DNA of 64,000 nt, from positions 48,973-112,972 of the forward strand of contig NZ_QLNP01000007.1 in assembly GCF_003261175.1 (NCBI RefSeq). The letters are read 5' to 3'. Origin of the DNA: Arthrobacter globiformis. GTDB taxonomy: Bacteria; Actinomycetota; Actinomycetes; Actinomycetales; Micrococcaceae. This document shows positions 1 through 64,000 of the stretch, piece by piece. Position 1 is the first letter of the stretch; the number at the start of each line of letters is the position of its first letter. Both the position numbers and the translations under genes were made by a program. The notes beneath the pieces were generated by a model, which was not told where the DNA came from, made no database searches, and was given only the letters and a program-made list of their open reading frames with translations.

Positions 1-392
1 TCGCTGCGGCAGGCGAGGGTGAGGGAGTACGTGCCGCTCGGCAGCTGGCCGGTGGACTCCGTCTTGCTGTGTCCCCCCTCAACGCTGCCGTAGTTCGTAC
101 TGAAAACCTGTCCCTCAGCGTCAGGCATGACCTCCTTCGCCCAATCCGTGAGCTCCTCGCCCGACACCGGCTCGTTCTCCAGCGGGTCCCGGGGCAACAC
201 TGGATCCGTCACCACAGGGCTGGCATCTGGAAGTTCGCCCCGGCCGTCGTCATAGCTGTATTCACAGCCGCCGAGGACCACGGCAATCAGCACAAGGAAA
301 AGCACGACGGCGGCTGTCGGCGCCCGCAGCCAAAGCGTGCGTTGCGCCCGCCCCAGGAAACGACGCGCGGAGGCCATCCGCACCGTGGGCAT
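1..392 (-). CDS. putative lipoprotein, 3' end cut by window edge
   Basis: About 130 residues are visible; the C-terminus runs off the left edge. The N-terminus has Arg residues, a hydrophobic run (AAVVLFLVLIAVVLGGC) and a lipobox-like LGGC near residue 40, so it is probably exported and lipid-anchored. After the Cys comes an acidic, Pro-rich linker, then a segment ending in LPSGTYSLTLAC. That segment resembles VPAGDYTLTITC in the lipoprotein encoded just upstream at 515-958, so the two look like diverged tandem copies. Start ATG at 392 or the in-frame ATG at 377; neither has a strong ribosome site. Function unknown. Confidence 0.6.
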   Translation of the reverse strand, partial: MPTVRMASARRFLGRAQRTLWLRAPTAAVVLFLVLIAVVLGGCEYSYDDGRGELPDASPVVTDPVLPRDPLENEPVSGEELTDWAKEVMPDAEGQVFSTNYGSVEGGHSKTESTGQLPSGTYSLTLACRS

Positions 393-514
393 ATCCCGAC
401 TTTAGGCCTGCCGGAGGCGCCGGTACAGATGGCAATCCGCCGCGATGAAAAATTATGCCGGGCCGTCCCGGAGCTGGGGCGTCCATGCGGCCCTGCTGCC
501 GACCTTGGCCCGAA

Positions 515-958
515 CTAGCGCGCTGGAACCAGATGGTAGGCGTACAGGAGCGGCGCGTCCACGCTGGAGGCGCTGATTTCCATCCGCCCGGCCTTCGGTA
601 CCGTGATATCCGCGGTTTCCCGGCTGCCGTTGCAGGCTGCTCCGGCTTCCGCCAGCTCGTTGCCGGCGAGCGTCACCGCGAAGAACGCCTTCCCGCCGCC
701 GTCGCAGGTAATGGTCAGCGTGTAGTCGCCCGCCGGGACGCTGGCCGCCGCCTGGATGATCCGGTCCCGGTTGAGGATCTTGCCGGAATCCTCCAGCACT
801 GCTTGGCCGTCGGAGGGCAGGGCGGTGGCCCGCCACTGCGGAACATCGGCATTTTCGATCGACACCACGGGGGAGCAGGCAGCAGTTGCCAGCAGTATGA
901 CGGCGGACGCGGCCGCCCCACCCAGGGCACGGGAAATCAGTGGAGAACGGTCAGGCAT
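515..958 (-). CDS. putative secreted lipoprotein
   Basis: 147 residues. The ATG at 958 gives a classical lipoprotein signal: MPDRS, hydrophobic AAASAVILLATAAC, with Cys about residue 27. The mature part has two further Cys residues (ITCDGG and GAACNG) that could form a disulfide, and a compact beta-rich look (DYTLTITC, AFFAVTLAGNEL, TADITVPKAGRMEISASS). No known domain is recognised. Upstream in-frame starts exist but would bury the signal peptide. It lies 10 bases after the stop of the membrane-anchored gene at 969-1559 and before the similar lipoprotein at 1-392, so the three probably form one minus-strand operon. Confidence 0.65.
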   Translation of the reverse strand: MPDRSPLISRALGGAAASAVILLATAACSPVVSIENADVPQWRATALPSDGQAVLEDSGKILNRDRIIQAAASVPAGDYTLTITCDGGGKAFFAVTLAGNELAEAGAACNGSRETADITVPKAGRMEISASSVDAPLLYAYHLVPAR

Positions 959-968
959 GACTTCAAAC

Positions 969-1559
969 TTACCCGTTTGAGGTGCCGCCGGTTGACCTCC
1001 CTCTGCTCCCGATCCGCCGCGCGGCCACAAAAGAGACAAGTCTGTCTGCCTCTGCCAGGACTTTGGCCGTGCCTGCGGAGGACGACAGCACCCGCTCGCC
1101 CCGGGACTCCAGGGTCACGGGGATGACCGTGCGCCGCGCAGCGCCGGGCGGCCCCGCAGTTTGGTGAGGTGGGGGCTGTGGTTCCGGCCCCTGCGGTTCC
1201 GGGGGTGGGGGTTTCGCGGCCTCGCGACTGGCGCTCTCCTCGGACAGGGTCAGGGCATCGATCTTGGCACCGCCGATTTTGTCCAGCATCTCGTAGTCCT
1301 CGTCCGTGCACAGATCGCTGGCCGCCAGATGCTTCAGTGCGACCAGGCCCACGATTGCCCTGCTGAAATCGCGGTCCATGGCAAGGTCGATGGCCCACTG
1401 GGTCCGTTTCCACCACTGGTCCCGCCGGTCCGCCTGGCGGCGCTGGGCGAGCGTGCGGCAGGCGATCCAGGCAGCAATGACGGCGGCCAGCAGCGGTGCG
1501 AATGCCGCCGCGTACCGCAACCCATCGGGATCAGCCGCCACTGCCTGTGTTCCGAGCAT
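969..1559 (-). CDS. hypothetical single-pass membrane protein
   Basis: 196 residues. A hydrophobic segment (YAAAFAPLLAAVIAAWIAC, about residues 16-34) near the N-terminus is followed by a basic stretch (RTLAQRRQADRRDQWWKR), then a helical cytoplasmic region, a Pro-rich linker (about residues 114-135) and a basic tail. The helical part resembles the small actinobacterial membrane proteins with a single anchor and a cytosolic helical bundle, but no named family is recognised. It is the first gene of the apparent operon with the two lipoproteins downstream. Function unknown. Confidence 0.6.
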   Translation of the reverse strand: MLGTQAVAADPDGLRYAAAFAPLLAAVIAAWIACRTLAQRRQADRRDQWWKRTQWAIDLAMDRDFSRAIVGLVALKHLAASDLCTDEDYEMLDKIGGAKIDALTLSEESASREAAKPPPPEPQGPEPQPPPHQTAGPPGAARRTVIPVTLESRGERVLSSSAGTAKVLAEADRLVSFVAARRIGSRGRSTGGTSNG

Positions 1560-1705
1560 GGCCCAACTGTAGCTTCACGCCCCGACAATAATCAGTCGCG
1601 GAATAGTCAGGCACCCTACGCCTTGCCCGGGTCCTCGGCATGCTGCGGCCGGCGGAGCCGGGAGGGTCGGGGCACACGGTCATGGCCGGGAAATAGACTT
1701 GGCCG

Positions 1706-3325
1706 GTGACCGAACCAACGCACTTCACCGCCGGCAACACTCCCGACGCACCGCGCAGCGACCAGCCCGACCTCCTGCATGCCCTGGCCTCAGACCTCCG
1801 CGACGTCGGCTACACCCTGGAAGGCGTGGCAGATCTGCTGGGGGACTCGGCCTACGCGGCCCTTAACCGGGACCAGCTCATCCCGGCACTGATCGCGACT
1901 GAAGCAGCAGCCGCCGGCGAGCCGGGCACCGCGGCGCTGGCCGCCGTCGTGCGTTTCTGGCTTCTGGCCGTTCCGCAGGAAGCGGAGGTGCTCGACGCCG
2001 CGCTGCCGCGGACGCGCGCCGAAGGCCTGGTGGCCCTTGGCCTGGCGAAAACCACCGGGACCGAGGTGGCCGCGGAAGCGGATCTGCGCCCCTACGGCTG
2101 GGAGTCGGGCGGCAATGGCGGCGTCGAAATCTGGGTGGCCAGCGACCTCGCGGCGCACCAGCGGCCCGGCGTCCTCCGGCACGACCACGTCCTGGGCATC
2201 GGGCAGGCATCCACCACCCTTGTTCAGACGACCATCCGACGCCCTGCCGAAAGAGCACTGGACCTGGGCACCGGCTGCGGCATCCAGAGCTTCCACCTCC
2301 TGCAGCACAGCGCCCATGTCACCGCCACTGACATCTCGAAGCGTGCCCTTGCGTTCACGCGCTTCAACCTCCTGCTCAATGCCGAGGCCCTAAAGATCGA
2401 CCCGGCAAGGCCGGAAGAGCGGGTCAGCCTGCGGATCGGATCGCTCCTCGAGCCTATTGCCGGCGAGGCCTTTGACCTCGTCGTGTCCAATCCGCCCTTC
2501 GTCATCACACCGCGCACTGCAGGGGAGGCCGCGGTGGACCAGTTCACCTACCGCGACGGCGGCCTGCCGGGGGACGACATCGTCGCGTCGCTCATCCGCT
2601 CCATGCCCGAGGTGCTCGCGCCGGGCGGAACGGCCCAGCTTTTGGGTAACTGGGAAATCCCGGACGGCTCGGCATGGGATGAGCGGCCGCAAAGCTGGGC
2701 CGGTCCGGATACGGACGCCTGGTTCATCCAGCGCGAACAGGTGGGGCCGGAGCAGTACGCCGAGACCTGGCTGCAGGATGCCTCCGAAACCCGGGACCGC
2801 CGGCACTACCAGGAGGCCTATGCCGCGTACCTGGCGGACTTCGCGTCGCGGAATGTCGGCGGGATCGGCTTCGGCATGGTCTTCCTGCGCCGGCCGGTGG
2901 GTGAACGGCGGATCCGCCGGTTCGAGGAGATCACCTATCCGATTGAACAGCCCGTCGGCCCCCACCTGGCGGCAGCGGTGGAACGGGCCGACTGGCTGGC
3001 GGACCACGACGTGTCCGCGGCCCACCTTCTTGTGGCCGAGGACGTCACCGAGGAGCGGCACCAGCGCCCCGGCGCGGAACACCCCGGCGTCATCCTGCTG
3101 CGCCAGGGAGCCGGCCTCCGCCGCACCAACCTGCTGAGCACCGAACTGGCGGGCTTTGTCTCCGCGTGCGACGGCGACCTGACCGCCGGGCAGATTATCG
3201 GCGCCCTTGAGGCGCTGCTGGGCGGAACGGAGGGATTCGACGGCGAGACCTTCCGGGCTGCTCTGCTCACCGAAGTGGCCAACCTCGTCCGGGACGGATT
3301 CCTGCTGCCGGCTTCTCCGGACTGA
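1706..3325 (+). CDS. class I SAM-dependent methyltransferase (HemK/PrmC-like)
   Basis: 539 residues, GTG start. An N-terminal helical region of about 150 residues (DUF7059-like in actinobacterial relatives) precedes a Rossmann methyltransferase domain with SAM motif I LDLGTGCGIQ near residue 186 and the catalytic NPPF motif (VSNPPFVITP) near residue 262. NPPF/NPPY is typical of enzymes that methylate amide nitrogens of glutamine or exocyclic nitrogens of bases, such as PrmC or RlmG/RsmC. The C-terminal 180 residues are an extra domain with no clear match. Long actinobacterial proteins of this type have no established substrate. It is transcribed alone, ending before a large palindrome. Confidence 0.85.
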   Translation: MTEPTHFTAGNTPDAPRSDQPDLLHALASDLRDVGYTLEGVADLLGDSAYAALNRDQLIPALIATEAAAAGEPGTAALAAVVRFWLLAVPQEAEVLDAALPRTRAEGLVALGLAKTTGTEVAAEADLRPYGWESGGNGGVEIWVASDLAAHQRPGVLRHDHVLGIGQASTTLVQTTIRRPAERALDLGTGCGIQSFHLLQHSAHVTATDISKRALAFTRFNLLLNAEALKIDPARPEERVSLRIGSLLEPIAGEAFDLVVSNPPFVITPRTAGEAAVDQFTYRDGGLPGDDIVASLIRSMPEVLAPGGTAQLLGNWEIPDGSAWDERPQSWAGPDTDAWFIQREQVGPEQYAETWLQDASETRDRRHYQEAYAAYLADFASRNVGGIGFGMVFLRRPVGERRIRRFEEITYPIEQPVGPHLAAAVERADWLADHDVSAAHLLVAEDVTEERHQRPGAEHPGVILLRQGAGLRRTNLLSTELAGFVSACDGDLTAGQIIGALEALLGGTEGFDGETFRAALLTEVANLVRDGFLLPASPD

Positions 3326-3338
3326 CGTCGGTCCCATA

Positions 3339-3402
3339 GCGCGAACGGACAGTTGCGGCCCCGGATCTCAACGGATCCGGGGCCGCAACTGTCCGTTCGC
3401 GC
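3339..3402. repeat. long intergenic palindrome, copy 1
   Basis: Inverted repeat with arms of about 29 bases, essentially perfect (left arm begins GCGCGAACGGACAGTTGCGG) around a five-base loop. It lies between the convergent genes ending at 3325 and 3436 and could act as a bidirectional terminator. A related palindrome with the same outer sequence is at 46009-46073, and the last bases of the window (GCGCGAAC) match its left edge, so it is probably a dispersed element. Confidence 0.8.
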
Positions 3403-3435
3403 CGTACTTTTCGCGCTGGGAGCGCCGAGACGCTT

Positions 3436-3753
3436 TCAGTTAATCAGGGCACGGCCCATCCCGGGAGCAGGGACGTCGATGGTGAAGCCGCACATGCAGC
3501 GGTAGGTCACGGCGTCGGCGGTGCCCACGGCCTTCATGGAGCGGATCAGGCGCTGGCCGTCCACCCTGATGGCCATTTCCAGGGAGAACTCCTGATCCAG
3601 GCGCTTCATGGACCGCCGGCAGTGCCGCGGGGTGCCCGTTCCCGCCGACAGCAGGGAGCTGTCGGTGGCCGCGCCCGTGTCCAGGCTTGAGCCTGTCCGT
3701 TCTCCGGCGGACTGGGCTGCCGGCATCAAAGCGTCTTCGTCGAGGGTAATCAT
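3436..3753 (-). CDS. small hypothetical protein
   Basis: 105 residues from the ATG at 3753; a second ATG two codons upstream (3759) is less likely because the AAAGG ribosome site would abut it, whereas it sits six bases before the inner ATG. The N-terminal 45 residues are Ser/Thr/Ala-rich and probably disordered. The C-terminal half (FSLEMAIRVDGQRLIRSMKAVGTADAVTYRCMCGFTIDVP) looks folded and holds a CxC pair that could bind metal or be redox active. No family recognised. Divergent from the HTH regulator at 3939. Confidence 0.55.
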   Translation of the reverse strand: MITLDEDALMPAAQSAGERTGSSLDTGAATDSSLLSAGTGTPRHCRRSMKRLDQEFSLEMAIRVDGQRLIRSMKAVGTADAVTYRCMCGFTIDVPAPGMGRALIN

Positions 3754-3938
3754 GGTCATCCTTTGGGCTTCTCACGGGGCTGCCAACGCTGGCGGCCCCG
3801 CCGCGAACTGCTTGCGGGAGGTCTGTTTACGCATGTAAGCAAAGCATGCTTAGTATTTCCGGGGCAAGCCGGCGGGACATGGACAGTGGTTATCAAGCAT
3901 TTGTTTCAGAGCTCCCTGGTGCTGCGTAAACTGATGAA

Positions 3939-4607
3939 GTGAGTACTGACACGCCGTCCCCGGGACCGGCGCCTGAGGCCGCGCCGCGCCGCAGGAACCG
4001 GCCGGAAAAGAAAGTGGAAATCACCGACCCCAAGGCGATCCGGGCCCTGGCCCATGCCGCCCGCCTGGAGGTCATCTCCGAGCTGTACTCCACGCAGTCC
4101 AGCCGCACGGCCACGGAACTTGCCCAGCAGACCGGGCTCACCCCCAGCGCGATGAGCTACCACCTGCGGGCACTGCAGAAGTGGGGCATCGTGGTCCCGG
4201 CCGAGGCGTCGGCCGACGCCCGCGAACGCCGGTGGAAGGCGGCGGGCACGGATTTTGCGATCAACTCCGGCGGGGCGGTGGCCGGTCCGGACTTCGCGGT
4301 GATCGATCTCGAACTGGACGCATTCCGGCGCCGCGCCAGATCCTATGCCCGGACCCGCGACGAACAGCGCGAACGCGGTGAGTCCGCCGAGCCGGCGTCG
4401 GCCGTGCTGCTCGCCAACAACCTTCTCTATCTGACCGCCGAGCAGCGCAGCGAACTGACGGAAAGGGTCTTTGAGCTGCTCCGGAACTACGAGCTGGAGG
4501 ATCCAAACTGCATTCCACCGGGCGCCGAGCGGATTGCCACCATGTGGTCAATGATTCCGGACGACCGCACCCTGCCAGGGGCCTCAGGCGGCCAGGGCGG
4601 CACCTGA
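3939..4607 (+). CDS. ArsR/MarR-like winged-helix transcriptional regulator
   Basis: 222 residues, GTG start. After a charged, Pro-rich N-terminus (about 25 residues) comes a winged helix-turn-helix: DPKAIRALAHAARLEVISELY, TATELAQQTGLTPSAMSYHLRALQKWGIV, typical of the ArsR-type HTH_20 group. The C-terminal 110 residues are helical and presumably sense a ligand or dimerise. No metal-binding Cys pair is seen, so it is not a classical arsenic sensor. The 180-base region shared with the divergent gene at 3753 contains a TTTACG/TTAGTAT promoter-like pair around GCATGTAAGCAAAGCATGC; this is a weak call. Confidence 0.75.
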   Translation: MSTDTPSPGPAPEAAPRRRNRPEKKVEITDPKAIRALAHAARLEVISELYSTQSSRTATELAQQTGLTPSAMSYHLRALQKWGIVVPAEASADARERRWKAAGTDFAINSGGAVAGPDFAVIDLELDAFRRRARSYARTRDEQRERGESAEPASAVLLANNLLYLTAEQRSELTERVFELLRNYELEDPNCIPPGAERIATMWSMIPDDRTLPGASGGQGGT

Positions 4608-4781
4608 CCGGCGCGGCGGACGGGCGTGGGCTGGCCGTCGGGAACCCGCCCGGTCGGCCGGTATCCACAGCCGTGACGGGCGCCACCGTTTTCCACATGA
4701 CAGCGCAGAATTCTGCAAAATATGGTGAACTAGGCCAGTATGGGCTGATCTGCCCGAGCAATCTTTTTCTGTAGGAGCACT

Positions 4782-7505
4782 GTGCCAAGCAAGGCCAAAA
4801 CCGGCAAGAAACTCGTGATCGTGGAGTCTCCGGCCAAGAGCAAGACCATCGCCAAGTATCTGGGCGAGGGCTTCATCGTTGAGGCCTCCATCGGTCACAT
4901 CCGCGACCTGCCGCAGCCGTCCGAGCTCCCCGCGGACCTGAAGAAAACCTCCCTGGGCAAGTTCGCCGTCGACGTCGAGAACGACTTCAAGCCCTATTAC
5001 GTGGTCTCCCCGGACAAGAAGAAAAAGGTGGCCGAGCTCAAGGCCCAGCTCAAAGACGCCGACGCGCTCTATCTCGCAACCGATGGGGACCGCGAGGGCG
5101 AAGCCATCGCGTGGCACCTCCTGGAGGTCCTGAAGCCCAAGGTCCCCGTGTACCGGATGACCTTCGGCGAAATCACCAAGGAAGCCATCCACCGCGCCAT
5201 GGACAACCTGCGCGACGTCGATGCCGCCCTGGTTGATGCGCAGGAAACCCGCCGCATCCTGGACCGCCTCTACGGCTACGAGATCTCTCCGGTGCTGTGG
5301 CGCAAGGTGGCGCGCGGACTGTCCGCCGGCCGCGTGCAGTCCGTGGTCACGCGCATGGTGGTGGACCGCGAACGCGAGCGCATGGCGTTCAGGTCCGCGT
5401 CCTACTGGGACCTGACCGGGCAGTTTGGTGCCGACGCCGGCTCCTTCAAAGCCAAACTCGCCGCCGTTGACGGCGCCAAGGTGGCCACGGGGCGGGACTT
5501 TAACGACGACGGCGAACTCACCTCGCGCAATGTTGCGCACCTCAACGAGGAGCTAGCCACCTCGCTGGCCGCCGCCCTGCAGGACGCCGACTTCAGGGTC
5601 CGCTCCGTGGACACCAAACCGTACACGCGCCGCCCCGCCGCGCCCTTCACCACCTCCACGCTGCAGCAGGAGGCCGGCCGCAAGCTGCGGTTCTCGTCCA
5701 AGAGCACCATGCAGATCGCCCAGCGGCTGTATGAGAACGGCTACATCACCTATATGCGTACGGACTCCTCGGCCCTGAGCGACGAGGCCGTCACGGCCGC
5801 GCGCCGGCAGGCTGCCGAGCTGTACGGTCCTGAATACGTTCCGCAGTCACCGCGGGTCTACACCAGCAAGGCCGCCAACGCGCAGGAGGCCCACGAGGCC
5901 ATCCGTCCCGCCGGTGACTCGTTCCGCACTCCGGCCCAGGTGGCCAAGCAGCTCAGCGGCGACGAATTCCGCCTGTATGAGCTGATCTGGAAGCGCACCG
6001 TCGCCTCCCAGATGGGCGACGCCAAGGGATCCACCGCCACCATCCGGCTGGGCGCAGTGGCCGCCGACGGCCGCGACGCCGAGTTCTCCGCCTCCGGTAC
6101 GGTCATCACGTTCCCCGGCTTCCTGGCCGCCTATGAAGAGGGCAAGGACGAAAGCCGCGGCGACGACGACTCCGACGAGGCCCGGCGCCTTCCGAACGTC
6201 GCCAAGGGTGACGGCCTGACCGCCTCGGAGATCATCGCCGTCGGCCACGAGACCTCGCCGCCGCCGCGCTACACGGAAGCTTCCCTGACCGCCGAGCTGG
6301 AAAAGAAGGGCATCGGACGCCCGTCCACTTATGCCTCCACCATCTCCACCATCCAGGACCGCGGCTACGTGCGGAAACAGGGCTCGGCGCTGGTGCCGAG
6401 CTGGATCGCGTTCTCCGTGGTGCGGCTCCTTGAACAGCACTTCACGGACTATGTGGACTACGAGTTCACGGCCGACATGGAAGGCGACCTGGACAAGATC
6501 GCCAACGGCCAGGCCGTGGGTGCCGCCTGGCTCAAGCACTTCTACTACGGTGAAGACGCCGACCCCGGCCTGCTGAGCATCGTGAACAACCTGGGCGAGA
6601 TCGACGCCCGCGAGATCAATTCCGTGCCCATCGCAGACGGCATCACGCTGCGCGTCGGCAAATTCGGTCCGTACCTGGAGAGCTCCCTGCCCACGGTCGA
6701 CCCGAAGACCGGCGAAGTGGTGGAGTCCGCCCGCGCCAACGTGCCGGAAGACCTCGCTCCGGATGAGCTCACTGCGCAGAAGGCAGTGGAGCTCATGGAA
6801 ACGGCCGCCCCTGAGGAACGGGTCCTGGGCGCCGATCCCCACACCGGCCACACGGTTGTTGCCAAGAATGGCCGGTACGGCGCCTACGTCACCGAGGTCA
6901 TCCCGGAGATGACCGAGGAACAGCTGGCCAACCAGCCCGTGGAGTACTACAAGAACGGCAAGCCCAAGCCGCCGAAGAAGCCCGTCAAGGCCAAGCCGCG
7001 GACCGGATCGCTGTTCAAGTCCATGACCGTGGACTCTGTCACGCTCGACGAGGCGCTGCAGCTCATGAGCCTTCCCCGGGTGCTCGGAGAGGATGCCGAG
7101 GGCAACCCAGTCACGGTGCAGAACGGCCGCTTCGGCCCGTACCTGAAGAAGGGCACGGACTCACGGTCCATCGGCTCCGAAGAGGAAATCTTCACCATCA
7201 CGCTGGAGCAGGCGCTGGAGATCTACTCCCAGCCCAAGCAGCGCGGTGCCCGCGCCGCCGTGCCGCCGCTGGCCGAGTTCGGTCCGGATCCGGTGTCGGA
7301 GAAGAACATCGTGGTGAAGGAGGGCCGCTTCGGTCCGTACATCACCGACGGCATCACGAACATCACCGTCCCCCGCGACACGTCGCTGGAGGAACTGACC
7401 CGGGAACGCGCCGTCGAACTCCTCGCCGAAAAGCGGGCAAAGGGCCCGGTCAAACGCGCCACCACGCGCAAGGCCCCGGCGAGGAAGGCTGCAGCGAAGA
7501 AGTAG
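4782..7505 (+). CDS. topA: DNA topoisomerase I
   Basis: 907 residues, GTG start behind TAGGAG. Type IA topoisomerase that relaxes negative supercoils by a transient 5'-phosphotyrosine break. The N-terminal TOPRIM domain shows KKLVIVESPAKSKTIAKYLG and DGDREGEAIAWHL. The active-site tyrosine is Tyr324 in the ITYMRTDS motif. The C-terminus has several topo-C repeats in the actinobacterial style (GRYGAYVTE, GRFGPYLKKG, GRFGPYITDG) in place of the zinc fingers of the E. coli enzyme, and ends in a Lys/Arg/Ala-rich tail (about the last 25 residues) that is known in mycobacterial TopA to help processivity. Length is normal for the family. Confidence 0.98.
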   Translation: MPSKAKTGKKLVIVESPAKSKTIAKYLGEGFIVEASIGHIRDLPQPSELPADLKKTSLGKFAVDVENDFKPYYVVSPDKKKKVAELKAQLKDADALYLATDGDREGEAIAWHLLEVLKPKVPVYRMTFGEITKEAIHRAMDNLRDVDAALVDAQETRRILDRLYGYEISPVLWRKVARGLSAGRVQSVVTRMVVDRERERMAFRSASYWDLTGQFGADAGSFKAKLAAVDGAKVATGRDFNDDGELTSRNVAHLNEELATSLAAALQDADFRVRSVDTKPYTRRPAAPFTTSTLQQEAGRKLRFSSKSTMQIAQRLYENGYITYMRTDSSALSDEAVTAARRQAAELYGPEYVPQSPRVYTSKAANAQEAHEAIRPAGDSFRTPAQVAKQLSGDEFRLYELIWKRTVASQMGDAKGSTATIRLGAVAADGRDAEFSASGTVITFPGFLAAYEEGKDESRGDDDSDEARRLPNVAKGDGLTASEIIAVGHETSPPPRYTEASLTAELEKKGIGRPSTYASTISTIQDRGYVRKQGSALVPSWIAFSVVRLLEQHFTDYVDYEFTADMEGDLDKIANGQAVGAAWLKHFYYGEDADPGLLSIVNNLGEIDAREINSVPIADGITLRVGKFGPYLESSLPTVDPKTGEVVESARANVPEDLAPDELTAQKAVELMETAAPEERVLGADPHTGHTVVAKNGRYGAYVTEVIPEMTEEQLANQPVEYYKNGKPKPPKKPVKAKPRTGSLFKSMTVDSVTLDEALQLMSLPRVLGEDAEGNPVTVQNGRFGPYLKKGTDSRSIGSEEEIFTITLEQALEIYSQPKQRGARAAVPPLAEFGPDPVSEKNIVVKEGRFGPYITDGITNITVPRDTSLEELTRERAVELLAEKRAKGPVKRATTRKAPARKAAAKK

Positions 7506-7555
7506 GGGGACCTGCGGGAATTGCGCCGTGCCGTGCAACGTGGTCGAGTAGATGC

Positions 7556-8005
7556 ATGACTGAACAGCCGGAACCCGCAGACACCACCCCGCTGAACGAC
7601 CTTGAGGAAAAGCTGGCCCAGGGCGGCCAGCCGGACGCCGATCCGGTGGACGTCATCCTGTCGTTCCTCAACAACGAGGTCTACATCGTCAGTTCCGACG
7701 CGCTCGAGGGCGAGGATTCCCAGGTTGAGCCGCTGGTGCTGGGCAACGCTGACGGCCAGCCGGTCCTGGCGGTGTTCTCGCACCCCAGCCGCGTGGACTC
7801 GCAGTACCTGGAGGCGGCTCCGAACGTGCTGGGCACGCAGGGCGCCGCAATCATCGCCAACATTGGCGATGAGCTGGGAATGGTCATTAACCCGGGTGCG
7901 GCCTACGGCTTCGAGATCAATCCCGAGGGCATCGCCAACATCAAGCGCGACTTCAAGCGCGCCGACGAAGTGGACCCCAACCCCGCGGGCCTTGAGGGCG
8001 AGTAA
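7556..8005 (+). CDS. SseB-like family protein
   Basis: 149 residues. The central part (DVILSFLNNEVYIVSSD...EPLVLGNADGQPVLAVFSHPSRV) and the C-terminal INPGAAYGFEINPEGIANIKRDF match the SseB N-terminal-domain family, named for a proteobacterial protein of uncertain role. Members in actinobacteria are cytosolic; function is not established. The N-terminus is acidic. Transcribed alone, 50 bases after topA and ahead of ppx on the same strand. Confidence 0.75.
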   Translation: MTEQPEPADTTPLNDLEEKLAQGGQPDADPVDVILSFLNNEVYIVSSDALEGEDSQVEPLVLGNADGQPVLAVFSHPSRVDSQYLEAAPNVLGTQGAAIIANIGDELGMVINPGAAYGFEINPEGIANIKRDFKRADEVDPNPAGLEGE

Positions 8006-8081
8006 CCCCGCGCGGCCGTCCGCGGACTCAAGCCCGCAATGTAGGCGGCGGGTTGCGTCCGCTGCGCCGGCGGGAGGAATA

Positions 8082-8099
8082 ATGGCAGGATGCGGCTAG
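8082..8099 (+). other. five-codon minimal ORF overlapping the ppx start
   Basis: ATG GCA GGA TGC GGC TAG (MAGCG) follows a strong GGGAGGA ribosome site with ideal spacing and overlaps the first codons of the phosphatase gene in another frame. The phosphatase ATG at 8090 is about 13 bases from that same site, so ribosomes may meet the minimal ORF first. May modulate translation, or may be chance. Confidence 0.3.
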
Positions 8100-9082
8100 G
8101 CGTCCTCGATATCGGTTCCAACACTGTCCACCTCCTGTTGGTGGATGCCCACCCCGGCGCGCGGCCTGTGCCTTTCGCCTCGCACAAGCGCCCCCTCTCG
8201 CTGGTGCAGTACCTCGATGGGGACGGCAACATCACCGACGCCGGCCAGCATGAGCTCACGGAGTTCGTGCTCGAGGCCTGGGAGTTCGCGGCGCGGCACA
8301 AGGCCGACGACCTGCTGGCCTTCTGCACGTCAGCCATTCGCGAGGCCACCAACGGGCCCGCGGTGCTGGCGCGGGTGAAGCACGAAACGACGGTGACGCT
8401 GCAGGAACTCTCGGGCAGCGAGGAGGCGTCCATGACATTCTTCGCCGTCCGCCGCTGGTATGGCTGGGGCGCCGGAACGGTCCTGAACTTCGACATCGGC
8501 GGCGGTTCCTTCGAAATGGCATTGGGGCAGGACGAACTGCCGGAACTGGCAACCTCCGTTCCCCTCGGTGCGAGCCGGCTGACCCGGGATTGGCTGCACG
8601 AGGATCCGCCCTCCGCGAAGAGCGTCAAGGAACTGCGCCGCTACATCAGAGCCACCCTCAAACCGGTGGTGCGCAACTTCAACGAGGTGGGCAGGGCGAA
8701 CGTCCTGGCCGGCACCTCGAAGACCTTCCGCTCGCTGGCGCGGATTGCCGGGGCTGCCCCGAGCGACGCCGGCCCCTATGTGAAGCGCGACCTCAACCGC
8801 ACCGACCTCGGCATCTGGGCACAGCGGATCTCTGCCATGAAGACCGAAGACCGGCTGCACCTTCCGGGCGTATCCGAGGCGCGTGCCAACCAGCTGCTCG
8901 CCGGTGCGCTGGTGGCTGAAGCGGCCCTGGAGCTCTTTGAGTACAAGAAAATCAAGATCTGCCCCTGGGCGCTGCGCGAGGGCCTCATCCTCCGCCGGCT
9001 CGACCAGCTGGTCGTCGACGGCCCGCTGGAACCTGCACCGCACGTGGTTGTTCCGCAGGTTTCCGTGCTGCCAGCCATCTAG
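8090..9082 (+). CDS. Ppx/GppA family phosphatase (exopolyphosphatase-like)
   Basis: 330 residues. ASKHA-fold phosphatase: phosphate-1 loop LGVLDIGSNTVHLLLVD at the N-terminus, FCTSAIREATNG, and the GGGSFEM phosphate-2 loop (DIGGGSFEMALG). Family members hydrolyse terminal phosphates of polyphosphate or the 5'-phosphate of pppGpp. The short form, about 330 residues without the C-terminal HD domain, matches mycobacterial Ppx1 (Rv0496). In mycobacteria it lies close to proC, as it does here (475 bases away). Start ATG 8090 fits the conserved MRLGVLDIGSNT beginning. Confidence 0.9.
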   Translation: MRLGVLDIGSNTVHLLLVDAHPGARPVPFASHKRPLSLVQYLDGDGNITDAGQHELTEFVLEAWEFAARHKADDLLAFCTSAIREATNGPAVLARVKHETTVTLQELSGSEEASMTFFAVRRWYGWGAGTVLNFDIGGGSFEMALGQDELPELATSVPLGASRLTRDWLHEDPPSAKSVKELRRYIRATLKPVVRNFNEVGRANVLAGTSKTFRSLARIAGAAPSDAGPYVKRDLNRTDLGIWAQRISAMKTEDRLHLPGVSEARANQLLAGALVAEAALELFEYKKIKICPWALREGLILRRLDQLVVDGPLEPAPHVVVPQVSVLPAI

Positions 9083-9120
9083 GGCTCGCGTTCCGCGTTC
9101 ACTCGCCGGCGGGCCTTAAA

Positions 9121-9240
9121 CGAGCAAGCGCCGGCCGGCTACGCAGAAGAAGCTGGGGGGAACACTTCTGCAACCGACCGGCGCCGCGCCAGTCCCGAAG
9201 GAACCGGCTCCATCACTCGCACCTGTGAGGCGTTTTCTAC
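9121..9240 (-). ncRNA. candidate structured small RNA, element 1
   Basis: Read on the minus strand: GGTGCGAGTGATGGAGC, then a short hairpin (9188-9208, UUCG-type loop), then a long two-part hairpin (9128-9184: GCGCCGGTCGG with CCGGCCGGCGC, then GCAGAAG with CTTCTGC) with a CCCCCC run in its loop, then a T-rich TTGCTCGTTTAA. Element 2 at 9335-9460 has the same start block and the same order of hairpins but different stem sequences. Base changes that keep pairing argue for a conserved RNA. No Rfam identity could be assigned. It also contains a 24-codon reading frame starting at the shared ATG. Confidence 0.45.
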
Positions 9241-9334
9241 TCTAACGGGGGAGTATGGGTGTTCTGGGGGATTTACCTGAAAGCCGGCTGGGAATCCGAC
9301 GGGCGCTGGGCGGGGGTTTAACGCGACGGGGTTA

Positions 9335-9460
9335 AAAGCAGAGACACCGACGGCCTGCTGCAGAAAAAATGGGCAAAACCACTGCAGACCGTCGGTGCCT
9401 GACAAGCATCCCCATGCTTGCTTCATCACTCGCACCCTCAATGAGGTACTACCTAAGTTA
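9335..9460 (-). ncRNA. candidate structured small RNA, element 2
   Basis: Minus strand: promoter-like TTCACA-N18-TAGGTA just upstream, then GGTGCGAGTGATGAAGC shared with element 1, a perfect seven-pair hairpin (9403-9420, CAAGCAT/ATGCTTG), then a long hairpin (9345-9397) made of CACCGACGG/CCGTCGGTG plus CTGCAG/CTGCAG, then TCTCTGCTTTTAA, which could be a weak terminator tail. With element 1 it fills most of the 474-base gene-free stretch between ppx and proC. Function unknown. Confidence 0.45.
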
Positions 9461-9556
9461 GGGGCCGAAGGTGTGTGAATGCTTCGACCAACATGTGAGC
9501 TTCCTGTGAATGGCCACCGGTCTGCATCCGGCGCGGTGAACTGCAATGATGGAGCA

Positions 9557-10390
9557 ATGAGCAACCGAATCGCATTTCTTGGCTGTGGATCAATGAACGA
9601 GGCCATCCTGGGCGGCCTGCTGGAGAGCGGCACGGATCCCATGGAGATCGTGGCCACCGTACGGCGCGCGGAGCGGGCTGCCGAGCTGGCCGAACGGCAC
9701 TCCGGCATCACGGCCATCGCCGGCAGTGAAGAACCCGACAACAACAAGCAGGCGGCAAAGGGTGCCGGCATCGTGATTCTCGGCGTGAAGCCCGTGGGCA
9801 TCGCCGAACTGGCCCGTGAAGTCAGTGGCTCACTTTCCCCGGACACGATCGTCATCAGCGTTGCTGCCGCCGTTTCCATCGCCCAGCTCGAAGCTGCCCT
9901 GCCCCCGGGCCAGCCGGTGATCAGGACGATGCCCAACACTCCGGCGAAGCTTGGCCGCGGCGTGGTCTCGGTGTCTGCGGGCACCCACTGCTCGCCCGAG
10001 CAGCTCCAGCGGGCGAAAGACATACTCGGCGCGGTGGGAACCGTCGTCGAAATCCCGGAGGAGCAGGTGGACGCTCTCAGCGCGATCAGCGGTTCCGGCC
10101 CGGCTTATGCGTTCTACCTGGCCGAGGCCATGGCCGCCGCCGGCGTTGAACTGGGCCTTGACGAGGAGCTGGCGCTCCTGCTGGCCCGCGAAACCGTTGC
10201 GGGAGCTGGCCTCATGCTCGCGGAACCCGGCGCCGAACCCTCTGCTCTGCGCAAAGCCGTGACCAGCCCCAATGGCACCACCGAGCGCGCCATCGCCACG
10301 TTCGATGACCGCGGCATGCCAGCCATCATCGCCGCGGGCGCACGCGCCGCGGCCGACCGCGCCGCCGAAATCACCAAGCAGCTCGGCTAG
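9557..10390 (+). CDS. proC: pyrroline-5-carboxylate reductase
   Basis: 277 residues. Last step of proline synthesis: NADPH-dependent reduction of pyrroline-5-carboxylate. Rossmann nucleotide-binding start IAFLGCGSMNEAILGG, then VKP (ILGVKPVGIAELA), IRTMPNTPAKLGRG and the C-terminal signature region with AISGSGPAYAFYLAEAM and LRKAVTSPNGTTERAI. The ATG at 9557 follows GGAG and begins exactly at the conserved Rossmann strand; an upstream in-frame ATG at 9479 would add 26 unsupported residues. Convergent with ktrA downstream. Confidence 0.97.
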   Translation: MSNRIAFLGCGSMNEAILGGLLESGTDPMEIVATVRRAERAAELAERHSGITAIAGSEEPDNNKQAAKGAGIVILGVKPVGIAELAREVSGSLSPDTIVISVAAAVSIAQLEAALPPGQPVIRTMPNTPAKLGRGVVSVSAGTHCSPEQLQRAKDILGAVGTVVEIPEEQVDALSAISGSGPAYAFYLAEAMAAAGVELGLDEELALLLARETVAGAGLMLAEPGAEPSALRKAVTSPNGTTERAIATFDDRGMPAIIAAGARAAADRAAEITKQLG

Positions 10391-10458
10391 TCCCCACCCG
10401 CACCCTTACCTCGCAAGCTCGGCCAGGGAACCCTGCGGGCGTGGGCCCATCGCCGCCG

Positions 10459-11145
10459 CTACGGCCGGGCGGCGAACCGCTCCAGCAGGTCCACGTGGCC
10501 GGACACGATCAGCATGTCGCGGGCGGACACCTTGGTCTCAGGCCGGGCGTAGGTGAAGTCTTCGCCCGGGGACTTCACGCCCACGATGGTCACGCCGTAC
10601 TTGGACCGGACCTTGGACTCGTCCAGGGTGAAACCGACCGTTTCACGCGGGGGATACATCTTCACGATCGCGAAGTCGTCGTCGAACTCGATAAAGTCCA
10701 GCATGCGCCCGGAGACCAGGTGCGCGGCGCGGACGCCGGCGTCGGCCTCGGGGTAGATAACGTGGTTGGCGCCGATGCGGGTAAGGATCTTGCCGTGGGA
10801 GGGCGTGATCGCCTTGACCCACAGGTGCTCGATGCCGAGGTCCACCAGGTTCACGGTGATGAGCACCGAGGACTCGATGGACGTCCCCACACCCACCACG
10901 GCCGAGCTGAACTCCTGTGCGCCCAGCTGGCGCAGCGCGTCGATGTTGGTGGCGTCCGCCTCCACCACATGGGTCAGAACGGGTGACCATTTCTGGACCA
11001 GGGACCTGTCGCGTTCGATGGCCAGCACCTCACGGCCCTGCTTGACCAGCTGCTCGGCCGTGGAGGAACCGAAGCGGCCCAGCCCGATCACCAGCACCGG
11101 CGCGTTGTGGGCGGGGCGGTTGGGAGCGCCTGACGAATTAGCCAA
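10459..11145 (-). CDS. potassium uptake regulatory subunit, RCK/TrkA type (KtrA-like)
   Basis: 228 residues from a TTG start at 11145. RCK N-terminal Rossmann fold (VLVIGLGRFGSSTAEQLVKQGREVLAIERD) binds NAD(H)/ATP and gates the partner channel; a C-terminal RCK_C domain follows (FDDDFAIVKMYPPRETVGFTLDESKVRSKYGVTIVGVKSPG). The TTG overlaps the last codons of the membrane subunit gene (11138-12571) by eight bases, implying translational coupling of one KtrAB-type potassium importer. A longer upstream reading frame would begin inside the partner gene and is not supported. Confidence 0.92.
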   Translation of the reverse strand: MANSSGAPNRPAHNAPVLVIGLGRFGSSTAEQLVKQGREVLAIERDRSLVQKWSPVLTHVVEADATNIDALRQLGAQEFSSAVVGVGTSIESSVLITVNLVDLGIEHLWVKAITPSHGKILTRIGANHVIYPEADAGVRAAHLVSGRMLDFIEFDDDFAIVKMYPPRETVGFTLDESKVRSKYGVTIVGVKSPGEDFTYARPETKVSARDMLIVSGHVDLLERFAARP

Positions 11146-12571
11146 TGATTGGCCTCTCTTCCGGGTAGTGGTACAGCTGGCTGCGCTGGCGCAGGGCCAG
11201 GGCAGCGGCAAGCGTGACGGTGCCGACGCGGCCTGCGAACATCAGGGCCGACAGCACATACACGCCCTCCGGCGGCAGCTCGGCGCTGAGGTTTGTACTG
11301 AGGCCGACTGTGGCGAAGGCTGAAATCGTTTCGAACAGCACCCGGTCCAGGGATGCGCCGCTGATGTGCAGGAGTAGGAAGGCGGACGCGGACACCAGCG
11401 TTGCGCCGGCCACGATCACGGAGATGGCCACGCGCATGGTGCCCTCCGGGATGGTGCGGCCGTAGACCTTGACGTCGGCGTCGCCGCGGGCTTCGGCGAT
11501 GATGGCCAGGAACATGACGGCGATGGTGGTGACCTTGATGCCGCCGGCCGTTGAAGCGGAGCCGCCACCGGCAAACATGAGGGCGTCGGTGAGCAGCATG
11601 GTGGTGGATTCCATCTGGTTCTGGTCCACCAGGTTGAAGCCGCCGGAGCGCGTCATGACGGAGGCGAAGAGCGAGTGCGTGATCTTGTCGCCGAGGCCCA
11701 TGCCGCCGATGGTCCGGGCGTTGTCCCATTCCATGAGCGCCCACAGCACGGTTCCGGCCGCGAGCAGGATGAACGAGACCTGGATGGTGAGCTTCGTGTG
11801 GAGGTTCCACTTTTTCCAGTTCAGCCCGTTTTGCTGCAGCACCATGACGACGGGGAAGCCGAGGCTGCCGAGGAACACTCCAAGCATGAGCGGGATGAGG
11901 ATCCAGAGGTCTGTTTCGTAGGGGACGATGCCATCCGAATGCGGGGTGAATCCGGCGTTATTGAAGGACGAGATCGAGTAGAAGACGCCGTGCCAGACGG
12001 ACTGCCAGAAAGGCTCGCCGAGGACCATGAAGCGCGGGATCAGGGCGATCGCGAGGACGGCCTCGATGACCACTGAGGTGGTGATGACGATCCGCAGCAG
12101 CGTACCCACCTCACCCAGCCGGCCCGCGTTGTTCATGGCCTCCTGGGCGATGAGCTTGCCCCTGACCCCCAGCTTCTTGCTCACCATGAGGGCCAGCAGC
12201 GAGGCCAACGTCAGCGTGCCGAGGCCGCCGACGAAAATGCCGACCAGGATGATCAGCTGGCCGAAGAAGGACCAGTGCACGGCGGTGGACACCACGGTCA
12301 GGCCCGTGACACAGACGGCCGAGACGGCGGTGAAGAGGGACTGGTGGAGCGGCGTGAAGTCACCGGTTGCCGAGGAGGCCGGCAGGGACAGGAGAGCGGT
12401 GAAGAGGACGATAACCACCACGAAGGCGCTCAGGGCAAGACGGGCCGGCGATGTGTTGGCAATGTCATCGATAAAGTCACGGATGCCCGTGAATATCCAC
12501 AGGCCCTCACGCTCCGGCGGTGCGAGCTGCCAGCTGGCCGGGCTCTTGGACCTCGACTGGCTTTGGGTCAT
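11138..12571 (-). CDS. TrkH/KtrB-family potassium transporter membrane subunit
   Basis: 477 residues, ATG 12571 with GAGGAA upstream. Four pseudo-repeated M1-P-M2 units are visible through their selectivity-filter glycines: AVCVTGLTV, SSFNNAGFT, MTRSGGFN and AFATVGLST. Hydrophobic helices fill the rest. Together with the RCK subunit downstream it forms a K+ (often Na+-coupled) uptake system in the cytoplasmic membrane. A cytosolic N-terminus of about 45 residues precedes the first helix. The reading frame stays open far upstream, opposite acuC, but that part lacks any membrane or domain features and is a composition artefact. Confidence 0.93.
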   Translation of the reverse strand: MTQSQSRSKSPASWQLAPPEREGLWIFTGIRDFIDDIANTSPARLALSAFVVVIVLFTALLSLPASSATGDFTPLHQSLFTAVSAVCVTGLTVVSTAVHWSFFGQLIILVGIFVGGLGTLTLASLLALMVSKKLGVRGKLIAQEAMNNAGRLGEVGTLLRIVITTSVVIEAVLAIALIPRFMVLGEPFWQSVWHGVFYSISSFNNAGFTPHSDGIVPYETDLWILIPLMLGVFLGSLGFPVVMVLQQNGLNWKKWNLHTKLTIQVSFILLAAGTVLWALMEWDNARTIGGMGLGDKITHSLFASVMTRSGGFNLVDQNQMESTTMLLTDALMFAGGGSASTAGGIKVTTIAVMFLAIIAEARGDADVKVYGRTIPEGTMRVAISVIVAGATLVSASAFLLLHISGASLDRVLFETISAFATVGLSTNLSAELPPEGVYVLSALMFAGRVGTVTLAAALALRQRSQLYHYPEERPIIG

Positions 12572-12676
12572 GTGCGGCTGTTCCTCGATTGACTCTGCTT
12601 CCTCCAGTAGTAAACCACTAAACACCGCGCCGTGGCCGGGCTTGGGAACAGACGGGGCTCCGGTAGCCTGTGAGTG

Positions 12677-13888
12677 ATGACACTCCACCCCGGACTCAGC
12701 CTCCCTGCATTGCCGACGACGGTGGTGTGGGACGCCGCCATGACGGCCTACAACTTCGGCCCGGGCCACCCCATGGCGCCGGAGCGCCTGGACCTGACCG
12801 CCCGGCTGGCAGGCAGCCTGGGCCTGCTGGATCTTGGGCACGTCACCCTGGCTGCCCCGGACGTGGCCGACGACGGCGAGCTCACCACGGTGCACAGCCC
12901 CGACTTCGTGGCCGCGGTGCGCCGGGCCAGCGACAACCCCGCCGCCGCGGACGAGTCCTACGGGCTGGGCACCGAGGACGATCCCGCGTTCGCCGGGATG
13001 CACGAGGCCGCGGCACGCCTGGCAGGCGGCTCCCTCCTCGCGGCGAGCTCGATCCTGGACGGATCGGCGGTCCGGGCCGTGAACTTCGGCGGCGGCCTCC
13101 ACCACGCATCCCGGGACCGGGCCAGCGGCTTCTGCGTCTACAACGATGCTGCCCTGGCGGTCCGGAAACTGCTCGACGGCGGCGTGCAGCGGGTGGCATA
13201 TATCGACGTCGATGCCCACCACGGGGACGGGACGCAGAGCATCTTCTGGGACGACTCCCGCGTCCTCACCATCTCGCTGCACGAAACCGGCATGTCCCTG
13301 TTTCCCGGCACCGGCTTCGCCAACGAGATTGGCGGCCCCGAGGCCCTGGGCAGCGCGGTGAACGTGGCACTGCCTGCGGGAACGGGGGACGCCGGCTGGC
13401 TGCGGGCTTTCCACGCCGTGGTCCCGCAGCTGGTGGGCGCGTTCGCGCCCGAGGTCATCGTCAGCCAGCACGGCTGCGACTCGCACCGGCTTGATCCCCT
13501 GACCCATTTGAACGTGAGTGTGGACGGTCAGCGCGAGGCCGCTACCGCCGTCGCGAGCCTCGCCGCCCGGTACTGCGGAAACCGCTGGATCGCCACCGGC
13601 GGCGGCGGATACCACATCACGGGCGTGGTGCCGCGGACGTGGAGCCACCTGATCGGCATCGCGGCGAACCGTCCGGTGCCGTTGCGGACCCCCGTGCCGG
13701 AGGCGTGGCGGAAGTACGTGCAGGAGCGCTACGGCGTTGACACGCCGGAGAGCATGGGCGACGACGCCGACGTCTGGTGGCGGTCGTGGGAGGTGGGTTT
13801 CGATCCCAACGACGACATCGACCGGACCGTGATGGCCACCCGCAAGGAAGTCTTCCCGCTTTATGGCCTGGACCCCTGGTTCGACTAG
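12677..13888 (+). CDS. acuC: acetoin utilization protein AcuC-like deacetylase (class I/II HDAC family)
   Basis: 403 residues. Zinc-dependent histone-deacetylase fold: GPGHPMAPERL at the N-terminus, FGGGLHHASRDRASGFCVYNDAALA, the metal-binding YIDVDAHHGDG and QHGCDSHRLDPL, and the TGGGGYH loop. In Bacillus AcuC deacetylates acetyl-CoA synthetase and so controls acetate/acetoin use; actinobacterial members are usually annotated by homology only. A GTG one codon upstream (12674) is an equally possible start. Divergent from ktrB and followed by the ArsR-like gene on the same strand. Confidence 0.9.
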   Translation: MTLHPGLSLPALPTTVVWDAAMTAYNFGPGHPMAPERLDLTARLAGSLGLLDLGHVTLAAPDVADDGELTTVHSPDFVAAVRRASDNPAAADESYGLGTEDDPAFAGMHEAAARLAGGSLLAASSILDGSAVRAVNFGGGLHHASRDRASGFCVYNDAALAVRKLLDGGVQRVAYIDVDAHHGDGTQSIFWDDSRVLTISLHETGMSLFPGTGFANEIGGPEALGSAVNVALPAGTGDAGWLRAFHAVVPQLVGAFAPEVIVSQHGCDSHRLDPLTHLNVSVDGQREAATAVASLAARYCGNRWIATGGGGYHITGVVPRTWSHLIGIAANRPVPLRTPVPEAWRKYVQERYGVDTPESMGDDADVWWRSWEVGFDPNDDIDRTVMATRKEVFPLYGLDPWFD

Positions 13889-13963
13889 TTCCGTTTCTTC
13901 ACGGGCCGGCCACGGGCGAAATAGTAGATGCCATTTGGCGTATATGTCGCTAGGGTGGGTCTC

Positions 13964-14644
13964 ATGGTGACAGACGACGTATTTGCCGTCATTGCGGAGG
14001 CAACGCGGCGCGACATTCTCGTGTCCCTCCAGGCGGGGGACAAAGCAGTGGGGGAGCTGGTCGAGGAGCTCGCCGCCAGCCAGCCCACCATCTCCAAACA
14101 CCTCAAGGTGCTGCGTGAAGCCGACCTGGTGAGCATGCGTGCGCAGGGCCAGAAGCGCTACTACGCGCTCAACCGGAAACCGCTGGCGGGCGTGGCCAGT
14201 TGGCTGGAGACGTTCGACGTCGGACGTGCGGCTTCCGCCGCAGCGTCACCGGACGCCGCCCCTCAGGAGGCCGCGGAAGCCCAGGCCGCTGCTGCCCGTG
14301 CCGCCGCCCCAGCCGGAACATCGACCGGAAGCCCGGTGCCTGCCGCGGCCAACCCTGCCGCGGTCAGCCCTGCCGCGGAAGTCCCGGACGCCTTCGCTGC
14401 AGCCGCCGCGGCACATGCCGGCAGCACGGCGGACGACGCGACCCACGCACCCGGGCGGCCGGCGAGCGGCCAGCTGAGTCCCGCCGTCGTGGTTCCCGGC
14501 GGACAGGTGCCAAGCGGTCAGATCCCGGGCAGCGCCGGCCAGGACGACACCGTCCCGCAGCAGATCGGCCGCACCGTGGGCCGCGCCGCGACGAAGGCCG
14601 CCGACCTGCTGGCCAACCTGCCCAAGTTCGGCCGCAAAAAGTAA
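13964..14644 (+). CDS. ArsR-family regulator with long Ala-rich tail
   Basis: 226 residues. Residues 1-75 are a complete winged helix-turn-helix (DDVFAVIAEATRRDILVSLQ, AVGELVEELAASQPTISKHLKVLREADLVS, GQKRYYAL). No CxC metal site. About residues 85-200 are a low-complexity Ala/Pro/Gly/Ser segment, probably disordered, and the end (QIGRTVGRAATKAADLLANLPKFGRKK) is basic and amphipathic, possibly for nucleic-acid or membrane contact. This layout recurs in actinobacteria without a known target. The start at 13964 lies about 14 bases after TAGGGT, so the mRNA leader may be very short. Convergent with lldD, 16 bases apart. Confidence 0.8.
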   Translation: MVTDDVFAVIAEATRRDILVSLQAGDKAVGELVEELAASQPTISKHLKVLREADLVSMRAQGQKRYYALNRKPLAGVASWLETFDVGRAASAAASPDAAPQEAAEAQAAAARAAAPAGTSTGSPVPAAANPAAVSPAAEVPDAFAAAAAAHAGSTADDATHAPGRPASGQLSPAVVVPGGQVPSGQIPGSAGQDDTVPQQIGRTVGRAATKAADLLANLPKFGRKK

Positions 14645-14660
14645 CTGCGGCGGGAGCAGG

Positions 14661-16001
14661 CTACTTGCCGAGGATCCGCACGTGGTCCGGGGTCAGCTCG
14701 GAAATGCTGCTGACGCCGAGGAGCGCCATGGTGCGGGCCATGTCCTTTTCGAGAATCTGCAGGACGCGGTCGACGCCGGCCCGGCCGCCGGCCATGAGCC
14801 CGTAGAGGTAGGCGCGGCCGATGAGCGTGAAGTCGGCCCCGAGGGCCAGCGCGGCGATGATGTCCGCGCCGCTCATGATGCCCGTGTCCAGCATGATCGC
14901 GGCGTTGCTGTTGTCCGCCTTGAGCGCCTGGGAAACTTCCGGAAGCAGGTGGAAGGGGATGGGTGCGCGGTCCAGTTGGCGGCCGCCATGGTTGGACAGC
15001 ACGATGCCGTCGGCGCCGTGGTCCACCACCTTGCGGGCGTCGTCCACGGTCTGGATGCCCTTGACCACGAGCTTGCCCTTCCAGGTTTCGCGCAGCCAGT
15101 CCAGGTCCTCGAAGGTGAGGGTGGGGTCGAACATCGAGTTGATGAGGTCGGCCACCGTGCCCGTGTACCGCGAAAGCGACGCGAAGGTGAGCGGCTCGTG
15201 GGTGAGGAAATTGAACCACCAGGCCGGCCGGTAGGACGCGTCCAGGACCGTCTTCAGGGTCAGGGCCGGCGGGATGGTCATGCCGTTGCGGACGTCTCGG
15301 AGGCGTGCCCCGGCGACGGCGGTGTCCACCGTGACCATCAGGGTATCGTTCCCGGCCTTGGCTGCCCGCTCAATCAGTTCGAGGGAGCGGTCCCGGTCCG
15401 TCCAGAGGTACAGCTGGAACCAGTTCCGGCCGTTGGGTGCTGCCGCGGCCACGTCCTCGATCGAGGCGGTGCCCATGGTGGAGAGCGTGTAGGGGATGCC
15501 GGCGGCTTCGGCGGCTTGCGAGCCGGCATATTCACCCTCGGACTGCATCATCCGGGTGAAGCCGGTGGGCGCGATGCCCACGGGCAGACGGGAGGACTTG
15601 CCCAGAATGTCGGTGCTCAGGTCGATGCTGGACACATTACGCAGGATGCCCGGGCGGAACTCGATGTCCAGGAACGCCTCACGGGCACGTCGCAGGGTGA
15701 TCTCTTCCTCCGCGGCGCCGTCGGTGTAGTCAAACGGGGCCTGCGGGGTGCGCCGCTTGGCGATGTCGCGCAGTTCCCAGACGGTGCTGGCGCGCTTGAG
15801 CCGCGCTTCCTTGCTGAACTCGGGCTTCTTAAACTGCATCAGCGGGGCGAGGTCCGAGTACTTCGGGATGCGGCGCTTCAGGGCGGCCGGAACTTCTGCG
15901 GCCGCCGCGGCGACGCCCGTGGCGGGCCGCGTGGCCGGAATGTCCGTCGCATCCGGGGCGGGGGTGGCCTCGGGGTTGCTCGGCTGGATGGTGTGGGTCA
16001 T
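14661..16001 (-). CDS. lldD: FMN-dependent alpha-hydroxy acid dehydrogenase (L-lactate dehydrogenase, LldD-like)
   Basis: 446 residues, start ATG 16001 behind GGAGGAAAG. TIM-barrel FMN enzyme oxidising L-lactate (or a related 2-hydroxy acid) to the keto acid. Seen: APTGFTRMM near the FMN site, [25 protein letters not shown], the active-site block [16 protein letters not shown] (catalytic His, substrate Arg), [11 protein letters not shown] and [13 protein letters not shown]. An N-terminal extension of about 40 residues (Ala/Pro-rich) is common in actinobacterial LldD2-type proteins. Regulated by the divergent FadR-type protein through operators at 16052-16091. It could oxidise the lactate produced by the rhamnose pathway at 39.7-45 kb. 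Confidence 0.88.
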
Positions 16002-16051
16002 GGCTTTCCTCCGTGGGCAGGCCGGGAGATGCTGAACAGGAGTCTCCCCGC

Positions 16052-16091
16052 TGTGGTCTAACCACACTCTAAAGCATGTGGTCCAACCACA
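16052..16091. promoter_or_regulatory. two FadR/LldR-type operators
   Basis: TGTGGTCTAACCACA (16052-16066) and TGTGGTCCAACCACA (16077-16091) are near-identical palindromes matching the TNGTNNNACNA core known for FadR-subfamily GntR regulators. They are 25 bases apart between lldD and its divergent regulator, so a dimer on each site would cover both promoters. Confidence 0.85.
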
Positions 16092-16108
16092 TCAAGTACC
16101 ATGGGCTC

Positions 16109-16816
16109 ATGCGCACGCACCAACTTGTCCTGCGGTGGATCGAGGACCAGCTCTCCGGCGGCCAGCTCGCCGTCGGCGGCCGCCTTCCGGCCGAACGGAC
16201 ATTGGCTGAACAGCTCGGCGTCTCCCGGACCTCCGTCCGCGAGGCCATCCGGGTCCTCGAGGCCCTGGGCGTGGTCCGGGCCGGCGTGGGTTCCGGCCCC
16301 GAAGCCGGAACGGTGGTGATCTCGGATCCGACGGCGGCACTGGGCTCCGCGCTGCGGCTTCACGTCGCCACGCAGCACCTGCCGGTGGAGGACGTGGTGG
16401 AGACCCGCGTGCTGCTCGAGTCCTGGGCGGCCGCCCGGGCCCTGCCGGACGCCCCCGGACTCGACCTCGCCGGGGCCCTGCTGGACGACATGGACGAGGG
16501 ACACGCCGTCGACGACTTCCTTGCCCTGGATGTCCGCTTCCATCTGGCACTCGCCGACGCCGCAGGCAATGCCGTGGTCAGCGCCATGATGGGGTCGCTG
16601 CGGGAGGCCATCCAGGGCTACGCGGGGCAGTTGACCGCGAACCTGCCGGACTGGGACGCCACCGCCTCGCGGCTCCGGGCCGAGCACCGTGAGATCCTCG
16701 CGGCCATCCGGAAGGACGACGGCGGCCGGGCGGCGGAGCTTGTTGCCGCCCACATCCGGGGGTACTACAAAGAAGCCGGGCTGGGCCCGAAGGATTCGGA
16801 CCCGGCCCGGCCGTAG
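16109..16816 (+). CDS. FadR-subfamily GntR regulator, likely lactate-responsive
   Basis: 235 residues from ATG 16109. N-terminal GntR winged helix (HQLVLRWIEDQLSGGQLAVGGRLPAERTLAEQLGVSRTSVREAIRVLEALGVV) and an all-helical FCD ligand domain with the metal-type residues expected in VRFHLALADAAGNAV and EHREILAAIR. The next upstream ATG (16076) overlaps an operator, so the inner start is preferred. Divergent from lldD and probably its repressor, released by lactate, as known for LldR of corynebacteria; it likely autoregulates through the same sites. Confidence 0.88.
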   Translation: MRTHQLVLRWIEDQLSGGQLAVGGRLPAERTLAEQLGVSRTSVREAIRVLEALGVVRAGVGSGPEAGTVVISDPTAALGSALRLHVATQHLPVEDVVETRVLLESWAAARALPDAPGLDLAGALLDDMDEGHAVDDFLALDVRFHLALADAAGNAVVSAMMGSLREAIQGYAGQLTANLPDWDATASRLRAEHREILAAIRKDDGGRAAELVAAHIRGYYKEAGLGPKDSDPARP

Positions 16817-16829
16817 CCGACGTGCGGGC

Positions 16830-16891
16830 GAGTTTTTGTCCAGATAATGGCCCCAAAGGGGGGGCAACTCGCGATACCTGGACAAGAACTC
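16830..16891. terminator. imperfect intergenic palindrome, likely bidirectional terminator
   Basis: GAGTTTTTGTCCAG (16830) is mirrored by CTGGACAAGAACTC (16878-16891), with GGCCCC/GGGGGGC inside. It lies between the convergent regulator (ends 16816) and the GH3 gene (ends 16907), where a two-way terminator would be expected. Confidence 0.6.
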
Positions 16892-16906
16892 CAAAGCGCA
16901 GTGGGG

Positions 16907-19411
16907 TTAGCGGACCTCGACCTCCATCGCTTGGAAGTCGTCCGCCGCGTGCCGCCCCACCAGCAGACGGAACGAGCCGCGCTCAACCTGCCAGCCGCCG
17001 TCGTAATGGCCAAACGCGCGGGCCGGGATCCGCACCTCAACGGTGTCCGTGCCGCCTGCCGCCAGGTGGGTCCCGGCGTACCCGGCCAGCCAGCGGACCG
17101 GCCGCTCCACCGCCGAATCCTCACGGGACAGGTAGACCTGGACCACTTCGCGGCCGGTGCGCGTGCCGGTGTTCCGGACGGGGACGTGCAGCACGAGGTC
17201 CTGGCCGGCCGGAACGGACTGCGGTGCGTGCGCGGTGCCGAGTTCGAACGTCGTGTAGCCGAGGCCGAAACCGAACGGCAGCAGCGGAGCGGCACCGCCA
17301 GCGGCCTGCTGCTTGAGCCAGGCGCGGTAGCCCACGTGGATGCCCTCGGTGTAGACCACCTTGCCGTCAACGGGCGTGGTGTTTAGCACGGGTACGTCCT
17401 CGAGCGCGGCCGGCCAGGTGGTGGGCAGCCGGCCCCCGGGCTCCTCCTTGCCGAGCAGGATGTCCGCCACCGCGGTGCCGAACTCCTGCCCGCCGAACCA
17501 GCCCAGCAGCACCGAACTGACCCTGTCCAGCCACGGCATCAGCACCGGAGAACCGGAGTTGACCACCACGACGGTGCGCGGGTTGACCGCGGCCACGGCC
17601 TCAACAAGCTCGTTCTGGTGGCCGGGCAGGTCCAGGTCCTTGCGGTCGAAACCCTCGGATTCGATGGCGGCGTTGGTGCCCACCACGACGACCGCGACAT
17701 CCGCCGTCCGTGCCGCTTCGACGGCCGCCCGGATCTCGGCCTGCGGGTCGGCGACGGTGGCCTCCTCGCCGAGCAGGATGGCCGTCAGCGGAATCTCCTG
17801 CTGCGGCGGCAGCTGGTACAGCGCGTCGATGGCGAACCGCTGGCCGGCGGCGGCCTCGAAGGCGTGGATGGTCTGGGGCGGATCGAACAGGGCGGCGCCC
17901 AGGACATCGGTGCCGTCCTCCAGTTCACCCTTGAAGACCTCGATGCCGCCGATGGAGACGGCGATGTGGCCCACCGTTCCCACGCCGAGGTGGCGGACGC
18001 CGGCGGATTCCGCTGTCCATTCGGTCTGCATGCGGATGGCCGCCGTTCCCTCCGGAATGCCGACGCCGAACCAAATCAGGTGCGAGGCCAGCCGGTCCTC
18101 GCCCGAAATCTCCGTACCGTCGGCGGCCAGGAAGGTGACGCGCATGCCGGGCACCCCGCTGACCGGGTTGTGCAGGGCGTTGCGGGCGAACGGCTGCAGC
18201 CCCTCCGCCACCTTGGCGCCGCGGGCGTAGGTGACGGTGACGTCGTCAGGCAGTGCCTTGCGCAGGCCCTCCAGCGGCGAGACGTTGTACTTGGGCATGA
18301 CCGTGGCGCTTCCGCCGCCCTGCGTGCGGGCCTCCTCGGCGTTGTGCCCGATGACGGCAACGCTGCCCAACGTGCCGGCGTCGAGCGGCAGCAGGCCGCC
18401 CTCGTTGCGGACCAGCACCGCGCCGCGGACCGCCACTTCTCGGGCCACCTGTGCGCCGTCGAGCTCTGCGGGGTAGGCGGTGACCGGCTCGAAGCCTTCG
18501 AGCGAGCCGACCCTGGCGGCAAGGCGCAGGATACGGGTGACCTTTTCCAGGATCGCGTCCCGGCTGACGCGGCCGTCCTCGACGGCGGCGAGCAGCTTGA
18601 CGCCCCAGTGGCCCACCGGCCCCGGCATTTCCAGGTCCTGGTGGGCGTTTGCGGCATCCACCGAACGGACGCCGGTCCAGTCCGAGACCACGACGCCGTC
18701 GAAGCCCCACTCACTGGACAAAGGGGTTTCGAGGAGCTTGTTCTCGCTGGCCGTGGTGCCGTTGATGGAGTTGTAGGAGCTCATGACCAGCCAGGCGCGG
18801 GCCTCGGTGATGGCGTCCTCGAAAGCGGCCAGGTAGAGCTCCCGCAGGGGCCGTTCATCCACCACGGAATCGGAGGTGAAGCGCTCCGTCTCGGCCTCAT
18901 TGGCCAGGTAGTGCTTGGGGGTGGCGCCCACGCCCATGGACTGCACGCCGGAAACGTAGCCGGCGGCCAGGGTTGCGGTGAGGCGCGGATCCTCGCTCAT
19001 GCATTCGAAATGGCGGCCGCCCAGCGGGGAACGGTGCAGGTTGATGGTGGGGCCGAGGACTGCGTGGACACCCTTGCGGCGCGCCTCCTGGCCGAGGACC
19101 TGGCCGTAGCGGCGGGCGATGTCCACACTCCACGTGGCGGACAGGGCGGACGACGACGGCAGGGAGACTGAGTCGTGCCGCTCGTCGAAGTCTTCGCCGC
19201 GGACGCCGGCGGGGCCGTCGGACAGCACGATCCGGCTCAGGCCAATTTCCGGCAAGGCGTGCGTGGCCCAGACGTCGGCGCCCGTCAACAGCGTGACCTG
19301 CTGTTCCAGGCTCAGGCTCCCGGCCAGTTCGCGCAGGCGCGCCTCGGCTTCCGCCGGCAGTTCCGCGTTCGCGGCGCGGAAGGTCTTCTGTGCGGACAGT
19401 GTGGGGTTCAT
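16907..19411 (-). CDS. glycoside hydrolase family 3 beta-glycosidase with PA14-like insert
   Basis: 834 residues. Retaining exo-beta-glycosidase (beta-glucosidase-like). Seen: LSDGPAGVRGE, the transition motif KHYLANEAETERF, and nucleophile Asp244 in VVVSDWTGVRS. A GH3 C-terminal domain follows (AVIGHNAEEARTQGGGSA, VVVVGTNAAIESEGFDR), with a PA14-like insertion around residues 405-520 (RVTFLAADGTEISGED, IPEGTAAIRMQTEWTAE) and a fibronectin-III-like end (VRNTGTRTGREVVQVYLS). No signal peptide, so it acts on imported oligosaccharides. Its ATG directly follows the stop of the MFS gene, making a transporter-glycosidase operon. Confidence 0.93.
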   Translation of the reverse strand: MNPTLSAQKTFRAANAELPAEAEARLRELAGSLSLEQQVTLLTGADVWATHALPEIGLSRIVLSDGPAGVRGEDFDERHDSVSLPSSSALSATWSVDIARRYGQVLGQEARRKGVHAVLGPTINLHRSPLGGRHFECMSEDPRLTATLAAGYVSGVQSMGVGATPKHYLANEAETERFTSDSVVDERPLRELYLAAFEDAITEARAWLVMSSYNSINGTTASENKLLETPLSSEWGFDGVVVSDWTGVRSVDAANAHQDLEMPGPVGHWGVKLLAAVEDGRVSRDAILEKVTRILRLAARVGSLEGFEPVTAYPAELDGAQVAREVAVRGAVLVRNEGGLLPLDAGTLGSVAVIGHNAEEARTQGGGSATVMPKYNVSPLEGLRKALPDDVTVTYARGAKVAEGLQPFARNALHNPVSGVPGMRVTFLAADGTEISGEDRLASHLIWFGVGIPEGTAAIRMQTEWTAESAGVRHLGVGTVGHIAVSIGGIEVFKGELEDGTDVLGAALFDPPQTIHAFEAAAGQRFAIDALYQLPPQQEIPLTAILLGEEATVADPQAEIRAAVEAARTADVAVVVVGTNAAIESEGFDRKDLDLPGHQNELVEAVAAVNPRTVVVVNSGSPVLMPWLDRVSSVLLGWFGGQEFGTAVADILLGKEEPGGRLPTTWPAALEDVPVLNTTPVDGKVVYTEGIHVGYRAWLKQQAAGGAAPLLPFGFGLGYTTFELGTAHAPQSVPAGQDLVLHVPVRNTGTRTGREVVQVYLSREDSAVERPVRWLAGYAGTHLAAGGTDTVEVRIPARAFGHYDGGWQVERGSFRLLVGRHAADDFQAMEVEVR

Positions 19412-20689
19412 TTACTTGACTCCTTTGATGCGGGTGACGAGGACGGCGCCGATGATGCCGACGGCGGCCCCGCCGAGGAAGAGGGCAGGGTAGCCGCCGA
19501 GGGCGATGACCGGGAAGGCGACTGCCGGAACGATGGACTGGGGGAGCGCCTGGGCAATGTTGAAGACACCGAAGGTCTTGGCATTTTCGGTCTGGTCGGT
19601 GGGCAGCAGGTCGGCGATGAGGGCCACGTCGACGGCGCCGAAACAGCCCAGGCCCAGGCCCACGATCGCCTGGCCCACGAGGACCTGGTCCGTGCCGGGG
19701 CTCATGGCGATGACGATGAGGCCGGCCATGATGATGAGGCTGGAGGCGATGACAAGGGTCTTGCGCTTGCCGATCCGGTCACTGATCAAGCCGCCCGCAA
19801 TGCTGGTGACGACTGTTCCGGCGGAGCTGACCAGGGTGGCCTGGAAGACCAGGGAGGCGATGTTTTCCTCTGCCACGTGGAGCTGGTCCGCGAAGAAGTA
19901 CGGCAGGTAGAGCAGGCCGGCGCAGTAGCCCACGTAGACCATGAACTTGGTCAGCCAGGCCCAGCCGAGGCCGGGGTGAAGGCGCGGGTCGAAGTAGAAG
20001 GACCCCACGATCTCCTTCAGGTTCAGGGGCGCCGGCCGTTCAGTGAGCACACGGTCCTTGAACGTGAACGCGAAGCCGATGGCCAGCGCGGTGCCCACGA
20101 TGCCGGGAACCACCGCCATCTGGAAGGCGTTGTCGAAGAGCTGCGCAAAGTAGGCCGCGGCCACCAGGCCGATCGGCAGGGTCATGCCGATGAGCCCGGA
20201 GAGGCGGCCGCGCTCGGCGGGGGCGGCCTGGTCCGGAAGGGTCGCAACGAGGGCGGCCAGCGCGGCGTTGAATCCCAGCTGCGCCACCACCCAGGCACCC
20301 AGGACGCCGGCTACATCGCCGGCGAGGCCCAGGAAGAACAGTGCGCCGAGTCCGATCAGTGAGCCGCCAACAATCCACGGCTTGCGCATGCCGAACCGGG
20401 AAGTGGTGCGGTCGCTCAGGCGTCCGAAGAACGGGTTTGCCAGCAGGGCGATGACGGCCCCGACGCCGGCCACCAGGCTCAGGGCCCCTGCCCTGGTTTC
20501 GGGGGTGGTGATCTCGGAGATCTTGATGGCGAGGACGACGAGGGCCGGTGCGAGCAGGGCCATCCAGAGGCCGGCGCTGGCGATGGGCATGCCGATGACG
20601 TAGGCCCTCGGTGCCTTGACGGACGGTCCTGCGGTTGATGACAGCGCGGGTGATGCCGCGGTCTCTTCGGATAGGGATTCGATGGCCAC
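19412..20689 (-). CDS. MFS transporter (GPH/SLC45-like sugar type)
   Basis: 425 residues from GTG 20689, with AGGAGG four bases before it. Twelve hydrophobic segments with MFS signatures: FFGRLSDRTTSRFGMRKPW between helices 2 and 3, SLIIMAGLIVI, GGLISDRIGKRKTLV in the second half. The long loop motif resembles transporters of sugars or glycosides in actinobacteria. It is co-transcribed with the GH3 enzyme, so it probably imports the beta-glycoside that GH3 cleaves. Expression is likely controlled by the divergent TetR through the operator at 20746-20768. Longer upstream frames lack a ribosome site and run over the operator. Confidence 0.88.
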   Translation of the reverse strand: MAIESLSEETAASPALSSTAGPSVKAPRAYVIGMPIASAGLWMALLAPALVVLAIKISEITTPETRAGALSLVAGVGAVIALLANPFFGRLSDRTTSRFGMRKPWIVGGSLIGLGALFFLGLAGDVAGVLGAWVVAQLGFNAALAALVATLPDQAAPAERGRLSGLIGMTLPIGLVAAAYFAQLFDNAFQMAVVPGIVGTALAIGFAFTFKDRVLTERPAPLNLKEIVGSFYFDPRLHPGLGWAWLTKFMVYVGYCAGLLYLPYFFADQLHVAEENIASLVFQATLVSSAGTVVTSIAGGLISDRIGKRKTLVIASSLIIMAGLIVIAMSPGTDQVLVGQAIVGLGLGCFGAVDVALIADLLPTDQTENAKTFGVFNIAQALPQSIVPAVAFPVIALGGYPALFLGGAAVGIIGAVLVTRIKGVK

Positions 20690-20745
20690 ATTGCCTCCTG
20701 ACGAAAAGTGACCCACCGTTGGGCCTCTGAGAAAGCGTAGCGCCA

Positions 20746-20768
20746 AAAACCTAGTGTGACTAGGTTTT
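20746..20768. promoter_or_regulatory. TetR-type operator palindrome
   Basis: AAAACCTAGT-GTG-ACTAGGTTTT is a perfect 10-base inverted repeat with a three-base centre, midway between the divergent MFS and TetR genes. Its size and position fit a TetR dimer site. TTGACT follows at about 20778 as a possible -35 of the regulator gene. Confidence 0.8.
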
Positions 20769-20821
20769 GCTGGATATTGACTTGTCGCCCGTGAACGGGG
20801 GCCGTGAAATAAACTGTCGAA

Positions 20822-21412
20822 ATGTCTCCCTCCAAGCCCCGCGGGCAGTACGCCAAAGGCGCCGAACGCCGCGAGCAGATCATCCAGACCGCCACCGATG
20901 TCTTTGCCACCGAAGGCTTTGAGGGTACGGCCCTCAAGCGCGTTGCCGAGCTCGTGGGGGTCAAGGAAGCAACGCTCTTCCACTACTTCAGCGGCAAGCA
21001 GGAGCTGCTGACGGCGGTGCTGGCCGAGCGGGACCGCCGCAGCAGGGACCTTGGGGGATTGGCCGAGTTTGGCCTGCCCATTCTGGCGTCCGTGGCGGAA
21101 CGGAACGAGAAGGAGCCCGGGCTGACCACGCTCTACGCCGTGGCATCGGCCACGGCCAATGATCCCGGGCACGCTTCGCACGGCTACTTCCAGGACAGGT
21201 ACTCCCAGCTGGTGGAGGAGCTGGCGCTCGACATTGGCCGGCGCCAGGAGGTGGGGGAAGTGCGGTCTGATGTTACGGCGGAGTCCCTCGCCAGGCTGGT
21301 CATCGCCGCCTTCGACGGCCTCCAGCTGCAGTGGCTGTACGACAAGAAAGTGGACATGGCCGGCGGCCTGACGGAGCTCGTCGACGTGCTCCTGGTCCCG
21401 GCCAAGCCGTAA
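20822..21412 (+). CDS. TetR/AcrR family transcriptional regulator
   Basis: 196 residues. N-terminal helix-turn-helix is typical: RREQIIQTATDVFATEGFEGTALKRVAELVGVKEATLFHYFSGKQELLTAVL. The helical C-terminal domain (about residues 70-190) would bind a small ligand and dimerise; its ligand is not predictable. Divergent from the MFS-GH3 operon with a perfect palindrome between, so it most likely represses that operon in response to a glycoside or aglycone. Confidence 0.88.
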   Translation: MSPSKPRGQYAKGAERREQIIQTATDVFATEGFEGTALKRVAELVGVKEATLFHYFSGKQELLTAVLAERDRRSRDLGGLAEFGLPILASVAERNEKEPGLTTLYAVASATANDPGHASHGYFQDRYSQLVEELALDIGRRQEVGEVRSDVTAESLARLVIAAFDGLQLQWLYDKKVDMAGGLTELVDVLLVPAKP

Positions 21413-21458
21413 CCGTCGGCAGACCGAAACCCGCGGACAAACCTCCAGACCCAGGAGG

Positions 21459-22472
21459 TTACTTTGCCAAGGGGCCGGTGCTTCCTCGGATCTCCAGCCG
21501 CGGTTGGAAGGTGGACTCCTCCTCGGGTGCCTCGGCGTTGCGGATCAGGGCCCGCAGGCTGTGCCAGGCGTGTTCGCCGAGCTCCGTGATCGGCACCGCG
21601 GCGGTGGTGAGCGGCGGGGTGGTGTACCGGGCGAAAGGGATGTCGTCGAAGCCGGTGATGGAGATATCCTCGGGAACGCGTACGCCGCGCTCGTGCAGTC
21701 CACTCAGGAGTCCCATGGCCACGAGGTCGTTGAACGCGAGGACACCGGTGGCCCCGCTGGCCAGCACCTCGTCCACCGCTTCGTGGCCGGTTTCGAAGCT
21801 GGAGCCGCCCTCGAGCATCCGGAGTTCGACGCCGGGATGTGCGGCCCGGAACTTGTCCAGCCCTGCCATGCGTGCCCGGTTGGAGGCGCTTCGGGCGGGG
21901 CCGGCCAGGAAGGCGATGCTGGTATGCCCCAGGTCCACCAGATGTTCCGCGAGCTCCTGCACGCCCTGGCTGTAGTCCACCTCAAGGCTTGGCACGCGGG
22001 ATTCCGTGGTGCTGCGGTTGATCAGAACCATGGGGTGCAGTGACGGCGCCAGCTCCTCGAGTTCGGCGTCGCCCATGCGCGGCGCGCACAGTACGAGCCC
22101 GTCGCAGCGCCGCCGAGCTTCCCCGGCCAGAATCGCCTCCTCGCTGGAGACTTCCGAGGAGTCGGCGATGAGCACGCGGTATCCGTCCTGGGCCGCGGCC
22201 ATGCTCAGCCCGCGCAGGATGGCCTGGAACGTGGGGTTGGCGAGGTCTGGCACCACGATGCCGATGGTGTCGGTCTTCCCCAGGGCAAGGCTGCGGCCCA
22301 CGGGATTCGGCTGGTAGTTCAGTTCCGCCGCGGCATCCCGCACGCGCTGGGCAATGGCGGGATCCACCGTGAAGTTGCCGTTCATCACACGGGAAACGGT
22401 GGCGTGCGAGACGCCGGCCTTCAGTGCGACGTCCGCGATGCCGATACGCCCGCTGCCGGTTCTCCTGCCCAT
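21459..22472 (-). CDS. LacI-family regulator of the aldarate/uronate operon
   Basis: 337 residues. LacI helix-turn-helix and hinge: IGIADVALKAGVSHATVSRVMNGNFTVDPAIAQRVRDAA, NPVGRSLALGKT. A periplasmic-binding-protein-like sensor domain follows (IGIVVPDLANPTFQ through ITGFDDIPFARYTTPPLTT). Divergent from the Gfo/Idh/MocA gene at 22692. The operator at 22608-22623 lies between them and its exact duplex sequence recurs at 30466-30481, so this protein may control both units. A sugar acid or oligosaccharide effector is likely but not known. Confidence 0.9.
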   Translation of the reverse strand: MGRRTGSGRIGIADVALKAGVSHATVSRVMNGNFTVDPAIAQRVRDAAAELNYQPNPVGRSLALGKTDTIGIVVPDLANPTFQAILRGLSMAAAQDGYRVLIADSSEVSSEEAILAGEARRRCDGLVLCAPRMGDAELEELAPSLHPMVLINRSTTESRVPSLEVDYSQGVQELAEHLVDLGHTSIAFLAGPARSASNRARMAGLDKFRAAHPGVELRMLEGGSSFETGHEAVDEVLASGATGVLAFNDLVAMGLLSGLHERGVRVPEDISITGFDDIPFARYTTPPLTTAAVPITELGEHAWHSLRALIRNAEAPEEESTFQPRLEIRGSTGPLAK

Positions 22473-22596
22473 GTGTTTCCTTCCTATCCTCCGCCGTCAG
22501 TCCGCTGCCACGGAACGCTAACACGGTCCGCTGCTGCTGCGCGCCCGGCTTTTTGAAAGATGGTTGACGCGCTGGCCGGTGTCTTGATACAAAGCT

Positions 22597-22623
22597 TATA
22601 ACGTTTCGAGAAAACGCTTTCTC
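22597..22623 (+). promoter_or_regulatory. -10 element and LacI-type operator A
   Basis: TATAAC (22597-22602) is followed six bases later by GAGAAAACGCTTTCTC (22608-22623), a near-palindrome with a central CG as expected for LacI regulators. The operator would cover the transcription start of the operon beginning at 22692, giving direct repression. Confidence 0.75.
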
Positions 22624-22691
22624 AGGATTCTTCCTTCATGTGGGCAGGGCGTCAAGCCGCCCGCCTACCGCCTTTGGAAAGGGGCCCACCC

Positions 22692-24110
22692 ATGGTCAAT
22701 GTCGACACCGCCCGGCAGCCGCAGCCTGAAACGAAATCACCGGTAACGCGGTCCCGCATTGCCCTGATCGGCACCGGCGGCCGCTCGGAAATGTACATCC
22801 GCGCCATCCTCGGCCAGCACGCCGATGTGGCCGAGCTGGTGGCCCTCTCGGACGCCAATCCCGGCCGCGTGGAGTACTACCAGCGGCTCATCCAAGAACT
22901 CGGCGGGGAGGGTGCAGCGGACTCGTTCGAGCCCGGAAACCTGACGGAATACGTCAGGGCCCAGGCGATCGACCGCGTCATCGTCACCACCCCCGACTAC
23001 ACCCACGCCGACTACATCGTCGAGGCGCTGGAGGCGGGGGCCGACGTGGTCGTCGAAAAGCCGCTGACCATCGACGCGGAGGGCTGCCGCCGCATCACCT
23101 CGGCGGCGGCGGCCACTGGCCGCAACGTGGTGGTCACCTTCAACTACCGCTACTCGCCGCGGAACAGCGCGCTGAAGCAGGTCATCCAGGACGGCGTGAT
23201 CGGCAAGGTCACGTCCGTCGACTTCAGCTGGGTCCTGGACACGGTCCACGGCGCCGACTACTTCCGCCGCTGGCACCGCGACAAGCAGAACTCCGGCGGG
23301 CTTCTCATCCACAAGGCCTCCCACCACTTCGACCTGGTCAACTGGTGGATCGACGACGTGCCCGAGCGGGTCTACGCCTCGGGCGGGCTACGGTTCTACG
23401 GCGCCAAAAATGCCGCGGAGCGTGGCCTCGGCGCCCGGCCCGAGCGCGGCACCACAGATGAAGGCCCCGTGGAGGACGGCTCCCAGGGCAGGGATCCCTT
23501 CGCCTTGGACCTCCGCGAGGACGAGCGGCTGCGCGAGCTGTACTACGACAACGAGAAGTTTGACGGCTACCGCCGGGACCAGGACGTCTTCACCGGGGGA
23601 ATCACCATTGAGGACAACCTGGCGTTGACGGTGGACTACGACGGCGGGCCCACGCTCAGCTACTCCCTGAACGCACACAGCCCCTGGGAGGGCTACCGGG
23701 TTGCCGTCAACGGCACTGAGGGCAGGGCTGAGCTGGAGGTGGTGGAGCGTGCCGCCGTCGTCCACAGCACCGACAAGAAGACGGTGGTGGACCCCTCCGC
23801 CACGCCCGTGGAGGAGGACGACGCCGTACGCCGCAACGGTGAGCGCCTCGTGGTCCAGCGCCACTGGGAGCCCGCCTATGAAGTGCCCATCGTCAATGGC
23901 GAGGGCGGCCACGGCGGCGGCGACAACCTCCTGCTTTCCGACCTTTTCAACGGCCCGCGCGAGGATCCGCTGGGACGCCCGTCCGGATACCTCGACGGCG
24001 TGCGCTCAGTAGCCGTCGGCGTCGCGGGCAACGCGTCGCTGGAAACCGAGCTCCCCGTCCTTATCAGCGAACTCGGCCTGGGCGTGGAACTGCGCCGCGG
24101 CCGGGCCTGA
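22692..24110 (+). CDS. Gfo/Idh/MocA family NAD(P)-dependent oxidoreductase
   Basis: 472 residues from ATG 22692, behind GGAAAGGGG. N-terminal Rossmann domain (RIALIGTGGRSEMYIRAIL), catalytic-Lys motif VVVEKPLTIDAEG, and the C-terminal alpha/beta domain with SGGLLIHKASHHFDLVNWWI, which carries the usual HxxxD-type pair. A long insertion (about residues 240-300) with DPFALDLREDERLRELYYDNEKFDGYRRD is typical of the larger sugar-dehydrogenase subgroup. Substrate unknown; the operon context suggests oxidation of a sugar, uronic acid or glycoside. First gene of a four-gene operon under LacI control. Confidence 0.88.
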   Translation: MVNVDTARQPQPETKSPVTRSRIALIGTGGRSEMYIRAILGQHADVAELVALSDANPGRVEYYQRLIQELGGEGAADSFEPGNLTEYVRAQAIDRVIVTTPDYTHADYIVEALEAGADVVVEKPLTIDAEGCRRITSAAAATGRNVVVTFNYRYSPRNSALKQVIQDGVIGKVTSVDFSWVLDTVHGADYFRRWHRDKQNSGGLLIHKASHHFDLVNWWIDDVPERVYASGGLRFYGAKNAAERGLGARPERGTTDEGPVEDGSQGRDPFALDLREDERLRELYYDNEKFDGYRRDQDVFTGGITIEDNLALTVDYDGGPTLSYSLNAHSPWEGYRVAVNGTEGRAELEVVERAAVVHSTDKKTVVDPSATPVEEDDAVRRNGERLVVQRHWEPAYEVPIVNGEGGHGGGDNLLLSDLFNGPREDPLGRPSGYLDGVRSVAVGVAGNASLETELPVLISELGLGVELRRGRA

Positions 24111-24136
24111 ACGCAGCAGGAACAGGAACAACACCC

Positions 24137-25129
24137 ATGAGCAGAATTCTTGTCACCGGCGGCGCCGGGCGGCTGGGACGCAGTGTCGTTTCGGGCCTCG
24201 CCGCGGCGGGCCACGAGGTGATCTCGGCGGACCGCGACGCTGTCCCGGCCGGCACGTTTCCGGCCGGCGTCGAGCAGGAAACGGCGGACCTGCTGGTTCC
24301 CGGCGAGGCGTTCCGCCTCCTGGAACGCGCAGCGCCCGACGCCGTCATCCACCTCGCTGCTATTGCCGTGCCTTTCAGTGCACCCGAGGAGGTCATTTTC
24401 AGCACGAACACCCGCCTCGCCTTCGCGGTGGTCAGCGCGGCCACCGAACTCGGAATCGGGAAGATCATCACGGCCAGCAGCCCCACGGTCCTGGGCTACG
24501 GCTCACCGGCCGGCTGGCTGCCGGACTCCTTCCCGGTGGACGAGGCCACGGCGCCCCGCCCCTGGAACGCCTACGCGCTGTCGAAACTGATTGCCGAACA
24601 GACGGTGCAGATGTTCGCAGCTGCCCAGGGAGGCCGCATCCGCTATGCGGCCTTTCGTCCCTGCTACGTCATTTCGCCGGAGGAATGGGAGGGTGCCCCT
24701 ACCCAGCAGGGGCACACCGTCCGCGAACGCCTCGCCGACCCCGCCCTGTCCGCGCCGGCCCTCTTCAACTACGTGGATGCCCGTGACGTGGCCGATTTCC
24801 TGGATGTGCTCCTGCGGAACATGGAGTCCATCCCCAACGGCGAGACCTTCTTTGTGGGCGCGGCCGATGCACTGGCCACCGAACCGCTGGCCGCGCTTCT
24901 GCCCCGGTTCCTGCCCGGCAGTGCCGGGCACGCCGCCGGACTCACCGGCACCAGCCCCGCCTTTTCCATCGCCAAAGCCAAGCGGCTGCTCGGCTGGGAA
25001 CCCCGGCGCACGTGGCGCACAGAACTCGCCCGGACAGAGGAAGCCCGAGCCGAGGAAGTCCTGGTCGGCGCCGCCACAGGACCAGTCACCACACGACCAG
25101 CCACCCCCGGATCACAGGAGACCACATGA
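24137..25129 (+). CDS. NAD-dependent epimerase/dehydratase family protein (possible uronate dehydrogenase)
   Basis: 330 residues. Extended SDR: VTGGAGRLGRSV (NAD loop), active-site Tyr146-Lys150 in YALSK, and the sequence of strands up to EPRRTWRTEL. Together with KdgD and an enolase-superfamily protein just downstream, it could fill the role of uronate dehydrogenase, which makes an aldarolactone from galacturonate or glucuronate; this is inferred from neighbours, since many SDRs look alike. The C-terminal 30 residues are an unstructured Thr/Ala-rich tail. Its stop overlaps the next start by four bases (ATGA). Confidence 0.8.
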   Translation: MSRILVTGGAGRLGRSVVSGLAAAGHEVISADRDAVPAGTFPAGVEQETADLLVPGEAFRLLERAAPDAVIHLAAIAVPFSAPEEVIFSTNTRLAFAVVSAATELGIGKIITASSPTVLGYGSPAGWLPDSFPVDEATAPRPWNAYALSKLIAEQTVQMFAAAQGGRIRYAAFRPCYVISPEEWEGAPTQQGHTVRERLADPALSAPALFNYVDARDVADFLDVLLRNMESIPNGETFFVGAADALATEPLAALLPRFLPGSAGHAAGLTGTSPAFSIAKAKRLLGWEPRRTWRTELARTEEARAEEVLVGAATGPVTTRPATPGSQETT

Positions 25130-26031
25130 AACTCGACGGCGTGCTTTTCTTTCCCGTCACCCCCTTCGGCGCCGACGGCGCAGTGGACGTTGATGTCCTG
25201 AAGGAACACATCGCCTCCCGCATGGCGCACCGTCCCGGCGGGGTGTTCCCGGCCTGCGGAACCGGCGAATTCCATGCCCTGAGCATCGACGAGGTGCGTA
25301 CCGTGGTGGCGGCCGCCGTCGAAACCGTCAACGGCCAAGTGCCGGTCATCGCCGGCGCCGGCGGCCCCCTGGGCCACGCGCTGGCCGCGGCCCGCGCAGC
25401 CGAGGAAGCGGGCGCCGACGCGCTGCTGGTCCTGCCGCCGTACCTGGTCTCCGGTCCCACCGACGGCGTGGTGGCCTACATCGAGGCGGTGGCGGGCGCG
25501 AGCAGCCTCCCGGTGATTGTGTACCACCGCGGCACGGCAAAATTCACGGCCAAGGCTATTTCGCGGCTGGCCGCCAACGCCAAGGTGATCGGCTTCAAGG
25601 ACGGGATCGGCGACGTCGGCCTGGCCCAGGAGATCGTCTCCGCCGTGAAGGCCAGCGGCCGGGAGGATTTCCTGCTCTTCAACGGCCTGCTGACCGCCGA
25701 ACTGACGCAGGGCGCCTACCGCGGACTCGGCATCCCGCTGTACTCCTCGGCGGCCTTCGCCATGGCACCGGAGGTCGCCACGGCCTACTACGACGCCTAC
25801 GCCAGCGGCGACGAGGCCCGCCGGGAGGCCCTGCTCGACGGCTTTTACGCGCCGCTTGTGCGCCTGCGGGACCAGACCCCGGGCTTTGGCGTCTCCCTGA
25901 TTAAGGCCGGGCTGCGCCTCAACGGACTGGCGGTCGGACCGGTCCGGCCACCGCTGGTGGACCCCACCGAGGACCAGCTCGTGGAGCTTAAGGCAATCCT
26001 GGCCAAGGGCCACGAGCTGGCCGGCCGCTGA
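25126..26031 (+). CDS. 5-dehydro-4-deoxyglucarate dehydratase (KdgD-like)
   Basis: 301 residues from ATG 25126, in ATGA overlap with the previous gene. Dihydrodipicolinate-synthase superfamily TIM barrel: GVFPACGTGEFHALSIDE substrate loop, Tyr133 in VIVYHRG, Schiff-base Lys158 in VIGFKDGIGD. The length and FPACGTGEF pattern match KdgD enzymes, which convert 5-keto-4-deoxy-glucarate/galactarate to alpha-ketoglutarate semialdehyde, CO2 and water. The semialdehyde dehydrogenase that completes the route is not in this window. The strongest functional anchor of the operon. Confidence 0.88.
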   Translation: MKLDGVLFFPVTPFGADGAVDVDVLKEHIASRMAHRPGGVFPACGTGEFHALSIDEVRTVVAAAVETVNGQVPVIAGAGGPLGHALAAARAAEEAGADALLVLPPYLVSGPTDGVVAYIEAVAGASSLPVIVYHRGTAKFTAKAISRLAANAKVIGFKDGIGDVGLAQEIVSAVKASGREDFLLFNGLLTAELTQGAYRGLGIPLYSSAAFAMAPEVATAYYDAYASGDEARREALLDGFYAPLVRLRDQTPGFGVSLIKAGLRLNGLAVGPVRPPLVDPTEDQLVELKAILAKGHELAGR

Positions 26032-27164
26032 TGGCGGCCAAGATCACGGGGCTCCACTCGCGCCTGATTACGGTGCCGCTGCGGCGCAGCTGGGGTGCTG
26101 ATGCGCCGGAGAACCACATCATCGCCACCAGCCTCTTCACGGACGACGGCGGTGCGGGGCACGGTTTTTCCTGGACGCCCACCATTGGGCCACAGGCCGT
26201 CAAGGCCCTCCTTGACCATGACATCGCCCCATTCATTGCCGGGCTGGACGCCAACCCGGAGATGGTCTGGGACCAGCTCTGGAAACGGCTGCACGAGGCC
26301 GGCGGAGGCGGGCTGACCACCATCGCGATGGCCGGCGTCGATCTGGCCCTCTGGGACCTGGCGGCCCGTGCCGCGGGCGTGTCCGTGGCCGGGCTGCTGG
26401 GCCAGCGCCAGGAATCGGTGGAAATCTACGGGTCGGGCGTGAACCTGCACTACTCCCTCGAGGAACTCGTTGCGCAGACCGAGCGGTGGGTGGCCGCGGG
26501 CCACCGGGCCGTGAAGATCAAGGTGGGCAAGCCGGACCTTGCGGAGGATGCCGAACGCGTGGCAGCGGTCCGCTCGGTGCTCGGCCCGGACCGCCGGCTC
26601 ATGATCGACGCGAACCAGCGCTGGGACCTGCCCGCTGCGCTCCGTGCCCTGGACGTGCTGGGTGAATTCGGCCTGGACTGGCTGGAGGAACCCCTGCGCG
26701 CCGACGACCTCTCGGCCTACCGGCGGCTGCGGAAGCAGTCGCCGGTGCCCATCGCCCTGGGCGAGAACCTCCACACCATCTACCGCTTCCGCGACTTCAT
26801 CGAGGCCGAGGCGGTGGACATCATCCAGCCCAACATCATCCGGGTGGGCGGAATTACGCCGTTCCGGCGCATCGTTGAGCTGGCCCGCGCCAACAGCATC
26901 CGGGTGGCGCCGCACCTGCTGCCCGAGCTGTCCGGCCAGCTGGCCCTGACCCTCGCCGAGGCGGTGAGCGTAGAGGACGTGGAGGACGCCTCCTTCGAAC
27001 AGCTAGGCATTCTGGCCGGCCAGTCGCCGGTCCGGATCCGGAACAGCCGCCTTTACGGCACGGGCCTCCCGGGACTGGGGTTCAGCTTCACCGCGGCACT
27101 CCTGCCCGAGCCGCGGGACCGCAGCTTCGACCTTCCGGCCGACCCGGCGTTCCGGCTCTCGTAG
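26031..27164 (+). CDS. mandelate racemase/muconate lactonizing enzyme family protein
   Basis: 377 residues, start overlapping the previous stop by one base. Enolase superfamily with the MR-type layout: capping domain (residues 1-120), KxK base at Lys162/Lys164 (VKIKVG), metal ligands in IDANQRW (Asp193), LEEP (Glu219/220) and GEN (Glu245), and His295 in VAPHLLPE. Members of this group dehydrate sugar acids or cycloisomerise aldarolactones. Next to KdgD it may act as a galactarolactone cycloisomerase or an aldarate dehydratase; the exact substrate cannot be read from sequence. Confidence 0.85.
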   Translation: MAAKITGLHSRLITVPLRRSWGADAPENHIIATSLFTDDGGAGHGFSWTPTIGPQAVKALLDHDIAPFIAGLDANPEMVWDQLWKRLHEAGGGGLTTIAMAGVDLALWDLAARAAGVSVAGLLGQRQESVEIYGSGVNLHYSLEELVAQTERWVAAGHRAVKIKVGKPDLAEDAERVAAVRSVLGPDRRLMIDANQRWDLPAALRALDVLGEFGLDWLEEPLRADDLSAYRRLRKQSPVPIALGENLHTIYRFRDFIEAEAVDIIQPNIIRVGGITPFRRIVELARANSIRVAPHLLPELSGQLALTLAEAVSVEDVEDASFEQLGILAGQSPVRIRNSRLYGTGLPGLGFSFTAALLPEPRDRSFDLPADPAFRLS

Positions 27165-27197
27165 GTACGCGCGAGCAAGCGCGGTCACCCCAAGTAA

Positions 27198-27245
27198 GTA
27201 GCAGCACAGGGCGTTCCCAGGTCTGGGAACGCCCTTTGCTGCTAC
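27198..27245. terminator. bidirectional intrinsic terminator-like palindrome
   Basis: GTAGCAGCACAGGGCGTTCC... mirrored by ...GGAACGCCCTTTGCTGCTAC, about 22-base arms with few mismatches, between convergent genes ending at 27164 and 27279. Confidence 0.75.
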
Positions 27246-27278
27246 CGAGTTTGGTCTGCATTGCTGAGTTATCCCGGG

Positions 27279-28364
27279 CTAAAGCTGCAGCGTCAGCGGC
27301 CGGGGGAGCCCGTTGACGTCCGACGACGGCCACCGCGGGTCGAGCGTCAGGACGCTGGTTCCCGCCGCCGTCAGCTGGACCGTGTCCTCGATCTTGACGC
27401 CCGGGCCGGACGGATTCCAGGTAAAGGCCTGGTGGGGCACCACGACGTCGTCCGTGGCGGCGGCGGCGGTGGCGCGCGGATCGCGGCCTGCGTAGCCGGC
27501 GGGTCCGCCCTGGTGGTGCAGCGTCCACTGGTCGGCGCCGAAGCCGTGCCGGGCGTACGCGGACTGGATCTCGGTGAAGATGCCGCCGAGCCGGGCGCCC
27601 GGAACCGTGGCAGCGAGGATGTCCGCCTCAACCGCCGCGATGCGTTTCTCGGCGTCGAGCTCGTCGGGGGTGCCGGCGTCGAACCTCACCCACCTGGTCA
27701 CGTTGGCCACCAGGCCGTGCCGCCGGGCGCAGACCACGGCCATGGCGCGGCGGCCCAAGGGTGAGTGGGTGGCCAGCGGGTGCCGGAACGCGTTGCGCGA
27801 GCTGCCGTTGCAGAGCAGAACCAGGGGCTCCGCACCCGCCGCGACGATCCGTGCGGCAAGGGCGGAGGCGACCTCGAACTCAGTGGTCTCCGGCGTCGCC
27901 CGGGACAGGACGTCGGTCATGGCGCCTGCGGCATCCGCGCACAGCTGCGCGTAGCGGGCACTCTCGCCGGGCAGCATGGGCTGCCGGGCTGCCCGCAGTT
28001 CCGTGGCCACGCTCTTCTCTGCCAGCGGCCCGACGGGTCCGGCCAGCGCACCGACGGCGTCCGTGAGCTGGCCGTGCCAGGGAACCGTGTGAAGTTCGAC
28101 GCCGGGTGGCAGCTCTTCGGCGGCGAGCCGTTCCGCCTCATTATTGAAGGTGATGAGGCGGTCGCCGGTCCGGTCCACGAGGAGCGCCGCGATCGGGTCG
28201 CCCGCCAGACTGATGTGCACGCGGCTGCCGTCCAGATACCAGGCGAGGGCGGTGTGGCTGGTCAGCAGGAGCGAGTCGCGCCCCGCGGCGTCGAGAATGT
28301 CCAGCACCCGCCGCCGCTTTCTCGCCCGGTCCGCCAGCGCCTGGCCAACCTGCCCGGCGTTCAT
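27279..28364 (-). CDS. M24-fold (Xaa-Pro peptidase/creatinase-like) protein lacking canonical metal ligands
   Basis: 361 residues. A creatinase N-terminal domain (about 1-135) and a pita-bread C-terminal domain (GESARYAQLCADAAGAMTDVLS through EDTVQLT) place it in peptidase family M24. In active metallo-members two Asp lie in a D-x(10)-D block ending SDxTR; here that region reads RRHGLVANVTRW, with no Asp. HHQGGPAGY and VKIEDTV keep only part of the rest. It may be metal-independent like creatinase, or non-catalytic. Its ATG overlaps the stop of the fusion gene at 28361-30397 (ATGA), so the two are translationally coupled. Confidence 0.8.
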   Translation of the reverse strand: MNAGQVGQALADRARKRRRVLDILDAAGRDSLLLTSHTALAWYLDGSRVHISLAGDPIAALLVDRTGDRLITFNNEAERLAAEELPPGVELHTVPWHGQLTDAVGALAGPVGPLAEKSVATELRAARQPMLPGESARYAQLCADAAGAMTDVLSRATPETTEFEVASALAARIVAAGAEPLVLLCNGSSRNAFRHPLATHSPLGRRAMAVVCARRHGLVANVTRWVRFDAGTPDELDAEKRIAAVEADILAATVPGARLGGIFTEIQSAYARHGFGADQWTLHHQGGPAGYAGRDPRATAAAATDDVVVPHQAFTWNPSGPGVKIEDTVQLTAAGTSVLTLDPRWPSSDVNGLPRPLTLQL

Positions 28365-30397
28365 GAGCTGGCCTCCATGCCCGTCACCAGTGCGTCAATG
28401 TCAGCGGTTCCAAGCCGTGCATCGGACACGAACACGGTGACACTCCTGGTGACCGATTCGCCGGGCTGCAGGAGCACCGGCTCCTCCCAAGCGAGCGATT
28501 GTCCGACACCTGGATAACTGCCGACCCGCACGAACCACCGATCGTGGCAATCCGTCGGGGCTGTGAAGACCAGCGTGGCCGGTTCTTCGTCGAAGGTTCC
28601 GCTCCACGCGAGCCACTGGCTCACGGATCCATGCACAGCGGCCTCCCCGGATGCCGCCGGGGACCAAACACGTGCATCGTCGCTGGAAGCCAGGCGCCAG
28701 AAGAACCCGCCGTAGCCGCCTAGCCGCCGCCCGTTGGAACCGGGGCTGCCCAGGCTGACGGGAGCGTCACCCGCCGGCGTCAGGGTGAAGTCGAGTGTCA
28801 GGCGCCAGGTCTGAAGGTCGACGGCGGCCCACGCCCAGTTGCGCTGCTCCCCCAGGACCGGGGCGCCGTCGGGTCCGTTCCAGGACAGTACCTCAGACAG
28901 CGCACCGCCGGATGAGTCACTGCTCGTTGGGGTGCGCACAATCGTGCCGTGGTCCGGGCGCCAGACGTAGCGGCCAGCCTCGCGCGTGTACGTCCGCCCG
29001 CCCCAGAAGTTGATGCCGTTGACGTCCTGCACTGCCACTCCGGCGCCAAGGTGCCACACGTGATCGGTGGGCTGGTGGTCAGTCACCACGGTGCCGGCCA
29101 GCGTGCGAACCGGATGCAGGTAAGGCCGCGGGGATGAGATGGGGCGTATGCGGCTGCCATCCTGATAGCTGGCTACTTCGCGTCCGGCGACCGTGCAAAT
29201 GGCGGCTGGCTCCAGCGGTCTGGCCCACGGTGCGCCCAGTTCGGAGAACGTTGCCTGGGCGAGAGCGGCCCGTTCGATGAGTTCAGCGATTCCCTCCACG
29301 ACGGGGTGGGCATCATCGCCGCTGCCTTCCCACTTGATGTACCTGTCGTCGATCTGCTGCGGTGCGGGTGCCGTTCGGATTGCTTCGAGCACAGCCATAA
29401 AGGCTCCCGAGCCGGACAGCGGACTGAGCAGCTCCCCGCCCGCGGCGCGTACCTCCAGCAGATTCTCCAGCAGATCCGTGCGGGGGAATACTTCCCGGCG
29501 CTCGCCGTGGTCAGTGCTCACCACGAGTTCATCCTCCGTGTAAAAGAGCTCTGCCTTGCCAGCCGTGCCGAAAACAGTGATGGAAGGACGCGTCTGCCGG
29601 GCGGCGCAAAGGGTCAGGGCGCAAGTGAGAACCTGTCCCGCGGAGGTGAGGACCCGGATCACAGACGTGTCGTCGCTTTCAGTAGGGTGGGCGCGGTAGA
29701 GATCGGTGTCCACGCTGGCCACATCATCCAGGGTGCGGGCAGCGGCGATGCTCAGACCCGTCACGACGGCGTGTGCCAGCGCGTTGGTGGCGACGCCGTC
29801 AACAACATCGGTTCCGTTGATTGCCCGCTTGCCGGCCCAGCACGAGCGCTTGAAGTAGCCGCGCGTCCTGAGCCAGGTTCCCGAGGCGCCCAGTCCGAGC
29901 ACGTCACCGATCTCCCCGTCCGCGATAAGCCGCCGGATGGCGGGCAGCGCTCCAGATCCCAGGCTCTGGAAGCCAACCTGGACGAGCCGGCCTGCCGACT
30001 CGGCGGCCTGCAGCAGTTCCTGGAACTGCTGCAGGGACGCTGCGGGGGGCTTCTCCACGTAAACGTCCGCGCCTGCGCGCAGGGCAGCAATGGCGAGGGG
30101 AACATGCGTCTGGATGGGGGTGGCCAGGATGACGACATCCGGAGCGGTCCCCGCCTGAAGGAGGTGATCGAGGGTCTCGAAGACGGCTACGGAGCCGTCC
30201 AGGACTCCGTCTGCGGGAGGGCGGGGGTCCGCAACTGCCACGAAATCGAGCACTCCGGAGGCCTCCAGCCGGGCCAGGTTGGCCAGGTGCCGCGCGCCGA
30301 AACCGTGCACGCCGACGAGGGCGATCCGGGGGACCTGGTTCTGCGCCTTTTGGGGACCGGCGGCGCGAGAGGGAGCGTAAGCGGAAGGTAGCGACAT
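28361..30397 (-). CDS. Gfo/Idh/MocA dehydrogenase fused to DUF6807 (PmoA-like) domain, copy 1
   Basis: 678 residues. Residues 24-145 form a Rossmann domain (IALVGVHGFGARHLANL, VYVEKPPAAS with EKP at 115-117). About 150-340 form the oxidoreductase C-terminal domain (VQVGFQSLGSGAL, DVVDGVATNALAH). From about 400 on lies a DUF6807/PmoA-like region (SPRPYLHPVRTLAGTVVTDH, VWHLGAG, NGINFWGGRTY, GYGGFFWR). The His/Asp residues of the PYLHP and DHxxxDHxWH blocks could bind metal. A 700-residue paralog is at 36301-38364. The domain pair suggests oxidation of a sugar followed by a second step on the product. Operator B lies 69 bases upstream of the start. Confidence 0.88.
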   Translation of the reverse strand: MSLPSAYAPSRAAGPQKAQNQVPRIALVGVHGFGARHLANLARLEASGVLDFVAVADPRPPADGVLDGSVAVFETLDHLLQAGTAPDVVILATPIQTHVPLAIAALRAGADVYVEKPPAASLQQFQELLQAAESAGRLVQVGFQSLGSGALPAIRRLIADGEIGDVLGLGASGTWLRTRGYFKRSCWAGKRAINGTDVVDGVATNALAHAVVTGLSIAAARTLDDVASVDTDLYRAHPTESDDTSVIRVLTSAGQVLTCALTLCAARQTRPSITVFGTAGKAELFYTEDELVVSTDHGERREVFPRTDLLENLLEVRAAGGELLSPLSGSGAFMAVLEAIRTAPAPQQIDDRYIKWEGSGDDAHPVVEGIAELIERAALAQATFSELGAPWARPLEPAAICTVAGREVASYQDGSRIRPISSPRPYLHPVRTLAGTVVTDHQPTDHVWHLGAGVAVQDVNGINFWGGRTYTREAGRYVWRPDHGTIVRTPTSSDSSGGALSEVLSWNGPDGAPVLGEQRNWAWAAVDLQTWRLTLDFTLTPAGDAPVSLGSPGSNGRRLGGYGGFFWRLASSDDARVWSPAASGEAAVHGSVSQWLAWSGTFDEEPATLVFTAPTDCHDRWFVRVGSYPGVGQSLAWEEPVLLQPGESVTRSVTVFVSDARLGTADIDALVTGMEASS

Positions 30398-30465
30398 GCG
30401 GGTTGATCCTTGCGTGGGAAGTACTGCTGGACAGGGAGGGAAACGCAGGCACTAACACCGTACCT

Positions 30466-30481
30466 GAGAAAGCGTTTTCTC
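30466..30481. promoter_or_regulatory. LacI-type operator B
   Basis: GAGAAAGCGTTTTCTC is the exact reverse complement of operator A (22608-22623), so as duplex DNA the sites are identical. It lies upstream of the minus-strand fusion gene starting at 30397, inside a 330-base stretch without larger genes. Confidence 0.75.
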
Positions 30482-30521
30482 ACACGTCCCCGAGGGGTGG
30501 TTTCGCTTCTTTGTCAGGAGG

Positions 30522-30537
30522 TGGAAAGCGTTTTCCT
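30522..30537. promoter_or_regulatory. LacI-type operator C
   Basis: TGGAAAGCGTTTTCCT, the same TGGAAAGCGTTTTCC core as operator E before the solute-binding protein gene. Located between the divergent fusion gene and the ABC permease genes. Confidence 0.7.
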
Positions 30538-30566
30538 GAATTTCCGAAATAATCTGTACATCGCCT

Positions 30567-30580
30567 TGGAAAGCGTTTAC
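30567..30580. promoter_or_regulatory. LacI-type operator D (imperfect)
   Basis: TGGAAAGCGTTTAC differs from operator C by one base over this stretch and is 45 bases downstream of it, close to four helical turns, so C and D could bind a looped or tetrameric regulator. A TAATCT -10-like hexamer sits at 30550. Confidence 0.55.
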
Positions 30581-30727
30581 CGTTGTACCGACCGCTTCAC
30601 AGCAGTGACGGGGGGCACAAATCGCTCCCGCTGAACGAAGCACTAAACCGCGGCAATGGGCGGTCCCGGGACTTCCTGGGACGGACCCCCGGGCGCGGGA
30701 ATGGCCACGATGACCAAAGGAGACCGC

Positions 30728-30778
30728 ATGGCCGCTCAACACATACCTAAGCCGCAACGAGCGAGGTGCGCGCCGTGA
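30728..30778 (+). CDS. 16-residue upstream ORF coupled to the ABC permease
   Basis: ATG behind a strong AAAGGAG site encodes MAAQHIPKPQRARCAP and its TGA overlaps the GTG start (30775) of the permease as GTGA. The permease has no equally good site of its own, so ribosomes that finish this peptide probably re-initiate. Likely a translational coupling device; no sign of a regulatory codon cluster. Confidence 0.55.
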   Translation: MAAQHIPKPQRARCAP

Positions 30779-31719
30779 GTGCCATCAGCGAACTCACCTC
30801 CCTCTCGCGCCGCAAGGGGCCGAAGACCGCCGAAGAGAAGAAGGCAAACGGTCGGGACAACAAAGCCGCCTACATCTTCCTGCTGCCGTGGCTGGTGGGA
30901 CTCGTGGCCATCACCGTCGGTCCCATGGTCATGTCGCTGTACCTCTCTTTCACCGACTACAACCTGATCCAGGCCCCGGAGTGGGTAGGCCTGGAGAACT
31001 TTCAGCGGATGTTCACCGACGCCAGGCTGCACAATTCGCTCGGGGTGACGTTCACGTACGTACTCGTGGGCGTTCCGCTGCAGCTGGCGGTTGCCCTGCT
31101 GATCGCACTGGTGCTGGACAAGGGCCTGCGCGGCCTGCCGTTCTACCGGTCCATCTTCTACTTGCCGTCCCTGCTGGGCGGTTCGGTGGCCATCGCTATC
31201 CTGTGGAAGCAGATCTTCGGCACCACAGGCCTCGTGAATCAGGTTCTGGCCCTTGGCGGCATTGAAGGGCCGGGGTGGATCTCCGACCCGAGCACGGCTC
31301 TTGGCTCGATTATCCTGCTCCATGTCTGGACTTTCGGCGCTCCGATGATCATCTTCCTGGCCGGCCTGCGCCAGATTCCGAACATGTACTACGAAGCCGC
31401 CGAGGTGGACGGGGCCACCAAGCTCCAGAAGTTCTGGCGGATCACCCTTCCGCTGCTGAGCCCCATCATCTTCTTCAACCTGGTGCTGCAGATCATTGGA
31501 TCATTCCAGTCGTTCACCCAGGCATTCATCGTCTCTGGCGGCAACGGCGGGCCTTCCGATTCGACCATGTTCTTCACGCTCTACCTCTACCAAAAGGGCT
31601 TCGGCCAGTTTGATATGGGATACGCCTCGGCCATGGCCTGGTTCCTGCTGGTCATCATCGGCGCCTTCACTGCCATCAACTTCATCGCTGCAAAGTATTG
31701 GGTTTTCTATGACGACTAA
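30775..31719 (+). CDS. carbohydrate ABC transporter permease (MalF-like)
   Basis: 314 residues from GTG 30775 (a GTG three codons upstream is possible). Six hydrophobic helices and the binding-protein-dependent permease EAA loop YYEAAEVDGATKLQKFWRITLPLL near residues 205-226, which docks the cytoplasmic ATPase. Family CUT1, for oligosaccharides or glycosides. Its 3' end overlaps the second permease gene by 11 bases. No ATPase gene is found in the operon; CUT1 systems in actinobacteria often share one MsiK-type ATPase encoded elsewhere. Confidence 0.92.
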   Translation: MSAISELTSLSRRKGPKTAEEKKANGRDNKAAYIFLLPWLVGLVAITVGPMVMSLYLSFTDYNLIQAPEWVGLENFQRMFTDARLHNSLGVTFTYVLVGVPLQLAVALLIALVLDKGLRGLPFYRSIFYLPSLLGGSVAIAILWKQIFGTTGLVNQVLALGGIEGPGWISDPSTALGSIILLHVWTFGAPMIIFLAGLRQIPNMYYEAAEVDGATKLQKFWRITLPLLSPIIFFNLVLQIIGSFQSFTQAFIVSGGNGGPSDSTMFFTLYLYQKGFGQFDMGYASAMAWFLLVIIGAFTAINFIAAKYWVFYDD

Positions 31720-32656
31720 GCTGGAGACGCTTCCCGCCCCGAGCAACAAAGCTTCGGCCGGCAAGCCAACGAACCCCCGAAGGCCGCGCAAGAACCGCGA
31801 ATCACGCGGCAGCCTTGCCTTTAGCCGCAGCGCGCGGACCAATGCACTGATCAAGCACGCGATACTGATCGTCAGCGGCGGAGTCATGATCTACCCGCTG
31901 CTGTGGATGGTTGTTTCCTCGCTGCGCGCCAATGAACTCATCTTCCGCGACCCTGGCCTGTGGCTCAACACCCTGGAAATGGGCAACTACACGGACGGAT
32001 GGTCAGCGCTGACCCACGGGTTCGGCCACTACATGATCAATTCCGCGGTGGTTGTGCTGGGATCAATCCTGGGCAACCTGATCTCCTGCTCCATGGCTGC
32101 CTATGCCTTCGCAAGGCTCCAGTTCACAGGGCAAAAGATCTTCTTCGGCATCATGCTGCTCACCATCATGCTGCCGTTCCACGTGGTGATTGTCCCGCAG
32201 TACATCCTGTTCTCGCAGATCGGCTGGGTGAACACCTTCTGGCCGCTCATCGTTCCGAAGCTGCTGGCCACCGACGCGTTCTTCGTGTTCCTCATGGTCC
32301 AGTTCATCCGGGGGATCCCTAAGGAACTGGATGAGGCGGCAAGGATCGACGGCGCCGGCCACCCGCGGATCTTCCTCCGCGTGATTCTGCCGTTGATGGT
32401 CCCGGCGCTGGCCACCACCACCATCTTTACCTTCATCTGGACGTGGAACGACTTCTTCGGGGCCCTCATCTATCTGACGGACCCCGACATGTTCACCGTT
32501 CCCGTAGCGCTCCGGGCGTTCGTGGATTCGCAGTCCGCCACAAGCTGGGGCTCACTCTTCGCCATGTCCATCGTTTCGCTCCTGCCCGTGTTCCTGGTTT
32601 TCCTCTTTGGGCAAAGGTTCCTCATCAAGGGAATCGCCACGACCGGCATCAAGTAG
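31709..32656 (+). CDS. carbohydrate ABC transporter permease (MalG-like)
   Basis: 315 residues from the ATG at 31709, inside the end of the previous gene. A basic N-terminus of about 45 residues precedes six helices (HAILIVSGGVMIYPLLWMVVSSLRA first). The EAA loop reads ELDEAARIDGAGHPRIFLRVILPLM. Pairs with the MalF-like permease to form the CUT1 channel. Followed after 145 bases by the solute-binding protein, which has its own operator, so importer components may be expressed at different levels. Confidence 0.92.
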   Translation: MTTKLETLPAPSNKASAGKPTNPRRPRKNRESRGSLAFSRSARTNALIKHAILIVSGGVMIYPLLWMVVSSLRANELIFRDPGLWLNTLEMGNYTDGWSALTHGFGHYMINSAVVVLGSILGNLISCSMAAYAFARLQFTGQKIFFGIMLLTIMLPFHVVIVPQYILFSQIGWVNTFWPLIVPKLLATDAFFVFLMVQFIRGIPKELDEAARIDGAGHPRIFLRVILPLMVPALATTTIFTFIWTWNDFFGALIYLTDPDMFTVPVALRAFVDSQSATSWGSLFAMSIVSLLPVFLVFLFGQRFLIKGIATTGIK

Positions 32657-32739
32657 GGCGGATGAACGCTGGGCTCCGGCCCGGCATCGAGGGCGCCCTG
32701 TCCAATCAAGCCACGTGCTTGTAATACAAGACAGATACT

Positions 32740-32766
32740 TATAACATTAGTTGGAAAGCGTTTTCC
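32740..32766 (+). promoter_or_regulatory. -10 element and LacI-type operator E
   Basis: TATAAC (32740-32745) followed seven bases later by TGGAAAGCGTTTTCC (32752-32766), the same arrangement as at 22597-22623. A CTTGTAATACAAG palindrome lies just upstream. Gives the solute-binding-protein gene its own repressible promoter. Confidence 0.75.
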
Positions 32767-32801
32767 TTCTCCTTCAAGATCAAAGAAGATCGGAGTGAAC
32801 T

Positions 32802-34157
32802 GTGCAACTGTTCTCCAAATCTGGCCCTGATGCCGAGGCCAGCCGGACCCAGGTAACTAAGACCCCGCGATGGCTGCGAAAGGCGGGAGTGGTTGCCGCC
32901 GCAGCGGCCGCCGTCCTTGCGCTCAGCGCCTGTGGCGGGGGATCTGCCGCCCAGAGCGCCGACGGAAAGGTTGAACTCCGTTTCTCCTGGTGGGGCAGCG
33001 ACAAGCGGGCGCAGGTGACCCAGGAGGCCATCAAGGCCTTCGAAGCCGAGAACCCGAACATCAAGATCAAGCCGGAGTACGGCGACTGGAGCGGTTACTG
33101 GGACAAGCTGGCCACGCAGGTGGCCGCGAACGACGCTCCGGACATCATCCAGATGGACGAAAAGTACATCACCGAGTACTCCAGCCGCGGAGCGCTGCTT
33201 GACCTCTCGAAGTACGACATCGACACGTCCAAGCTCGACGAGGCCACCCTGAAGGCGGGCCAGAGCGACGACGGCCTGACGGGTATCCCGGCCGGCATCA
33301 ATGCAGCCACCATCCTTGCGAACCCGGCTGTGTTCAAGGCTGCAGGTGTGGCATTGCCCGACGACGCGACCTGGACCTGGGAAGACTTCGAGCGCATTTC
33401 GGCCGAAGTCACCGCCAAATCCCCGAAGGGCACCTACGGCGCGGCCGCCTACGGGACCGACGAGGCATCCCTCGGAGTATGGCTGAGGCAGAACGGAAAG
33501 TCCCTCTACACCGAAGACGGCAAGCTCGGCTTTGAGCCCGCGGACGTCGCCGCCTGGTGGGCGTTCCTGAAACAGATGAGTGAGGGCAAGGCGGTTCCCT
33601 CGGCGTCGGAGGTTGTTGAAGCTGAAGCAGCGCCCCTGGACCAGAGCGGTCTCGCAACGGGTAAGAATGGACTCGCCTTCTGGTGGTCCAACCAGCTTCC
33701 CGCCCTCGAAAAGGCCGCGGGCTCGGAACTGAAGGTTCTCAGGTTCCCCACAAAGACCGGCTCCGCCGCTGATGCCCAGCTCTGGTACAAGGCCTCGCAG
33801 TTCTGGTCGGCATCCTCCAGGACCAAGCACCCTGAGGAAGTCGCCAAGTTCATCAACTTCCTGGCAAACGACACCAAGGCCGGCGAAGCACTCCTGGCCG
33901 ACCGCGGTGTCTACCCGAACACCGATGTGCGCGAGGCGATCTCCACCAAGCTGACCCCCGCGGACGTCAAAGTTGTGAAGTTCATCGACCAGATCAAGAA
34001 CGAACTGGGTGAGGCTCCTGCCCCGCCGCCGAAGGGCGCAGGCGCCATCCAGGAAATCATTAAGCGCTACACCTCGGAGGTGCTGTTCAACAGGCTCTCG
34101 ACAGATGAAGCCGGCAAGAAAGCGGTGGATGAGATGACCTCAGCCATCAGCAGCTAG
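32802..34157 (+). CDS. extracellular sugar-binding lipoprotein of ABC transporter
   Basis: 451 residues, GTG start. N-terminal basic region, hydrophobic AGVVAAAAAAVLALSAC and lipobox LSAC (Cys about residue 45), then a Gly/Ser-rich linker and a family-1 solute-binding domain (ELRFSWWGSDKRAQVTQEAIKAFEAENPNIKIKPEYGDW). Captures an oligosaccharide outside the membrane for the permeases encoded upstream. Ligand not readable from sequence; the neighbouring GH42 and rhamnose genes suggest a galactoside- or rhamnose-containing oligosaccharide. Followed by a strong terminator shared with the convergent GH42 gene. Confidence 0.92.
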   Translation: MQLFSKSGPDAEASRTQVTKTPRWLRKAGVVAAAAAAVLALSACGGGSAAQSADGKVELRFSWWGSDKRAQVTQEAIKAFEAENPNIKIKPEYGDWSGYWDKLATQVAANDAPDIIQMDEKYITEYSSRGALLDLSKYDIDTSKLDEATLKAGQSDDGLTGIPAGINAATILANPAVFKAAGVALPDDATWTWEDFERISAEVTAKSPKGTYGAAAYGTDEASLGVWLRQNGKSLYTEDGKLGFEPADVAAWWAFLKQMSEGKAVPSASEVVEAEAAPLDQSGLATGKNGLAFWWSNQLPALEKAAGSELKVLRFPTKTGSAADAQLWYKASQFWSASSRTKHPEEVAKFINFLANDTKAGEALLADRGVYPNTDVREAISTKLTPADVKVVKFIDQIKNELGEAPAPPPKGAGAIQEIIKRYTSEVLFNRLSTDEAGKKAVDEMTSAISS

Positions 34158-34173
34158 CTCCACCACGGGAAGC

Positions 34174-34216
34174 AAAACCCCCGGGCCGTCTCCCAAGGGA
34201 GATTGCCCGGGGTTTT
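34174..34216. terminator. bidirectional intrinsic terminator
   Basis: AAAACCCCCGGGC pairs with GCCCGGGGTTTT around an inner CTCCC/GGGAG hairpin; A- and T-runs on the two flanks serve both strands. Sits between the convergent solute-binding-protein and GH42 genes. Confidence 0.85.
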
Positions 34217-34245
34217 CCGTGCGGTCAAATACTCCAGAGAAACGG

Positions 34246-36261
34246 TCAGTCTTCGGCGATCACGGCAACCGCTCCGCCGGGGACAATGCCGCCGAAACGG
34301 CCGCCGCCCAACAGTTCCTCGCCGTCGGCCTTCACTTCCGCGTCCTCCGGGCCGTGGTTGATGGCGAAGAGGAAACGGCGCCCGTCTGCGCTGACCCGTC
34401 GGGTCAGTTCGACGCCGGCAGCGGCCTCCGCGCACGCTGCCACTCCCGCTTCGGCCAGGAGCCGGTCCAGCAGGCGTTCGATGCCGTCGCGGTCGGGGAG
34501 GGTGGCCAGGTACCAGGCGGCACCGCGGCCGGTGCTCCTCCAGGTCAGTGCGGGCACGCCGGAGAGCGGGTAGCCGGTGAACGTGGCCACCGCCTCGGCC
34601 CCGGCAAGGTGGACGTGCTCGCTCCAGACCCGGCCAAGGGTGCCGTCGCTCAGTGTCACCTGCCCGCCCTCGAGCAGCGGGTGGAACTCCTCGGCCCGGA
34701 TGCCCAGCAGCTCCCGGAAAGCACCGGGGTAGCCGCCCAGCCTGATGTGGTCGCGTTCGTCGACGATGCCGCTGAAGTAGCCGACCAGCACGGTCGCACC
34801 GGCCTCGGCAGCACCGGCGATGTTGGCCGCGGCGGCATCGGTGACGCAATAGAGCGTGCACACCAGGACCAGGTCGTAGCCGGAGAAGTCGGCGGAGGGA
34901 GGGACGAAGTCCACGCCCACGCCGCGCAGGAACAGCGAGCGGTGGAATTCCCGGATCAGGTCGAGATATTTCACGTCCTCGCTTGGATGCGAGTCCAGTT
35001 CGCTGGCCCACCATGCCTCGTAGTCGAACACGATGGCCACACGGGATTCCACGGTGGAGCCTTTGACCGGGCCAAGCCGCTGCAGGGCTTCGCCGAGGGC
35101 CACCACTTCCCGCCATACCCGGGTGTCGCGCCCGCCGTGCGGCACCATCGCCGAATGGAACTTCTCCGCGCCGGCAACGCTCTGCCGCCACTGGAAGAAC
35201 ATGACGGCGTCGGCGCCGCGGGCCACGTGGGCCAGCGAGTTGCGGAGCATTTCGCCGGGCATCTTCGGCTGGTTGCGGGCCTGCCAGTTCACGGCCGACG
35301 TCGAGTGTTCCATCAGGATCCACGGCCTGTTTCCCGCGACGCCACGCGTGAGGTCCGCGCTGAACGCGAGTTCGATTTCGCGCTCCGGATCTGCGGCCAC
35401 GAGGTAGTGGTCATTGGCCACCACATCCAGGTCCTTCGCCCAGTCGAAGTAGTCAAGGGACTTGGTGGCGCTGGACACCATGAGGTTGGTGGTGGCCGGA
35501 ACGTTGGGGGTCAGCTCGCGGATAACTGCCAGCAGGCTCCGGTAGTAGTCCATCAGTGCCCAGGAGCTGAACCGCTGGAAGTCCAGCCGCTGCGTCGGAT
35601 TGAGGGTGGTGGGGGCGGCCCGCGGCGGGATGATCTCCTCGAACGAGGCATAGTGCTGGGACCAGAAGGCCGTTCCCCAGGCCTCGTTCACTGCCTCAAT
35701 GCTGCCGTACCGCCGCTCCAGCCAGAGCCGGAACGCCGCGGCGTCCTCGTCGCCGTAGAACTCTGAAACGTGGCAGCCCAGTTCGTTGTCCACGTGCCAC
35801 AGCGCCAGCGCCGGATGGTCCTTGTACCGTTCGGCCAGTGTCCGGGTAATGCCTGTGGCATACCGGCGGTAAACAGCGGACGACGGCGAGTAGTGCCGCC
35901 GGGAGCCGCGTTCCAGGACGGTGCCCTCCGCCGTTACCGGCAGGACTTCCGGATACTTCCGCACCAGCCAGGCCGGGGGAGCGGCCGTGGCGGTGGCGAG
36001 GGCAACCCTGATGCCCGCGCCGTCCAGGCTGTCCAGCACCTCGTCCAGCCAGGCAAAGTCGTACTCGCCTTCACTCGGCTCGAGAAGTGCCCAGGAAAAG
36101 ATGGCCACGCTGAGGAGGGTCACCCCGGCCTCCTTCATGAGGCCGATGTCCTCCAGCCGGACGTCGGCCGGCCACTGCTCGGGGTTGTAGTCCCCGCCAA
36201 ATGCCAGGCCGGGGCCGCTGTTCCAGAGGGGATCTTGAGGAGAGGCTTCTTGCTCGGGCAT
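34246..36261 (-). CDS. glycoside hydrolase family 42 beta-galactosidase
   Basis: 671 residues, ATG 36261 behind AGGAGCCCC. GH42 TIM barrel with FGGDYNPEQWP at the start, acid/base Glu160 in WHVDNELGCH and nucleophile Glu318 in WILMEHSTSAVNWQ, then trimerisation and C-terminal domains. Releases terminal beta-galactose from small oligosaccharides such as galacto- or arabinogalacto-oligosaccharides of plant cell walls. No signal peptide, so cytosolic. It is 39 bases downstream of the second MocA-DUF6807 fusion gene and likely co-transcribed with it. Confidence 0.95.
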   Translation of the reverse strand: MPEQEASPQDPLWNSGPGLAFGGDYNPEQWPADVRLEDIGLMKEAGVTLLSVAIFSWALLEPSEGEYDFAWLDEVLDSLDGAGIRVALATATAAPPAWLVRKYPEVLPVTAEGTVLERGSRRHYSPSSAVYRRYATGITRTLAERYKDHPALALWHVDNELGCHVSEFYGDEDAAAFRLWLERRYGSIEAVNEAWGTAFWSQHYASFEEIIPPRAAPTTLNPTQRLDFQRFSSWALMDYYRSLLAVIRELTPNVPATTNLMVSSATKSLDYFDWAKDLDVVANDHYLVAADPEREIELAFSADLTRGVAGNRPWILMEHSTSAVNWQARNQPKMPGEMLRNSLAHVARGADAVMFFQWRQSVAGAEKFHSAMVPHGGRDTRVWREVVALGEALQRLGPVKGSTVESRVAIVFDYEAWWASELDSHPSEDVKYLDLIREFHRSLFLRGVGVDFVPPSADFSGYDLVLVCTLYCVTDAAAANIAGAAEAGATVLVGYFSGIVDERDHIRLGGYPGAFRELLGIRAEEFHPLLEGGQVTLSDGTLGRVWSEHVHLAGAEAVATFTGYPLSGVPALTWRSTGRGAAWYLATLPDRDGIERLLDRLLAEAGVAACAEAAAGVELTRRVSADGRRFLFAINHGPEDAEVKADGEELLGGGRFGGIVPGGAVAVIAED

Positions 36262-36300
36262 GGGGCTCCTTTGCCGGGACGGTGCTGACCCTGTCTTAGG

Positions 36301-38364
36301 CTAGCGCCGCGCCACCAGGGATGCGACGGCGGCCGGCGACAGTTCGCCGTCGCACACCCACACGCTGAGGCTCCGTTGCAGCGATTCCCCGGCAGCCAGG
36401 GCCACCGGCTTGTCCCAGGCCAGGGCCGATCCGACGGCGGGGTAGCCGGAGCAGCGGACAAACCAGGGATGGGCGGACTCGGCCGGAGCGCTGAACACGA
36501 GGGTCGCGGGCTGCCCGGACCTGATGCCTGGGACTTCGCCGAAGGAGGCGGTCCAGGCCAGCCACGGCGCCACGGAACCGTGGACGGCCGGTTCGCCCTC
36601 GGCGTCGGACGTGAAGATGCGGGCGCCGCTGCAGGCCGGAAGGCGCCAGAAGAAGCCGCCGTAGCCGCTGCCCGCGGCACCGTTGGAGCCGGGGCTGCCC
36701 AGTGAAACGTCGACGACGGCGGTCAGTTCCGTGCCCAGGTCCAGGCGCCATACGCGCTCGCCGAGGACTTCGCGGCTGGCGGTCCGCTGTTCGGTGAGCA
36801 GGGGCTGTCCGTCCGTGCCGAGCCAGCGGAGCTGCCGGACGTCCGGCTCGTTCGGCATGTCCGAACCCGGGGGAAGCAGTTCGATCCGGCCGTGGTCCTG
36901 CCGGGAGACGTACGCTCCGGCGTCGCGTGTGTATGTCCTGCCGCCCCAGAAGTTGGTGCCGTTGACGTCCTGGAGTGCGAAGCCGGCGCCGAGATGCCAC
37001 GGATGGTCGGCGGGGAGATGGTCCGTCACGAGAGTTCCGCCGAGCGTGCTGACGGGGTGCAGGTAGGGGCGCGGCGATAACCCAGCGTTGAGCCGCGCGC
37101 CGGTGCGCTGGACTGCGAGCGGACGGCCGCCGTCGTCGTCGAACAGCACTGTGGCGGCGGCAGGATCAGCCGGCCGCGCCCACGGCAGGGCCAGTTCACT
37201 GAAGGTGGCGTGTGCGCCGATGGCCCGCTCCAGGGCGTCCTCGATCCCCGGGATCACCGCATGGGCGGCCTCGCCGTCGCCCTCCCAGCGCACGTAGCCA
37301 GAAGTGAGCGGCGCCGGCGGTTCGGCCGTGCGGACGGCCTCGAGCACCAGCATGAACGCACCGGAGTCGTTGAGGGCGCTGGTGAGTTCCGAGCCTTCGG
37401 CCAGGTGCTCCAGCAGGTTTTCGGTGAGGTCGTCGCGGCCGAACTCCAGCGAGTGCTCCCCGTCCGCGTTGCTGACGTGCAGCCGGTCTTTCGTGTAATG
37501 GAAGACGGCCGTTCCCCGGGAGCCCTGCAGGGTGATGTACGGCTCCACGGACTCCGACGCGCAGAGCGTCAGGGCGCACGTGATCGGCAGACCGGCGGAG
37601 GTCCGGATCCGAATGACCGACGTGTCGTCGGCCTCGATGTCGTTTGCGCGGTAGAGGTCCGTCTCCACGGAGGACACGTCATCGACGGTCCGGGCGCCCG
37701 CGATCCGCAGTGCGGTGGCGATGGCGTGCGCCAGGGGATTGGTGGCCACACCGTCCACCACGTCCACGCCATCCATGCTCCGCTTGCCGGCCCACCGGGA
37801 ACGCTTGTAGTAGGCGCGGTCCCGCACCCAGCGCCCGGTTGCACCGATCCCCTGCAGGGTGCCGATGGTGCCGTCCCTGAGGAGCTCGTCAATGGCCGCC
37901 AGCGCCTGCGATCCGAGGCTCTGGAAGCCGATCTGCACGCTGCGCCCGGATGCTTCAGCGGCCTCCTGCAACTGCCGGAAGTCGGCCAGCGACGCCACCG
38001 GGGGTTTCTCCAAATAGAGGTCGGCGCCGGAGGCAAGGGTGGCCAGGGCAAGCGGCGCGTGGGTCTGGATGGGGGTGGCCACGATGACCACGTCCAGGCC
38101 GTGCTCGCCGGCCAGGAGGGACTGCAGGTCGGGGTGGACCGCCGTCGAGTCCGGCAGCGCTCCCGGGGACGGCGGATTGGGGTCCGCCACGGCCACGAGT
38201 TCCACCGCGCCGGCCCGGGTCAGCCGTTCGAGATTCTTCAGGTGGTGGGCGCCGAAGCCGTGGACGCCGATCAGCGCGACGCGGGCGGGACCGGTGCGGC
38301 GCGGGGAGGCGGCTTTGGCGGCCGGCAGGGTTGGCGGGCCGGGCTGCGTCAGAGGGGTATCCAT
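36301..38364 (-). CDS. Gfo/Idh/MocA dehydrogenase fused to DUF6807 (PmoA-like) domain, copy 2
   Basis: 687 residues from ATG 38364 (AGGAGC upstream). Same architecture as 28361-30397: Rossmann domain with VALIGVHGFGAHHLKNL and LYLEKPPVAS, oxidoreductase domain with VQIGFQSLGSQAL and DVVDGVATNPLAH, then DUF6807-like region with SPRPYLHPVSTLGGTLVTDH, PWHLGAGFALQDVNG, NFWGGRTYTRDAG and GYGGFFWR. The many identical blocks show that the two arose by duplication of an already fused gene. Followed by GH42. Operator F is in front of it. Function inferred only: oxidation and further processing of a glycoside. Confidence 0.88.
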   Translation of the reverse strand: MDTPLTQPGPPTLPAAKAASPRRTGPARVALIGVHGFGAHHLKNLERLTRAGAVELVAVADPNPPSPGALPDSTAVHPDLQSLLAGEHGLDVVIVATPIQTHAPLALATLASGADLYLEKPPVASLADFRQLQEAAEASGRSVQIGFQSLGSQALAAIDELLRDGTIGTLQGIGATGRWVRDRAYYKRSRWAGKRSMDGVDVVDGVATNPLAHAIATALRIAGARTVDDVSSVETDLYRANDIEADDTSVIRIRTSAGLPITCALTLCASESVEPYITLQGSRGTAVFHYTKDRLHVSNADGEHSLEFGRDDLTENLLEHLAEGSELTSALNDSGAFMLVLEAVRTAEPPAPLTSGYVRWEGDGEAAHAVIPGIEDALERAIGAHATFSELALPWARPADPAAATVLFDDDGGRPLAVQRTGARLNAGLSPRPYLHPVSTLGGTLVTDHLPADHPWHLGAGFALQDVNGTNFWGGRTYTRDAGAYVSRQDHGRIELLPPGSDMPNEPDVRQLRWLGTDGQPLLTEQRTASREVLGERVWRLDLGTELTAVVDVSLGSPGSNGAAGSGYGGFFWRLPACSGARIFTSDAEGEPAVHGSVAPWLAWTASFGEVPGIRSGQPATLVFSAPAESAHPWFVRCSGYPAVGSALAWDKPVALAAGESLQRSLSVWVCDGELSPAAVASLVARR

Positions 38365-38436
38365 GGTGCTCCTGTCCGGCGCTGCGGTGCTGCGCGACGC
38401 CATCGTCTACCGTCGCCGGGAGCGTTCGCACAGGCG

Positions 38437-38452
38437 TGGCAAGCGCTTTCCC
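38437..38452. promoter_or_regulatory. LacI-type operator F
   Basis: TGGCAAGCGCTTTCCC, a variant of the TGGAAAGCG-type site with central GCGC, 73 bases upstream of the copy-2 fusion gene and downstream of the LacI gene. Confidence 0.6.
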
Positions 38453-38525
38453 GGTTCGTCTGGCACCCAGTGTACTCCTTGGCCGGGAGCGCCCGGCCCG
38501 TCGGTGCCGTCTTGGTGCGCCCGGA

Positions 38526-39551
38526 TTAGTGGGGCGCGTCAGCTCCGGCAGTGCTGTGCCGGACCACCAGCTCGGGCGTAAACACGACGGCGCGGTGCTG
38601 CGGGTGCTGCGCGTCCAGCTCTTCGGTCAGGAGTTCAATGGCGGTCCTGCCGATTGCGTCGGTGGGCTGGCGGATGGAGGAGAGCGGCACCACGGCGGAC
38701 ACGGCGAAATCGATGTCGTCGTAGCCGATCAGGGCCACGTCCTCCGGAATGCGAACACCGTTCATCATGGTCAGCGACTGCATCACGCCGAGCGCCAGCA
38801 GGTCGTTGGCGCAGAAGATGCCGTCCGGCATGTCGCCGGCACCCCGGTCCACGAGGCTGTTGCCCAGGCCGCGACCGGCAAGCACGGACTGGCCGTCCGA
38901 GTCGAGTATCTCCAGTGTTGCACCGTCCACCTCGTCCACGGCCCGGCGGGCGCCGAGGAGGCGGTCGGAGACCTGGCGGATGGACAGCGGCCCGCCCACG
39001 AAGGCTAACTTCCTCCGCCCGAGATCGAGGAGGTGCCGGGCGGCAAGGTAGCCGCCGGCGTCGTCATCCACCGATACGGAACTGAAGCGGTCCTCGTCGG
39101 CTCGCCGGTCCACCAGCACCGTGGGAACACCGCGCTGTCGGAGGGCTTCCAGCCGGTCGGCCACGTCGCCCACCGGGGAGATGAGCAGGCCCTGGACCCG
39201 CTGTTCCTGGAAGAGGTCGATGTAGTGCGATTCCCGGTTCGCGTCGTGGCCGCTGTCGCCCAGCAGCACGGCGCTGCCGTTCATGGCGGCAGCGTCCTCG
39301 GCGGCGCGGACCAGCGACGTGAAGAAGGGGTTGCCGACGTCCAGGACCACGACGCCGATGGTCCGGCTGTGCCCAGCACGCAGCTGCCGGGCGGCGTCGT
39401 TGCGGACGAAGCCGAGCTCGTCGATAGCTTGCAGCACCCTGTCCTTGGTGCGCTTGGAGACGCGGTCAGGGTTGTTGAGGACGTTGGAGACGGTTCCCAC
39501 TGCGACCTGCGCATGGGTGGCGACGTCCTTGATGCTGGCGGCCCGTGACAT
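38526..39551 (-). CDS. LacI-family regulator, probable rhamnose regulator
   Basis: 341 residues. LacI head SIKDVATHAQVAVGTVSNVLNNPDRVSKRTKDRVLQAIDELGF, then a sugar-sensor domain (IGVVVLDVGNPFFTSLVRAAEDAA through DVALIGYDDIDFAVSAVVPLSSI). Divergent from rhaM with clear operators between (39589-39652), so control of the rhamnose operon is likely. It may also act on operator F, which lies just downstream of it and before the copy-2 fusion gene. Confidence 0.9.
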   Translation of the reverse strand: MSRAASIKDVATHAQVAVGTVSNVLNNPDRVSKRTKDRVLQAIDELGFVRNDAARQLRAGHSRTIGVVVLDVGNPFFTSLVRAAEDAAAMNGSAVLLGDSGHDANRESHYIDLFQEQRVQGLLISPVGDVADRLEALRQRGVPTVLVDRRADEDRFSSVSVDDDAGGYLAARHLLDLGRRKLAFVGGPLSIRQVSDRLLGARRAVDEVDGATLEILDSDGQSVLAGRGLGNSLVDRGAGDMPDGIFCANDLLALGVMQSLTMMNGVRIPEDVALIGYDDIDFAVSAVVPLSSIRQPTDAIGRTAIELLTEELDAQHPQHRAVVFTPELVVRHSTAGADAPH

Positions 39552-39597
39552 TCTGCTGATCCTCCGAAGGTCGATTTGCCCGTCCGGGTGAAAACGC

Positions 39598-39652
39598 TTG
39601 ACACCCTTCTTCCGTCCAGAGTACTTTGAATCGTAACAATGAAACGATTCAA
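39598..39652 (+). promoter_or_regulatory. rhamnose operon promoter with overlapping LacI operators
   Basis: TTGACA (39598-39603) and TACTTT (39622-39627), 18-base spacer, form a good housekeeping promoter. TTGAATCGT (39626-39634) and ACGATTCAA (39644-39652) form an inverted repeat at the expected transcription start, with the LacI-like TGAAACGATTCA in the right half. A further GAAAACGCTTG is at 39590, overlapping the -35 box. Confidence 0.75.
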
Positions 39653-39744
39653 CGACGGCGGATGTTCAAGATCGCGAAAGTTCACAGCCACACGAATCGG
39701 TTTCCGCTGGCCCGCCGCACCCGAAACGTCCACAGGAGTACAAC

Positions 39745-40113
39745 ATGAGGGTTTGCTTCCGCTCCTCCGTCCAGCCGGAGCTGCTGGGGGAGTACCGCCG
39801 GCGCCACGCCGCCGTCTGGCCGGAGATGCTGGCCGCGCTCAAGGACGCGGGCTGGAACAACTACTCGCTGTTCATGGACGGCGACGGGCTGCTGATCGGC
39901 TACCTCGAATGCGACGACTTTGACTCGGCGCGGGCCCGGATGGCCCTCACAGACGTCAACGCCCGCTGGCAGGCGGAGATGGCCACGCTCTTCCGGGACA
40001 GTGATGTTCCGCCGGACGAGGGCTTCCGGGTCCTCGATGAGGTGTTCAACCTTGAGGAGCAGCTGGCCGCCGCAACCGGCAGCAACGCTGCCGCCGTCGT
40101 CGTCGAGCACTAA
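39745..40113 (+). CDS. rhaM: L-rhamnose mutarotase
   Basis: 122 residues. Interconverts alpha- and beta-L-rhamnose. Matches the RhaM/YiiL family in length and motifs: MRVCFRSSVQPELLGEYRRRHAAVWPEMLAALKDAGWNNYSLF (catalytic His in RRRHAAVWPEM) and the end with DEVFNLE, followed by a short Ala-rich tail of about 20 residues. First gene of the rhamnose operon, 62 bases before rhaI, expressed from the promoter at 39598. Confidence 0.93.
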   Translation: MRVCFRSSVQPELLGEYRRRHAAVWPEMLAALKDAGWNNYSLFMDGDGLLIGYLECDDFDSARARMALTDVNARWQAEMATLFRDSDVPPDEGFRVLDEVFNLEEQLAAATGSNAAAVVVEH

Positions 40114-40174
40114 AGCTTTCAAGCACTGAATCCTCCAACAACTTTCACTGCCAAACACTGACGAAAGACTGATC

Positions 40175-41353
40175 ATGAACAACACAGCATCGGCTTTGGG
40201 CCGGCTTTCGGAGCTCGCGATTGAGGTGCCGTCGTGGGCTTACGGGAACTCGGGCACCAGGTTCAAGGTGTTCGGCACGCCCGGTACCCCGCGCACCGTC
40301 CAGGAGAAACTGGCGGATGCCGCCAAGGTCCACGAGCTGACCGGCCTCGCGCCCACCGTTGCGCTGCACATCCCGTGGGACAAGGTGGATGACTACGCCG
40401 CCCTGAAGGAGTACGCGGCCGGTCTGGGCGTGGGGCTGGGCACGATCAATTCGAACACCTTCCAGGATGACGAGTACAAGTTCGGCTCGCTGACGTCGTC
40501 TGACGACGCCGTCCGGCGCCGCGCGATCGACCACCACTTTGAGTGCATCGAGATCATGCATGCCACCGGGTCCCGGGACCTGAAGATCTGGCTCGCGGAC
40601 GGCACCAACTACCCGGGCCAGGACGACATGCGCGGCCGCCAGGACCGGCTGGCCGAATCGCTGCAGGAGATCTACGCCCGCCTGGGCGAGGACCAGCGCC
40701 TGGTGCTGGAGTACAAGTTCTTCGAGCCGGCTTTCTACCACACGGACGTTCCGGACTGGGGCACCTCGTACGCGCAGACCCTGGCCCTGGGCGAGAAGGC
40801 ATTTGTCTGCCTGGACACCGGCCACCACGCGCCCGGCACCAACATCGAGTTCATCGTGATGCAGCTGCTGCGCCTGGGCAAGCTGGGCTCGTTCGACTTC
40901 AACTCCCGCTTCTACGCCGATGACGACCTGATCGTGGGCGCCGCGGACCCGTTCCAGCTGTTCCGCATCATGCACGAGGTGATCCGCGGCGGCGGCTTCG
41001 GCAAGTCCGCAGGAGACAATGCAGGCGTCGCGCTGATGCTGGACCAGTGCCACAACCTGGAGGAGAAGATCCCGGGCCAGATCCGCTCGGTGCTGAACGT
41101 GCAGGAGATGACCGCCCGCGCAATGCTGGTGGACACGGCCGCGCTGGCCGAGGCGCAGCGTGCCGGGGATGTCCTCGCCGCCAACGCGGTGTTCAACGAC
41201 GCCTTCTACACCGACGTCCGGCCGGTCCTGGCCGAATGGCGTGAATCCCGCGGCCTGCCCGCCGACCCGCTCGCCGCCTACAAGGCCAGTGGCTACCAGA
41301 AGCAAATCAACGAGGACCGCGCGGGCGGCCAGCAAGCCGGATGGGGCGCTTAG
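40175..41353 (+). CDS. rhaI: L-rhamnose isomerase (RhaI type)
   Basis: 392 residues. Converts L-rhamnose to L-rhamnulose; xylose-isomerase-like TIM barrel of the Pseudomonas RhaI type, unrelated in sequence to E. coli RhaA. Metal-binding blocks visible: LVLEYKFFEPAFYHTDVPDWG, FVCLDTGHHAPGTNIEF and FDFNSRFYADDDL. The C-terminus NEDRAGGQQAGWGA is typical of this subfamily. Overlaps or nearly touches the aldolase/dehydrogenase gene downstream, so the operon is translationally tight. Confidence 0.94.
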   Translation: MNNTASALGRLSELAIEVPSWAYGNSGTRFKVFGTPGTPRTVQEKLADAAKVHELTGLAPTVALHIPWDKVDDYAALKEYAAGLGVGLGTINSNTFQDDEYKFGSLTSSDDAVRRRAIDHHFECIEIMHATGSRDLKIWLADGTNYPGQDDMRGRQDRLAESLQEIYARLGEDQRLVLEYKFFEPAFYHTDVPDWGTSYAQTLALGEKAFVCLDTGHHAPGTNIEFIVMQLLRLGKLGSFDFNSRFYADDDLIVGAADPFQLFRIMHEVIRGGGFGKSAGDNAGVALMLDQCHNLEEKIPGQIRSVLNVQEMTARAMLVDTAALAEAQRAGDVLAANAVFNDAFYTDVRPVLAEWRESRGLPADPLAAYKASGYQKQINEDRAGGQQAGWGA

Positions 41354-41355
41354 GC

Positions 41356-43422
41356 ATGAATATGCAGAACACAGACATGCAGAACACAGCAAACAAGACT
41401 GTTGAAGACCTGATCGCGCGTTCCAACCGCCTGGGCGCGGACAAGCGGAACACGAATTTCGCCGGCGGCAACACCTCCGCGAAGGGTTTTGAGAAGGACC
41501 CTGTCACTGGTGAGGACGTCCAGCTGCTGTGGGTGAAGGGCTCCGGCGGTGACCTTGGCACCCTGCAGGCGCAGAACCTCGCGGTGCTGCGGCTGGACCG
41601 GCTGCGGGCGCTGAAGAACGTCTACCCGGGCGTGGAGCGCGAGGACGAGATGGTCGCCGCGTTTGATTACTGCCTGCACGGCAAGGGCGGCGCCGCCCCG
41701 TCGATCGACACGGCCATGCACGGGCTGGTGGACGCCGCGCACGTGGACCACCTGCACCCGGACTCGGGGATCGCCGTCGCCACCGCCGCGGACGGTGAGG
41801 CGCTGACCGCGAAGATCTTCGGTGACAAGGTGGTGTGGGTGCCGTGGCGCCGGCCCGGGTTCCAGCTGGGCCTGGACATCGCCGCGATCAAGGACGCCAA
41901 CCCGCAGGCCATCGGCACCATCCTCGGCGGCCACGGCATCACCGCCTGGGGCGAGACCAGTGAGGAAGCAGAAGCGAACTCGCTCTGGATCATCGAACAG
42001 GCCGAGCAGTACATCGCCGCCAACGGCAAGGCCGAACCCTTCGGCCCGAGGCTGCCCGGCTACGCCCCGCTGCCCGAGGCTGAGCGCAAAGCGAAGGCCG
42101 CCGCGCTGGCCCCGGTGATCCGCGGCCTGGCCTCCGCGGACAGGCCGCAGGTGGGCCACTTCAGCGACCACCCTGCCGTGCTGGAGTTCCTCGAAGCCGC
42201 CGAACACCCCGGCCTCGGTGCACTCGGCACCTCCTGCCCGGACCACTTCCTCCGCACCAAGGTCAAACCGCTCATCCTGGACCTGCCCGCCGGTGCCTCG
42301 ATCGAGGACTCCGTGGCACGGCTGAAGGAACTCCACACCGCCTACCGCGAGGACTACCAGGCCTACTACGACCGCCACGCCGACGCCGACTCACCAGCGC
42401 TCCGCGGCGCCGACCCCGCCATCGTCCTGGTCCCGGGCGTGGGCATGTTCTCCTACGGCAAGGACAAGCAGACCGCCCGGGTCGCCGGGGAGTTCTACCT
42501 GAACGCGATCAACGTGATGCGCGGCGCCGAGGCGATCTCCACGTACGCCCCGATTGAGGAATCCGAGAAGTTCCGGATCGAGTACTGGGCCCTGGAGGAA
42601 GCCAAGCTGGCCCGGATGCCCAAACCCAAGTCCCACGCCACCCGCATCGCCCTGGTCACCGGCGCGGCCTCCGGCATCGGCAAGGCCATCGCCACCCGCC
42701 TCGCCGCCGAAGGCGCCTGCGTGGTCATCGCGGACCTCAACCTCGAGAACGCCCGGGCCGTCGCCGAGGAGCTTGGCGGCCCGGATGTGGCCGTCGGCAT
42801 CCAGGCCGACGTCACCAACGAAGCCCAGGTGGCCGCCGCGATCGACGAGGCCGTACTGGCCTTCGGCGGCGTGGACCTGATAGTGAACAACGCCGGCCTG
42901 TCCATCTCCAAGCCGCTGCTCGACACCACCGAAAAGGACTGGGACCTCCAGCACAACGTCATGGCCAAGGGCTCCTTCCTGGTGGCCAAGGCCGCCGCCA
43001 AGGTCATGATCGAACAGGGCCTGGGCGGGGACATCATCTACATCTCCTCCAAGAACTCCGTGTTCGCCGGCCCGAACAACATCGCCTACTCCGCCACCAA
43101 GGCCGACCAGGCCCACCAGGTCCGCCTGCTCGCCGCGGAACTGGGCGAGCACGGCATCCGCGTCAACGGCATCAACCCCGACGGCGTGGTCCGCGGCTCC
43201 GGGATTTTCGCCGGCGGCTGGGGCGCCAAGCGCGCCGCCGTCTACGGCGTGGACGAGGAGAAACTGGGCGAGTACTACGCCCAGCGCACCCTGCTCAAAC
43301 GCGAAGTCCTGCCCGAACACGTCGCCAACGCCGCGGCCGTGCTCACCAGCAACGAACTCTCCCACACCACCGGCCTCCACATCCCCGTGGACGCCGGCGT
43401 AGCGGCAGCCTTCCTCCGGTGA
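41356..43422 (+). CDS. rhaD: bifunctional rhamnulose-1-phosphate aldolase/lactaldehyde dehydrogenase
   Basis: 688 residues from ATG 41356 (an ATG five codons upstream at 41341 overlaps rhaI). N-terminal class II aldolase domain (about 1-420, NRLGADKRNTNFAGGNTSAKG, HVDHLHPDSGIA with metal His residues) splits rhamnulose-1-phosphate into DHAP and L-lactaldehyde. C-terminal short-chain dehydrogenase (about 428-688: VTGAASGIGKAIA, NNAGLS, YSATKADQ) oxidises lactaldehyde, producing lactate. This fused enzyme is known from Bacillus and many actinobacteria. The lactate could feed lldD at 14661-16001. Confidence 0.93.
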   Translation: MNMQNTDMQNTANKTVEDLIARSNRLGADKRNTNFAGGNTSAKGFEKDPVTGEDVQLLWVKGSGGDLGTLQAQNLAVLRLDRLRALKNVYPGVEREDEMVAAFDYCLHGKGGAAPSIDTAMHGLVDAAHVDHLHPDSGIAVATAADGEALTAKIFGDKVVWVPWRRPGFQLGLDIAAIKDANPQAIGTILGGHGITAWGETSEEAEANSLWIIEQAEQYIAANGKAEPFGPRLPGYAPLPEAERKAKAAALAPVIRGLASADRPQVGHFSDHPAVLEFLEAAEHPGLGALGTSCPDHFLRTKVKPLILDLPAGASIEDSVARLKELHTAYREDYQAYYDRHADADSPALRGADPAIVLVPGVGMFSYGKDKQTARVAGEFYLNAINVMRGAEAISTYAPIEESEKFRIEYWALEEAKLARMPKPKSHATRIALVTGAASGIGKAIATRLAAEGACVVIADLNLENARAVAEELGGPDVAVGIQADVTNEAQVAAAIDEAVLAFGGVDLIVNNAGLSISKPLLDTTEKDWDLQHNVMAKGSFLVAKAAAKVMIEQGLGGDIIYISSKNSVFAGPNNIAYSATKADQAHQVRLLAAELGEHGIRVNGINPDGVVRGSGIFAGGWGAKRAAVYGVDEEKLGEYYAQRTLLKREVLPEHVANAAAVLTSNELSHTTGLHIPVDAGVAAAFLR

Positions 43423-44924
43423 GCACCGCATCGGCACCCAGTGCAAAGGGGAGTGTCGACGGCGGCCTGTTCGCCGGCAGTGTGTTCGCCGCTGTCGATA
43501 TTGGTGCCTCCTCGGGGCGCGTAATCCTGGGGCGGCTCGGTTCTCGAGAAGACGCAGGCGACGGCGGTCCGGCGCGGGCCACGCTCGACGTCGTGCACCG
43601 TTTCCCCAACGGTGTGGTGGAGTCCGACGGCGGCCTGCGCTGGGACTTTGACGCCCTCTTCGCCGAGGTGCTCACCGGCCTCGCTGCCGCCGCCCGGATT
43701 GCGGGCGAGCGTGGGGAAACCATCAGCAGCATCGGCATCGACACCTGGGCGGTGGACTACGGCCTGGTCAACACGGCCGGCGAGCTCACCGCGCAGCCGT
43801 ACAGCTACCGGGACGAACGCAGCCGCGGCGCCGTGGCCCGGGTGCACGGGAAGCTGGACCCGGCACGGCTCTACGCCACCACCGGCCTGCAGTTCCTGCA
43901 ATTCAACACGCTCTATCAGCTCGCCACCGAACCGGACCTCGGCGGGCTGCAGGCCCTGCTGATCCCGGACCTGATCGCGTTCCTGCTCACCGGGCAGCGC
44001 CGCACCGAGGCCACCAACGCCTCCACCACCGGGCTGTTCGACGCCGTCGCGGGGGAGTGGGCCAGCGAGCTGTTCGGACCCCTGGGCCTGCCCAAGGATC
44101 TGTTCCCGCCGCTGATCCAGCCCGGCGAAACACTCGGCACCCTGCTGCCCGGAATCGCGGAACAGACCGGGCTGCCCGCGGCAACGAAGGTGGTGGCCGT
44201 CGGCTCGCACGACACCGCCTCGGCCGTCGCCGCGGTCCCCGCGGAGCAGGAGAACTTCGCGTACATCTCCTCAGGCACCTGGTCCCTCGTTGGGCTGGAA
44301 CTGAACAGCCCGGTGCTCACCGAAGCCAGCCGCGCGGCGAACTTCACCAACGAGCGCGGCGTGGACGGCACCACCCGGTACTTGCGCAACGTCGGCGGCC
44401 TCTGGCTGCTCAGCGAATGCCAACGGACCTGGGCCGACGGCGGCTACCGGCCGGCGATCGGGGATCTCCTCGATGCGGCCGCGGCGCTCCCGGCCGGCGG
44501 GCCCCGGATCAACCCGGACGATCCCGCCTTCATCGCCCCAGACAACATGCCGGACCGCATCCGCGCCGCCGCCCGCAACACGGGCGCCGTGCTTCCCGAC
44601 GAGGCAGCGGCGATCGTGCGCTGTATCCTGGACAGCCTCGCGGCAGGGTATGCGCGCACCATCGCCGACGCCGAACGCCTCGCCGGCGTTGCCGTAGCCG
44701 TGGTGCACATCGTCGGCGGCGGCTCGCAGAACGCGCTGCTGTGCCAGCTCACCGCGCAGGCCACCGGCAAACCCGTCATCGCCGGTCCGGTCGAGGCCAC
44801 GGCCCTCGGCAACGTGCTTATCCAGGCCCGCGCCGCCGGCGCCGTCGCCGGCGGACTCGACGCGCTGCGGGCGCTGGTGCGCGCGTCACACAGGCTCGAC
44901 AGGTTCGAGGCCGCGCTGGTCTGA
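43419..44924 (+). CDS. rhaB: rhamnulokinase
   Basis: 501 residues, GTG start overlapping the rhaD stop by four bases (GTGA). FGGY-family sugar kinase: VFAAVDIGASSGRVILGRL phosphate loop, GIDTWAVDYGLV, NASTTGLFDAVAGEW, VVAVGSHDTASAVAAVP and the C-terminal IVGGGSQNALLCQLTAQATGKPV. Phosphorylates L-rhamnulose at C1. Gene order isomerase-aldolase-kinase completes the pathway from rhamnose to DHAP and lactate. Confidence 0.94.
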   Translation: MSTASAPSAKGSVDGGLFAGSVFAAVDIGASSGRVILGRLGSREDAGDGGPARATLDVVHRFPNGVVESDGGLRWDFDALFAEVLTGLAAAARIAGERGETISSIGIDTWAVDYGLVNTAGELTAQPYSYRDERSRGAVARVHGKLDPARLYATTGLQFLQFNTLYQLATEPDLGGLQALLIPDLIAFLLTGQRRTEATNASTTGLFDAVAGEWASELFGPLGLPKDLFPPLIQPGETLGTLLPGIAEQTGLPAATKVVAVGSHDTASAVAAVPAEQENFAYISSGTWSLVGLELNSPVLTEASRAANFTNERGVDGTTRYLRNVGGLWLLSECQRTWADGGYRPAIGDLLDAAAALPAGGPRINPDDPAFIAPDNMPDRIRAAARNTGAVLPDEAAAIVRCILDSLAAGYARTIADAERLAGVAVAVVHIVGGGSQNALLCQLTAQATGKPVIAGPVEATALGNVLIQARAAGAVAGGLDALRALVRASHRLDRFEAALV

Positions 44925-44964
44925 TAGGACGCAACTGCCCGCCAACCCCCAGAATGGAAAATCC

Positions 44965-45987
44965 ATGCCGCTGTTCGATCTTCCCCTTGAGGAGCTCCGC
45001 CAGTACACCTCCTCGGCCGTCCTGCCGCCGGACTTCGAGGCCTTCTGGGACCGCACGATCCGGGACGCAAGGACCTTCCCGCTAAGCGCCGTCTTCGAGC
45101 CGGTGGAGAACTACCTGGCCGTCGTGGACACCTTCGACGTCAGGTTCGCCGGCTACGGAGGTGACCCGGTGAAAGGCTGGCTGCACCTGCCGGTGACCCG
45201 GAAAGCCGGGAGCCCGCTGCCCGCCGTCGTGCAGTATGCCGGCTATTCCGGCGGCCGGGGACTGGTGAACCAGGACACGAGGTGGGCGCAGGCAGGGTAC
45301 GCGCACTTCATCATGGACACCCGCGGCCAGGGTTACTCGGGGGCAGTCGGCGACACCGCGGACCCGCATCCGTCGGCAGGTGAGGTGGCGTATGCGGGCC
45401 TCATGACGCGGGGTGCGGCCAGCCGCGAGGACTATTACTACCGCCGCGTGTACATGGATGCGTTCCGTGCCGTCGAGGCCGCCCAGTCGCATCCGGACGT
45501 GGACGCGTCCCGGATTGTGGTGGCGGGCGTGAGCCAGGGCGGCGGGATCACCGTCGCCGTGGCCGGCCTCGCTGCCGGGCGGCTCGACGGCGTCATTGCC
45601 GCCCTGCCCGACGTCCCGTTCCTCCAGGACTTCCCGCGCGCGATCGACATCGCGCCGCGCGGCCCCTATCCGGAAATCGCGGCCTTCCTCGGCCGGCACC
45701 GCGATCGGTACGAGCCCATGCTGGCCGTGCTGAATTACTTCGACGGCGTCAACCTGGGACGCTCCGCCATCGCCCCGGCGCTATTCTCCGTGGCGCAGAT
45801 GGACGACGTTTGTCCGCCGTCGACCGTTTTCGCCAGCTACAACGCCTACGGGACCGGCGCCGGCGGGGGAGTGGCGGCTGGGGGACCGGCGAAGGACATC
45901 GACGTCTACCGCTTCAACAACCACGAGGGCGGCCAGGAGCACCACTGGATCCGGCAGTTGCAGTACCTGCGCAAGCTCCTGGACTGA
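44965..45987 (+). CDS. acetyl xylan esterase/cephalosporin-C deacetylase family hydrolase
   Basis: 340 residues. Alpha/beta hydrolase of carbohydrate esterase family 7 type: nucleophile Ser190 in GVSQGGG, acid Asp in AQMDDVCPPSTVF, and His in NNHEGGQEHH. VQYAGYSGGRGL provides the oxyanion loop. It removes acetyl groups from small carbohydrates inside the cell (no signal peptide). As the last gene of the rhamnose operon, 40 bases after rhaB, it could deacetylate acetylated rhamnose-containing oligosaccharides. Confidence 0.9.
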   Translation: MPLFDLPLEELRQYTSSAVLPPDFEAFWDRTIRDARTFPLSAVFEPVENYLAVVDTFDVRFAGYGGDPVKGWLHLPVTRKAGSPLPAVVQYAGYSGGRGLVNQDTRWAQAGYAHFIMDTRGQGYSGAVGDTADPHPSAGEVAYAGLMTRGAASREDYYYRRVYMDAFRAVEAAQSHPDVDASRIVVAGVSQGGGITVAVAGLAAGRLDGVIAALPDVPFLQDFPRAIDIAPRGPYPEIAAFLGRHRDRYEPMLAVLNYFDGVNLGRSAIAPALFSVAQMDDVCPPSTVFASYNAYGTGAGGGVAAGGPAKDIDVYRFNNHEGGQEHHWIRQLQYLRKLLD

Positions 45988-46008
45988 GCCGCTCCCGTCA
46001 ACAGGAAC

Positions 46009-46073
46009 AGCGCGAACGTACACTCGTGGCCCTTGGGAAACGCTTCCGGGGGCCACAAATGTCCGTTCGCGCT
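46009..46073. repeat. long intergenic palindrome, copy 2
   Basis: Left arm AGCGCGAACGTACACTCGTG and right arm (reverse complement AGCGCGAACGGACATTTGTG) share the outer sequence of the palindrome at 3339-3402. It follows the rhamnose operon and may be its terminator. Arms are about 24 bases with few mismatches. Confidence 0.75.
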
Positions 46074-46119
46074 CCTGCCCATCCGCGGTGCCGCGCGGTC
46101 CGAATATGACGCGGCCGAT

Positions 46120-46148
46120 TTGGCGATCCCCCGGTGCGGGCTTATGGT
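46120..46148 (+). promoter_or_regulatory. promoter for the leader peptide-aroG unit
   Basis: TTGGCG (46120-46125), 17-base spacer, TATGGT (46143-46148). The expected start is about 46155, at the ATG of the leader ORF (46156), so the leader mRNA would be essentially leaderless. Confidence 0.6.
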
Positions 46149-46155
46149 CGTTTCC

Positions 46156-46215
46156 ATGACTAACCGTTGGTATGCGTATTTTTCGTTGGCTCTGGAGGGG
46201 CCCGCGTCTAACTGA
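46156..46215 (+). CDS. aromatic-amino-acid leader peptide upstream of aroG
   Basis: 19-residue ORF MTNRWYAYFSLALEGPASN with Trp, Tyr, Tyr and Phe within five codons (residues 5-9). Such a cluster in front of a DAHP synthase gene is the hallmark of ribosome-mediated attenuation: ribosomes stalling for charged aromatic tRNAs would change folding of the RNA that follows. Starts directly at the predicted transcription start. Fits the pattern of trp leader peptides of other actinobacteria. Confidence 0.75.
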   Translation: MTNRWYAYFSLALEGPASN

Positions 46216-46268
46216 CACGCATCCAACTTTCCTTCAGAGCCAACAGGGCAGAGATCATTCTCTGCCCT
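46185..46268 (+). promoter_or_regulatory. attenuator hairpins before aroG
   Basis: Hairpin 1 pairs GTTGGCTCTG (46185-46194, inside the leader ORF) with CAGAGCCAAC (46235-46244). Hairpin 2 follows at once: AGGGCAGAGA (46245-46254), loop TCAT, TCTCTGCCCT (46259-46268). Both carry CAGAG, so the CTCTG of the leader could pair with either. No long U-run follows hairpin 2, so the mode of termination is uncertain. Confidence 0.65.
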
Positions 46269-46331
46269 TCGCCATATCTACGGCGGGTTCTGATCAGGGG
46301 CCCGCTCCCAGCCGGAACAGGACCCCCGAAA

Positions 46332-47480
46332 ATGAGCGCAACAGCCACCGAAACCCAGCAGTCGTCCGCATCATCGACGTCGAAACGCCAGTCCACGTCG
46401 AACCTGAGGGTCAGCGAGCTCACCGCTCTGCCCACACCGCAGGAGATGATGGCGGAACTGCCGCTGGACGCGAAGGCGGCCGACGTCGTCGAACGCGGAA
46501 GGGACGAGGTCCGGGCCATCATGGACGGGGTGGACGACCGCCTGCTGGTGATCGTCGGTCCGTGCTCCATCCACGACCCCAAGGCCGGCCTGGAGTACGC
46601 CCGCCGGCTGGTCAGCCAGGCCGAGAAGCACAAGGAAGACCTGCTCATCGTCCTGCGGGCCTACTTCGAAAAGCCCCGCACCACGGTGGGCTGGAAGGGC
46701 CTCATCAACGATCCGCACCTCGACGGCAGCCACGACATCGCCGGCGGCCTGCGCGCGGCACGCAGCTTCCTGCAGCAGGTCGCCGCCCTGGGGTTGCCCA
46801 CCGCCACCGAGTTCCTCGAGCCCATCAGCCCGCAGTACATGGCCGACCTCATTTCCTGGGGCGCCATCGGTGCGCGCACCACGGAAAGCCAGATCCACCG
46901 GCAGCTCGCCTCCGGCCTTTCCATGCCCATCGGCTTCAAGAACGGGACCGACGGCGACCTCCAGGTCGCCGTCGACGCTTGCGGTGCTGCCGCCGCAGCC
47001 CAGGCTTTCCTCGGGATCGACGGCGACGGCCGGGCCGCCCTGGTGTCCACCGCGGGCAACACTGACACCCATGTGATCCTCCGCGGCGGCCGGAAGGGCC
47101 CCAACTACTCCGCAGCCGACGTCGAGGCGGCCTCTGCCAAGCTCGCCGCCAAGAACCTCAACCCGCGGCTGATCGTGGACGCCAGCCACGCCAACAGCGG
47201 TAAGAGCCACCACCGCCAGGCCGAGGTGGCGCTCGAGATCGGCGCCCAGCTCGAGGACGCGGGAACGGCCGCCGGGGCCATTGCCGGCGTCATGCTGGAG
47301 AGCTTCCTGGTGGGCGGCGCGCAGAACCTCGATGTGGCCGAACACGCCGCCGGCCGCTCGGACCTGACCTACGGCCAGAGCGTCACGGATGCCTGCATGG
47401 AGTGGGATGTGACGGCGTCCGTGCTCGAACAGCTGGCGGCATCGTCGCGGAAACGGCGGGCTTTCACAATGGCCACGTGA
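46332..47480 (+). CDS. aroG: 3-deoxy-7-phosphoheptulonate (DAHP) synthase, class I
   Basis: 382 residues. First enzyme of the shikimate pathway: condenses PEP with erythrose 4-phosphate. AroFGH-type TIM barrel: LLVIVGPCSIHDPKAGLEYA, YFEKPRTTVGWKGLINDPHLDGS, GIGARTTESQIHR-like block, GFKNGTDGDL, VDASHANSGK (metal His/Cys sites). An N-terminal Ser/Thr-rich extension of about 25 residues precedes it. Expression is probably attenuated by the aromatic leader peptide at 46156. Type I enzymes are usually also feedback inhibited by an aromatic amino acid; which one is not clear. Confidence 0.95.
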   Translation: MSATATETQQSSASSTSKRQSTSNLRVSELTALPTPQEMMAELPLDAKAADVVERGRDEVRAIMDGVDDRLLVIVGPCSIHDPKAGLEYARRLVSQAEKHKEDLLIVLRAYFEKPRTTVGWKGLINDPHLDGSHDIAGGLRAARSFLQQVAALGLPTATEFLEPISPQYMADLISWGAIGARTTESQIHRQLASGLSMPIGFKNGTDGDLQVAVDACGAAAAAQAFLGIDGDGRAALVSTAGNTDTHVILRGGRKGPNYSAADVEAASAKLAAKNLNPRLIVDASHANSGKSHHRQAEVALEIGAQLEDAGTAAGAIAGVMLESFLVGGAQNLDVAEHAAGRSDLTYGQSVTDACMEWDVTASVLEQLAASSRKRRAFTMAT

Positions 47481-47578
47481 GCATCTAGAGTAACTAGAAC
47501 ACGGTTGTTCGATGGCTCAGCATCGGCGCACACCGCAGATAGGCCGGCGTCGTTGCTGAGAGCAAAGGAATATGGGTA

Positions 47579-47791
47579 ATGTCCGCAGAGTCGAACTTCT
47601 CGAACGCCAAGTTCTTGACCGTGGCCGAGGTGGCTGAGGTAATGCGTGTCTCCAAAATGACCGTGTACCGCCTTGTCCATTCGGGGGAGATGCCCGCCGT
47701 CAGGTTCGGCCGCTCCTACCGCGTCCCGGAGACCGCCGTCGAACAGTACCTCAAGGGTGCTGTCGTGGACGGTCATACGGGCACCGCCTAA
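47579..47791 (+). CDS. excisionase-like helix-turn-helix protein
   Basis: 70 residues. MerR-type/excisionase HTH: FLTVAEVAEVMRVSKMTVYRLVHSGEMPAVRFGRSYRVPETAVEQYLKG. Homologous to the small HTH protein next to bS22 in mycobacteria (Rv0500A) and related to BldC-like regulators of actinomycetes. It is a conserved chromosomal gene here, not part of a phage. Followed 220 bases later by bS22. Confidence 0.85.
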   Translation: MSAESNFSNAKFLTVAEVAEVMRVSKMTVYRLVHSGEMPAVRFGRSYRVPETAVEQYLKGAVVDGHTGTA

Positions 47792-48011
47792 CCGGACCCT
47801 ACTGACCGCACCGATCCCGTGGTTGCTGCAGCCGCCTTGGGGGCCGCTGCACGCCACGGACTGTGCTGGTCAGGGGATGCTCCGGATAAGCGGTACCCTG
47901 TTAAGGAACGTTTTACGTCATTGTAAGAATCTGTCAGTTGTTCAGTCTGTTGCTCAGTCCACGGACCTTCTCCATCAGACAGGTACTGCATCTAGTTTGT
48001 AAGGAACTTTC

Positions 48012-48110
48012 GTGGGTTCAGTTATTAAGAAGCGTCGCAAGCGTATGGCCAAGAAGAAGCACCGCAAGTTGCTTCGTAAGACCCGCCACCAGCGCCGCAA
48101 TAAGAAGTAG
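48012..48110 (+). CDS. 30S ribosomal protein bS22
   Basis: 32 residues, GTG start: MGSVIKKRRKRMAKKKHRKL, then a similarly basic end. Highly basic; formerly annotated as AURKAIP1/COX24-domain protein and shown in mycobacterial ribosome structures to be a small-subunit protein. The GGA of AAGGAAC lies about eight bases before the GTG. Mycobacterial homolog is Rv0500B. Followed by a strong intrinsic terminator at 48129-48162. Confidence 0.95.
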   Translation: MGSVIKKRRKRMAKKKHRKLLRKTRHQRRNKK

Positions 48111-48128
48111 AGTCCGCTCTACGCGTCA

Positions 48129-48162
48129 ATGCCCGTTCCCTTTCGAGGGTGCGGGCATTTTT
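48129..48162 (+). terminator. intrinsic terminator of bS22
   Basis: ATGCCCG...CCCTTTCGAGGG...CGGGCATTTTT: strong stem with a T run on the plus strand, 19 bases after the bS22 stop. Confidence 0.9.
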
Positions 48163-48183
48163 GCGTCTGAGCAGGAAAGCGTG

Positions 48184-49002
48184 TCAGACCCGGGGGCCGC
48201 GGAAGCGCGTGTAGCCCCGCCACAGGCCGTAGACTGCTCCGCCTGCTGTGGCTGCTTTGAGGCCCAGGGTGGCGGCCCGGCGGCCTGAGCGGAAGTCGTA
48301 GACCGGCCAGTTGTGTTCGCGGGCGTGCTTGCGCAGCCGGGCGTCCGGGTTGATCGCCACGGGGTGGCCCACCATCGTCAGCAGCGGGATGTCGTTGTAG
48401 GAGTCGCTATAGGCCCAGCAGCGCTTCAGGTCCAGCCCTTGCTGGTCCGCGACGCCCTGTACCGCCACGGCCTTGGCTGCGCCGTGCAGGATGTCCCCGA
48501 CGAGCCTGCCGGTGTAGAAGCCGTCCTTCGTCTCGCCCACGGTGCCGAGGGCGCCGGTGAGCCCCAGCCGCGTGGAAATCACGGTGGCCACCTCGATCGG
48601 CGTCGCTGTGACGAGCCACACCTTCCGGCCTACCCGCAGGTGCTGCTCGGCCAGGGCCTTCGCACCGGGCCAGATCCGGGAGGCGATCATCTCGTCGTAG
48701 ACTTCCTCGCCCAGCGCCCTGATGTCCTCCTCCGTGATGCCGGCGGCAAGCCTCAGGGCTGAATCCCGCACCGCGTGGACGTCATTGAGATTCTCGCCCC
48801 GGAGCACAAACTTGAGCTGCTTCCACGCCATACCCGCCGCCTGCGCCAGCGTGAAGGCTCCGCGCTGGTGCATTTTCCTGGCCACGTGGAACAGGCTGGC
48901 GCCCCGCATGAGGGTGTTGTCCACGTCGAAGAAGGCTGCCTCGCCGTGCTGCTGCTTCGCAACCGGACGGTGGGCCACAGCGACGTACTTCTCCTCGGGC
49001 AT
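48184..49002 (-). CDS. HAD-superfamily subfamily IB hydrolase (SerB1-like)
   Basis: 272 residues from ATG 49002. HAD motif I FFDVDNTLMRG (nucleophile Asp), motif II in VWLVTATPIE, motif III Lys/Asp in WAYSDSYNDIPLLTMVG. The cap domain is helical (FHVARKMHQRGAFTLAQAA). Members of IB remove phosphate from small metabolites; mycobacterial SerB1 (Rv0505c) is the nearest named relative, though its substrate is debated. The C-terminus is hydrophobic then basic (ATLGLKAATAGGAVYGLWRGY), possibly membrane-attached. Divergent from the glutaredoxin-like gene. Confidence 0.88.
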   Translation of the reverse strand: MPEEKYVAVAHRPVAKQQHGEAAFFDVDNTLMRGASLFHVARKMHQRGAFTLAQAAGMAWKQLKFVLRGENLNDVHAVRDSALRLAAGITEEDIRALGEEVYDEMIASRIWPGAKALAEQHLRVGRKVWLVTATPIEVATVISTRLGLTGALGTVGETKDGFYTGRLVGDILHGAAKAVAVQGVADQQGLDLKRCWAYSDSYNDIPLLTMVGHPVAINPDARLRKHAREHNWPVYDFRSGRRAATLGLKAATAGGAVYGLWRGYTRFRGPRV

Positions 49003-49085
49003 GCCACTGAGTCTAGTCAATGCAGTACGCCGCGACTGACTGCCGCCGCGTCGCTCACCGCCGGGAACGGCGATACGGTTGAACC

Positions 49086-49343
49086 ATGGCAAACCCCGAC
49101 GTCGTTCTCCTCACCAAAGCTGACTGCCACCTGTGCGCCGCGGCGCGCGACGCCGTCGGGCGGGTAACTGCCGGGCTGGGACTTTCGTGGTCGGAGCGGC
49201 AGTTGGACACCGACGACGAACTCCGCGACCGCTACGCCGAGGAGATTCCGGTGGTGCTGGTGGACGGCATCCAGCGCGACTTCTGGAAGATCGACGAGGC
49301 CCGCCTGGAGCGCGTCCTCCGCCGTGCCATCGCGGGGGATTAG
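49086..49343 (+). CDS. glutaredoxin-like (thioredoxin-fold) small protein
   Basis: 85 residues. TKADCHLCAAAR gives a CxxC redox motif at the N-terminus, followed by a thioredoxin-fold pattern with cis-Pro (EEIPVVLVDGIQ). Homolog of mycobacterial Rv0508, which sits near the same HAD hydrolase gene. Probably a thiol-disulfide protein; partner unknown. Ends 87 bases before rex. Confidence 0.85.
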   Translation: MANPDVVLLTKADCHLCAAARDAVGRVTAGLGLSWSERQLDTDDELRDRYAEEIPVVLVDGIQRDFWKIDEARLERVLRRAIAGD

Positions 49344-49429
49344 CCGATTTCGAACAATGGCGTCGGCTTTGTTGACTTAACTGATGGGGATTTAGAGTGG
49401 ACTCACAACGCGACGCAACGGAGCAGATA

Positions 49430-50143
49430 GTGACTTCGCTCGATTCACCACCCCAGGCCGTTCCCGGGCCAGTCGGGCCAACCGTGCCCACCGGGGCTGC
49501 CGGAAAGCAGATTCCGCCGGCGGCCGTGGCCCGGCTGACGATCTACCTGCGCGCGCTGAACTCCCTGCTGGCCGAAGGTACCGAGCGGGTCTCCTCCGAA
49601 TCACTTGCTGAGCTTTCCGGGGTCAGCTCCTCAACCCTCCGCAAGGATCTGTCGCACGTGGGCTCCTACGGCACCCGGGGCGTGGGCTATGAGGTGCAGT
49701 ACCTGAGTCGCCACATCGCCGCCGCACTGGGCCTGACGCATGACTGGAAAGTCGCGATTGTCGGCGCCGGCAACCTGGGCAAGGCGCTGGCTCGCTACGG
49801 CGGCTTCGAATCCAGGGGCTTTGACGTGGTGGCCATCTTCGACGCCGACCAGATGGTAGTGGGCAACGAGGTGGGCTGGCTGCGGGTCAGTGACGTTGCC
49901 GACCTGGAGGCGGTCCTGGAGCGGACCGGCACCAACATGGTGGTGCTGGCGCTGCCTGCCGCAGTGGCCCAGAGCATCTGTGACCGGGTGGTGGGCGCCG
50001 GCGTGCGCAGCATCCTCAGTTTTGCTCCCGTGATGCTCCAGGTGCCCGGCGGCGTGACGCTGAGGAAGGTGGACATGGCCACCGAGCTGCAGATCCTGGC
50101 CTACCACGCGCAACGGGCGCAGACCCCCGGTCAGCCGGAATAA
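49430..50143 (+). CDS. rex: redox-sensing transcriptional repressor Rex
   Basis: 237 residues from GTG 49430, with GGAG six bases before it. N-terminal winged helix (PAAVARLTIYLRALNSLLAEG, SSESLAELSGVSSSTLRKDLSHVGSYGTRGVGYEV) and a C-terminal NAD(H)-binding Rossmann domain (VAIVGAGNLGKALARYGGF). Rex represses respiratory and fermentative genes when NAD+ is high. A GTG at 49397 is possible but overlaps the promoter-like TAGAGT. In many actinobacteria hemA follows; here it does not. No clear TTGTGA-type Rex site is visible upstream. Confidence 0.93.
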   Translation: MTSLDSPPQAVPGPVGPTVPTGAAGKQIPPAAVARLTIYLRALNSLLAEGTERVSSESLAELSGVSSSTLRKDLSHVGSYGTRGVGYEVQYLSRHIAAALGLTHDWKVAIVGAGNLGKALARYGGFESRGFDVVAIFDADQMVVGNEVGWLRVSDVADLEAVLERTGTNMVVLALPAAVAQSICDRVVGAGVRSILSFAPVMLQVPGGVTLRKVDMATELQILAYHAQRAQTPGQPE

Positions 50144-50203
50144 CTCCGGCCTTTCAGGAATCCGCGCCCGTTGGCGGTAAGACTTGTTGCTTTTGCGCGG
50201 TGC

Positions 50204-51103
50204 CTAGCGGCCGTAGGGGCCGCCCGGCTGCGAGTACGGATTGGCGAACGGCTGCGGCTTCTGGAAGTACGGTGCCGCTCCCGGCAGGTACAGCATGATG
50301 ATCGCGGCGATGCCGAGGAGGCCCGCCAGGGTGTTCAGGCCCGCCGGGAAGAGGCTGAACACGGAAAGAGCGGCAAGGACAGTGCCCAGAATGCGCGCCC
50401 AGTTCTTGCCCTTCCGGACGTTGAACGCCACCAGCGCGTAGAGGCCGGCGCCGATCAGGGCAAAAACCACCATGGTTCCGATGATGAAGCCCTTAACGTC
50501 CTCGAACGCGATGTTCTGGCCGCTGCCGCGCAGCTGCTCCTCGAACGTGCTCCGCATGGCTGGGTCATCCAGGGTGGGAATCGTGATCAGGATGGACAGG
50601 ATCCACAGGACACCCGCAGCGATGATCATCCAGAAGGAATTATTCACGAGTTTCGGGACGCCGGCGCCGGTGGCTGCCTGGGCCTGTTCCGACGGGTACT
50701 GCCCGTAGGGGGACTGGCCGTAAGGACTCTGGCCGTAGGGGGACTGGCCGGACTGCGGCTGTCCATACTGCGGCGGGTTCTGGCCATACTGGGGCTGTCC
50801 GTACTGCGGTGCGCCTTGTCCGCCTTGTCCGCCCTGTCCGCCCTGTCCATACTGTGGCGAGTTCTGGCCGTACTGCGGAGCATTCTCTCCGTACTGCGGG
50901 GTGCTTTGTCCGCCCTGTCCGTACTGCGGCGAGTTCTGGCCGTACTGCGGGGTGCCCTGCTCGCCCTGACCGAACTGGGGATTGTTCTGGCCGTACTGGG
51001 GCGCGTCCTGACCGTAGCGTGGCTGCCCGTTGCCTGGCTGGGAACCGTCGTTGGGCTCATTGGAGCCGGGGTCATTGGAGTGCGGAACTGGAGGATTGCT
51101 CAT
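50204..51103 (-). CDS. membrane protein with prion-like QYG-repeat N-terminus
   Basis: 299 residues. About residues 20-140 are low-complexity repeats of the type PQYGQ, with many Gln, Tyr, Gly, Asn and Pro, plus three SPYGQ units. From about residue 150 there are three or four hydrophobic helices (FWMIIAAGVLWILSILITIP; VVFALIGAGLYALVAF; ILGTVLAALSVFSLFP; LAGLLGIAAIIMLYLP), then a short C-terminal Gln/Pro/Tyr tail. Similar actinobacterial membrane proteins with Gln/Tyr-rich tails are known without function. The composition suggests condensation or cell-wall contact; this is inference. Confidence 0.8.
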   Translation of the reverse strand: MSNPPVPHSNDPGSNEPNDGSQPGNGQPRYGQDAPQYGQNNPQFGQGEQGTPQYGQNSPQYGQGGQSTPQYGENAPQYGQNSPQYGQGGQGGQGGQGAPQYGQPQYGQNPPQYGQPQSGQSPYGQSPYGQSPYGQYPSEQAQAATGAGVPKLVNNSFWMIIAAGVLWILSILITIPTLDDPAMRSTFEEQLRGSGQNIAFEDVKGFIIGTMVVFALIGAGLYALVAFNVRKGKNWARILGTVLAALSVFSLFPAGLNTLAGLLGIAAIIMLYLPGAAPYFQKPQPFANPYSQPGGPYGR

Positions 51104-51410
51104 GAGCGGTCCTTTGCGTAGTGACGTTCTGAATCGGCTACCGGTTCAGACGCCTGCCCTCCCCAGCATGGTTCACTTCCCACCGTACCCCTCAGCGGGT
51201 ACGCGGTGGATCATTCCGGAGAGGTATTCCAAAGGCGGCCCAACCTGCGGAAACGCTGCCGGCAGTGGATTTTCCGCCTTGAAGATCGGCGGCGTCGCCG
51301 GGAAGTGTTGCGTCGAGCGTCGCCGGGTGTCGATCAGGGGCGGCCCCGGGATCACGGGGGTCCGGTTCATCGCTCGGGATTCTGCCAGTTCCAGAAGGCC
51401 GGAAACGCCG

Positions 51411-51447
51411 AACGCCCCGTCTGCGGAGAGTCCGCGGACGGGGCGTT
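51411..51447. terminator. intrinsic terminator near yceI
   Basis: AACGCCCCGTC/GACGGGGCGTT hairpin, 11-base arms around an inner GCGGA/TCCGC stem, 41 bases past the end of the minus-strand YceI gene. The surrounding 384-base gap (51104-51487) otherwise holds only the upstream region of the membrane protein gene; I see no convincing gene in it. Confidence 0.75.
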
Positions 51448-51487
51448 TCGGTGTCAGGAACCGTGGCTGGGAAACCAGCCGTGAAAC

Positions 51488-52036
51488 CTACGCTGCCGGT
51501 GCAATGAAGGCCAGTTCCAGGTTGATGGCAACCTTGTCGCTGACCAGGACGCCGCCGGCTTCAAGCACGGCGTTCCAGGTCAGGCCGAAGTCCTTGCGGC
51601 TGATGGTGGTCTCGGCGGAAACACCGGCGCGGGTGTTGCCGAAGGGGTCAACTGCAACGCCGTTGAATTCGGTCTCGAGGGTGACGGGGCGGGTGACACC
51701 CTTGATGGTCAGGTCGCCCTGGAGCTCGTAGCTGTCGCCCTTGGCAACGAGGCCGTTGGAGACGAAGGAGATCTCCGGGAACTTCTCGACGTCGAAGAAG
51801 TCTTCGCCGCGGACGTGGCCGTCGCGGTTGACGTCACCGGAGTCGAAGCTGGCGGTCTGGATGGTGGCCTCAACCTTGGTGGCCGTTACGTCCTCGGCGA
51901 GGTCCAGGGTTGCGGCGGCGTCCTTGAACTGGCCCCGGACCTTGCTGATGCCGGCGTGGCGGACCGTGAAGGCGATCTCGCTGTGGGAGTTGTCGAGGGT
52001 CCAGGTGCCGCGGGTGAGTTCGGTGGAAAGTGCCAT
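51488..52036 (-). CDS. YceI family protein
   Basis: 182 residues. Lipocalin-like beta-barrel: RGTWTLDNSHSEIAFTVRHAGISKVRGQFKDAAATLDL, then HVRGEDFFDVEKFPEISFVS, GDLTIKGVTRPVTLETEF, AGVSAETTISRKDFGLTWNAV. YceI proteins bind polyisoprenoid or amphiphilic ligands; bacterial roles include stress response. No signal peptide is seen, so it is predicted cytosolic. Start ATG 52036 behind GGAGAA. Confidence 0.92.
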   Translation of the reverse strand: MALSTELTRGTWTLDNSHSEIAFTVRHAGISKVRGQFKDAAATLDLAEDVTATKVEATIQTASFDSGDVNRDGHVRGEDFFDVEKFPEISFVSNGLVAKGDSYELQGDLTIKGVTRPVTLETEFNGVAVDPFGNTRAGVSAETTISRKDFGLTWNAVLEAGGVLVSDKVAINLELAFIAPAA

Positions 52037-52234
52037 GGTGGTTCTCCTTGTATCGGTGGGTCAATCGGGTGCTCATTGAAGCCTTCGTTGAAGCCTCAAC
52101 TAACTGCTGCATCCAGTATAAACATGCATTTGCATCTTTTATTCCACCGCCGGGGAACTTTTTGAAAAAATTCTGAGTTCTACTTGATGTAGAAGATTTC
52201 GCCAATGCCCCTGCCCTTTGAGAAACTGGTAGAC

Positions 52235-52900
52235 ATGCCCCAAGCCACTGTCCATTTGCTCCGCCACGGCGAGGTCCATAACCCCACGGGTGTCCTGTAC
52301 GGCAGGCTGCCTGAATTCCACCTCTCCGAACTTGGCCGGCAGATGGCGCAGACGCTCGCCGAGCACTTCCGCGAACGCGTTTCCCAGGGCGCCAACATCG
52401 TGTACCTGGTGGCGTCGCCGCTCACCCGCGCCCAGGAAACTGCCCAGCCCACCTCGGAAGCCCTCGGGCTGGACATCCACACGGACGGCCGCATCATCGA
52501 GGCGGAAAACTACTTCGAAGGGCTCAAGGTCACCAAGGCCGAGCTGCGCAAACCCAAGCACTGGCCGCACCTGATTAACCCTTTCCGCCCCTCCTGGGGC
52601 GAGCCCTACAAGCAGCAGGCAGCCCGCGTGACGGAGGCCGTCCAGGAAGCGCGCGCCAAAGCCGTCGAACTGGGCGGCGACGGTGCCGAGGCCATCCTGG
52701 TCTGCCACCAGCTCCCGATCTGGGCCACGCGGCTCAGCGCCGAGGGCAAGCCGCTGTGGCACGATCCGCGGAAACGCGAGTGCACGCTGACCTCCCTCAC
52801 CTCCCTGGTTTTCGGCGACGACGGCGTCCTGCTGCGCGTGGAGTACAGCGAACCCGCCGCCGCCCTTCTTCCCGGTGCCTCGAGCACCCCCGGAGCCTAA
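52235..52900 (+). CDS. histidine phosphatase family protein
   Basis: 221 residues from ATG 52235, giving the conserved beginning MPQATVHLLRHGEV; an ATG at 52205 is possible. Phosphoglycerate-mutase fold: RHGEV catalytic His, ASPLTRAQETAQPT, and EAILVCHQLPIW with the second His. Mycobacterial relative Rv0525 lies, as here, before the ResA-CcdA-ResB-CcsB genes. Substrate unknown; the constant neighbourhood suggests a link with cytochrome c assembly. Three-base gap to the ResA-like gene. Confidence 0.88.
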   Translation: MPQATVHLLRHGEVHNPTGVLYGRLPEFHLSELGRQMAQTLAEHFRERVSQGANIVYLVASPLTRAQETAQPTSEALGLDIHTDGRIIEAENYFEGLKVTKAELRKPKHWPHLINPFRPSWGEPYKQQAARVTEAVQEARAKAVELGGDGAEAILVCHQLPIWATRLSAEGKPLWHDPRKRECTLTSLTSLVFGDDGVLLRVEYSEPAAALLPGASSTPGA

Positions 52901-52903
52901 GTT

Positions 52904-53515
52904 ATGACTGACACACCCAAAAGCTCCCGCCGCAGCGTCCTCGCCGCCGGCGGCCTGGCCCTCACCGCGCTCACGCTGGGCCTGTCCGCCTGCGCCCAGG
53001 AGGACGCCCTGGCCAAGCAGGCCAAGGCCGGGGACAACAAGAACTACGTGGCCGGCGACGGCTCCGTGACTGAGTTCGCCGCAGCCGAGCGCAAGTCCGG
53101 CATCCAGATCCAGGGCACCCTGTTCAACGGCACCGCCGTGACCCCCAAGGACTTCCTGGGCAAGGTCACCGTGCTGAACTTCTGGTTCGCCGGCTGCGCG
53201 CCCTGTCGGGTGGAAGCGCCGTCCCTGGAGGCCCTCCACCAGGAGTTCAAGACCAAGGGCGTCCAGTTCTTCGGCGTTAACCTGCGAGATGAGAAGGCCA
53301 CGGCTGACGCCTTCGACAAGACCTTCGGCCTCACCTACCCGAGCTTCGACGACAAGGACGGCAGCGTGCTGCTGGCCGTGTCCGGCCTGGTGCCCCCCGG
53401 TGCCGTCCCCACGACGCTCGTGGTGGACAAGCAGGGCCGGGTGGCGTCGCGTATTCTGGGGGAGATCGAGAAGGGCACACTCAAAGCTCTCATCCAGTCT
53501 GCCGTGGCAGAGTAA
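52904..53515 (+). CDS. ResA/TlpA-like thiol-disulfide reductase, lipoprotein
   Basis: 203 residues. Signal peptide with RR and lipobox (SSRRSVLAAGGLALTALTLGLSAC, Cys about residue 30), so it is exported and membrane-tethered. Thioredoxin-fold domain with the redox motif CAPC in FWFAGCAPCRVEAPSLEAL, and VPPGAVPTTLVVD with the cis-Pro. In system II cytochrome c biogenesis ResA reduces the apocytochrome haem-binding Cys pair, taking electrons from CcdA, encoded next. Confidence 0.92.
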   Translation: MTDTPKSSRRSVLAAGGLALTALTLGLSACAQEDALAKQAKAGDNKNYVAGDGSVTEFAAAERKSGIQIQGTLFNGTAVTPKDFLGKVTVLNFWFAGCAPCRVEAPSLEALHQEFKTKGVQFFGVNLRDEKATADAFDKTFGLTYPSFDDKDGSVLLAVSGLVPPGAVPTTLVVDKQGRVASRILGEIEKGTLKALIQSAVAE

Positions 53516-53521
53516 CCTCCC

Positions 53522-54277
53522 GTGAACAGCCCCTTCGCCGAAGCCATCCTGAACGGTTCGCTGCTGCTCGCCATCCCAGTGGCGCTGCTCGCCGGACTCG
53601 TGTCCTTCCTCTCACCGTGCGTGCTCCCGTTGGTGCCCGGATACCTGGGCTATGTCACGGGCCTCACGGGTGTGGACCTGCAGAAGCAGAAGCGTGGCCG
53701 CATGCTCGCGGGCATCGGCCTGTTTGTGCTCGGCTTCTCGGTGATCTTCGTGCTGCTCGGCGGCGCATTCGGACAGCTGGGCTCGCTGATCTCTGGCGGG
53801 CAGAACGCCTGGGTTACGCAAGTCCTCGGCGTCCTGGTGATCCTCATGGGCGTGGTGTTCATGGGGGGCTTCTCCTGGTTCCAGCGCGACGCCAAGATCC
53901 ACGCGAAACCGCCGGCGGGCCTCTGGGGCGCACCGCTGCTGGGAATCACGTTCGGCCTCGGCTGGGCGCCCTGCATCGGACCCACCTATTCGGCAGTCCA
54001 GCTCCTGAGCCTCTCCGGCGGTTCCTCCGCCGCGAAAGGTGCGTTCCTGGCCTTCGTCTATAGCCTTGGGCTGGGCATCCCGTTCCTGCTGATCGCCCTG
54101 GCGGTGCGGCGCGGTGCGGGCGTGATGTCCTTCTTCCGCAAACACCGGCTGGCCATCCAGCGCACCGGCGGCGGAGTACTGATAGTCCTGGGCATCCTGA
54201 TGGCCACGGGTCTGTGGGGGGCCTGGGTCACCGAGTTGCAGTACTGGTTCCAAACCGATGTGAAGTTGCCGATCTGA
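53522..54277 (+). CDS. ccdA: cytochrome c biogenesis protein CcdA
   Basis: 251 residues, GTG start. About six membrane helices with the DsbD/CcdA-type conserved Cys residues in SFLSPCVLPLVPGYLGYVTG and LGWAPCIGPTYSAVQLLS. Transfers electrons from cytosolic thioredoxin across the membrane to ResA. Its stop overlaps the resB start by one base, consistent with a single operon for haem ligation. Confidence 0.94.
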   Translation: MNSPFAEAILNGSLLLAIPVALLAGLVSFLSPCVLPLVPGYLGYVTGLTGVDLQKQKRGRMLAGIGLFVLGFSVIFVLLGGAFGQLGSLISGGQNAWVTQVLGVLVILMGVVFMGGFSWFQRDAKIHAKPPAGLWGAPLLGITFGLGWAPCIGPTYSAVQLLSLSGGSSAAKGAFLAFVYSLGLGIPFLLIALAVRRGAGVMSFFRKHRLAIQRTGGGVLIVLGILMATGLWGAWVTELQYWFQTDVKLPI

Positions 54278-56019
54278 TGAGCGAGCGTGTGAAGTCAACC
54301 GAGAAATCCCCGGCCGAGGATGCCCCGCAGCCCGGGCCCGCCCATCAAGGCGCGCCCAAGGATGCCGTGAAGGCCGCCAAGGCCGGGGCCGCCCTCCCGT
54401 CCCTGGGCATTGTGGGCATGCTCCGCTGGGCCTGGACCCAGCTGACCAGCATGCGCACTGCGCTGTTCCTCCTGCTGCTGCTGGCGGTGGCCGCGGTGCC
54501 CGGATCGCTGTTCCCGCAGCGGCCGGCCAACCCCTCCGTGGTCACGCAGTACATCAAGGACCACCCCGACTACGGCAAGCTGCTGGATTCGGTGCAGCTG
54601 TACGACGTCTACTCCTCGGCCTGGTTCTCGGCCATCTACATCCTGCTGTTCATCTCGCTGATCGGCTGCGTTGTGCCCCGCGCCATTGCCCATTACAAGG
54701 CCATGCGTTCGCAGCCGCCGCGCACGCCGAAGCGGCTCTCCCGCCTGCCCGAGTACGGCACCCTGGTGGTGCCAGCGGACGCCGGGATCCCGGCGTCGGA
54801 CGCCATTGAGGAGGCAGCGGCGCTGCTGAAGAAACGCGGGTACCGCGTTGAGGTAAGGCACGACGACGGCGCGCGGCCGTCTTTGGGGGCTGAGCGCGGC
54901 TTCCTGAAGGAAGTGGGAAACCTGGTCTTCCACACGTCGCTGATCGGCGTGCTGGTGTCTGTGGCCGTCGGCGGGCTCTTCGGCTACAGCGGCCAGCGGA
55001 TCCTGGTGGAGGGTGACACGTTCGTGAACACCCTGGTGGGCTACGACCAGTTCACGCCCGGCACCAACTTCCAGAGCAGCCAGCTCCAGCCCTACTCCAT
55101 CCAGCTGGACAAGTTCCAGGCCACGTTCGACCGCGAATCGCAGGGCAAGTTCGGCCAGCCCATCGACTTCACGGCGGACGTCACCACCAAGGAAAACCCC
55201 GGGGCGCCGGCCAAGAAGGAAGTCCTCAAGGTCAACGACCCCGTCACCCTCGGCGGCACCAGCATCTACCTGACGGGCAACGGGTACGCTCCGGTGGTCA
55301 CGGTCCGCGACGGCAAGGGCAACGTGGCCATGCAGGGTCCCGTGGTGGCCAAGCTGCAAGGCGAGAACTACTACTCCTCCGTGGTGATCAAGGTGCCCGA
55401 TGCGAAGCCCGACCAGCTGGGATTCGCCGGCTTCTTCCTGCCGACTGCGTTCGTGACCGAGCAGGGCATCTCCTTCAGCGGCGACCCGGACCTCATCAAC
55501 CCGCAGCTGAGCCTGAACTCGTACTACGGCGACCTCGGCCTGGACAAGGGCGCACCGCAGAACGTGTTTGAGCTTGACGTCAAGGGCCTCAAGGAGCTCA
55601 ACAGCCGCAAGGCTGAGGCGGGTGGCATCACGCTCGCGCCGGGCAACACCTACACGCTGCCCGAAGGCAAGGGGTCCATCACGTTCGACGGCGTGAAGAA
55701 GTACGTGGGCGTGGACATCCACCACAACCCCGGGCAGCTTTCCGCGCTGATGTTCGCGCTGCTTGCCGTGGCCGGCCTCATCGTCTCGCTTTACGTCAAC
55801 CGCCGCCGCGTCTGGGTGCGCACCGGAACCCACGAGGACGGCCGGACCATGGTGGAGTACGGCCTCCTGGCCCGCGGCGAGGACCACCGGCTGGCCGGCG
55901 AGGCCTCCACGCTGCGCAGCCTCCTGGCGGGCAAGTGGAACCTGGACGCCGACAACCCCGAAACAGCACCTTCCAACTCCCCACCAGCCGGCTCGCCTGA
56001 GCCCAAGAAGGACCAGTAA
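54277..56019 (+). CDS. resB: cytochrome c biogenesis protein ResB
   Basis: 580 residues from ATG 54277. Cytosolic Pro/Lys-rich N-terminus of about 45 residues, then membrane helices (MRTALFLLLLLAVAAVPGSLFPQRP; AIYILLFISLIGCVVPRAI; VFHTSLIGVLVSVAVGGLFGYSG), a large extracytoplasmic domain (about residues 245-490) and a last helix (LSALMFALLAVAGLIVSLYVNRRRVW). With CcsB it forms the haem exporter/cytochrome c synthase of system II. The C-terminal tail is cytosolic. Ends one base into ccsB. Confidence 0.94.
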   Translation: MSERVKSTEKSPAEDAPQPGPAHQGAPKDAVKAAKAGAALPSLGIVGMLRWAWTQLTSMRTALFLLLLLAVAAVPGSLFPQRPANPSVVTQYIKDHPDYGKLLDSVQLYDVYSSAWFSAIYILLFISLIGCVVPRAIAHYKAMRSQPPRTPKRLSRLPEYGTLVVPADAGIPASDAIEEAAALLKKRGYRVEVRHDDGARPSLGAERGFLKEVGNLVFHTSLIGVLVSVAVGGLFGYSGQRILVEGDTFVNTLVGYDQFTPGTNFQSSQLQPYSIQLDKFQATFDRESQGKFGQPIDFTADVTTKENPGAPAKKEVLKVNDPVTLGGTSIYLTGNGYAPVVTVRDGKGNVAMQGPVVAKLQGENYYSSVVIKVPDAKPDQLGFAGFFLPTAFVTEQGISFSGDPDLINPQLSLNSYYGDLGLDKGAPQNVFELDVKGLKELNSRKAEAGGITLAPGNTYTLPEGKGSITFDGVKKYVGVDIHHNPGQLSALMFALLAVAGLIVSLYVNRRRVWVRTGTHEDGRTMVEYGLLARGEDHRLAGEASTLRSLLAGKWNLDADNPETAPSNSPPAGSPEPKKDQ

Positions 56020-57128
56020 TGTTTCCCATCAACGAGACCATGGGCCAGTACAGCGAGCTCTTCATGCTGCTGGCGGCCGGCACCTACACCGTCGCCTTCA
56101 TCGCGTTCGCGTGGGACCTGGCCAGGAGCAGCAAGTCCCTGAAGGCGATTGACCTCAAGGCCGCAGCTGCCGATGCGTCGGCGGCCACGTCCGCCAAGGT
56201 TCCGGTGGCGGCGGGCGCCTCCGCAGGAGCAGCCGCGCCGCGGCCCGCGGGCAGCGGTGAGGGCCGCCTGTCCGGACCGGCAGACCGCGCCGAGCGGCCG
56301 TCGTCGTACGCCTCCTCCGCGACCGGCGCCGCCGGGCAGACCGCCGACGACAGCATGCGCTACGGCGAACGCCGGGCCCCCGCACGCGTTGCCGTGGCAC
56401 TGACCGTCCTGGGCGCCGCGATCCACGCCGCCGCCGTGCTGACCCGCGCTGTCGGCGCCGGCCGTGTGCCGTGGGGCAATATGTACGAGTTCCTCACCAC
56501 CGGCGCGTTCGTGGCCGCGGCCGTGTTCCTCCTGGTGCTGATCCGCCGCGACCTTCGCTTTCTCGGCACGTTCGTAGTGGGCCTGGTGGTCATCATGCTG
56601 GTGGCCGCGTCCGTTGCGTTCTGGACGCCCGTCGGCCACCTGGTGCCTGCGCTGCAGAGCTACTGGCTGATCATCCACGTCTCCATCGCCGTGCTGTCCT
56701 CGGCGCTGTTCACGCTGACCTTCGCCATGTCCGCGCTGCAGCTGGTGCAGTCGCACCGGCAGAGGACCATTGCGGCCGGTGGTGCGGACAAGCTGGGCTT
56801 CATGCGCCTGGTGCCGTCCGCGCTGAGCCTGGAGAACCTGTCCTACCGCATCAACGCGATCGCCTTCATCGGCTGGACCTTCACCCTCATGTTCGGTGCG
56901 ATCTGGGCAGAGAAAGCCTGGGGACGCTTCTGGGGCTGGGACACCAAGGAAGTGTGGACCTTCGTGATCTGGGTGGTCTACGCCGGCTACCTGCACGCCC
57001 GCGCCACCCGCGGCTGGACGGGAACCCGCGCGGCCTGGCTGTCGATCGTGGGCTACCTGTGCGTGGTCTTCAACTTCACCATCGTGAACCAGTTCTTCAA
57101 CGGCCTGCACTCCTACTCCGGGCTTTAG
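56019..57128 (+). CDS. ccsB: c-type cytochrome biogenesis protein CcsB (CcsA family)
   Basis: 369 residues. Haem-handling WWD motif GRFWGWDTKEVWTF and surrounding His residues (IIHVSIAVLSSAL, YLHARATRGW) identify the CcsA family. Unusual here is the region between helix 1 (LLAAGTYTVAFIAFAW) and helix 2: about 85 residues (34-122) rich in Ala, Ser, Pro and Gly, probably a disordered cytosolic linker. Co-expressed with resB; completes the haem lyase. Confidence 0.94.
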   Translation: MFPINETMGQYSELFMLLAAGTYTVAFIAFAWDLARSSKSLKAIDLKAAAADASAATSAKVPVAAGASAGAAAPRPAGSGEGRLSGPADRAERPSSYASSATGAAGQTADDSMRYGERRAPARVAVALTVLGAAIHAAAVLTRAVGAGRVPWGNMYEFLTTGAFVAAAVFLLVLIRRDLRFLGTFVVGLVVIMLVAASVAFWTPVGHLVPALQSYWLIIHVSIAVLSSALFTLTFAMSALQLVQSHRQRTIAAGGADKLGFMRLVPSALSLENLSYRINAIAFIGWTFTLMFGAIWAEKAWGRFWGWDTKEVWTFVIWVVYAGYLHARATRGWTGTRAAWLSIVGYLCVVFNFTIVNQFFNGLHSYSGL

Positions 57129-57177
57129 GCGCTGCCGAACTATCAAGACGGGCCGCTTGGCTCACCAATTCACCAGG

Positions 57178-57211
57178 AAGGGCCGCTCAGCTTGCTGCTG
57201 GGCGGCCCTTT
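57178..57211 (+). terminator. intrinsic terminator of the ccs operon
   Basis: AAGGGCCGCTCAGC pairs with GCTGGGCGGCCCTTT; T run on the plus strand, 50 bases after the ccsB stop and before the convergent DUF808 gene. Confidence 0.85.
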
Positions 57212-57264
57212 CGGCGAAAACGGCGAGCGCTCAAACTGCTGTTGCACGCCCGTGCGGGTACGAG

Positions 57265-58290
57265 CTAGGGGGCTGGATCGACGTTACGTTTCGTCGGCTG
57301 AGGGCCGGCGGCTGCGGCGCGGACGTCTCCCTGCTCGTGCCCGCCCTTCTCCTTGCCGAAGGGCAGCACTTTCATCAGCGGGTGCACGACAGCCATGACG
57401 GCGAGGCCCCACGCGATTCCGAGGACGGCCGAGCACAGGGTGTTCACGAGCCAGGCCAGGAAGCCGCCCACCACCGGGATTCCCGCGAAAGGTGTCTCGA
57501 GGGCATGGACCAGGTCATACGGCGCGTGCCAGCCGAGGTCGTGTGCCCCCTGCAGCATGATGTGGCCGCCAACCCAAAGCATGGCGATCGTCCCGACGAG
57601 GGTTATAGCGGTCAGCACCGCGGGCATCCCCTTGACGAGCAGCTCGCCGAAGCGTTGGGAGCCCGCTGAGTCCTTGGTGGTCAGGTGCAGGCCGACGTCG
57701 TCCATTTTGACGATGAGCGCCACGGCACCGTACACGGCGATGGTGATCACGAAGGCCACGACGACCAAAATGAGCGCGCGGACCCACAAGGATTCAGTGG
57801 CCACCTCGTTCATGGCGATGACCATGATCTCGCAGGACAGAATAAAGTCCGTGGTGATGGCGCCCTTGACGACCTTGGCCTCCGCCCCGGGCCCCCGGTC
57901 CACCGCCGGCGCATCTTCCTCCGCTGAGTGGTGGCCGCGGAGCTTGTGCCAAACCTTCTCGGCACCCTCGTAGCAGAGGTACGTGCCGCCCAGCATGAGG
58001 ATGAACGGAATGATCCCGGGGACGAAGGCGCTGACGAGCAGGAGCGCTGGCAGGATGATCAACAGCTTGTTCCGGAGCGAGCCCCAGAAGATTTTCTTGA
58101 TCATCGGCAGTTCGCGGGACGGGTCCGCCCCCGACACGTACTGCGGGGTGACGGCAGCGTCGTCGATGACCACGCCGGCGGCCTTGGCCCCGGCCTTGGC
58201 AGCACCTGCAGCGACGTCGTCGACCGAGGCGGCGGCTATGCGGGCCAACGCGGCGACGTCGTCCAGCAGTGCGACGAGACCGCCGCTCAC
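57265..58290 (-). CDS. DUF808 family membrane protein
   Basis: 341 residues from GTG 58290, GGGAG six bases before it, giving the family-typical beginning SGGLVALLDDVAALARIAAASVDD. Then VVIDDAAVTPQYVSGADPSRELPMIKKIFWGSLRNK and at least six hydrophobic helices. DUF808/YedI proteins are inner-membrane proteins of unknown function; transport has been suggested. The C-terminus is cytosolic and charged. The GTG five codons upstream (58305) is less likely by spacing. Confidence 0.9.
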   Translation of the reverse strand: MSGGLVALLDDVAALARIAAASVDDVAAGAAKAGAKAAGVVIDDAAVTPQYVSGADPSRELPMIKKIFWGSLRNKLLIILPALLLVSAFVPGIIPFILMLGGTYLCYEGAEKVWHKLRGHHSAEEDAPAVDRGPGAEAKVVKGAITTDFILSCEIMVIAMNEVATESLWVRALILVVVAFVITIAVYGAVALIVKMDDVGLHLTTKDSAGSQRFGELLVKGMPAVLTAITLVGTIAMLWVGGHIMLQGAHDLGWHAPYDLVHALETPFAGIPVVGGFLAWLVNTLCSAVLGIAWGLAVMAVVHPLMKVLPFGKEKGGHEQGDVRAAAAGPQPTKRNVDPAP

Positions 58291-58448
58291 AGGTTGCTCC
58301 CGCACGGTTCGACGGCGGACGGCTGGGCGTGGAGGCTTCGACTAAGGCGCGTGATTGGCATGCTCGGAGTATACGTCGCACGCATGAATACACCGGATCC
58401 AAGCGCCCGTACCCTGAAGATTGTGATGGGATACGGATTGGAGGGGTG

Positions 58449-58952
58449 CTACTTCGCCTCGGGGTTGCCTTCAGCGTTGGCCTCGCCCGCGGCGCCCGGC
58501 TTGCGTGGACCCGGCTCACCCGCTGCCGGGCCGCCGGCATCCGAACTGCCGCTGGTGGTGCCCGGAGCGGCAGTGCCCGTCGTACCCGTGCCTGTGCTGC
58601 CCGAGCGGTGCGGGCCGCCGTCGGCCTGGTTCTTCCGGGCGGCGTCATCCCTCAGCTTGCGGAGTCGTTCCGCCTCGGCCTGGCGGCGGCGCTGCTCGAG
58701 GTTCCGCAGGAAGTCGGGGTCGTCGTCGGGGGCGGTGGGGTGGTGCTGGTAGACGGGCTGGGCCACAGCCGACGCGCGGGGGCGGCCGATCAGGAACCAC
58801 AGAGCGGCACCGATGAGCGGCAGGAGCGCAACCATGATGATCCAGGTTGTTTTTGAGAACCCGCGCGTGAGACGTCCATCAGTCCGGATAACGTCCACCA
58901 GTCCGTAGACGTAGAGGGCGAGAACGGCGACTGCGATGGCGACACGAGGCAT
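58449..58952 (-). CDS. PLD nuclease N-terminal-domain small membrane protein
   Basis: 167 residues. Two helices (AIAVAVLALYVYGLVDVI; TTWIIMVALLPLIGAALWFLIGRPR) match the PLDc_N membrane domain found alone in many actinobacterial proteins. After it come a charged helical stretch (DPDFLRNLEQRRRQAEAERLRKLRDDAARK), likely coiled coil, and a Gly/Ser/Thr/Pro-rich tail. No catalytic HKD motif, so it is not a phospholipase. Function unknown. Confidence 0.85.
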   Translation of the reverse strand: MPRVAIAVAVLALYVYGLVDVIRTDGRLTRGFSKTTWIIMVALLPLIGAALWFLIGRPRASAVAQPVYQHHPTAPDDDPDFLRNLEQRRRQAEAERLRKLRDDAARKNQADGGPHRSGSTGTGTTGTAAPGTTSGSSDAGGPAAGEPGPRKPGAAGEANAEGNPEAK

Positions 58953-59150
58953 GCAATTAGTCTAGCCGCCGTGTGCCCCGGCGGAGATTACAGTATGCCC
59001 ACAGTAATGCGCCAGCAAAACGCCGAACGGCATTCCCGGGTGACACGCGACCTGCGCCAGGCCACGCGCCGGAGATGGCCGGAGCAGCGGGGAACAGAGC
59101 GTCTATGCCACCGGCAGGATACGTTCAGGCAGGACGGCTAAACTTGGATC

Positions 59151-59474
59151 GTGGCTTTTCTGAAATACACCCTGATCCGGTTCGCAATCTTCCTGCCCCT
59201 GTTTGTGCTGTTCGTCTTCCTGCAGCTGGGGTGGTTTCTGGCCGTCATCTGTGCGGGGCTGATTTCCTTCGCCATCAGCTACCTCTTCTTCCAGAAGCAG
59301 CGGGATGCGGCCACGGCGTCCCTGCATGCCCGCTTCTCCGGCCGTGCCAAGCCCATCCGCACCGCCGGTGAGGTGGACGATGCCCAGGCCGAGGACCGCC
59401 TTGTGGACACCCACCCGGACGTCACCATCCGCAACGACGCCAAGAACCGCGAACCCCGCGGCGAGGGCGCGTAG
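59151..59474 (+). CDS. DUF4229 small membrane protein
   Basis: 107 residues. Two membrane helices (IRFAIFLPLFVLFVFLQLGWFLAVICAGLISFAISYLFF, running together) and a cytosolic charged tail (KQRDAATASLHARFSGRAKP onward). DUF4229 is an actinobacterial family without known function. TAAACT at 59139 lies seven bases before the GTG, so the transcript probably starts at or next to the start codon (leaderless). Confidence 0.88.
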   Translation: MAFLKYTLIRFAIFLPLFVLFVFLQLGWFLAVICAGLISFAISYLFFQKQRDAATASLHARFSGRAKPIRTAGEVDDAQAEDRLVDTHPDVTIRNDAKNREPRGEGA

Positions 59475-59495
59475 CCTGCAGCGAGGCGCCTGGGC

Positions 59496-60377
59496 TTACA
59501 GCCCGCTGCTCAGCACGAGTCCCAGTGAGAACAGCACCGCGTAGCCCAGGTTGATGAGGCCCGTCTGCTTCAGGACCGGGATGAGGCTCTTGCGCTTCCG
59601 CCCATTGATCATGAGCCAGGCCGGCATCAGGCAGGCCGGGATCAGGAGCAGCACAATCAGCATCCACGGCCGCGTGGGCGCCAGGATCACCACCAGCAGG
59701 ATGGCCACGGCCAGCATCAGCACGTAGCTTTCGCGGGCGTGCTTGTCGCCCAGCCGCACCGCCAGGGTTTTCTTCCCCGCCTCGATGTCCGAGGGGATGT
59801 CCCGGACGTTGTTGGCCATGAGCAGGGCGCACGCGATGAGTCCGGTGCCGATGGCGCCAATCACGGCTGGCAGGCCGATCTGCCCGGCCTGGGTGTACGT
59901 GGTGCCGAGGGTGGCCACGAGGCCGAAGAAGACAAACACGAAGACGTCTCCCAGTCCCATGTAGCCGTACGGGTTCTTTCCGCCGGTGTAGCCCCAGGCC
60001 GCCATGACGCAGCCCACACCCACCAGCAGCAGCCACCAGGTCTGGGTGATGATGACCAGCACCAGCCCCACGAGCATCGCCAGGCCGAAGGCGCCGAACG
60101 CGGCATATTTCACGTGCTCGGGGCGGGCGGCGCCGGACCCGACCAGACGCAGCGGCCCCACCCGGTTCTCGTCCGTCCCGCGGATCCCGTCCGAGTAATC
60201 GTTGGCGTAGTTGACGCCGATCTGCAGCAGCAGCGCCACGAGGGCCGCCAGAACCGCATTGAGCGGACGGAAGGAAGCCATCTCGTAGGCCGCCGCCGAG
60301 CCGATCAGGATGGGGGCGATCGCGGCCGGCAGCGTGCGGAGCCGGGCGCCTTGGATCCATTGTGCGGCTGTTGCCAC
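59496..60377 (-). CDS. menA: 1,4-dihydroxy-2-naphthoate polyprenyltransferase
   Basis: 293 residues from GTG 60377, with GAGG eight bases before it; an ATG at 60422 is possible. UbiA-type prenyltransferase: NYANDYSDGIRGTD (first Asp-rich motif) and DIPSDIEAGKKTLAVRLGD (second), with about eight helices. Attaches the polyprenyl chain to DHNA, making demethylmenaquinone. Near menE and menB on the same strand, forming a partial menaquinone gene group. Confidence 0.95.
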   Translation of the reverse strand: MATAAQWIQGARLRTLPAAIAPILIGSAAAYEMASFRPLNAVLAALVALLLQIGVNYANDYSDGIRGTDENRVGPLRLVGSGAARPEHVKYAAFGAFGLAMLVGLVLVIITQTWWLLLVGVGCVMAAWGYTGGKNPYGYMGLGDVFVFVFFGLVATLGTTYTQAGQIGLPAVIGAIGTGLIACALLMANNVRDIPSDIEAGKKTLAVRLGDKHARESYVLMLAVAILLVVILAPTRPWMLIVLLLIPACLMPAWLMINGRKRKSLIPVLKQTGLINLGYAVLFSLGLVLSSGL

Positions 60378-60470
60378 GGTTAGTACCTCGCGTTGGGTCG
60401 GTGATGCGTTCAAAAAATGCATGGGCGTGCGCTGGGCACACGGAAGCCGCGGCGGCGCGGCAGGTCTACT

Positions 60471-61628
60471 CTACTTTCCCTGATGGAGTGCGTTGAGCCG
60501 TTCAATCATGGCCAGCCGGTCCGGCTTGCCGTTGGCCAGCATGATCAGCTCAGCGGCCGGAAGGACGGTCTTGGGGGCCAGCAGCCCCAGCGTGCGGTGC
60601 CATTCCTCGGCCCACGCGGCCCCGTCACGTGCGGCGCCACCGGAGCCGTCCCCGGACGCGCTCCCGGCGACTGCCACATAGGCCGCCACGGCCTGGCCCC
60701 ATTTCGCGGACTCGACGCCGGCTACAAAAGCCGCGGCCACGCCGTCGGACTTTTCCAGCTCCGCCTGCACGTGCGCGGCGGAGACCTTGACGCCGCCGGT
60801 GATGATGACGTCGTCGGCGCGGCCCAGCACGGTGAGCCGGCCATCGGAATCCAGCGTGCCGAGGTCGTTGGTCCGGTACCAGCGGCCGCCGTCCTCCTCG
60901 ATGAAGGCCTCCGCGGTCTGCCGCGGCGCGCCCAGGTAGCCGGCAGCGAGGGTGGCCCCGCCGAGGTGGATCCGGCCGTCTTCGGCGAGCCGCAGGGCCA
61001 CGCCCTCGAGCGGATAGCCGTCGTAGATGCAGCCGCCGCAGGTTTCCGCTGCGCCGTAGGTCGTGACCACCCGGAGGCCGGCGTCGCGAGCGGCCTCGAG
61101 GAGCTCCGCAGAGGCCGGGGCGCCGCCGAGCAGGATGCCGTTGAAGCGCCGCAGCACGGCGAGTGTGTCCGCGGACGGGCTGGCGAGCAGGCGCTGCAGC
61201 TGCGTGGGCACCAGCGACGTGAAGCGGATGTTGTCGGTCAGCTCAAGGGCGGCCGCGGTGAAGCCCTCGGCCGTGAAGCCCCCGGACAGGTCCATGGCCC
61301 AGGGCCGGGTGCCGGCGAACAGCGACCGCACCAGCACCTGGACGCCGGCCACGTACTGCAGCGGCAGGGCCAGCAGCCACTGCCCCTCGCCCTTGAGCGC
61401 GAACGCGGTGGCCATCGACGACGCCGCCAGCGCATCCACCGTCAGGACCGTCGCCTTGGGCGTCCCGGTGGACCCGGACGTGCGCACCACGGCGACGGCG
61501 TCCTCGAACCCGGGCGTCGGGACTGGCGTCACCACCGGCTCGCCGTCGGGACCGGCGGAGAGCTCGACGGCGGGACCCTCACCGTGGAGGGCGGCCGCCA
61601 GCGCCTTGAGGGCAGGCTCGATATTCAT
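60471..61628 (-). CDS. menE: o-succinylbenzoate-CoA ligase
   Basis: 385 residues. AMP-forming ligase with the phosphate loop TSGSTGTPKATVLT, the adenylate motif TYGAAETCGGCIYDG, the hinge DDVIITGGVKVS and the catalytic Lys in LANGKPDRL. Activates o-succinylbenzoate for MenB. Shorter than typical acyl-CoA synthetases because the N-terminal part is reduced, as usual for actinobacterial MenE. Confidence 0.93.
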   Translation of the reverse strand: MNIEPALKALAAALHGEGPAVELSAGPDGEPVVTPVPTPGFEDAVAVVRTSGSTGTPKATVLTVDALAASSMATAFALKGEGQWLLALPLQYVAGVQVLVRSLFAGTRPWAMDLSGGFTAEGFTAAALELTDNIRFTSLVPTQLQRLLASPSADTLAVLRRFNGILLGGAPASAELLEAARDAGLRVVTTYGAAETCGGCIYDGYPLEGVALRLAEDGRIHLGGATLAAGYLGAPRQTAEAFIEEDGGRWYRTNDLGTLDSDGRLTVLGRADDVIITGGVKVSAAHVQAELEKSDGVAAAFVAGVESAKWGQAVAAYVAVAGSASGDGSGGAARDGAAWAEEWHRTLGLLAPKTVLPAAELIMLANGKPDRLAMIERLNALHQGK

Positions 61629-61704
61629 TGTGTGCTCCTGCGTTGTGCGGGCATGAGGTGCGCGGGCCTGGGGAGCATGGGGTGCCTTCCGACGAGTGCG
61701 GGCT

Positions 61705-62673
61705 TTAGAAGTAATACGGGAACCGGGACCAGTCGGGGTCGCGCTTTTGCAGGAAGGCCTCCTTGCCCTCCACGGCCTCGTCCGTCATGTACGCCAGCCG
61801 GGTGGCCTCGCCGGCGAACACCTGCTGGCCGGCCAGGCCGTCGTCGGCGAGATTGAAGGCGAACTTGAGCATCCGGATGGCCTGCGGCGATTGCCGGGCG
61901 ATGTCCGCGGCGTATTCCAGCGCCACCTCCTCCAGGCGCTCATGGTCAACGGCCTCGTTCACGGCCCCCATCCGAACCATGTCCTCGGCGGAATATTCAC
62001 GGGCAAGGAAGAAGATCTCCCGGGCGGCCTTCTGGCCAATCTGCCGGGCCAGCAGCGCCGAGCCGTAGCCGGCGTCGAAACTTCCCACGGTCGCATCCGT
62101 CTGCTTGAACTTTCCGAACTGGCGCGAAGCAATGGTGAGGTCGGAGACCACGTGCAGCGAGTGCCCGCCGCCGGCCGCCCAGCCGTTGACGACGGCGATG
62201 ACCACCTTGGGCATGGTCCGCATGAGCCGCTGGACTTCCAGAATGTGGAGCCGCCCGGCGCGGGCGGGGTCGATGGTTTCGTGGGTCTCGCCGTCAGCTG
62301 TGTTCTCTACTACGTACCGATAGCCGTCCCGGCCGCGGATCCGTTGGTCGCCTCCGGAGCAAAACGAGTGGCCGCCGTCCTTCGGTGACGGGCCGTTGCC
62401 GGTGAGCAGCACGGTGGCCACGTCCGGGGTCATCCGGGCGTGGTCCATGGCACGGTAGAGCTCGTCCACGGTCCCCGGGCGGAAGGCATTGCGGACCTCA
62501 GGCCGGTTGAACGCGATGCGGACGGTTGGCAGGTCCCGTGCTACGGTGCCGTCGTCCGACCGCTCCACCTGCCGGTGGTAGGTCAGGTCCTGGAAGTCGT
62601 CGAAGCCGGACACGGTGCGCCAGCGGGACGGGTCAAAGACGTCGGATACCTTGGCGGGGAATTCGTTGCTCAC
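61705..62673 (-). CDS. menB: 1,4-dihydroxy-2-naphthoyl-CoA synthase
   Basis: 322 residues. Crotonase fold: IAFNRPEVRNAFRPGTVDEL, FCSGGDQRIRG (oxyanion/substrate loop), VVNGWAAGGGHSLHVVSDLTIASR, TDATVGSFDAGYGSALLARQIG with the catalytic Asp/Ser region, and the C-terminal KRDPDWSRFPYYF typical of MenB. Closes the second ring of menaquinone. Upstream of menE by 76 bases. Confidence 0.96.
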   Translation of the reverse strand: MSNEFPAKVSDVFDPSRWRTVSGFDDFQDLTYHRQVERSDDGTVARDLPTVRIAFNRPEVRNAFRPGTVDELYRAMDHARMTPDVATVLLTGNGPSPKDGGHSFCSGGDQRIRGRDGYRYVVENTADGETHETIDPARAGRLHILEVQRLMRTMPKVVIAVVNGWAAGGGHSLHVVSDLTIASRQFGKFKQTDATVGSFDAGYGSALLARQIGQKAAREIFFLAREYSAEDMVRMGAVNEAVDHERLEEVALEYAADIARQSPQAIRMLKFAFNLADDGLAGQQVFAGEATRLAYMTDEAVEGKEAFLQKRDPDWSRFPYYF

Positions 62674-62694
62674 CGTCCAAGTCTAGTAATCGGC

Positions 62695-63135
62695 TCAGCT
62701 GATGCAGAACTCGTTGCCCTCGGGGTCCGCCATGGTGTGCCATTCGTGCGGGCCCTGGCTGGCAGTCCAGAGGAACGTGGCGCCGCGGGCTTCAAGCTCG
62801 GCGCGGACGTCATCCTTGTTCCGGCCGTCGAGCCTGACGTCCCAGTGCACCCGGTTCTTGATGGTCTTCTGCTCCGGCACGGTCTGGAACAGCAGACGCC
62901 GGGCGGGCGCCTTGGCGTCGATTTCCTCGGTGGGCCGGATCGCCGCGCCCTCCTTCCACACGAGCTTGCCGTTGTGCGTCATGGTCTGGTCTTCCGTCGC
63001 GAAGCCCTGGCTGATCATGGACCGGATGAAGCCCTCATCCTGCGGCTCCACTGACCAGTCCAGCGTTTCGGCCCACCAGTCGGCGAGATCATGCGGGTGC
63101 TTGCAGTCGATGGCGATCTGAATGTTGAGTCCCAT
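62695..63135 (-). CDS. VOC (glyoxalase-like) family protein
   Basis: 146 residues. VOC beta-alpha-beta fold: LNIQIAIDCKHPHDLADWWAETLDWSVEPQ and the second half NRVHWDVRLDGRNKDDVRAELEARGATFLW through MADPEGNEFCIS with the terminal Glu metal ligand. Similar small proteins are widespread and usually have no assigned substrate. Ends 22 bases before the menB start. Confidence 0.88.
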   Translation of the reverse strand: MGLNIQIAIDCKHPHDLADWWAETLDWSVEPQDEGFIRSMISQGFATEDQTMTHNGKLVWKEGAAIRPTEEIDAKAPARRLLFQTVPEQKTIKNRVHWDVRLDGRNKDDVRAELEARGATFLWTASQGPHEWHTMADPEGNEFCIS

Positions 63136-63204
63136 GGCACCAAACTACGACGGCGGCGCCGCCTCGGGATAGGGGGCCCGGGGCTCCCTGAGGTGCGAGC
63201 GATT

Positions 63205-63966
63205 CTAGCTCTGGGCCCGCTGCAGCTGGTCCAGGAGTTCCGGCGGGATGGTGTACAAAAAGACCACAGCGAGCAGGTTCTTGGTGGCGTGGACGAAGTA
63301 GGAAAACATCAGGTTCCGCCCTGTCCACACATAGACGAACACCAGGGTGGCGCCCATGGCCAGGTACGGCATGAGCGCGGGGAGGGTGACCGCTTCCTGG
63401 CCCACGATGTGCAGGGCAGCGAAAAGGACCACGGACAGCCCGCAGCAGATCCAGATGTTGACCCGGCGGCTCAGTTTCCCGATCAGCAGGTGCCGGAACA
63501 CGTACTCCTCGACGAACGGGCCCACCACAACGATCAGCGGCACCATGAGCCAGGCCGGCACCTGCCGCATGAGCGCCTGTAGCCCGGCCTGGTTGGCGGA
63601 CGTCTCGGTGGTCCCGCCCACGGCCACCAGGATCGCGGTGACAATCATCATGGCGATGACGGCCAGCGGCACCATGGCGAGCGTGAACCAGGGCCGGGTG
63701 GCAAGCACTTTGAGGTCCCGGGTCACCACCCCGTGGGCGGCAAACAGCGCCAGGGCGCCGACGCCTCCGTAGAAGAGGAGGTTCACGCCGTAGGACGCGA
63801 CGGCCGGCGTCGGGGCAAGTTCGCGCAGCAGCGGCAGGATCAGTTCCCCGGCCAGCGCGAAGAAGGCCGCGACGGCAACATAAAGCCCCACGGCGGTGAG
63901 GTCCAGCGGCGAAAACCGGTAGAGATCCGGCCGCGGACTCGGGAGCATGCGTCTGGTATTCACCAT
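63205..63966 (-). CDS. CPBP-family intramembrane metalloprotease
   Basis: 253 residues from ATG 63966; an ATG at 63987 and a GTG at 63963 are alternatives. About eight membrane helices; the CPBP/Abi motif is VGPFVEEYVFRHLLIG (EExxxR), followed by conserved His residues in FAALHIVG and FSYFVHATKN. Such proteases process prenylated or membrane proteins; in bacteria they are also linked to bacteriocin self-immunity. Substrate unknown. Confidence 0.9.
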   Translation of the reverse strand: MVNTRRMLPSPRPDLYRFSPLDLTAVGLYVAVAAFFALAGELILPLLRELAPTPAVASYGVNLLFYGGVGALALFAAHGVVTRDLKVLATRPWFTLAMVPLAVIAMMIVTAILVAVGGTTETSANQAGLQALMRQVPAWLMVPLIVVVGPFVEEYVFRHLLIGKLSRRVNIWICCGLSVVLFAALHIVGQEAVTLPALMPYLAMGATLVFVYVWTGRNLMFSYFVHATKNLLAVVFLYTIPPELLDQLQRAQS

Positions 63967-63991
63967 GCTTCCAGCGTAATGCGCCAACCCC

Positions 63992-64000
63992 CGCGCGAAC
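63992..64000. repeat. possible left edge of a third palindrome copy, cut by window end
   Basis: The window ends ...CGCGCGAAC, the same bases that begin the palindromes at 3339 and 46009. Only nine bases are visible, so chance is possible. Confidence 0.25.

Follow-up and report, generated by a model that had tools for sequence, protein, structure and literature searches.

Organization of the locus

The window, that is the whole 64,000-nucleotide stretch of Arthrobacter globiformis DNA that was analysed, contains a sugar island in which two genes on the minus strand encode a Gfo/Idh/MocA (GFO) dehydrogenase joined to a DUF6807 domain. Copy 1 (GFO1-DUF6807, 28361..30397) encodes 678 aa and copy 2 (GFO2-DUF6807, 36301..38403) 700 aa, or 687 aa if translation starts at the second ATG at 38364. 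A preliminary description of the DNA had proposed two such fusions, and this was borne out by Pfam profile searches in which both proteins scored far above the cut-offs for the NAD-binding Rossmann model PF01408 (69.7 bits for copy 1 and 62.5 bits for copy 2, cut-off 24) and for PF14100/DUF6807 (228.4 and 205.3 bits, cut-off 27). In copy 1 the Rossmann domain spans residues 24–143 (29969..30328, E 4.6e-19) and DUF6807 residues 402–671 (28385..29194, E 1.6e-67), while DUF6807 of copy 2 spans residues 425–697 (36313..37131, E 1.7e-60). The structural model of copy 1 had a mean pLDDT of 82.0 and a pTM of 0.74. Pairwise alignment placed identical residues in 377 of 682 columns (55%) and, judged from their sequences, the two copies are old paralogues, each with its own clade. 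The sole candidate for a third DUF6807 in the same genome, an 85-residue frame of 17.9 bits, fell under the cut-off and was not counted.

Copy 1 overlaps by 4 nt with the gene for an M24-fold (creatinase-like) protein (27279..28364, minus strand, PF00557), which makes the translational coupling suggested earlier for this pair plausible. A PDB alignment placed Cys212, Asn221 and Asn317 of this protein where a prolidase has two Asp and one Glu, and these three residues were invariant in a 21-row alignment in which at least two genes were entered twice. The His and the last Glu are retained, so that three positions are altered in the set of five metal ligands (Asp, Asp, His, Glu, Glu) of M24 metallopeptidases. 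Copy 2 is followed after 39 nt by a GH42 beta-galactosidase identified by Pfam (34246..36261, minus strand). Coupling had been claimed for this pair as well; the gap shows that the frames do not overlap, but co-transcription is probable. Adjacency to GH42 was ruled out as a conserved trait, as the 6 further copy-2 loci examined (L006, L007, L008, L111, L113 and L115) all have a different gene in that position.

Divergent from copy 1, on the plus strand, lie two ABC permeases (30766..31719 and 31709..32656) and an ABC sugar-binding protein recognised by profile searches (32802..34157). Upstream of copy 2 is a LacI-family regulator, LacI2 (38526..39551, minus strand, Pfam), followed on the plus strand by genes of rhamnose catabolism (RhaM, RhaI-like, an aldolase/SDR fusion and an FGGY kinase, 39745..44924) and an AXE1-type acetyl esterase (44965..45987). 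On the other side of the fusions lies LacI1 (21459..22472, minus strand), a LacI-family regulator whose relatives carry DUF6807 in other genomes. Four plus-strand genes then encode the cluster's second GFO dehydrogenase, of 490 aa (22638..24110), an SDR/epimerase-type protein with weak matches, uronate dehydrogenase among others (24137..25129), a KdgD-type 5-dehydro-4-deoxyglucarate dehydratase (25126..26031) and an enolase-superfamily protein (26031..27164), probably a sugar-acid dehydratase, for which no equivalog scored above cut-off. The KdgD-type protein scored 395.5 bits against NCBIfam PRK03620, above the cut-off of 278, and 274.5 bits against the KdgD equivalog model, which is under that model's cut-off of 373.95.

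LacI-type operators had been described before both fusions. Allowing up to 3 mismatches, the palindrome GGAAAGCGYTTTCC was matched 22 times in the window, with palindromes counted on both strands and some matches lying far from the island, against 9.3 expected, a count that was equalled in 1 of 100 shuffles. Predicted operators are indeed found in both upstream gaps, three in the gap that separates copy 1 from the ABC genes (30467, 30523 and 30568, spanning 30467..30581) and one upstream of copy 2 (38438..38451). Further operator-like palindromes start at 22609 in the gap before LacI1 and the second GFO gene, at 32753 before the binding protein and at 39589 before LacI2.

The dehydrogenase domain

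Both fusions possess the GFO alpha/beta C-terminal fold and the motifs EKPP, with Lys116 in copy 1 and Lys133 in copy 2, and N-x3-H, with His209 and His226 respectively. The latter motif, which begins with Asn205 in copy 1, lies beyond the Rossmann domain there. The Lys of EKP and the His of D-x3-H belong to the catalytic motifs of the family; the Asp of D-x3-H is replaced by Asn in both copies, as in WlbA in the 3q2k alignment. WlbA with NADH and UDP-GlcNAcA ranked top by sequence and structure, with many other proteins tied. WlbA oxidises C3 and its role is biosynthetic. It shares the GFO fold and the N-x3-H variant with the fusions; unlike them, it acts on a UDP-sugar and is a 370-residue chain without a DUF6807 part.

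The DUF6807 domain

Modelled alone, DUF6807 of copy 1 reached a pLDDT of 84.5 and a pTM of 0.87 and is predicted to be a galactose-mutarotase-like supersandwich. Its structure matches were largely supersandwich domains among those listed, many of them from glycosidases, and sequence search found no relative with a solved structure. In an alignment of 110 rows, which includes the two window copies twice each, H446 and H449 (H-x2-H) and R624 were present in 110/110 rows and D445 and E517 in 109/110. Both copies contain the PYLHP and DHxxH blocks, in agreement with the earlier description of His/Asp blocks, and the alignment confirms conserved polar residues (His, Asp, Glu and Arg) in the C-terminal domain. 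The C-terminal half of DUF6807 itself holds an invariant Arg and no Glu conserved in more than 88% of rows.

Several assignments were set aside. Comparison by hhalign with 20 aldose-1-epimerase proteins, which a script had read from their loci and some of which probably have wrong starts or frames, gave no significant similarity, and sequence homology to these enzymes was not retained; galactose mutarotases probably also differ from DUF6807 in their conserved residues. Likeness to DUF1080 was dropped since neither fusion matched PF06439 at E ≤1e-3, and DUF1080 was absent among the fold matches listed. Neither protein had a Pfam match to PmoA/AMO and the model is beta-rich, so a methane oxygenase was discounted too. 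In the part of the literature that was accessible, one published study used the PF14100 model as methane monooxygenase PmoA, and PF14100/PmoA terms occur in two papers, one of them PMC5342196. A further paper mentions DUF6807 by name and gives it no function. Literature searches by DUF name, in which subscription journals and preprints are thinly covered, returned no assigned function, and among the matches listed neither a GFO-DUF6807 nor a LacI-DUF6807 fusion appeared in titles or abstract starts.

Pairing with GFO dehydrogenases in other genomes

Genes in the GC-rich loci were called with a simple script, and a number of neighbours were identified by eye. Within the short flanks, a GFO gene was fused to DUF6807 or lay some 1.5 kb or less away on its strand at 68 of 77 DUF6807 places, the remaining 9 having no GFO nearby. 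Roughly 2% would be adjacent by chance, given 29 PF01408 places in the 4.88 Mb of the present genome. The pairing is old and widespread and the fusion is not unique. It recurs within the genus and in Microbacteriaceae-like genomes, so that out of the claim for a new system the paralogous fusions in a sugar island stand but the novelty of the fusion itself does not. A one-off fusion or assembly artefact is likewise ruled out by the many genomes with the fusion and by 24 LacI-DUF6807 frames with alike junctions. Support for a single fused clade was moderate (84/75 in one tree, SH-aLRT 91 in another).

In Streptomyces-like pectinase operons GFO and DUF6807 are separate neighbouring genes. At L128 such a pair adjoins a pectinesterase/pectate lyase, a GDSL esterase and GH43, and the same kinds of neighbour were identified by eye at L120. 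What is one protein here is thus a pair of neighbouring genes in other genomes, so a common function of the two parts is plausible. Small units were also found, one consisting of an MFS transporter and a GFO-DUF6807 fusion (L091) and three of ABC genes, LacI-DUF6807 and GFO (L102, L104 and L216). Inspection by eye revealed no glycosidase next to these four, a family scan having covered some of the neighbours.

Association with a sugar-acid pathway

An orthologue of the enolase-type dehydratase was found in 30 of 33 DUF6807-positive but 1 of 27 DUF6807-negative genomes of one genus (Fisher p 1.6e-12), at a 53% identity cut chosen after the matches were seen and among non-independent genomes. 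The positive exceptions are G715, G722 and G744. Weaker matches, 34–41% identical, occurred in 8 of the genomes that lack DUF6807. Two genomes (G515 and G569) carry the fusion and lack both a KdgD above cut-off and a close dehydratase orthologue, and 6 of 13 fused loci of a second family (L091, L093, L095, L100, L101 and L110) have no enolase, KdgD or SDR genes nearby.

Proposed function

We propose, with a probability of roughly 0.4, that the two-domain protein acts oxidoreductively on pectin-type uronosides ahead of an aldarate pathway, GFO oxidising the substrate and DUF6807 processing the keto intermediate. The enzyme would act in the cytoplasm on an imported saccharide of galacturonic acid, rhamnose or galactose. 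GFO would oxidise a ring hydroxyl, most likely at C3, with NAD, and the intermediate may be channelled to DUF6807, where the His-x2-His, Glu and Arg set would carry out the next acid-base step. This could be removal of the alpha proton with elimination or hydration, or an epimerisation. The product would then pass through the SDR, the enolase-type dehydratase, KdgD and an aldehyde dehydrogenase to 2-oxoglutarate.

The proposal is favoured by the frequency of GFO pairing relative to chance, the conserved residues, the co-occurrence with the dehydratase, the WlbA match, the small units and the pectinase neighbours. GFO-family precedents, GH188 and GH109, also count in its favour. In GH188 SqgA and GH109 a GFO fold with NAD transiently oxidises C3, leading to cleavage; the portion of that source available mentions no DUF6807 partner (PMC10755693), and similarity to the window proteins is distant. 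Two other known systems can be compared. DgpA oxidises C3 in C-deglycosylation and leaves cleavage to a separate partner, DgpB/C, which according to the available text is a metal-dependent isomerase/epimerase-like alpha subunit with a beta subunit (PMC8563793), whereas here the partner is DUF6807 and fused. DUF1080 3-ketoglycoside hydrolases (BT2157 and a proposed Caulobacter enzyme) are described, in the part available, as acting with a 3-dehydrogenase on keto-glycosides (PMC9007349); they differ in the PF06439 domain and from the supersandwich folds that prevail among the matches listed. Against the proposal count the fused loci and genomes without acid genes, the dehydratase exceptions, the places without GFO and the fusion of DUF6807 to LacI, as an enzyme carried by a repressor would be scarce. 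We infer with restraint that oxidation at C3 is coupled to cleavage of the bond, since the predicted fold is mutarotase-like, DUF1080 was not matched and the neighbourhood is compatible with C1 chemistry. We know of no eliminase on a mutarotase-like fold.

In the main alternative, which is somewhat less probable than the proposal, GFO dehydrogenates uronates or aldoses at C1 and DUF6807 is its mutarotase or a lactonase/lactone isomerase, so that the pair would start off an oxidative, non-phosphorylating sugar-acid pathway with its two opening reactions. The acid dehydratase, the KdgD of the DHDPS family and the aldehyde dehydrogenase that relatives have in this neighbourhood fit it about as well. 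However, the core pathway is already accompanied by an SDR gene in 14 loci, its role being putative, and a search next to GFO at L102, L104 and L216 brought up no downstream acid enzyme, though such genes are present elsewhere in these genomes. The non-significant aldose-1-epimerase comparison and the pattern of invariant Arg without a well conserved Glu in the C-terminal half also speak against it.

A non-catalytic role, in which DUF6807 binds sugar and so sets the specificity of the dehydrogenase or of the LacI repressor, is quite unlikely: glycosidases with supersandwich domains dominate much of the fold list and DUF6807 does occur on a sensor protein, but its conserved His/Asp/Glu/Arg set resembles a catalytic site and 67 of 101 DUF6807 frames have neither a GFO of this type nor LacI1 attached. 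Slightly less likely still is a GFO that alone serves as an NAD-recycling glycosidase like GH188 or GH109 while DUF6807 merely mutarotates the released sugar, as such glycosidases exist and small operons with one transporter would suit them but a specific sequence tie is absent, the GH188/GH109 structures giving weak matches in the Rossmann part only (8qc2, E 6e-5, residues 18–145; 6t2b, E 2.9e-5, residues 23–168).

DUF6807 has become a defined question for enzymology through its fusions, its habitual pairing with GFO, its conserved residues and its link to an enolase/KdgD pathway.

LacI-DUF6807 fusions

Across three Microbacteriaceae-like genera, 24 genomes encode a LacI repressor with DUF6807 on its C-terminus and GFO adjacent, which is a new observation here. 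In one case (L221) the frame is broken and the DUF6807 part is split over two frames. The conserved set H446/H449/R624/D445/E517 is retained in the LacI-fused domains. These fusions offer a genetic handle, as the DUF6807 domain is expected either to consume or to form the inducer. An unlikely extension of the proposal is that DUF6807 is a new mutarotase-fold keto-sugar enzyme that finishes, within a single polypeptide, what oxidation by GFO begins, forming a new two-domain class of oxidoreductive uronoside-cleaving enzymes, and that it moved onto the C-terminus of the LacI of its pathway in these genera to give a repressor able to produce or break down the molecule that induces it. In the DUF6807 tree the 12 LacI-fused rows used and one unfused row form one clade, and in the GFO tree the LacI-type loci require two changes.

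Gene fusions and their surroundings

The preliminary description had proposed a duplicated fusion of a Gfo/Idh/MocA (GFO) dehydrogenase with DUF6807 (PF14100), and this was borne out, as both long open reading frames, copy 1 (28361–30397, minus strand, 678 aa) and copy 2 (36301–38403, minus strand, 700 aa), combine a GFO Rossmann domain with a complete DUF6807 domain. The two are 55% identical over 682 alignment columns. A profile search of the source genome returned no further DUF6807 above the cut-off; an 85-residue frame with a sub-cut-off match (L003, G000:C79:91507–91614) is perhaps a remnant. The nearest named relatives found for copy 1 were Arthrobacter and Pseudarthrobacter proteins at 54–78% identity (5 of 12 loci). 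The 29 fused rows form one group in the GFO tree (support 84/75), with the two copies in separate supported clades of the Arthrobacter-like genus, and the duplication is therefore old, not recent. The DUF6807 tree, into whose 31 fused rows both window copies were entered twice, likewise united the fused rows (SH-aLRT 91).

Copy 1 overlaps the gene of an M24-fold protein by 4 nt and lies divergently opposite an ABC sugar importer; its other side holds genes for an enolase-type protein, a 5-dehydro-4-deoxyglucarate dehydratase (KdgD)-type protein, an SDR protein, a second GFO and the LacI-family regulator LacI1. On one side of copy 2 stands a further regulator, LacI2, and on the other a GH42 galactosidase; rhamnose genes and an acetyl esterase follow further out. 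The LacI-type operators claimed for both fusions were recovered as LacI-operator-like palindromes upstream of each. The joint occurrence of galactose, rhamnose, acetyl and sugar-acid genes suggests rhamnogalacturonan-I or arabinogalactan-type glycans as targets. A class II aldolase/SDR fusion was also observed within the rhamnose operon (41341–43422).

Distribution of DUF6807 and its partners

PF14100 occurs in 87 of the genus's 121 genomes and in 21 of 396 taken as a phylum-wide sample (source genome counted in both), and in 45 of 199 Microbacteriaceae-like genomes, two genera of that family having it in 33/60 and 7/7. The 101 distinct DUF6807 frames collected comprised 29 GFO-fused, 5 LacI-fused and 67 that were neither. 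When short flanks were examined, GFO was fused or nearby on the same strand at 68 of 77 DUF6807 places (9 GFO-fused, 56 separate, 3 LacI-fused with GFO beside), the other 9 being without GFO. At seven loci of Streptomyces-like genomes same-subfamily GFO and DUF6807 are adjoining separate genes, and the window fusion is therefore the joined form of a standing gene pair.

A second DUF6807 type was seen at five loci as separate GFO and DUF6807 genes beside a cupin gene (Pfam match for L152, sequence similarity for the others); an ABC importer accompanies them at some loci, together with a LacI gene. Three loci carried a module of GFO, a DUF993 protein (Pfam match for L125, by eye for L168 and L230) and an AP_endonuc_2-type isomerase near DUF6807 or a KdgD cluster.

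In 24 genomes (17, 6 and 1 across three genera) DUF6807 also forms a C-terminal extension of a LacI1-type repressor, with similar junctions and, in L221, a DUF6807 part split across two frames. The LacI DNA-binding domain was present in all five proteins examined by Pfam, and a GFO gene follows. D445, H446, H449, E517 and R568 are retained in 24/24 and R624 in 23/24, the remaining row being gapped; N463 is replaced by Ser in all 24. At six loci, with neighbours assigned by eye, the whole local unit seems to be ABC importer, LacI-DUF6807 and GFO.

Connection to sugar-acid catabolism

Enolase, KdgD and SDR genes lay near the fusion at all eight copy-1 loci of the genus that were read outside the window. 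In the Microbacteriaceae-like family they were nearby at 7 of 13 fused loci, often with an aldehyde dehydrogenase, and not nearby at the other 6. Around the Streptomyces-like separate pair lie genes of the IlvD/EDD and DHDPS families, enzymes active on pectin, GH43 and an ABC importer. Within one genus, represented by 60 genomes, an enolase orthologue (at least 53% identity; gene split in G714) occurred in 30/33 DUF6807-positive versus 1/27 DUF6807-negative genomes, the latter a 77%-complete assembly (Fisher p = 1.6e-12, genomes treated as independent). Weaker matches (34–41% identity) in 8 further DUF6807-negative genomes were left out of this count. In six genomes of this genus, whose sole DUF6807 is LacI-fused, the enolase gene lay more than 250 kb off or on another contig. 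Two genomes, G515 and G569, count against the generality of the pathway link: their fusion stands beside an MFS transporter, and searches of these genomes returned no KdgD above the cut-off and no close dehydratase orthologue. PMC5342196 describes, on a cosmid assigned to Verrucomicrobia, a possible operon in which a PF14100 gene is joined by two new beta-galactosidases and a gene of the enolase superfamily; this is consistent with the enolase-DUF6807 link found here.

Proposed function

The best fit, at a probability of roughly 0.4, is that GFO-DUF6807 is an oxidoreductive enzyme opening or converting imported uronosides, because of the usual GFO pairing, the catalytic-looking residue set, the sugar-acid context and the small units of transporter, GFO and DUF6807 without a recognised glycosidase. 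The main rival, somewhat less probable, is that the protein is instead a C1 dehydrogenase plus mutarotase or lactonase, an idea kept alive by the predicted mutarotase fold and the acid-pathway neighbours. Less likely still are DUF6807 as a binding module and the GFO domain alone as a glycosidase.

The M24-fold protein (27279–28364), a frequent partner of copy 1, differs at three metal-ligand positions and shows a conserved set rich in Arg: where three of the five M24 metal ligands would align it has Cys212, Asn221 and Asn317, and these, several Arg, H283, H284 and E326 are invariant in a 21-row alignment. It probably acts without metal, as a creatinase-like enzyme in the same pathway. A metatranscriptome study (PMC10291797) gives PF14100 as the model for PmoA, and since PF14100 is DUF6807, the PmoA count reported there was probably misassigned.
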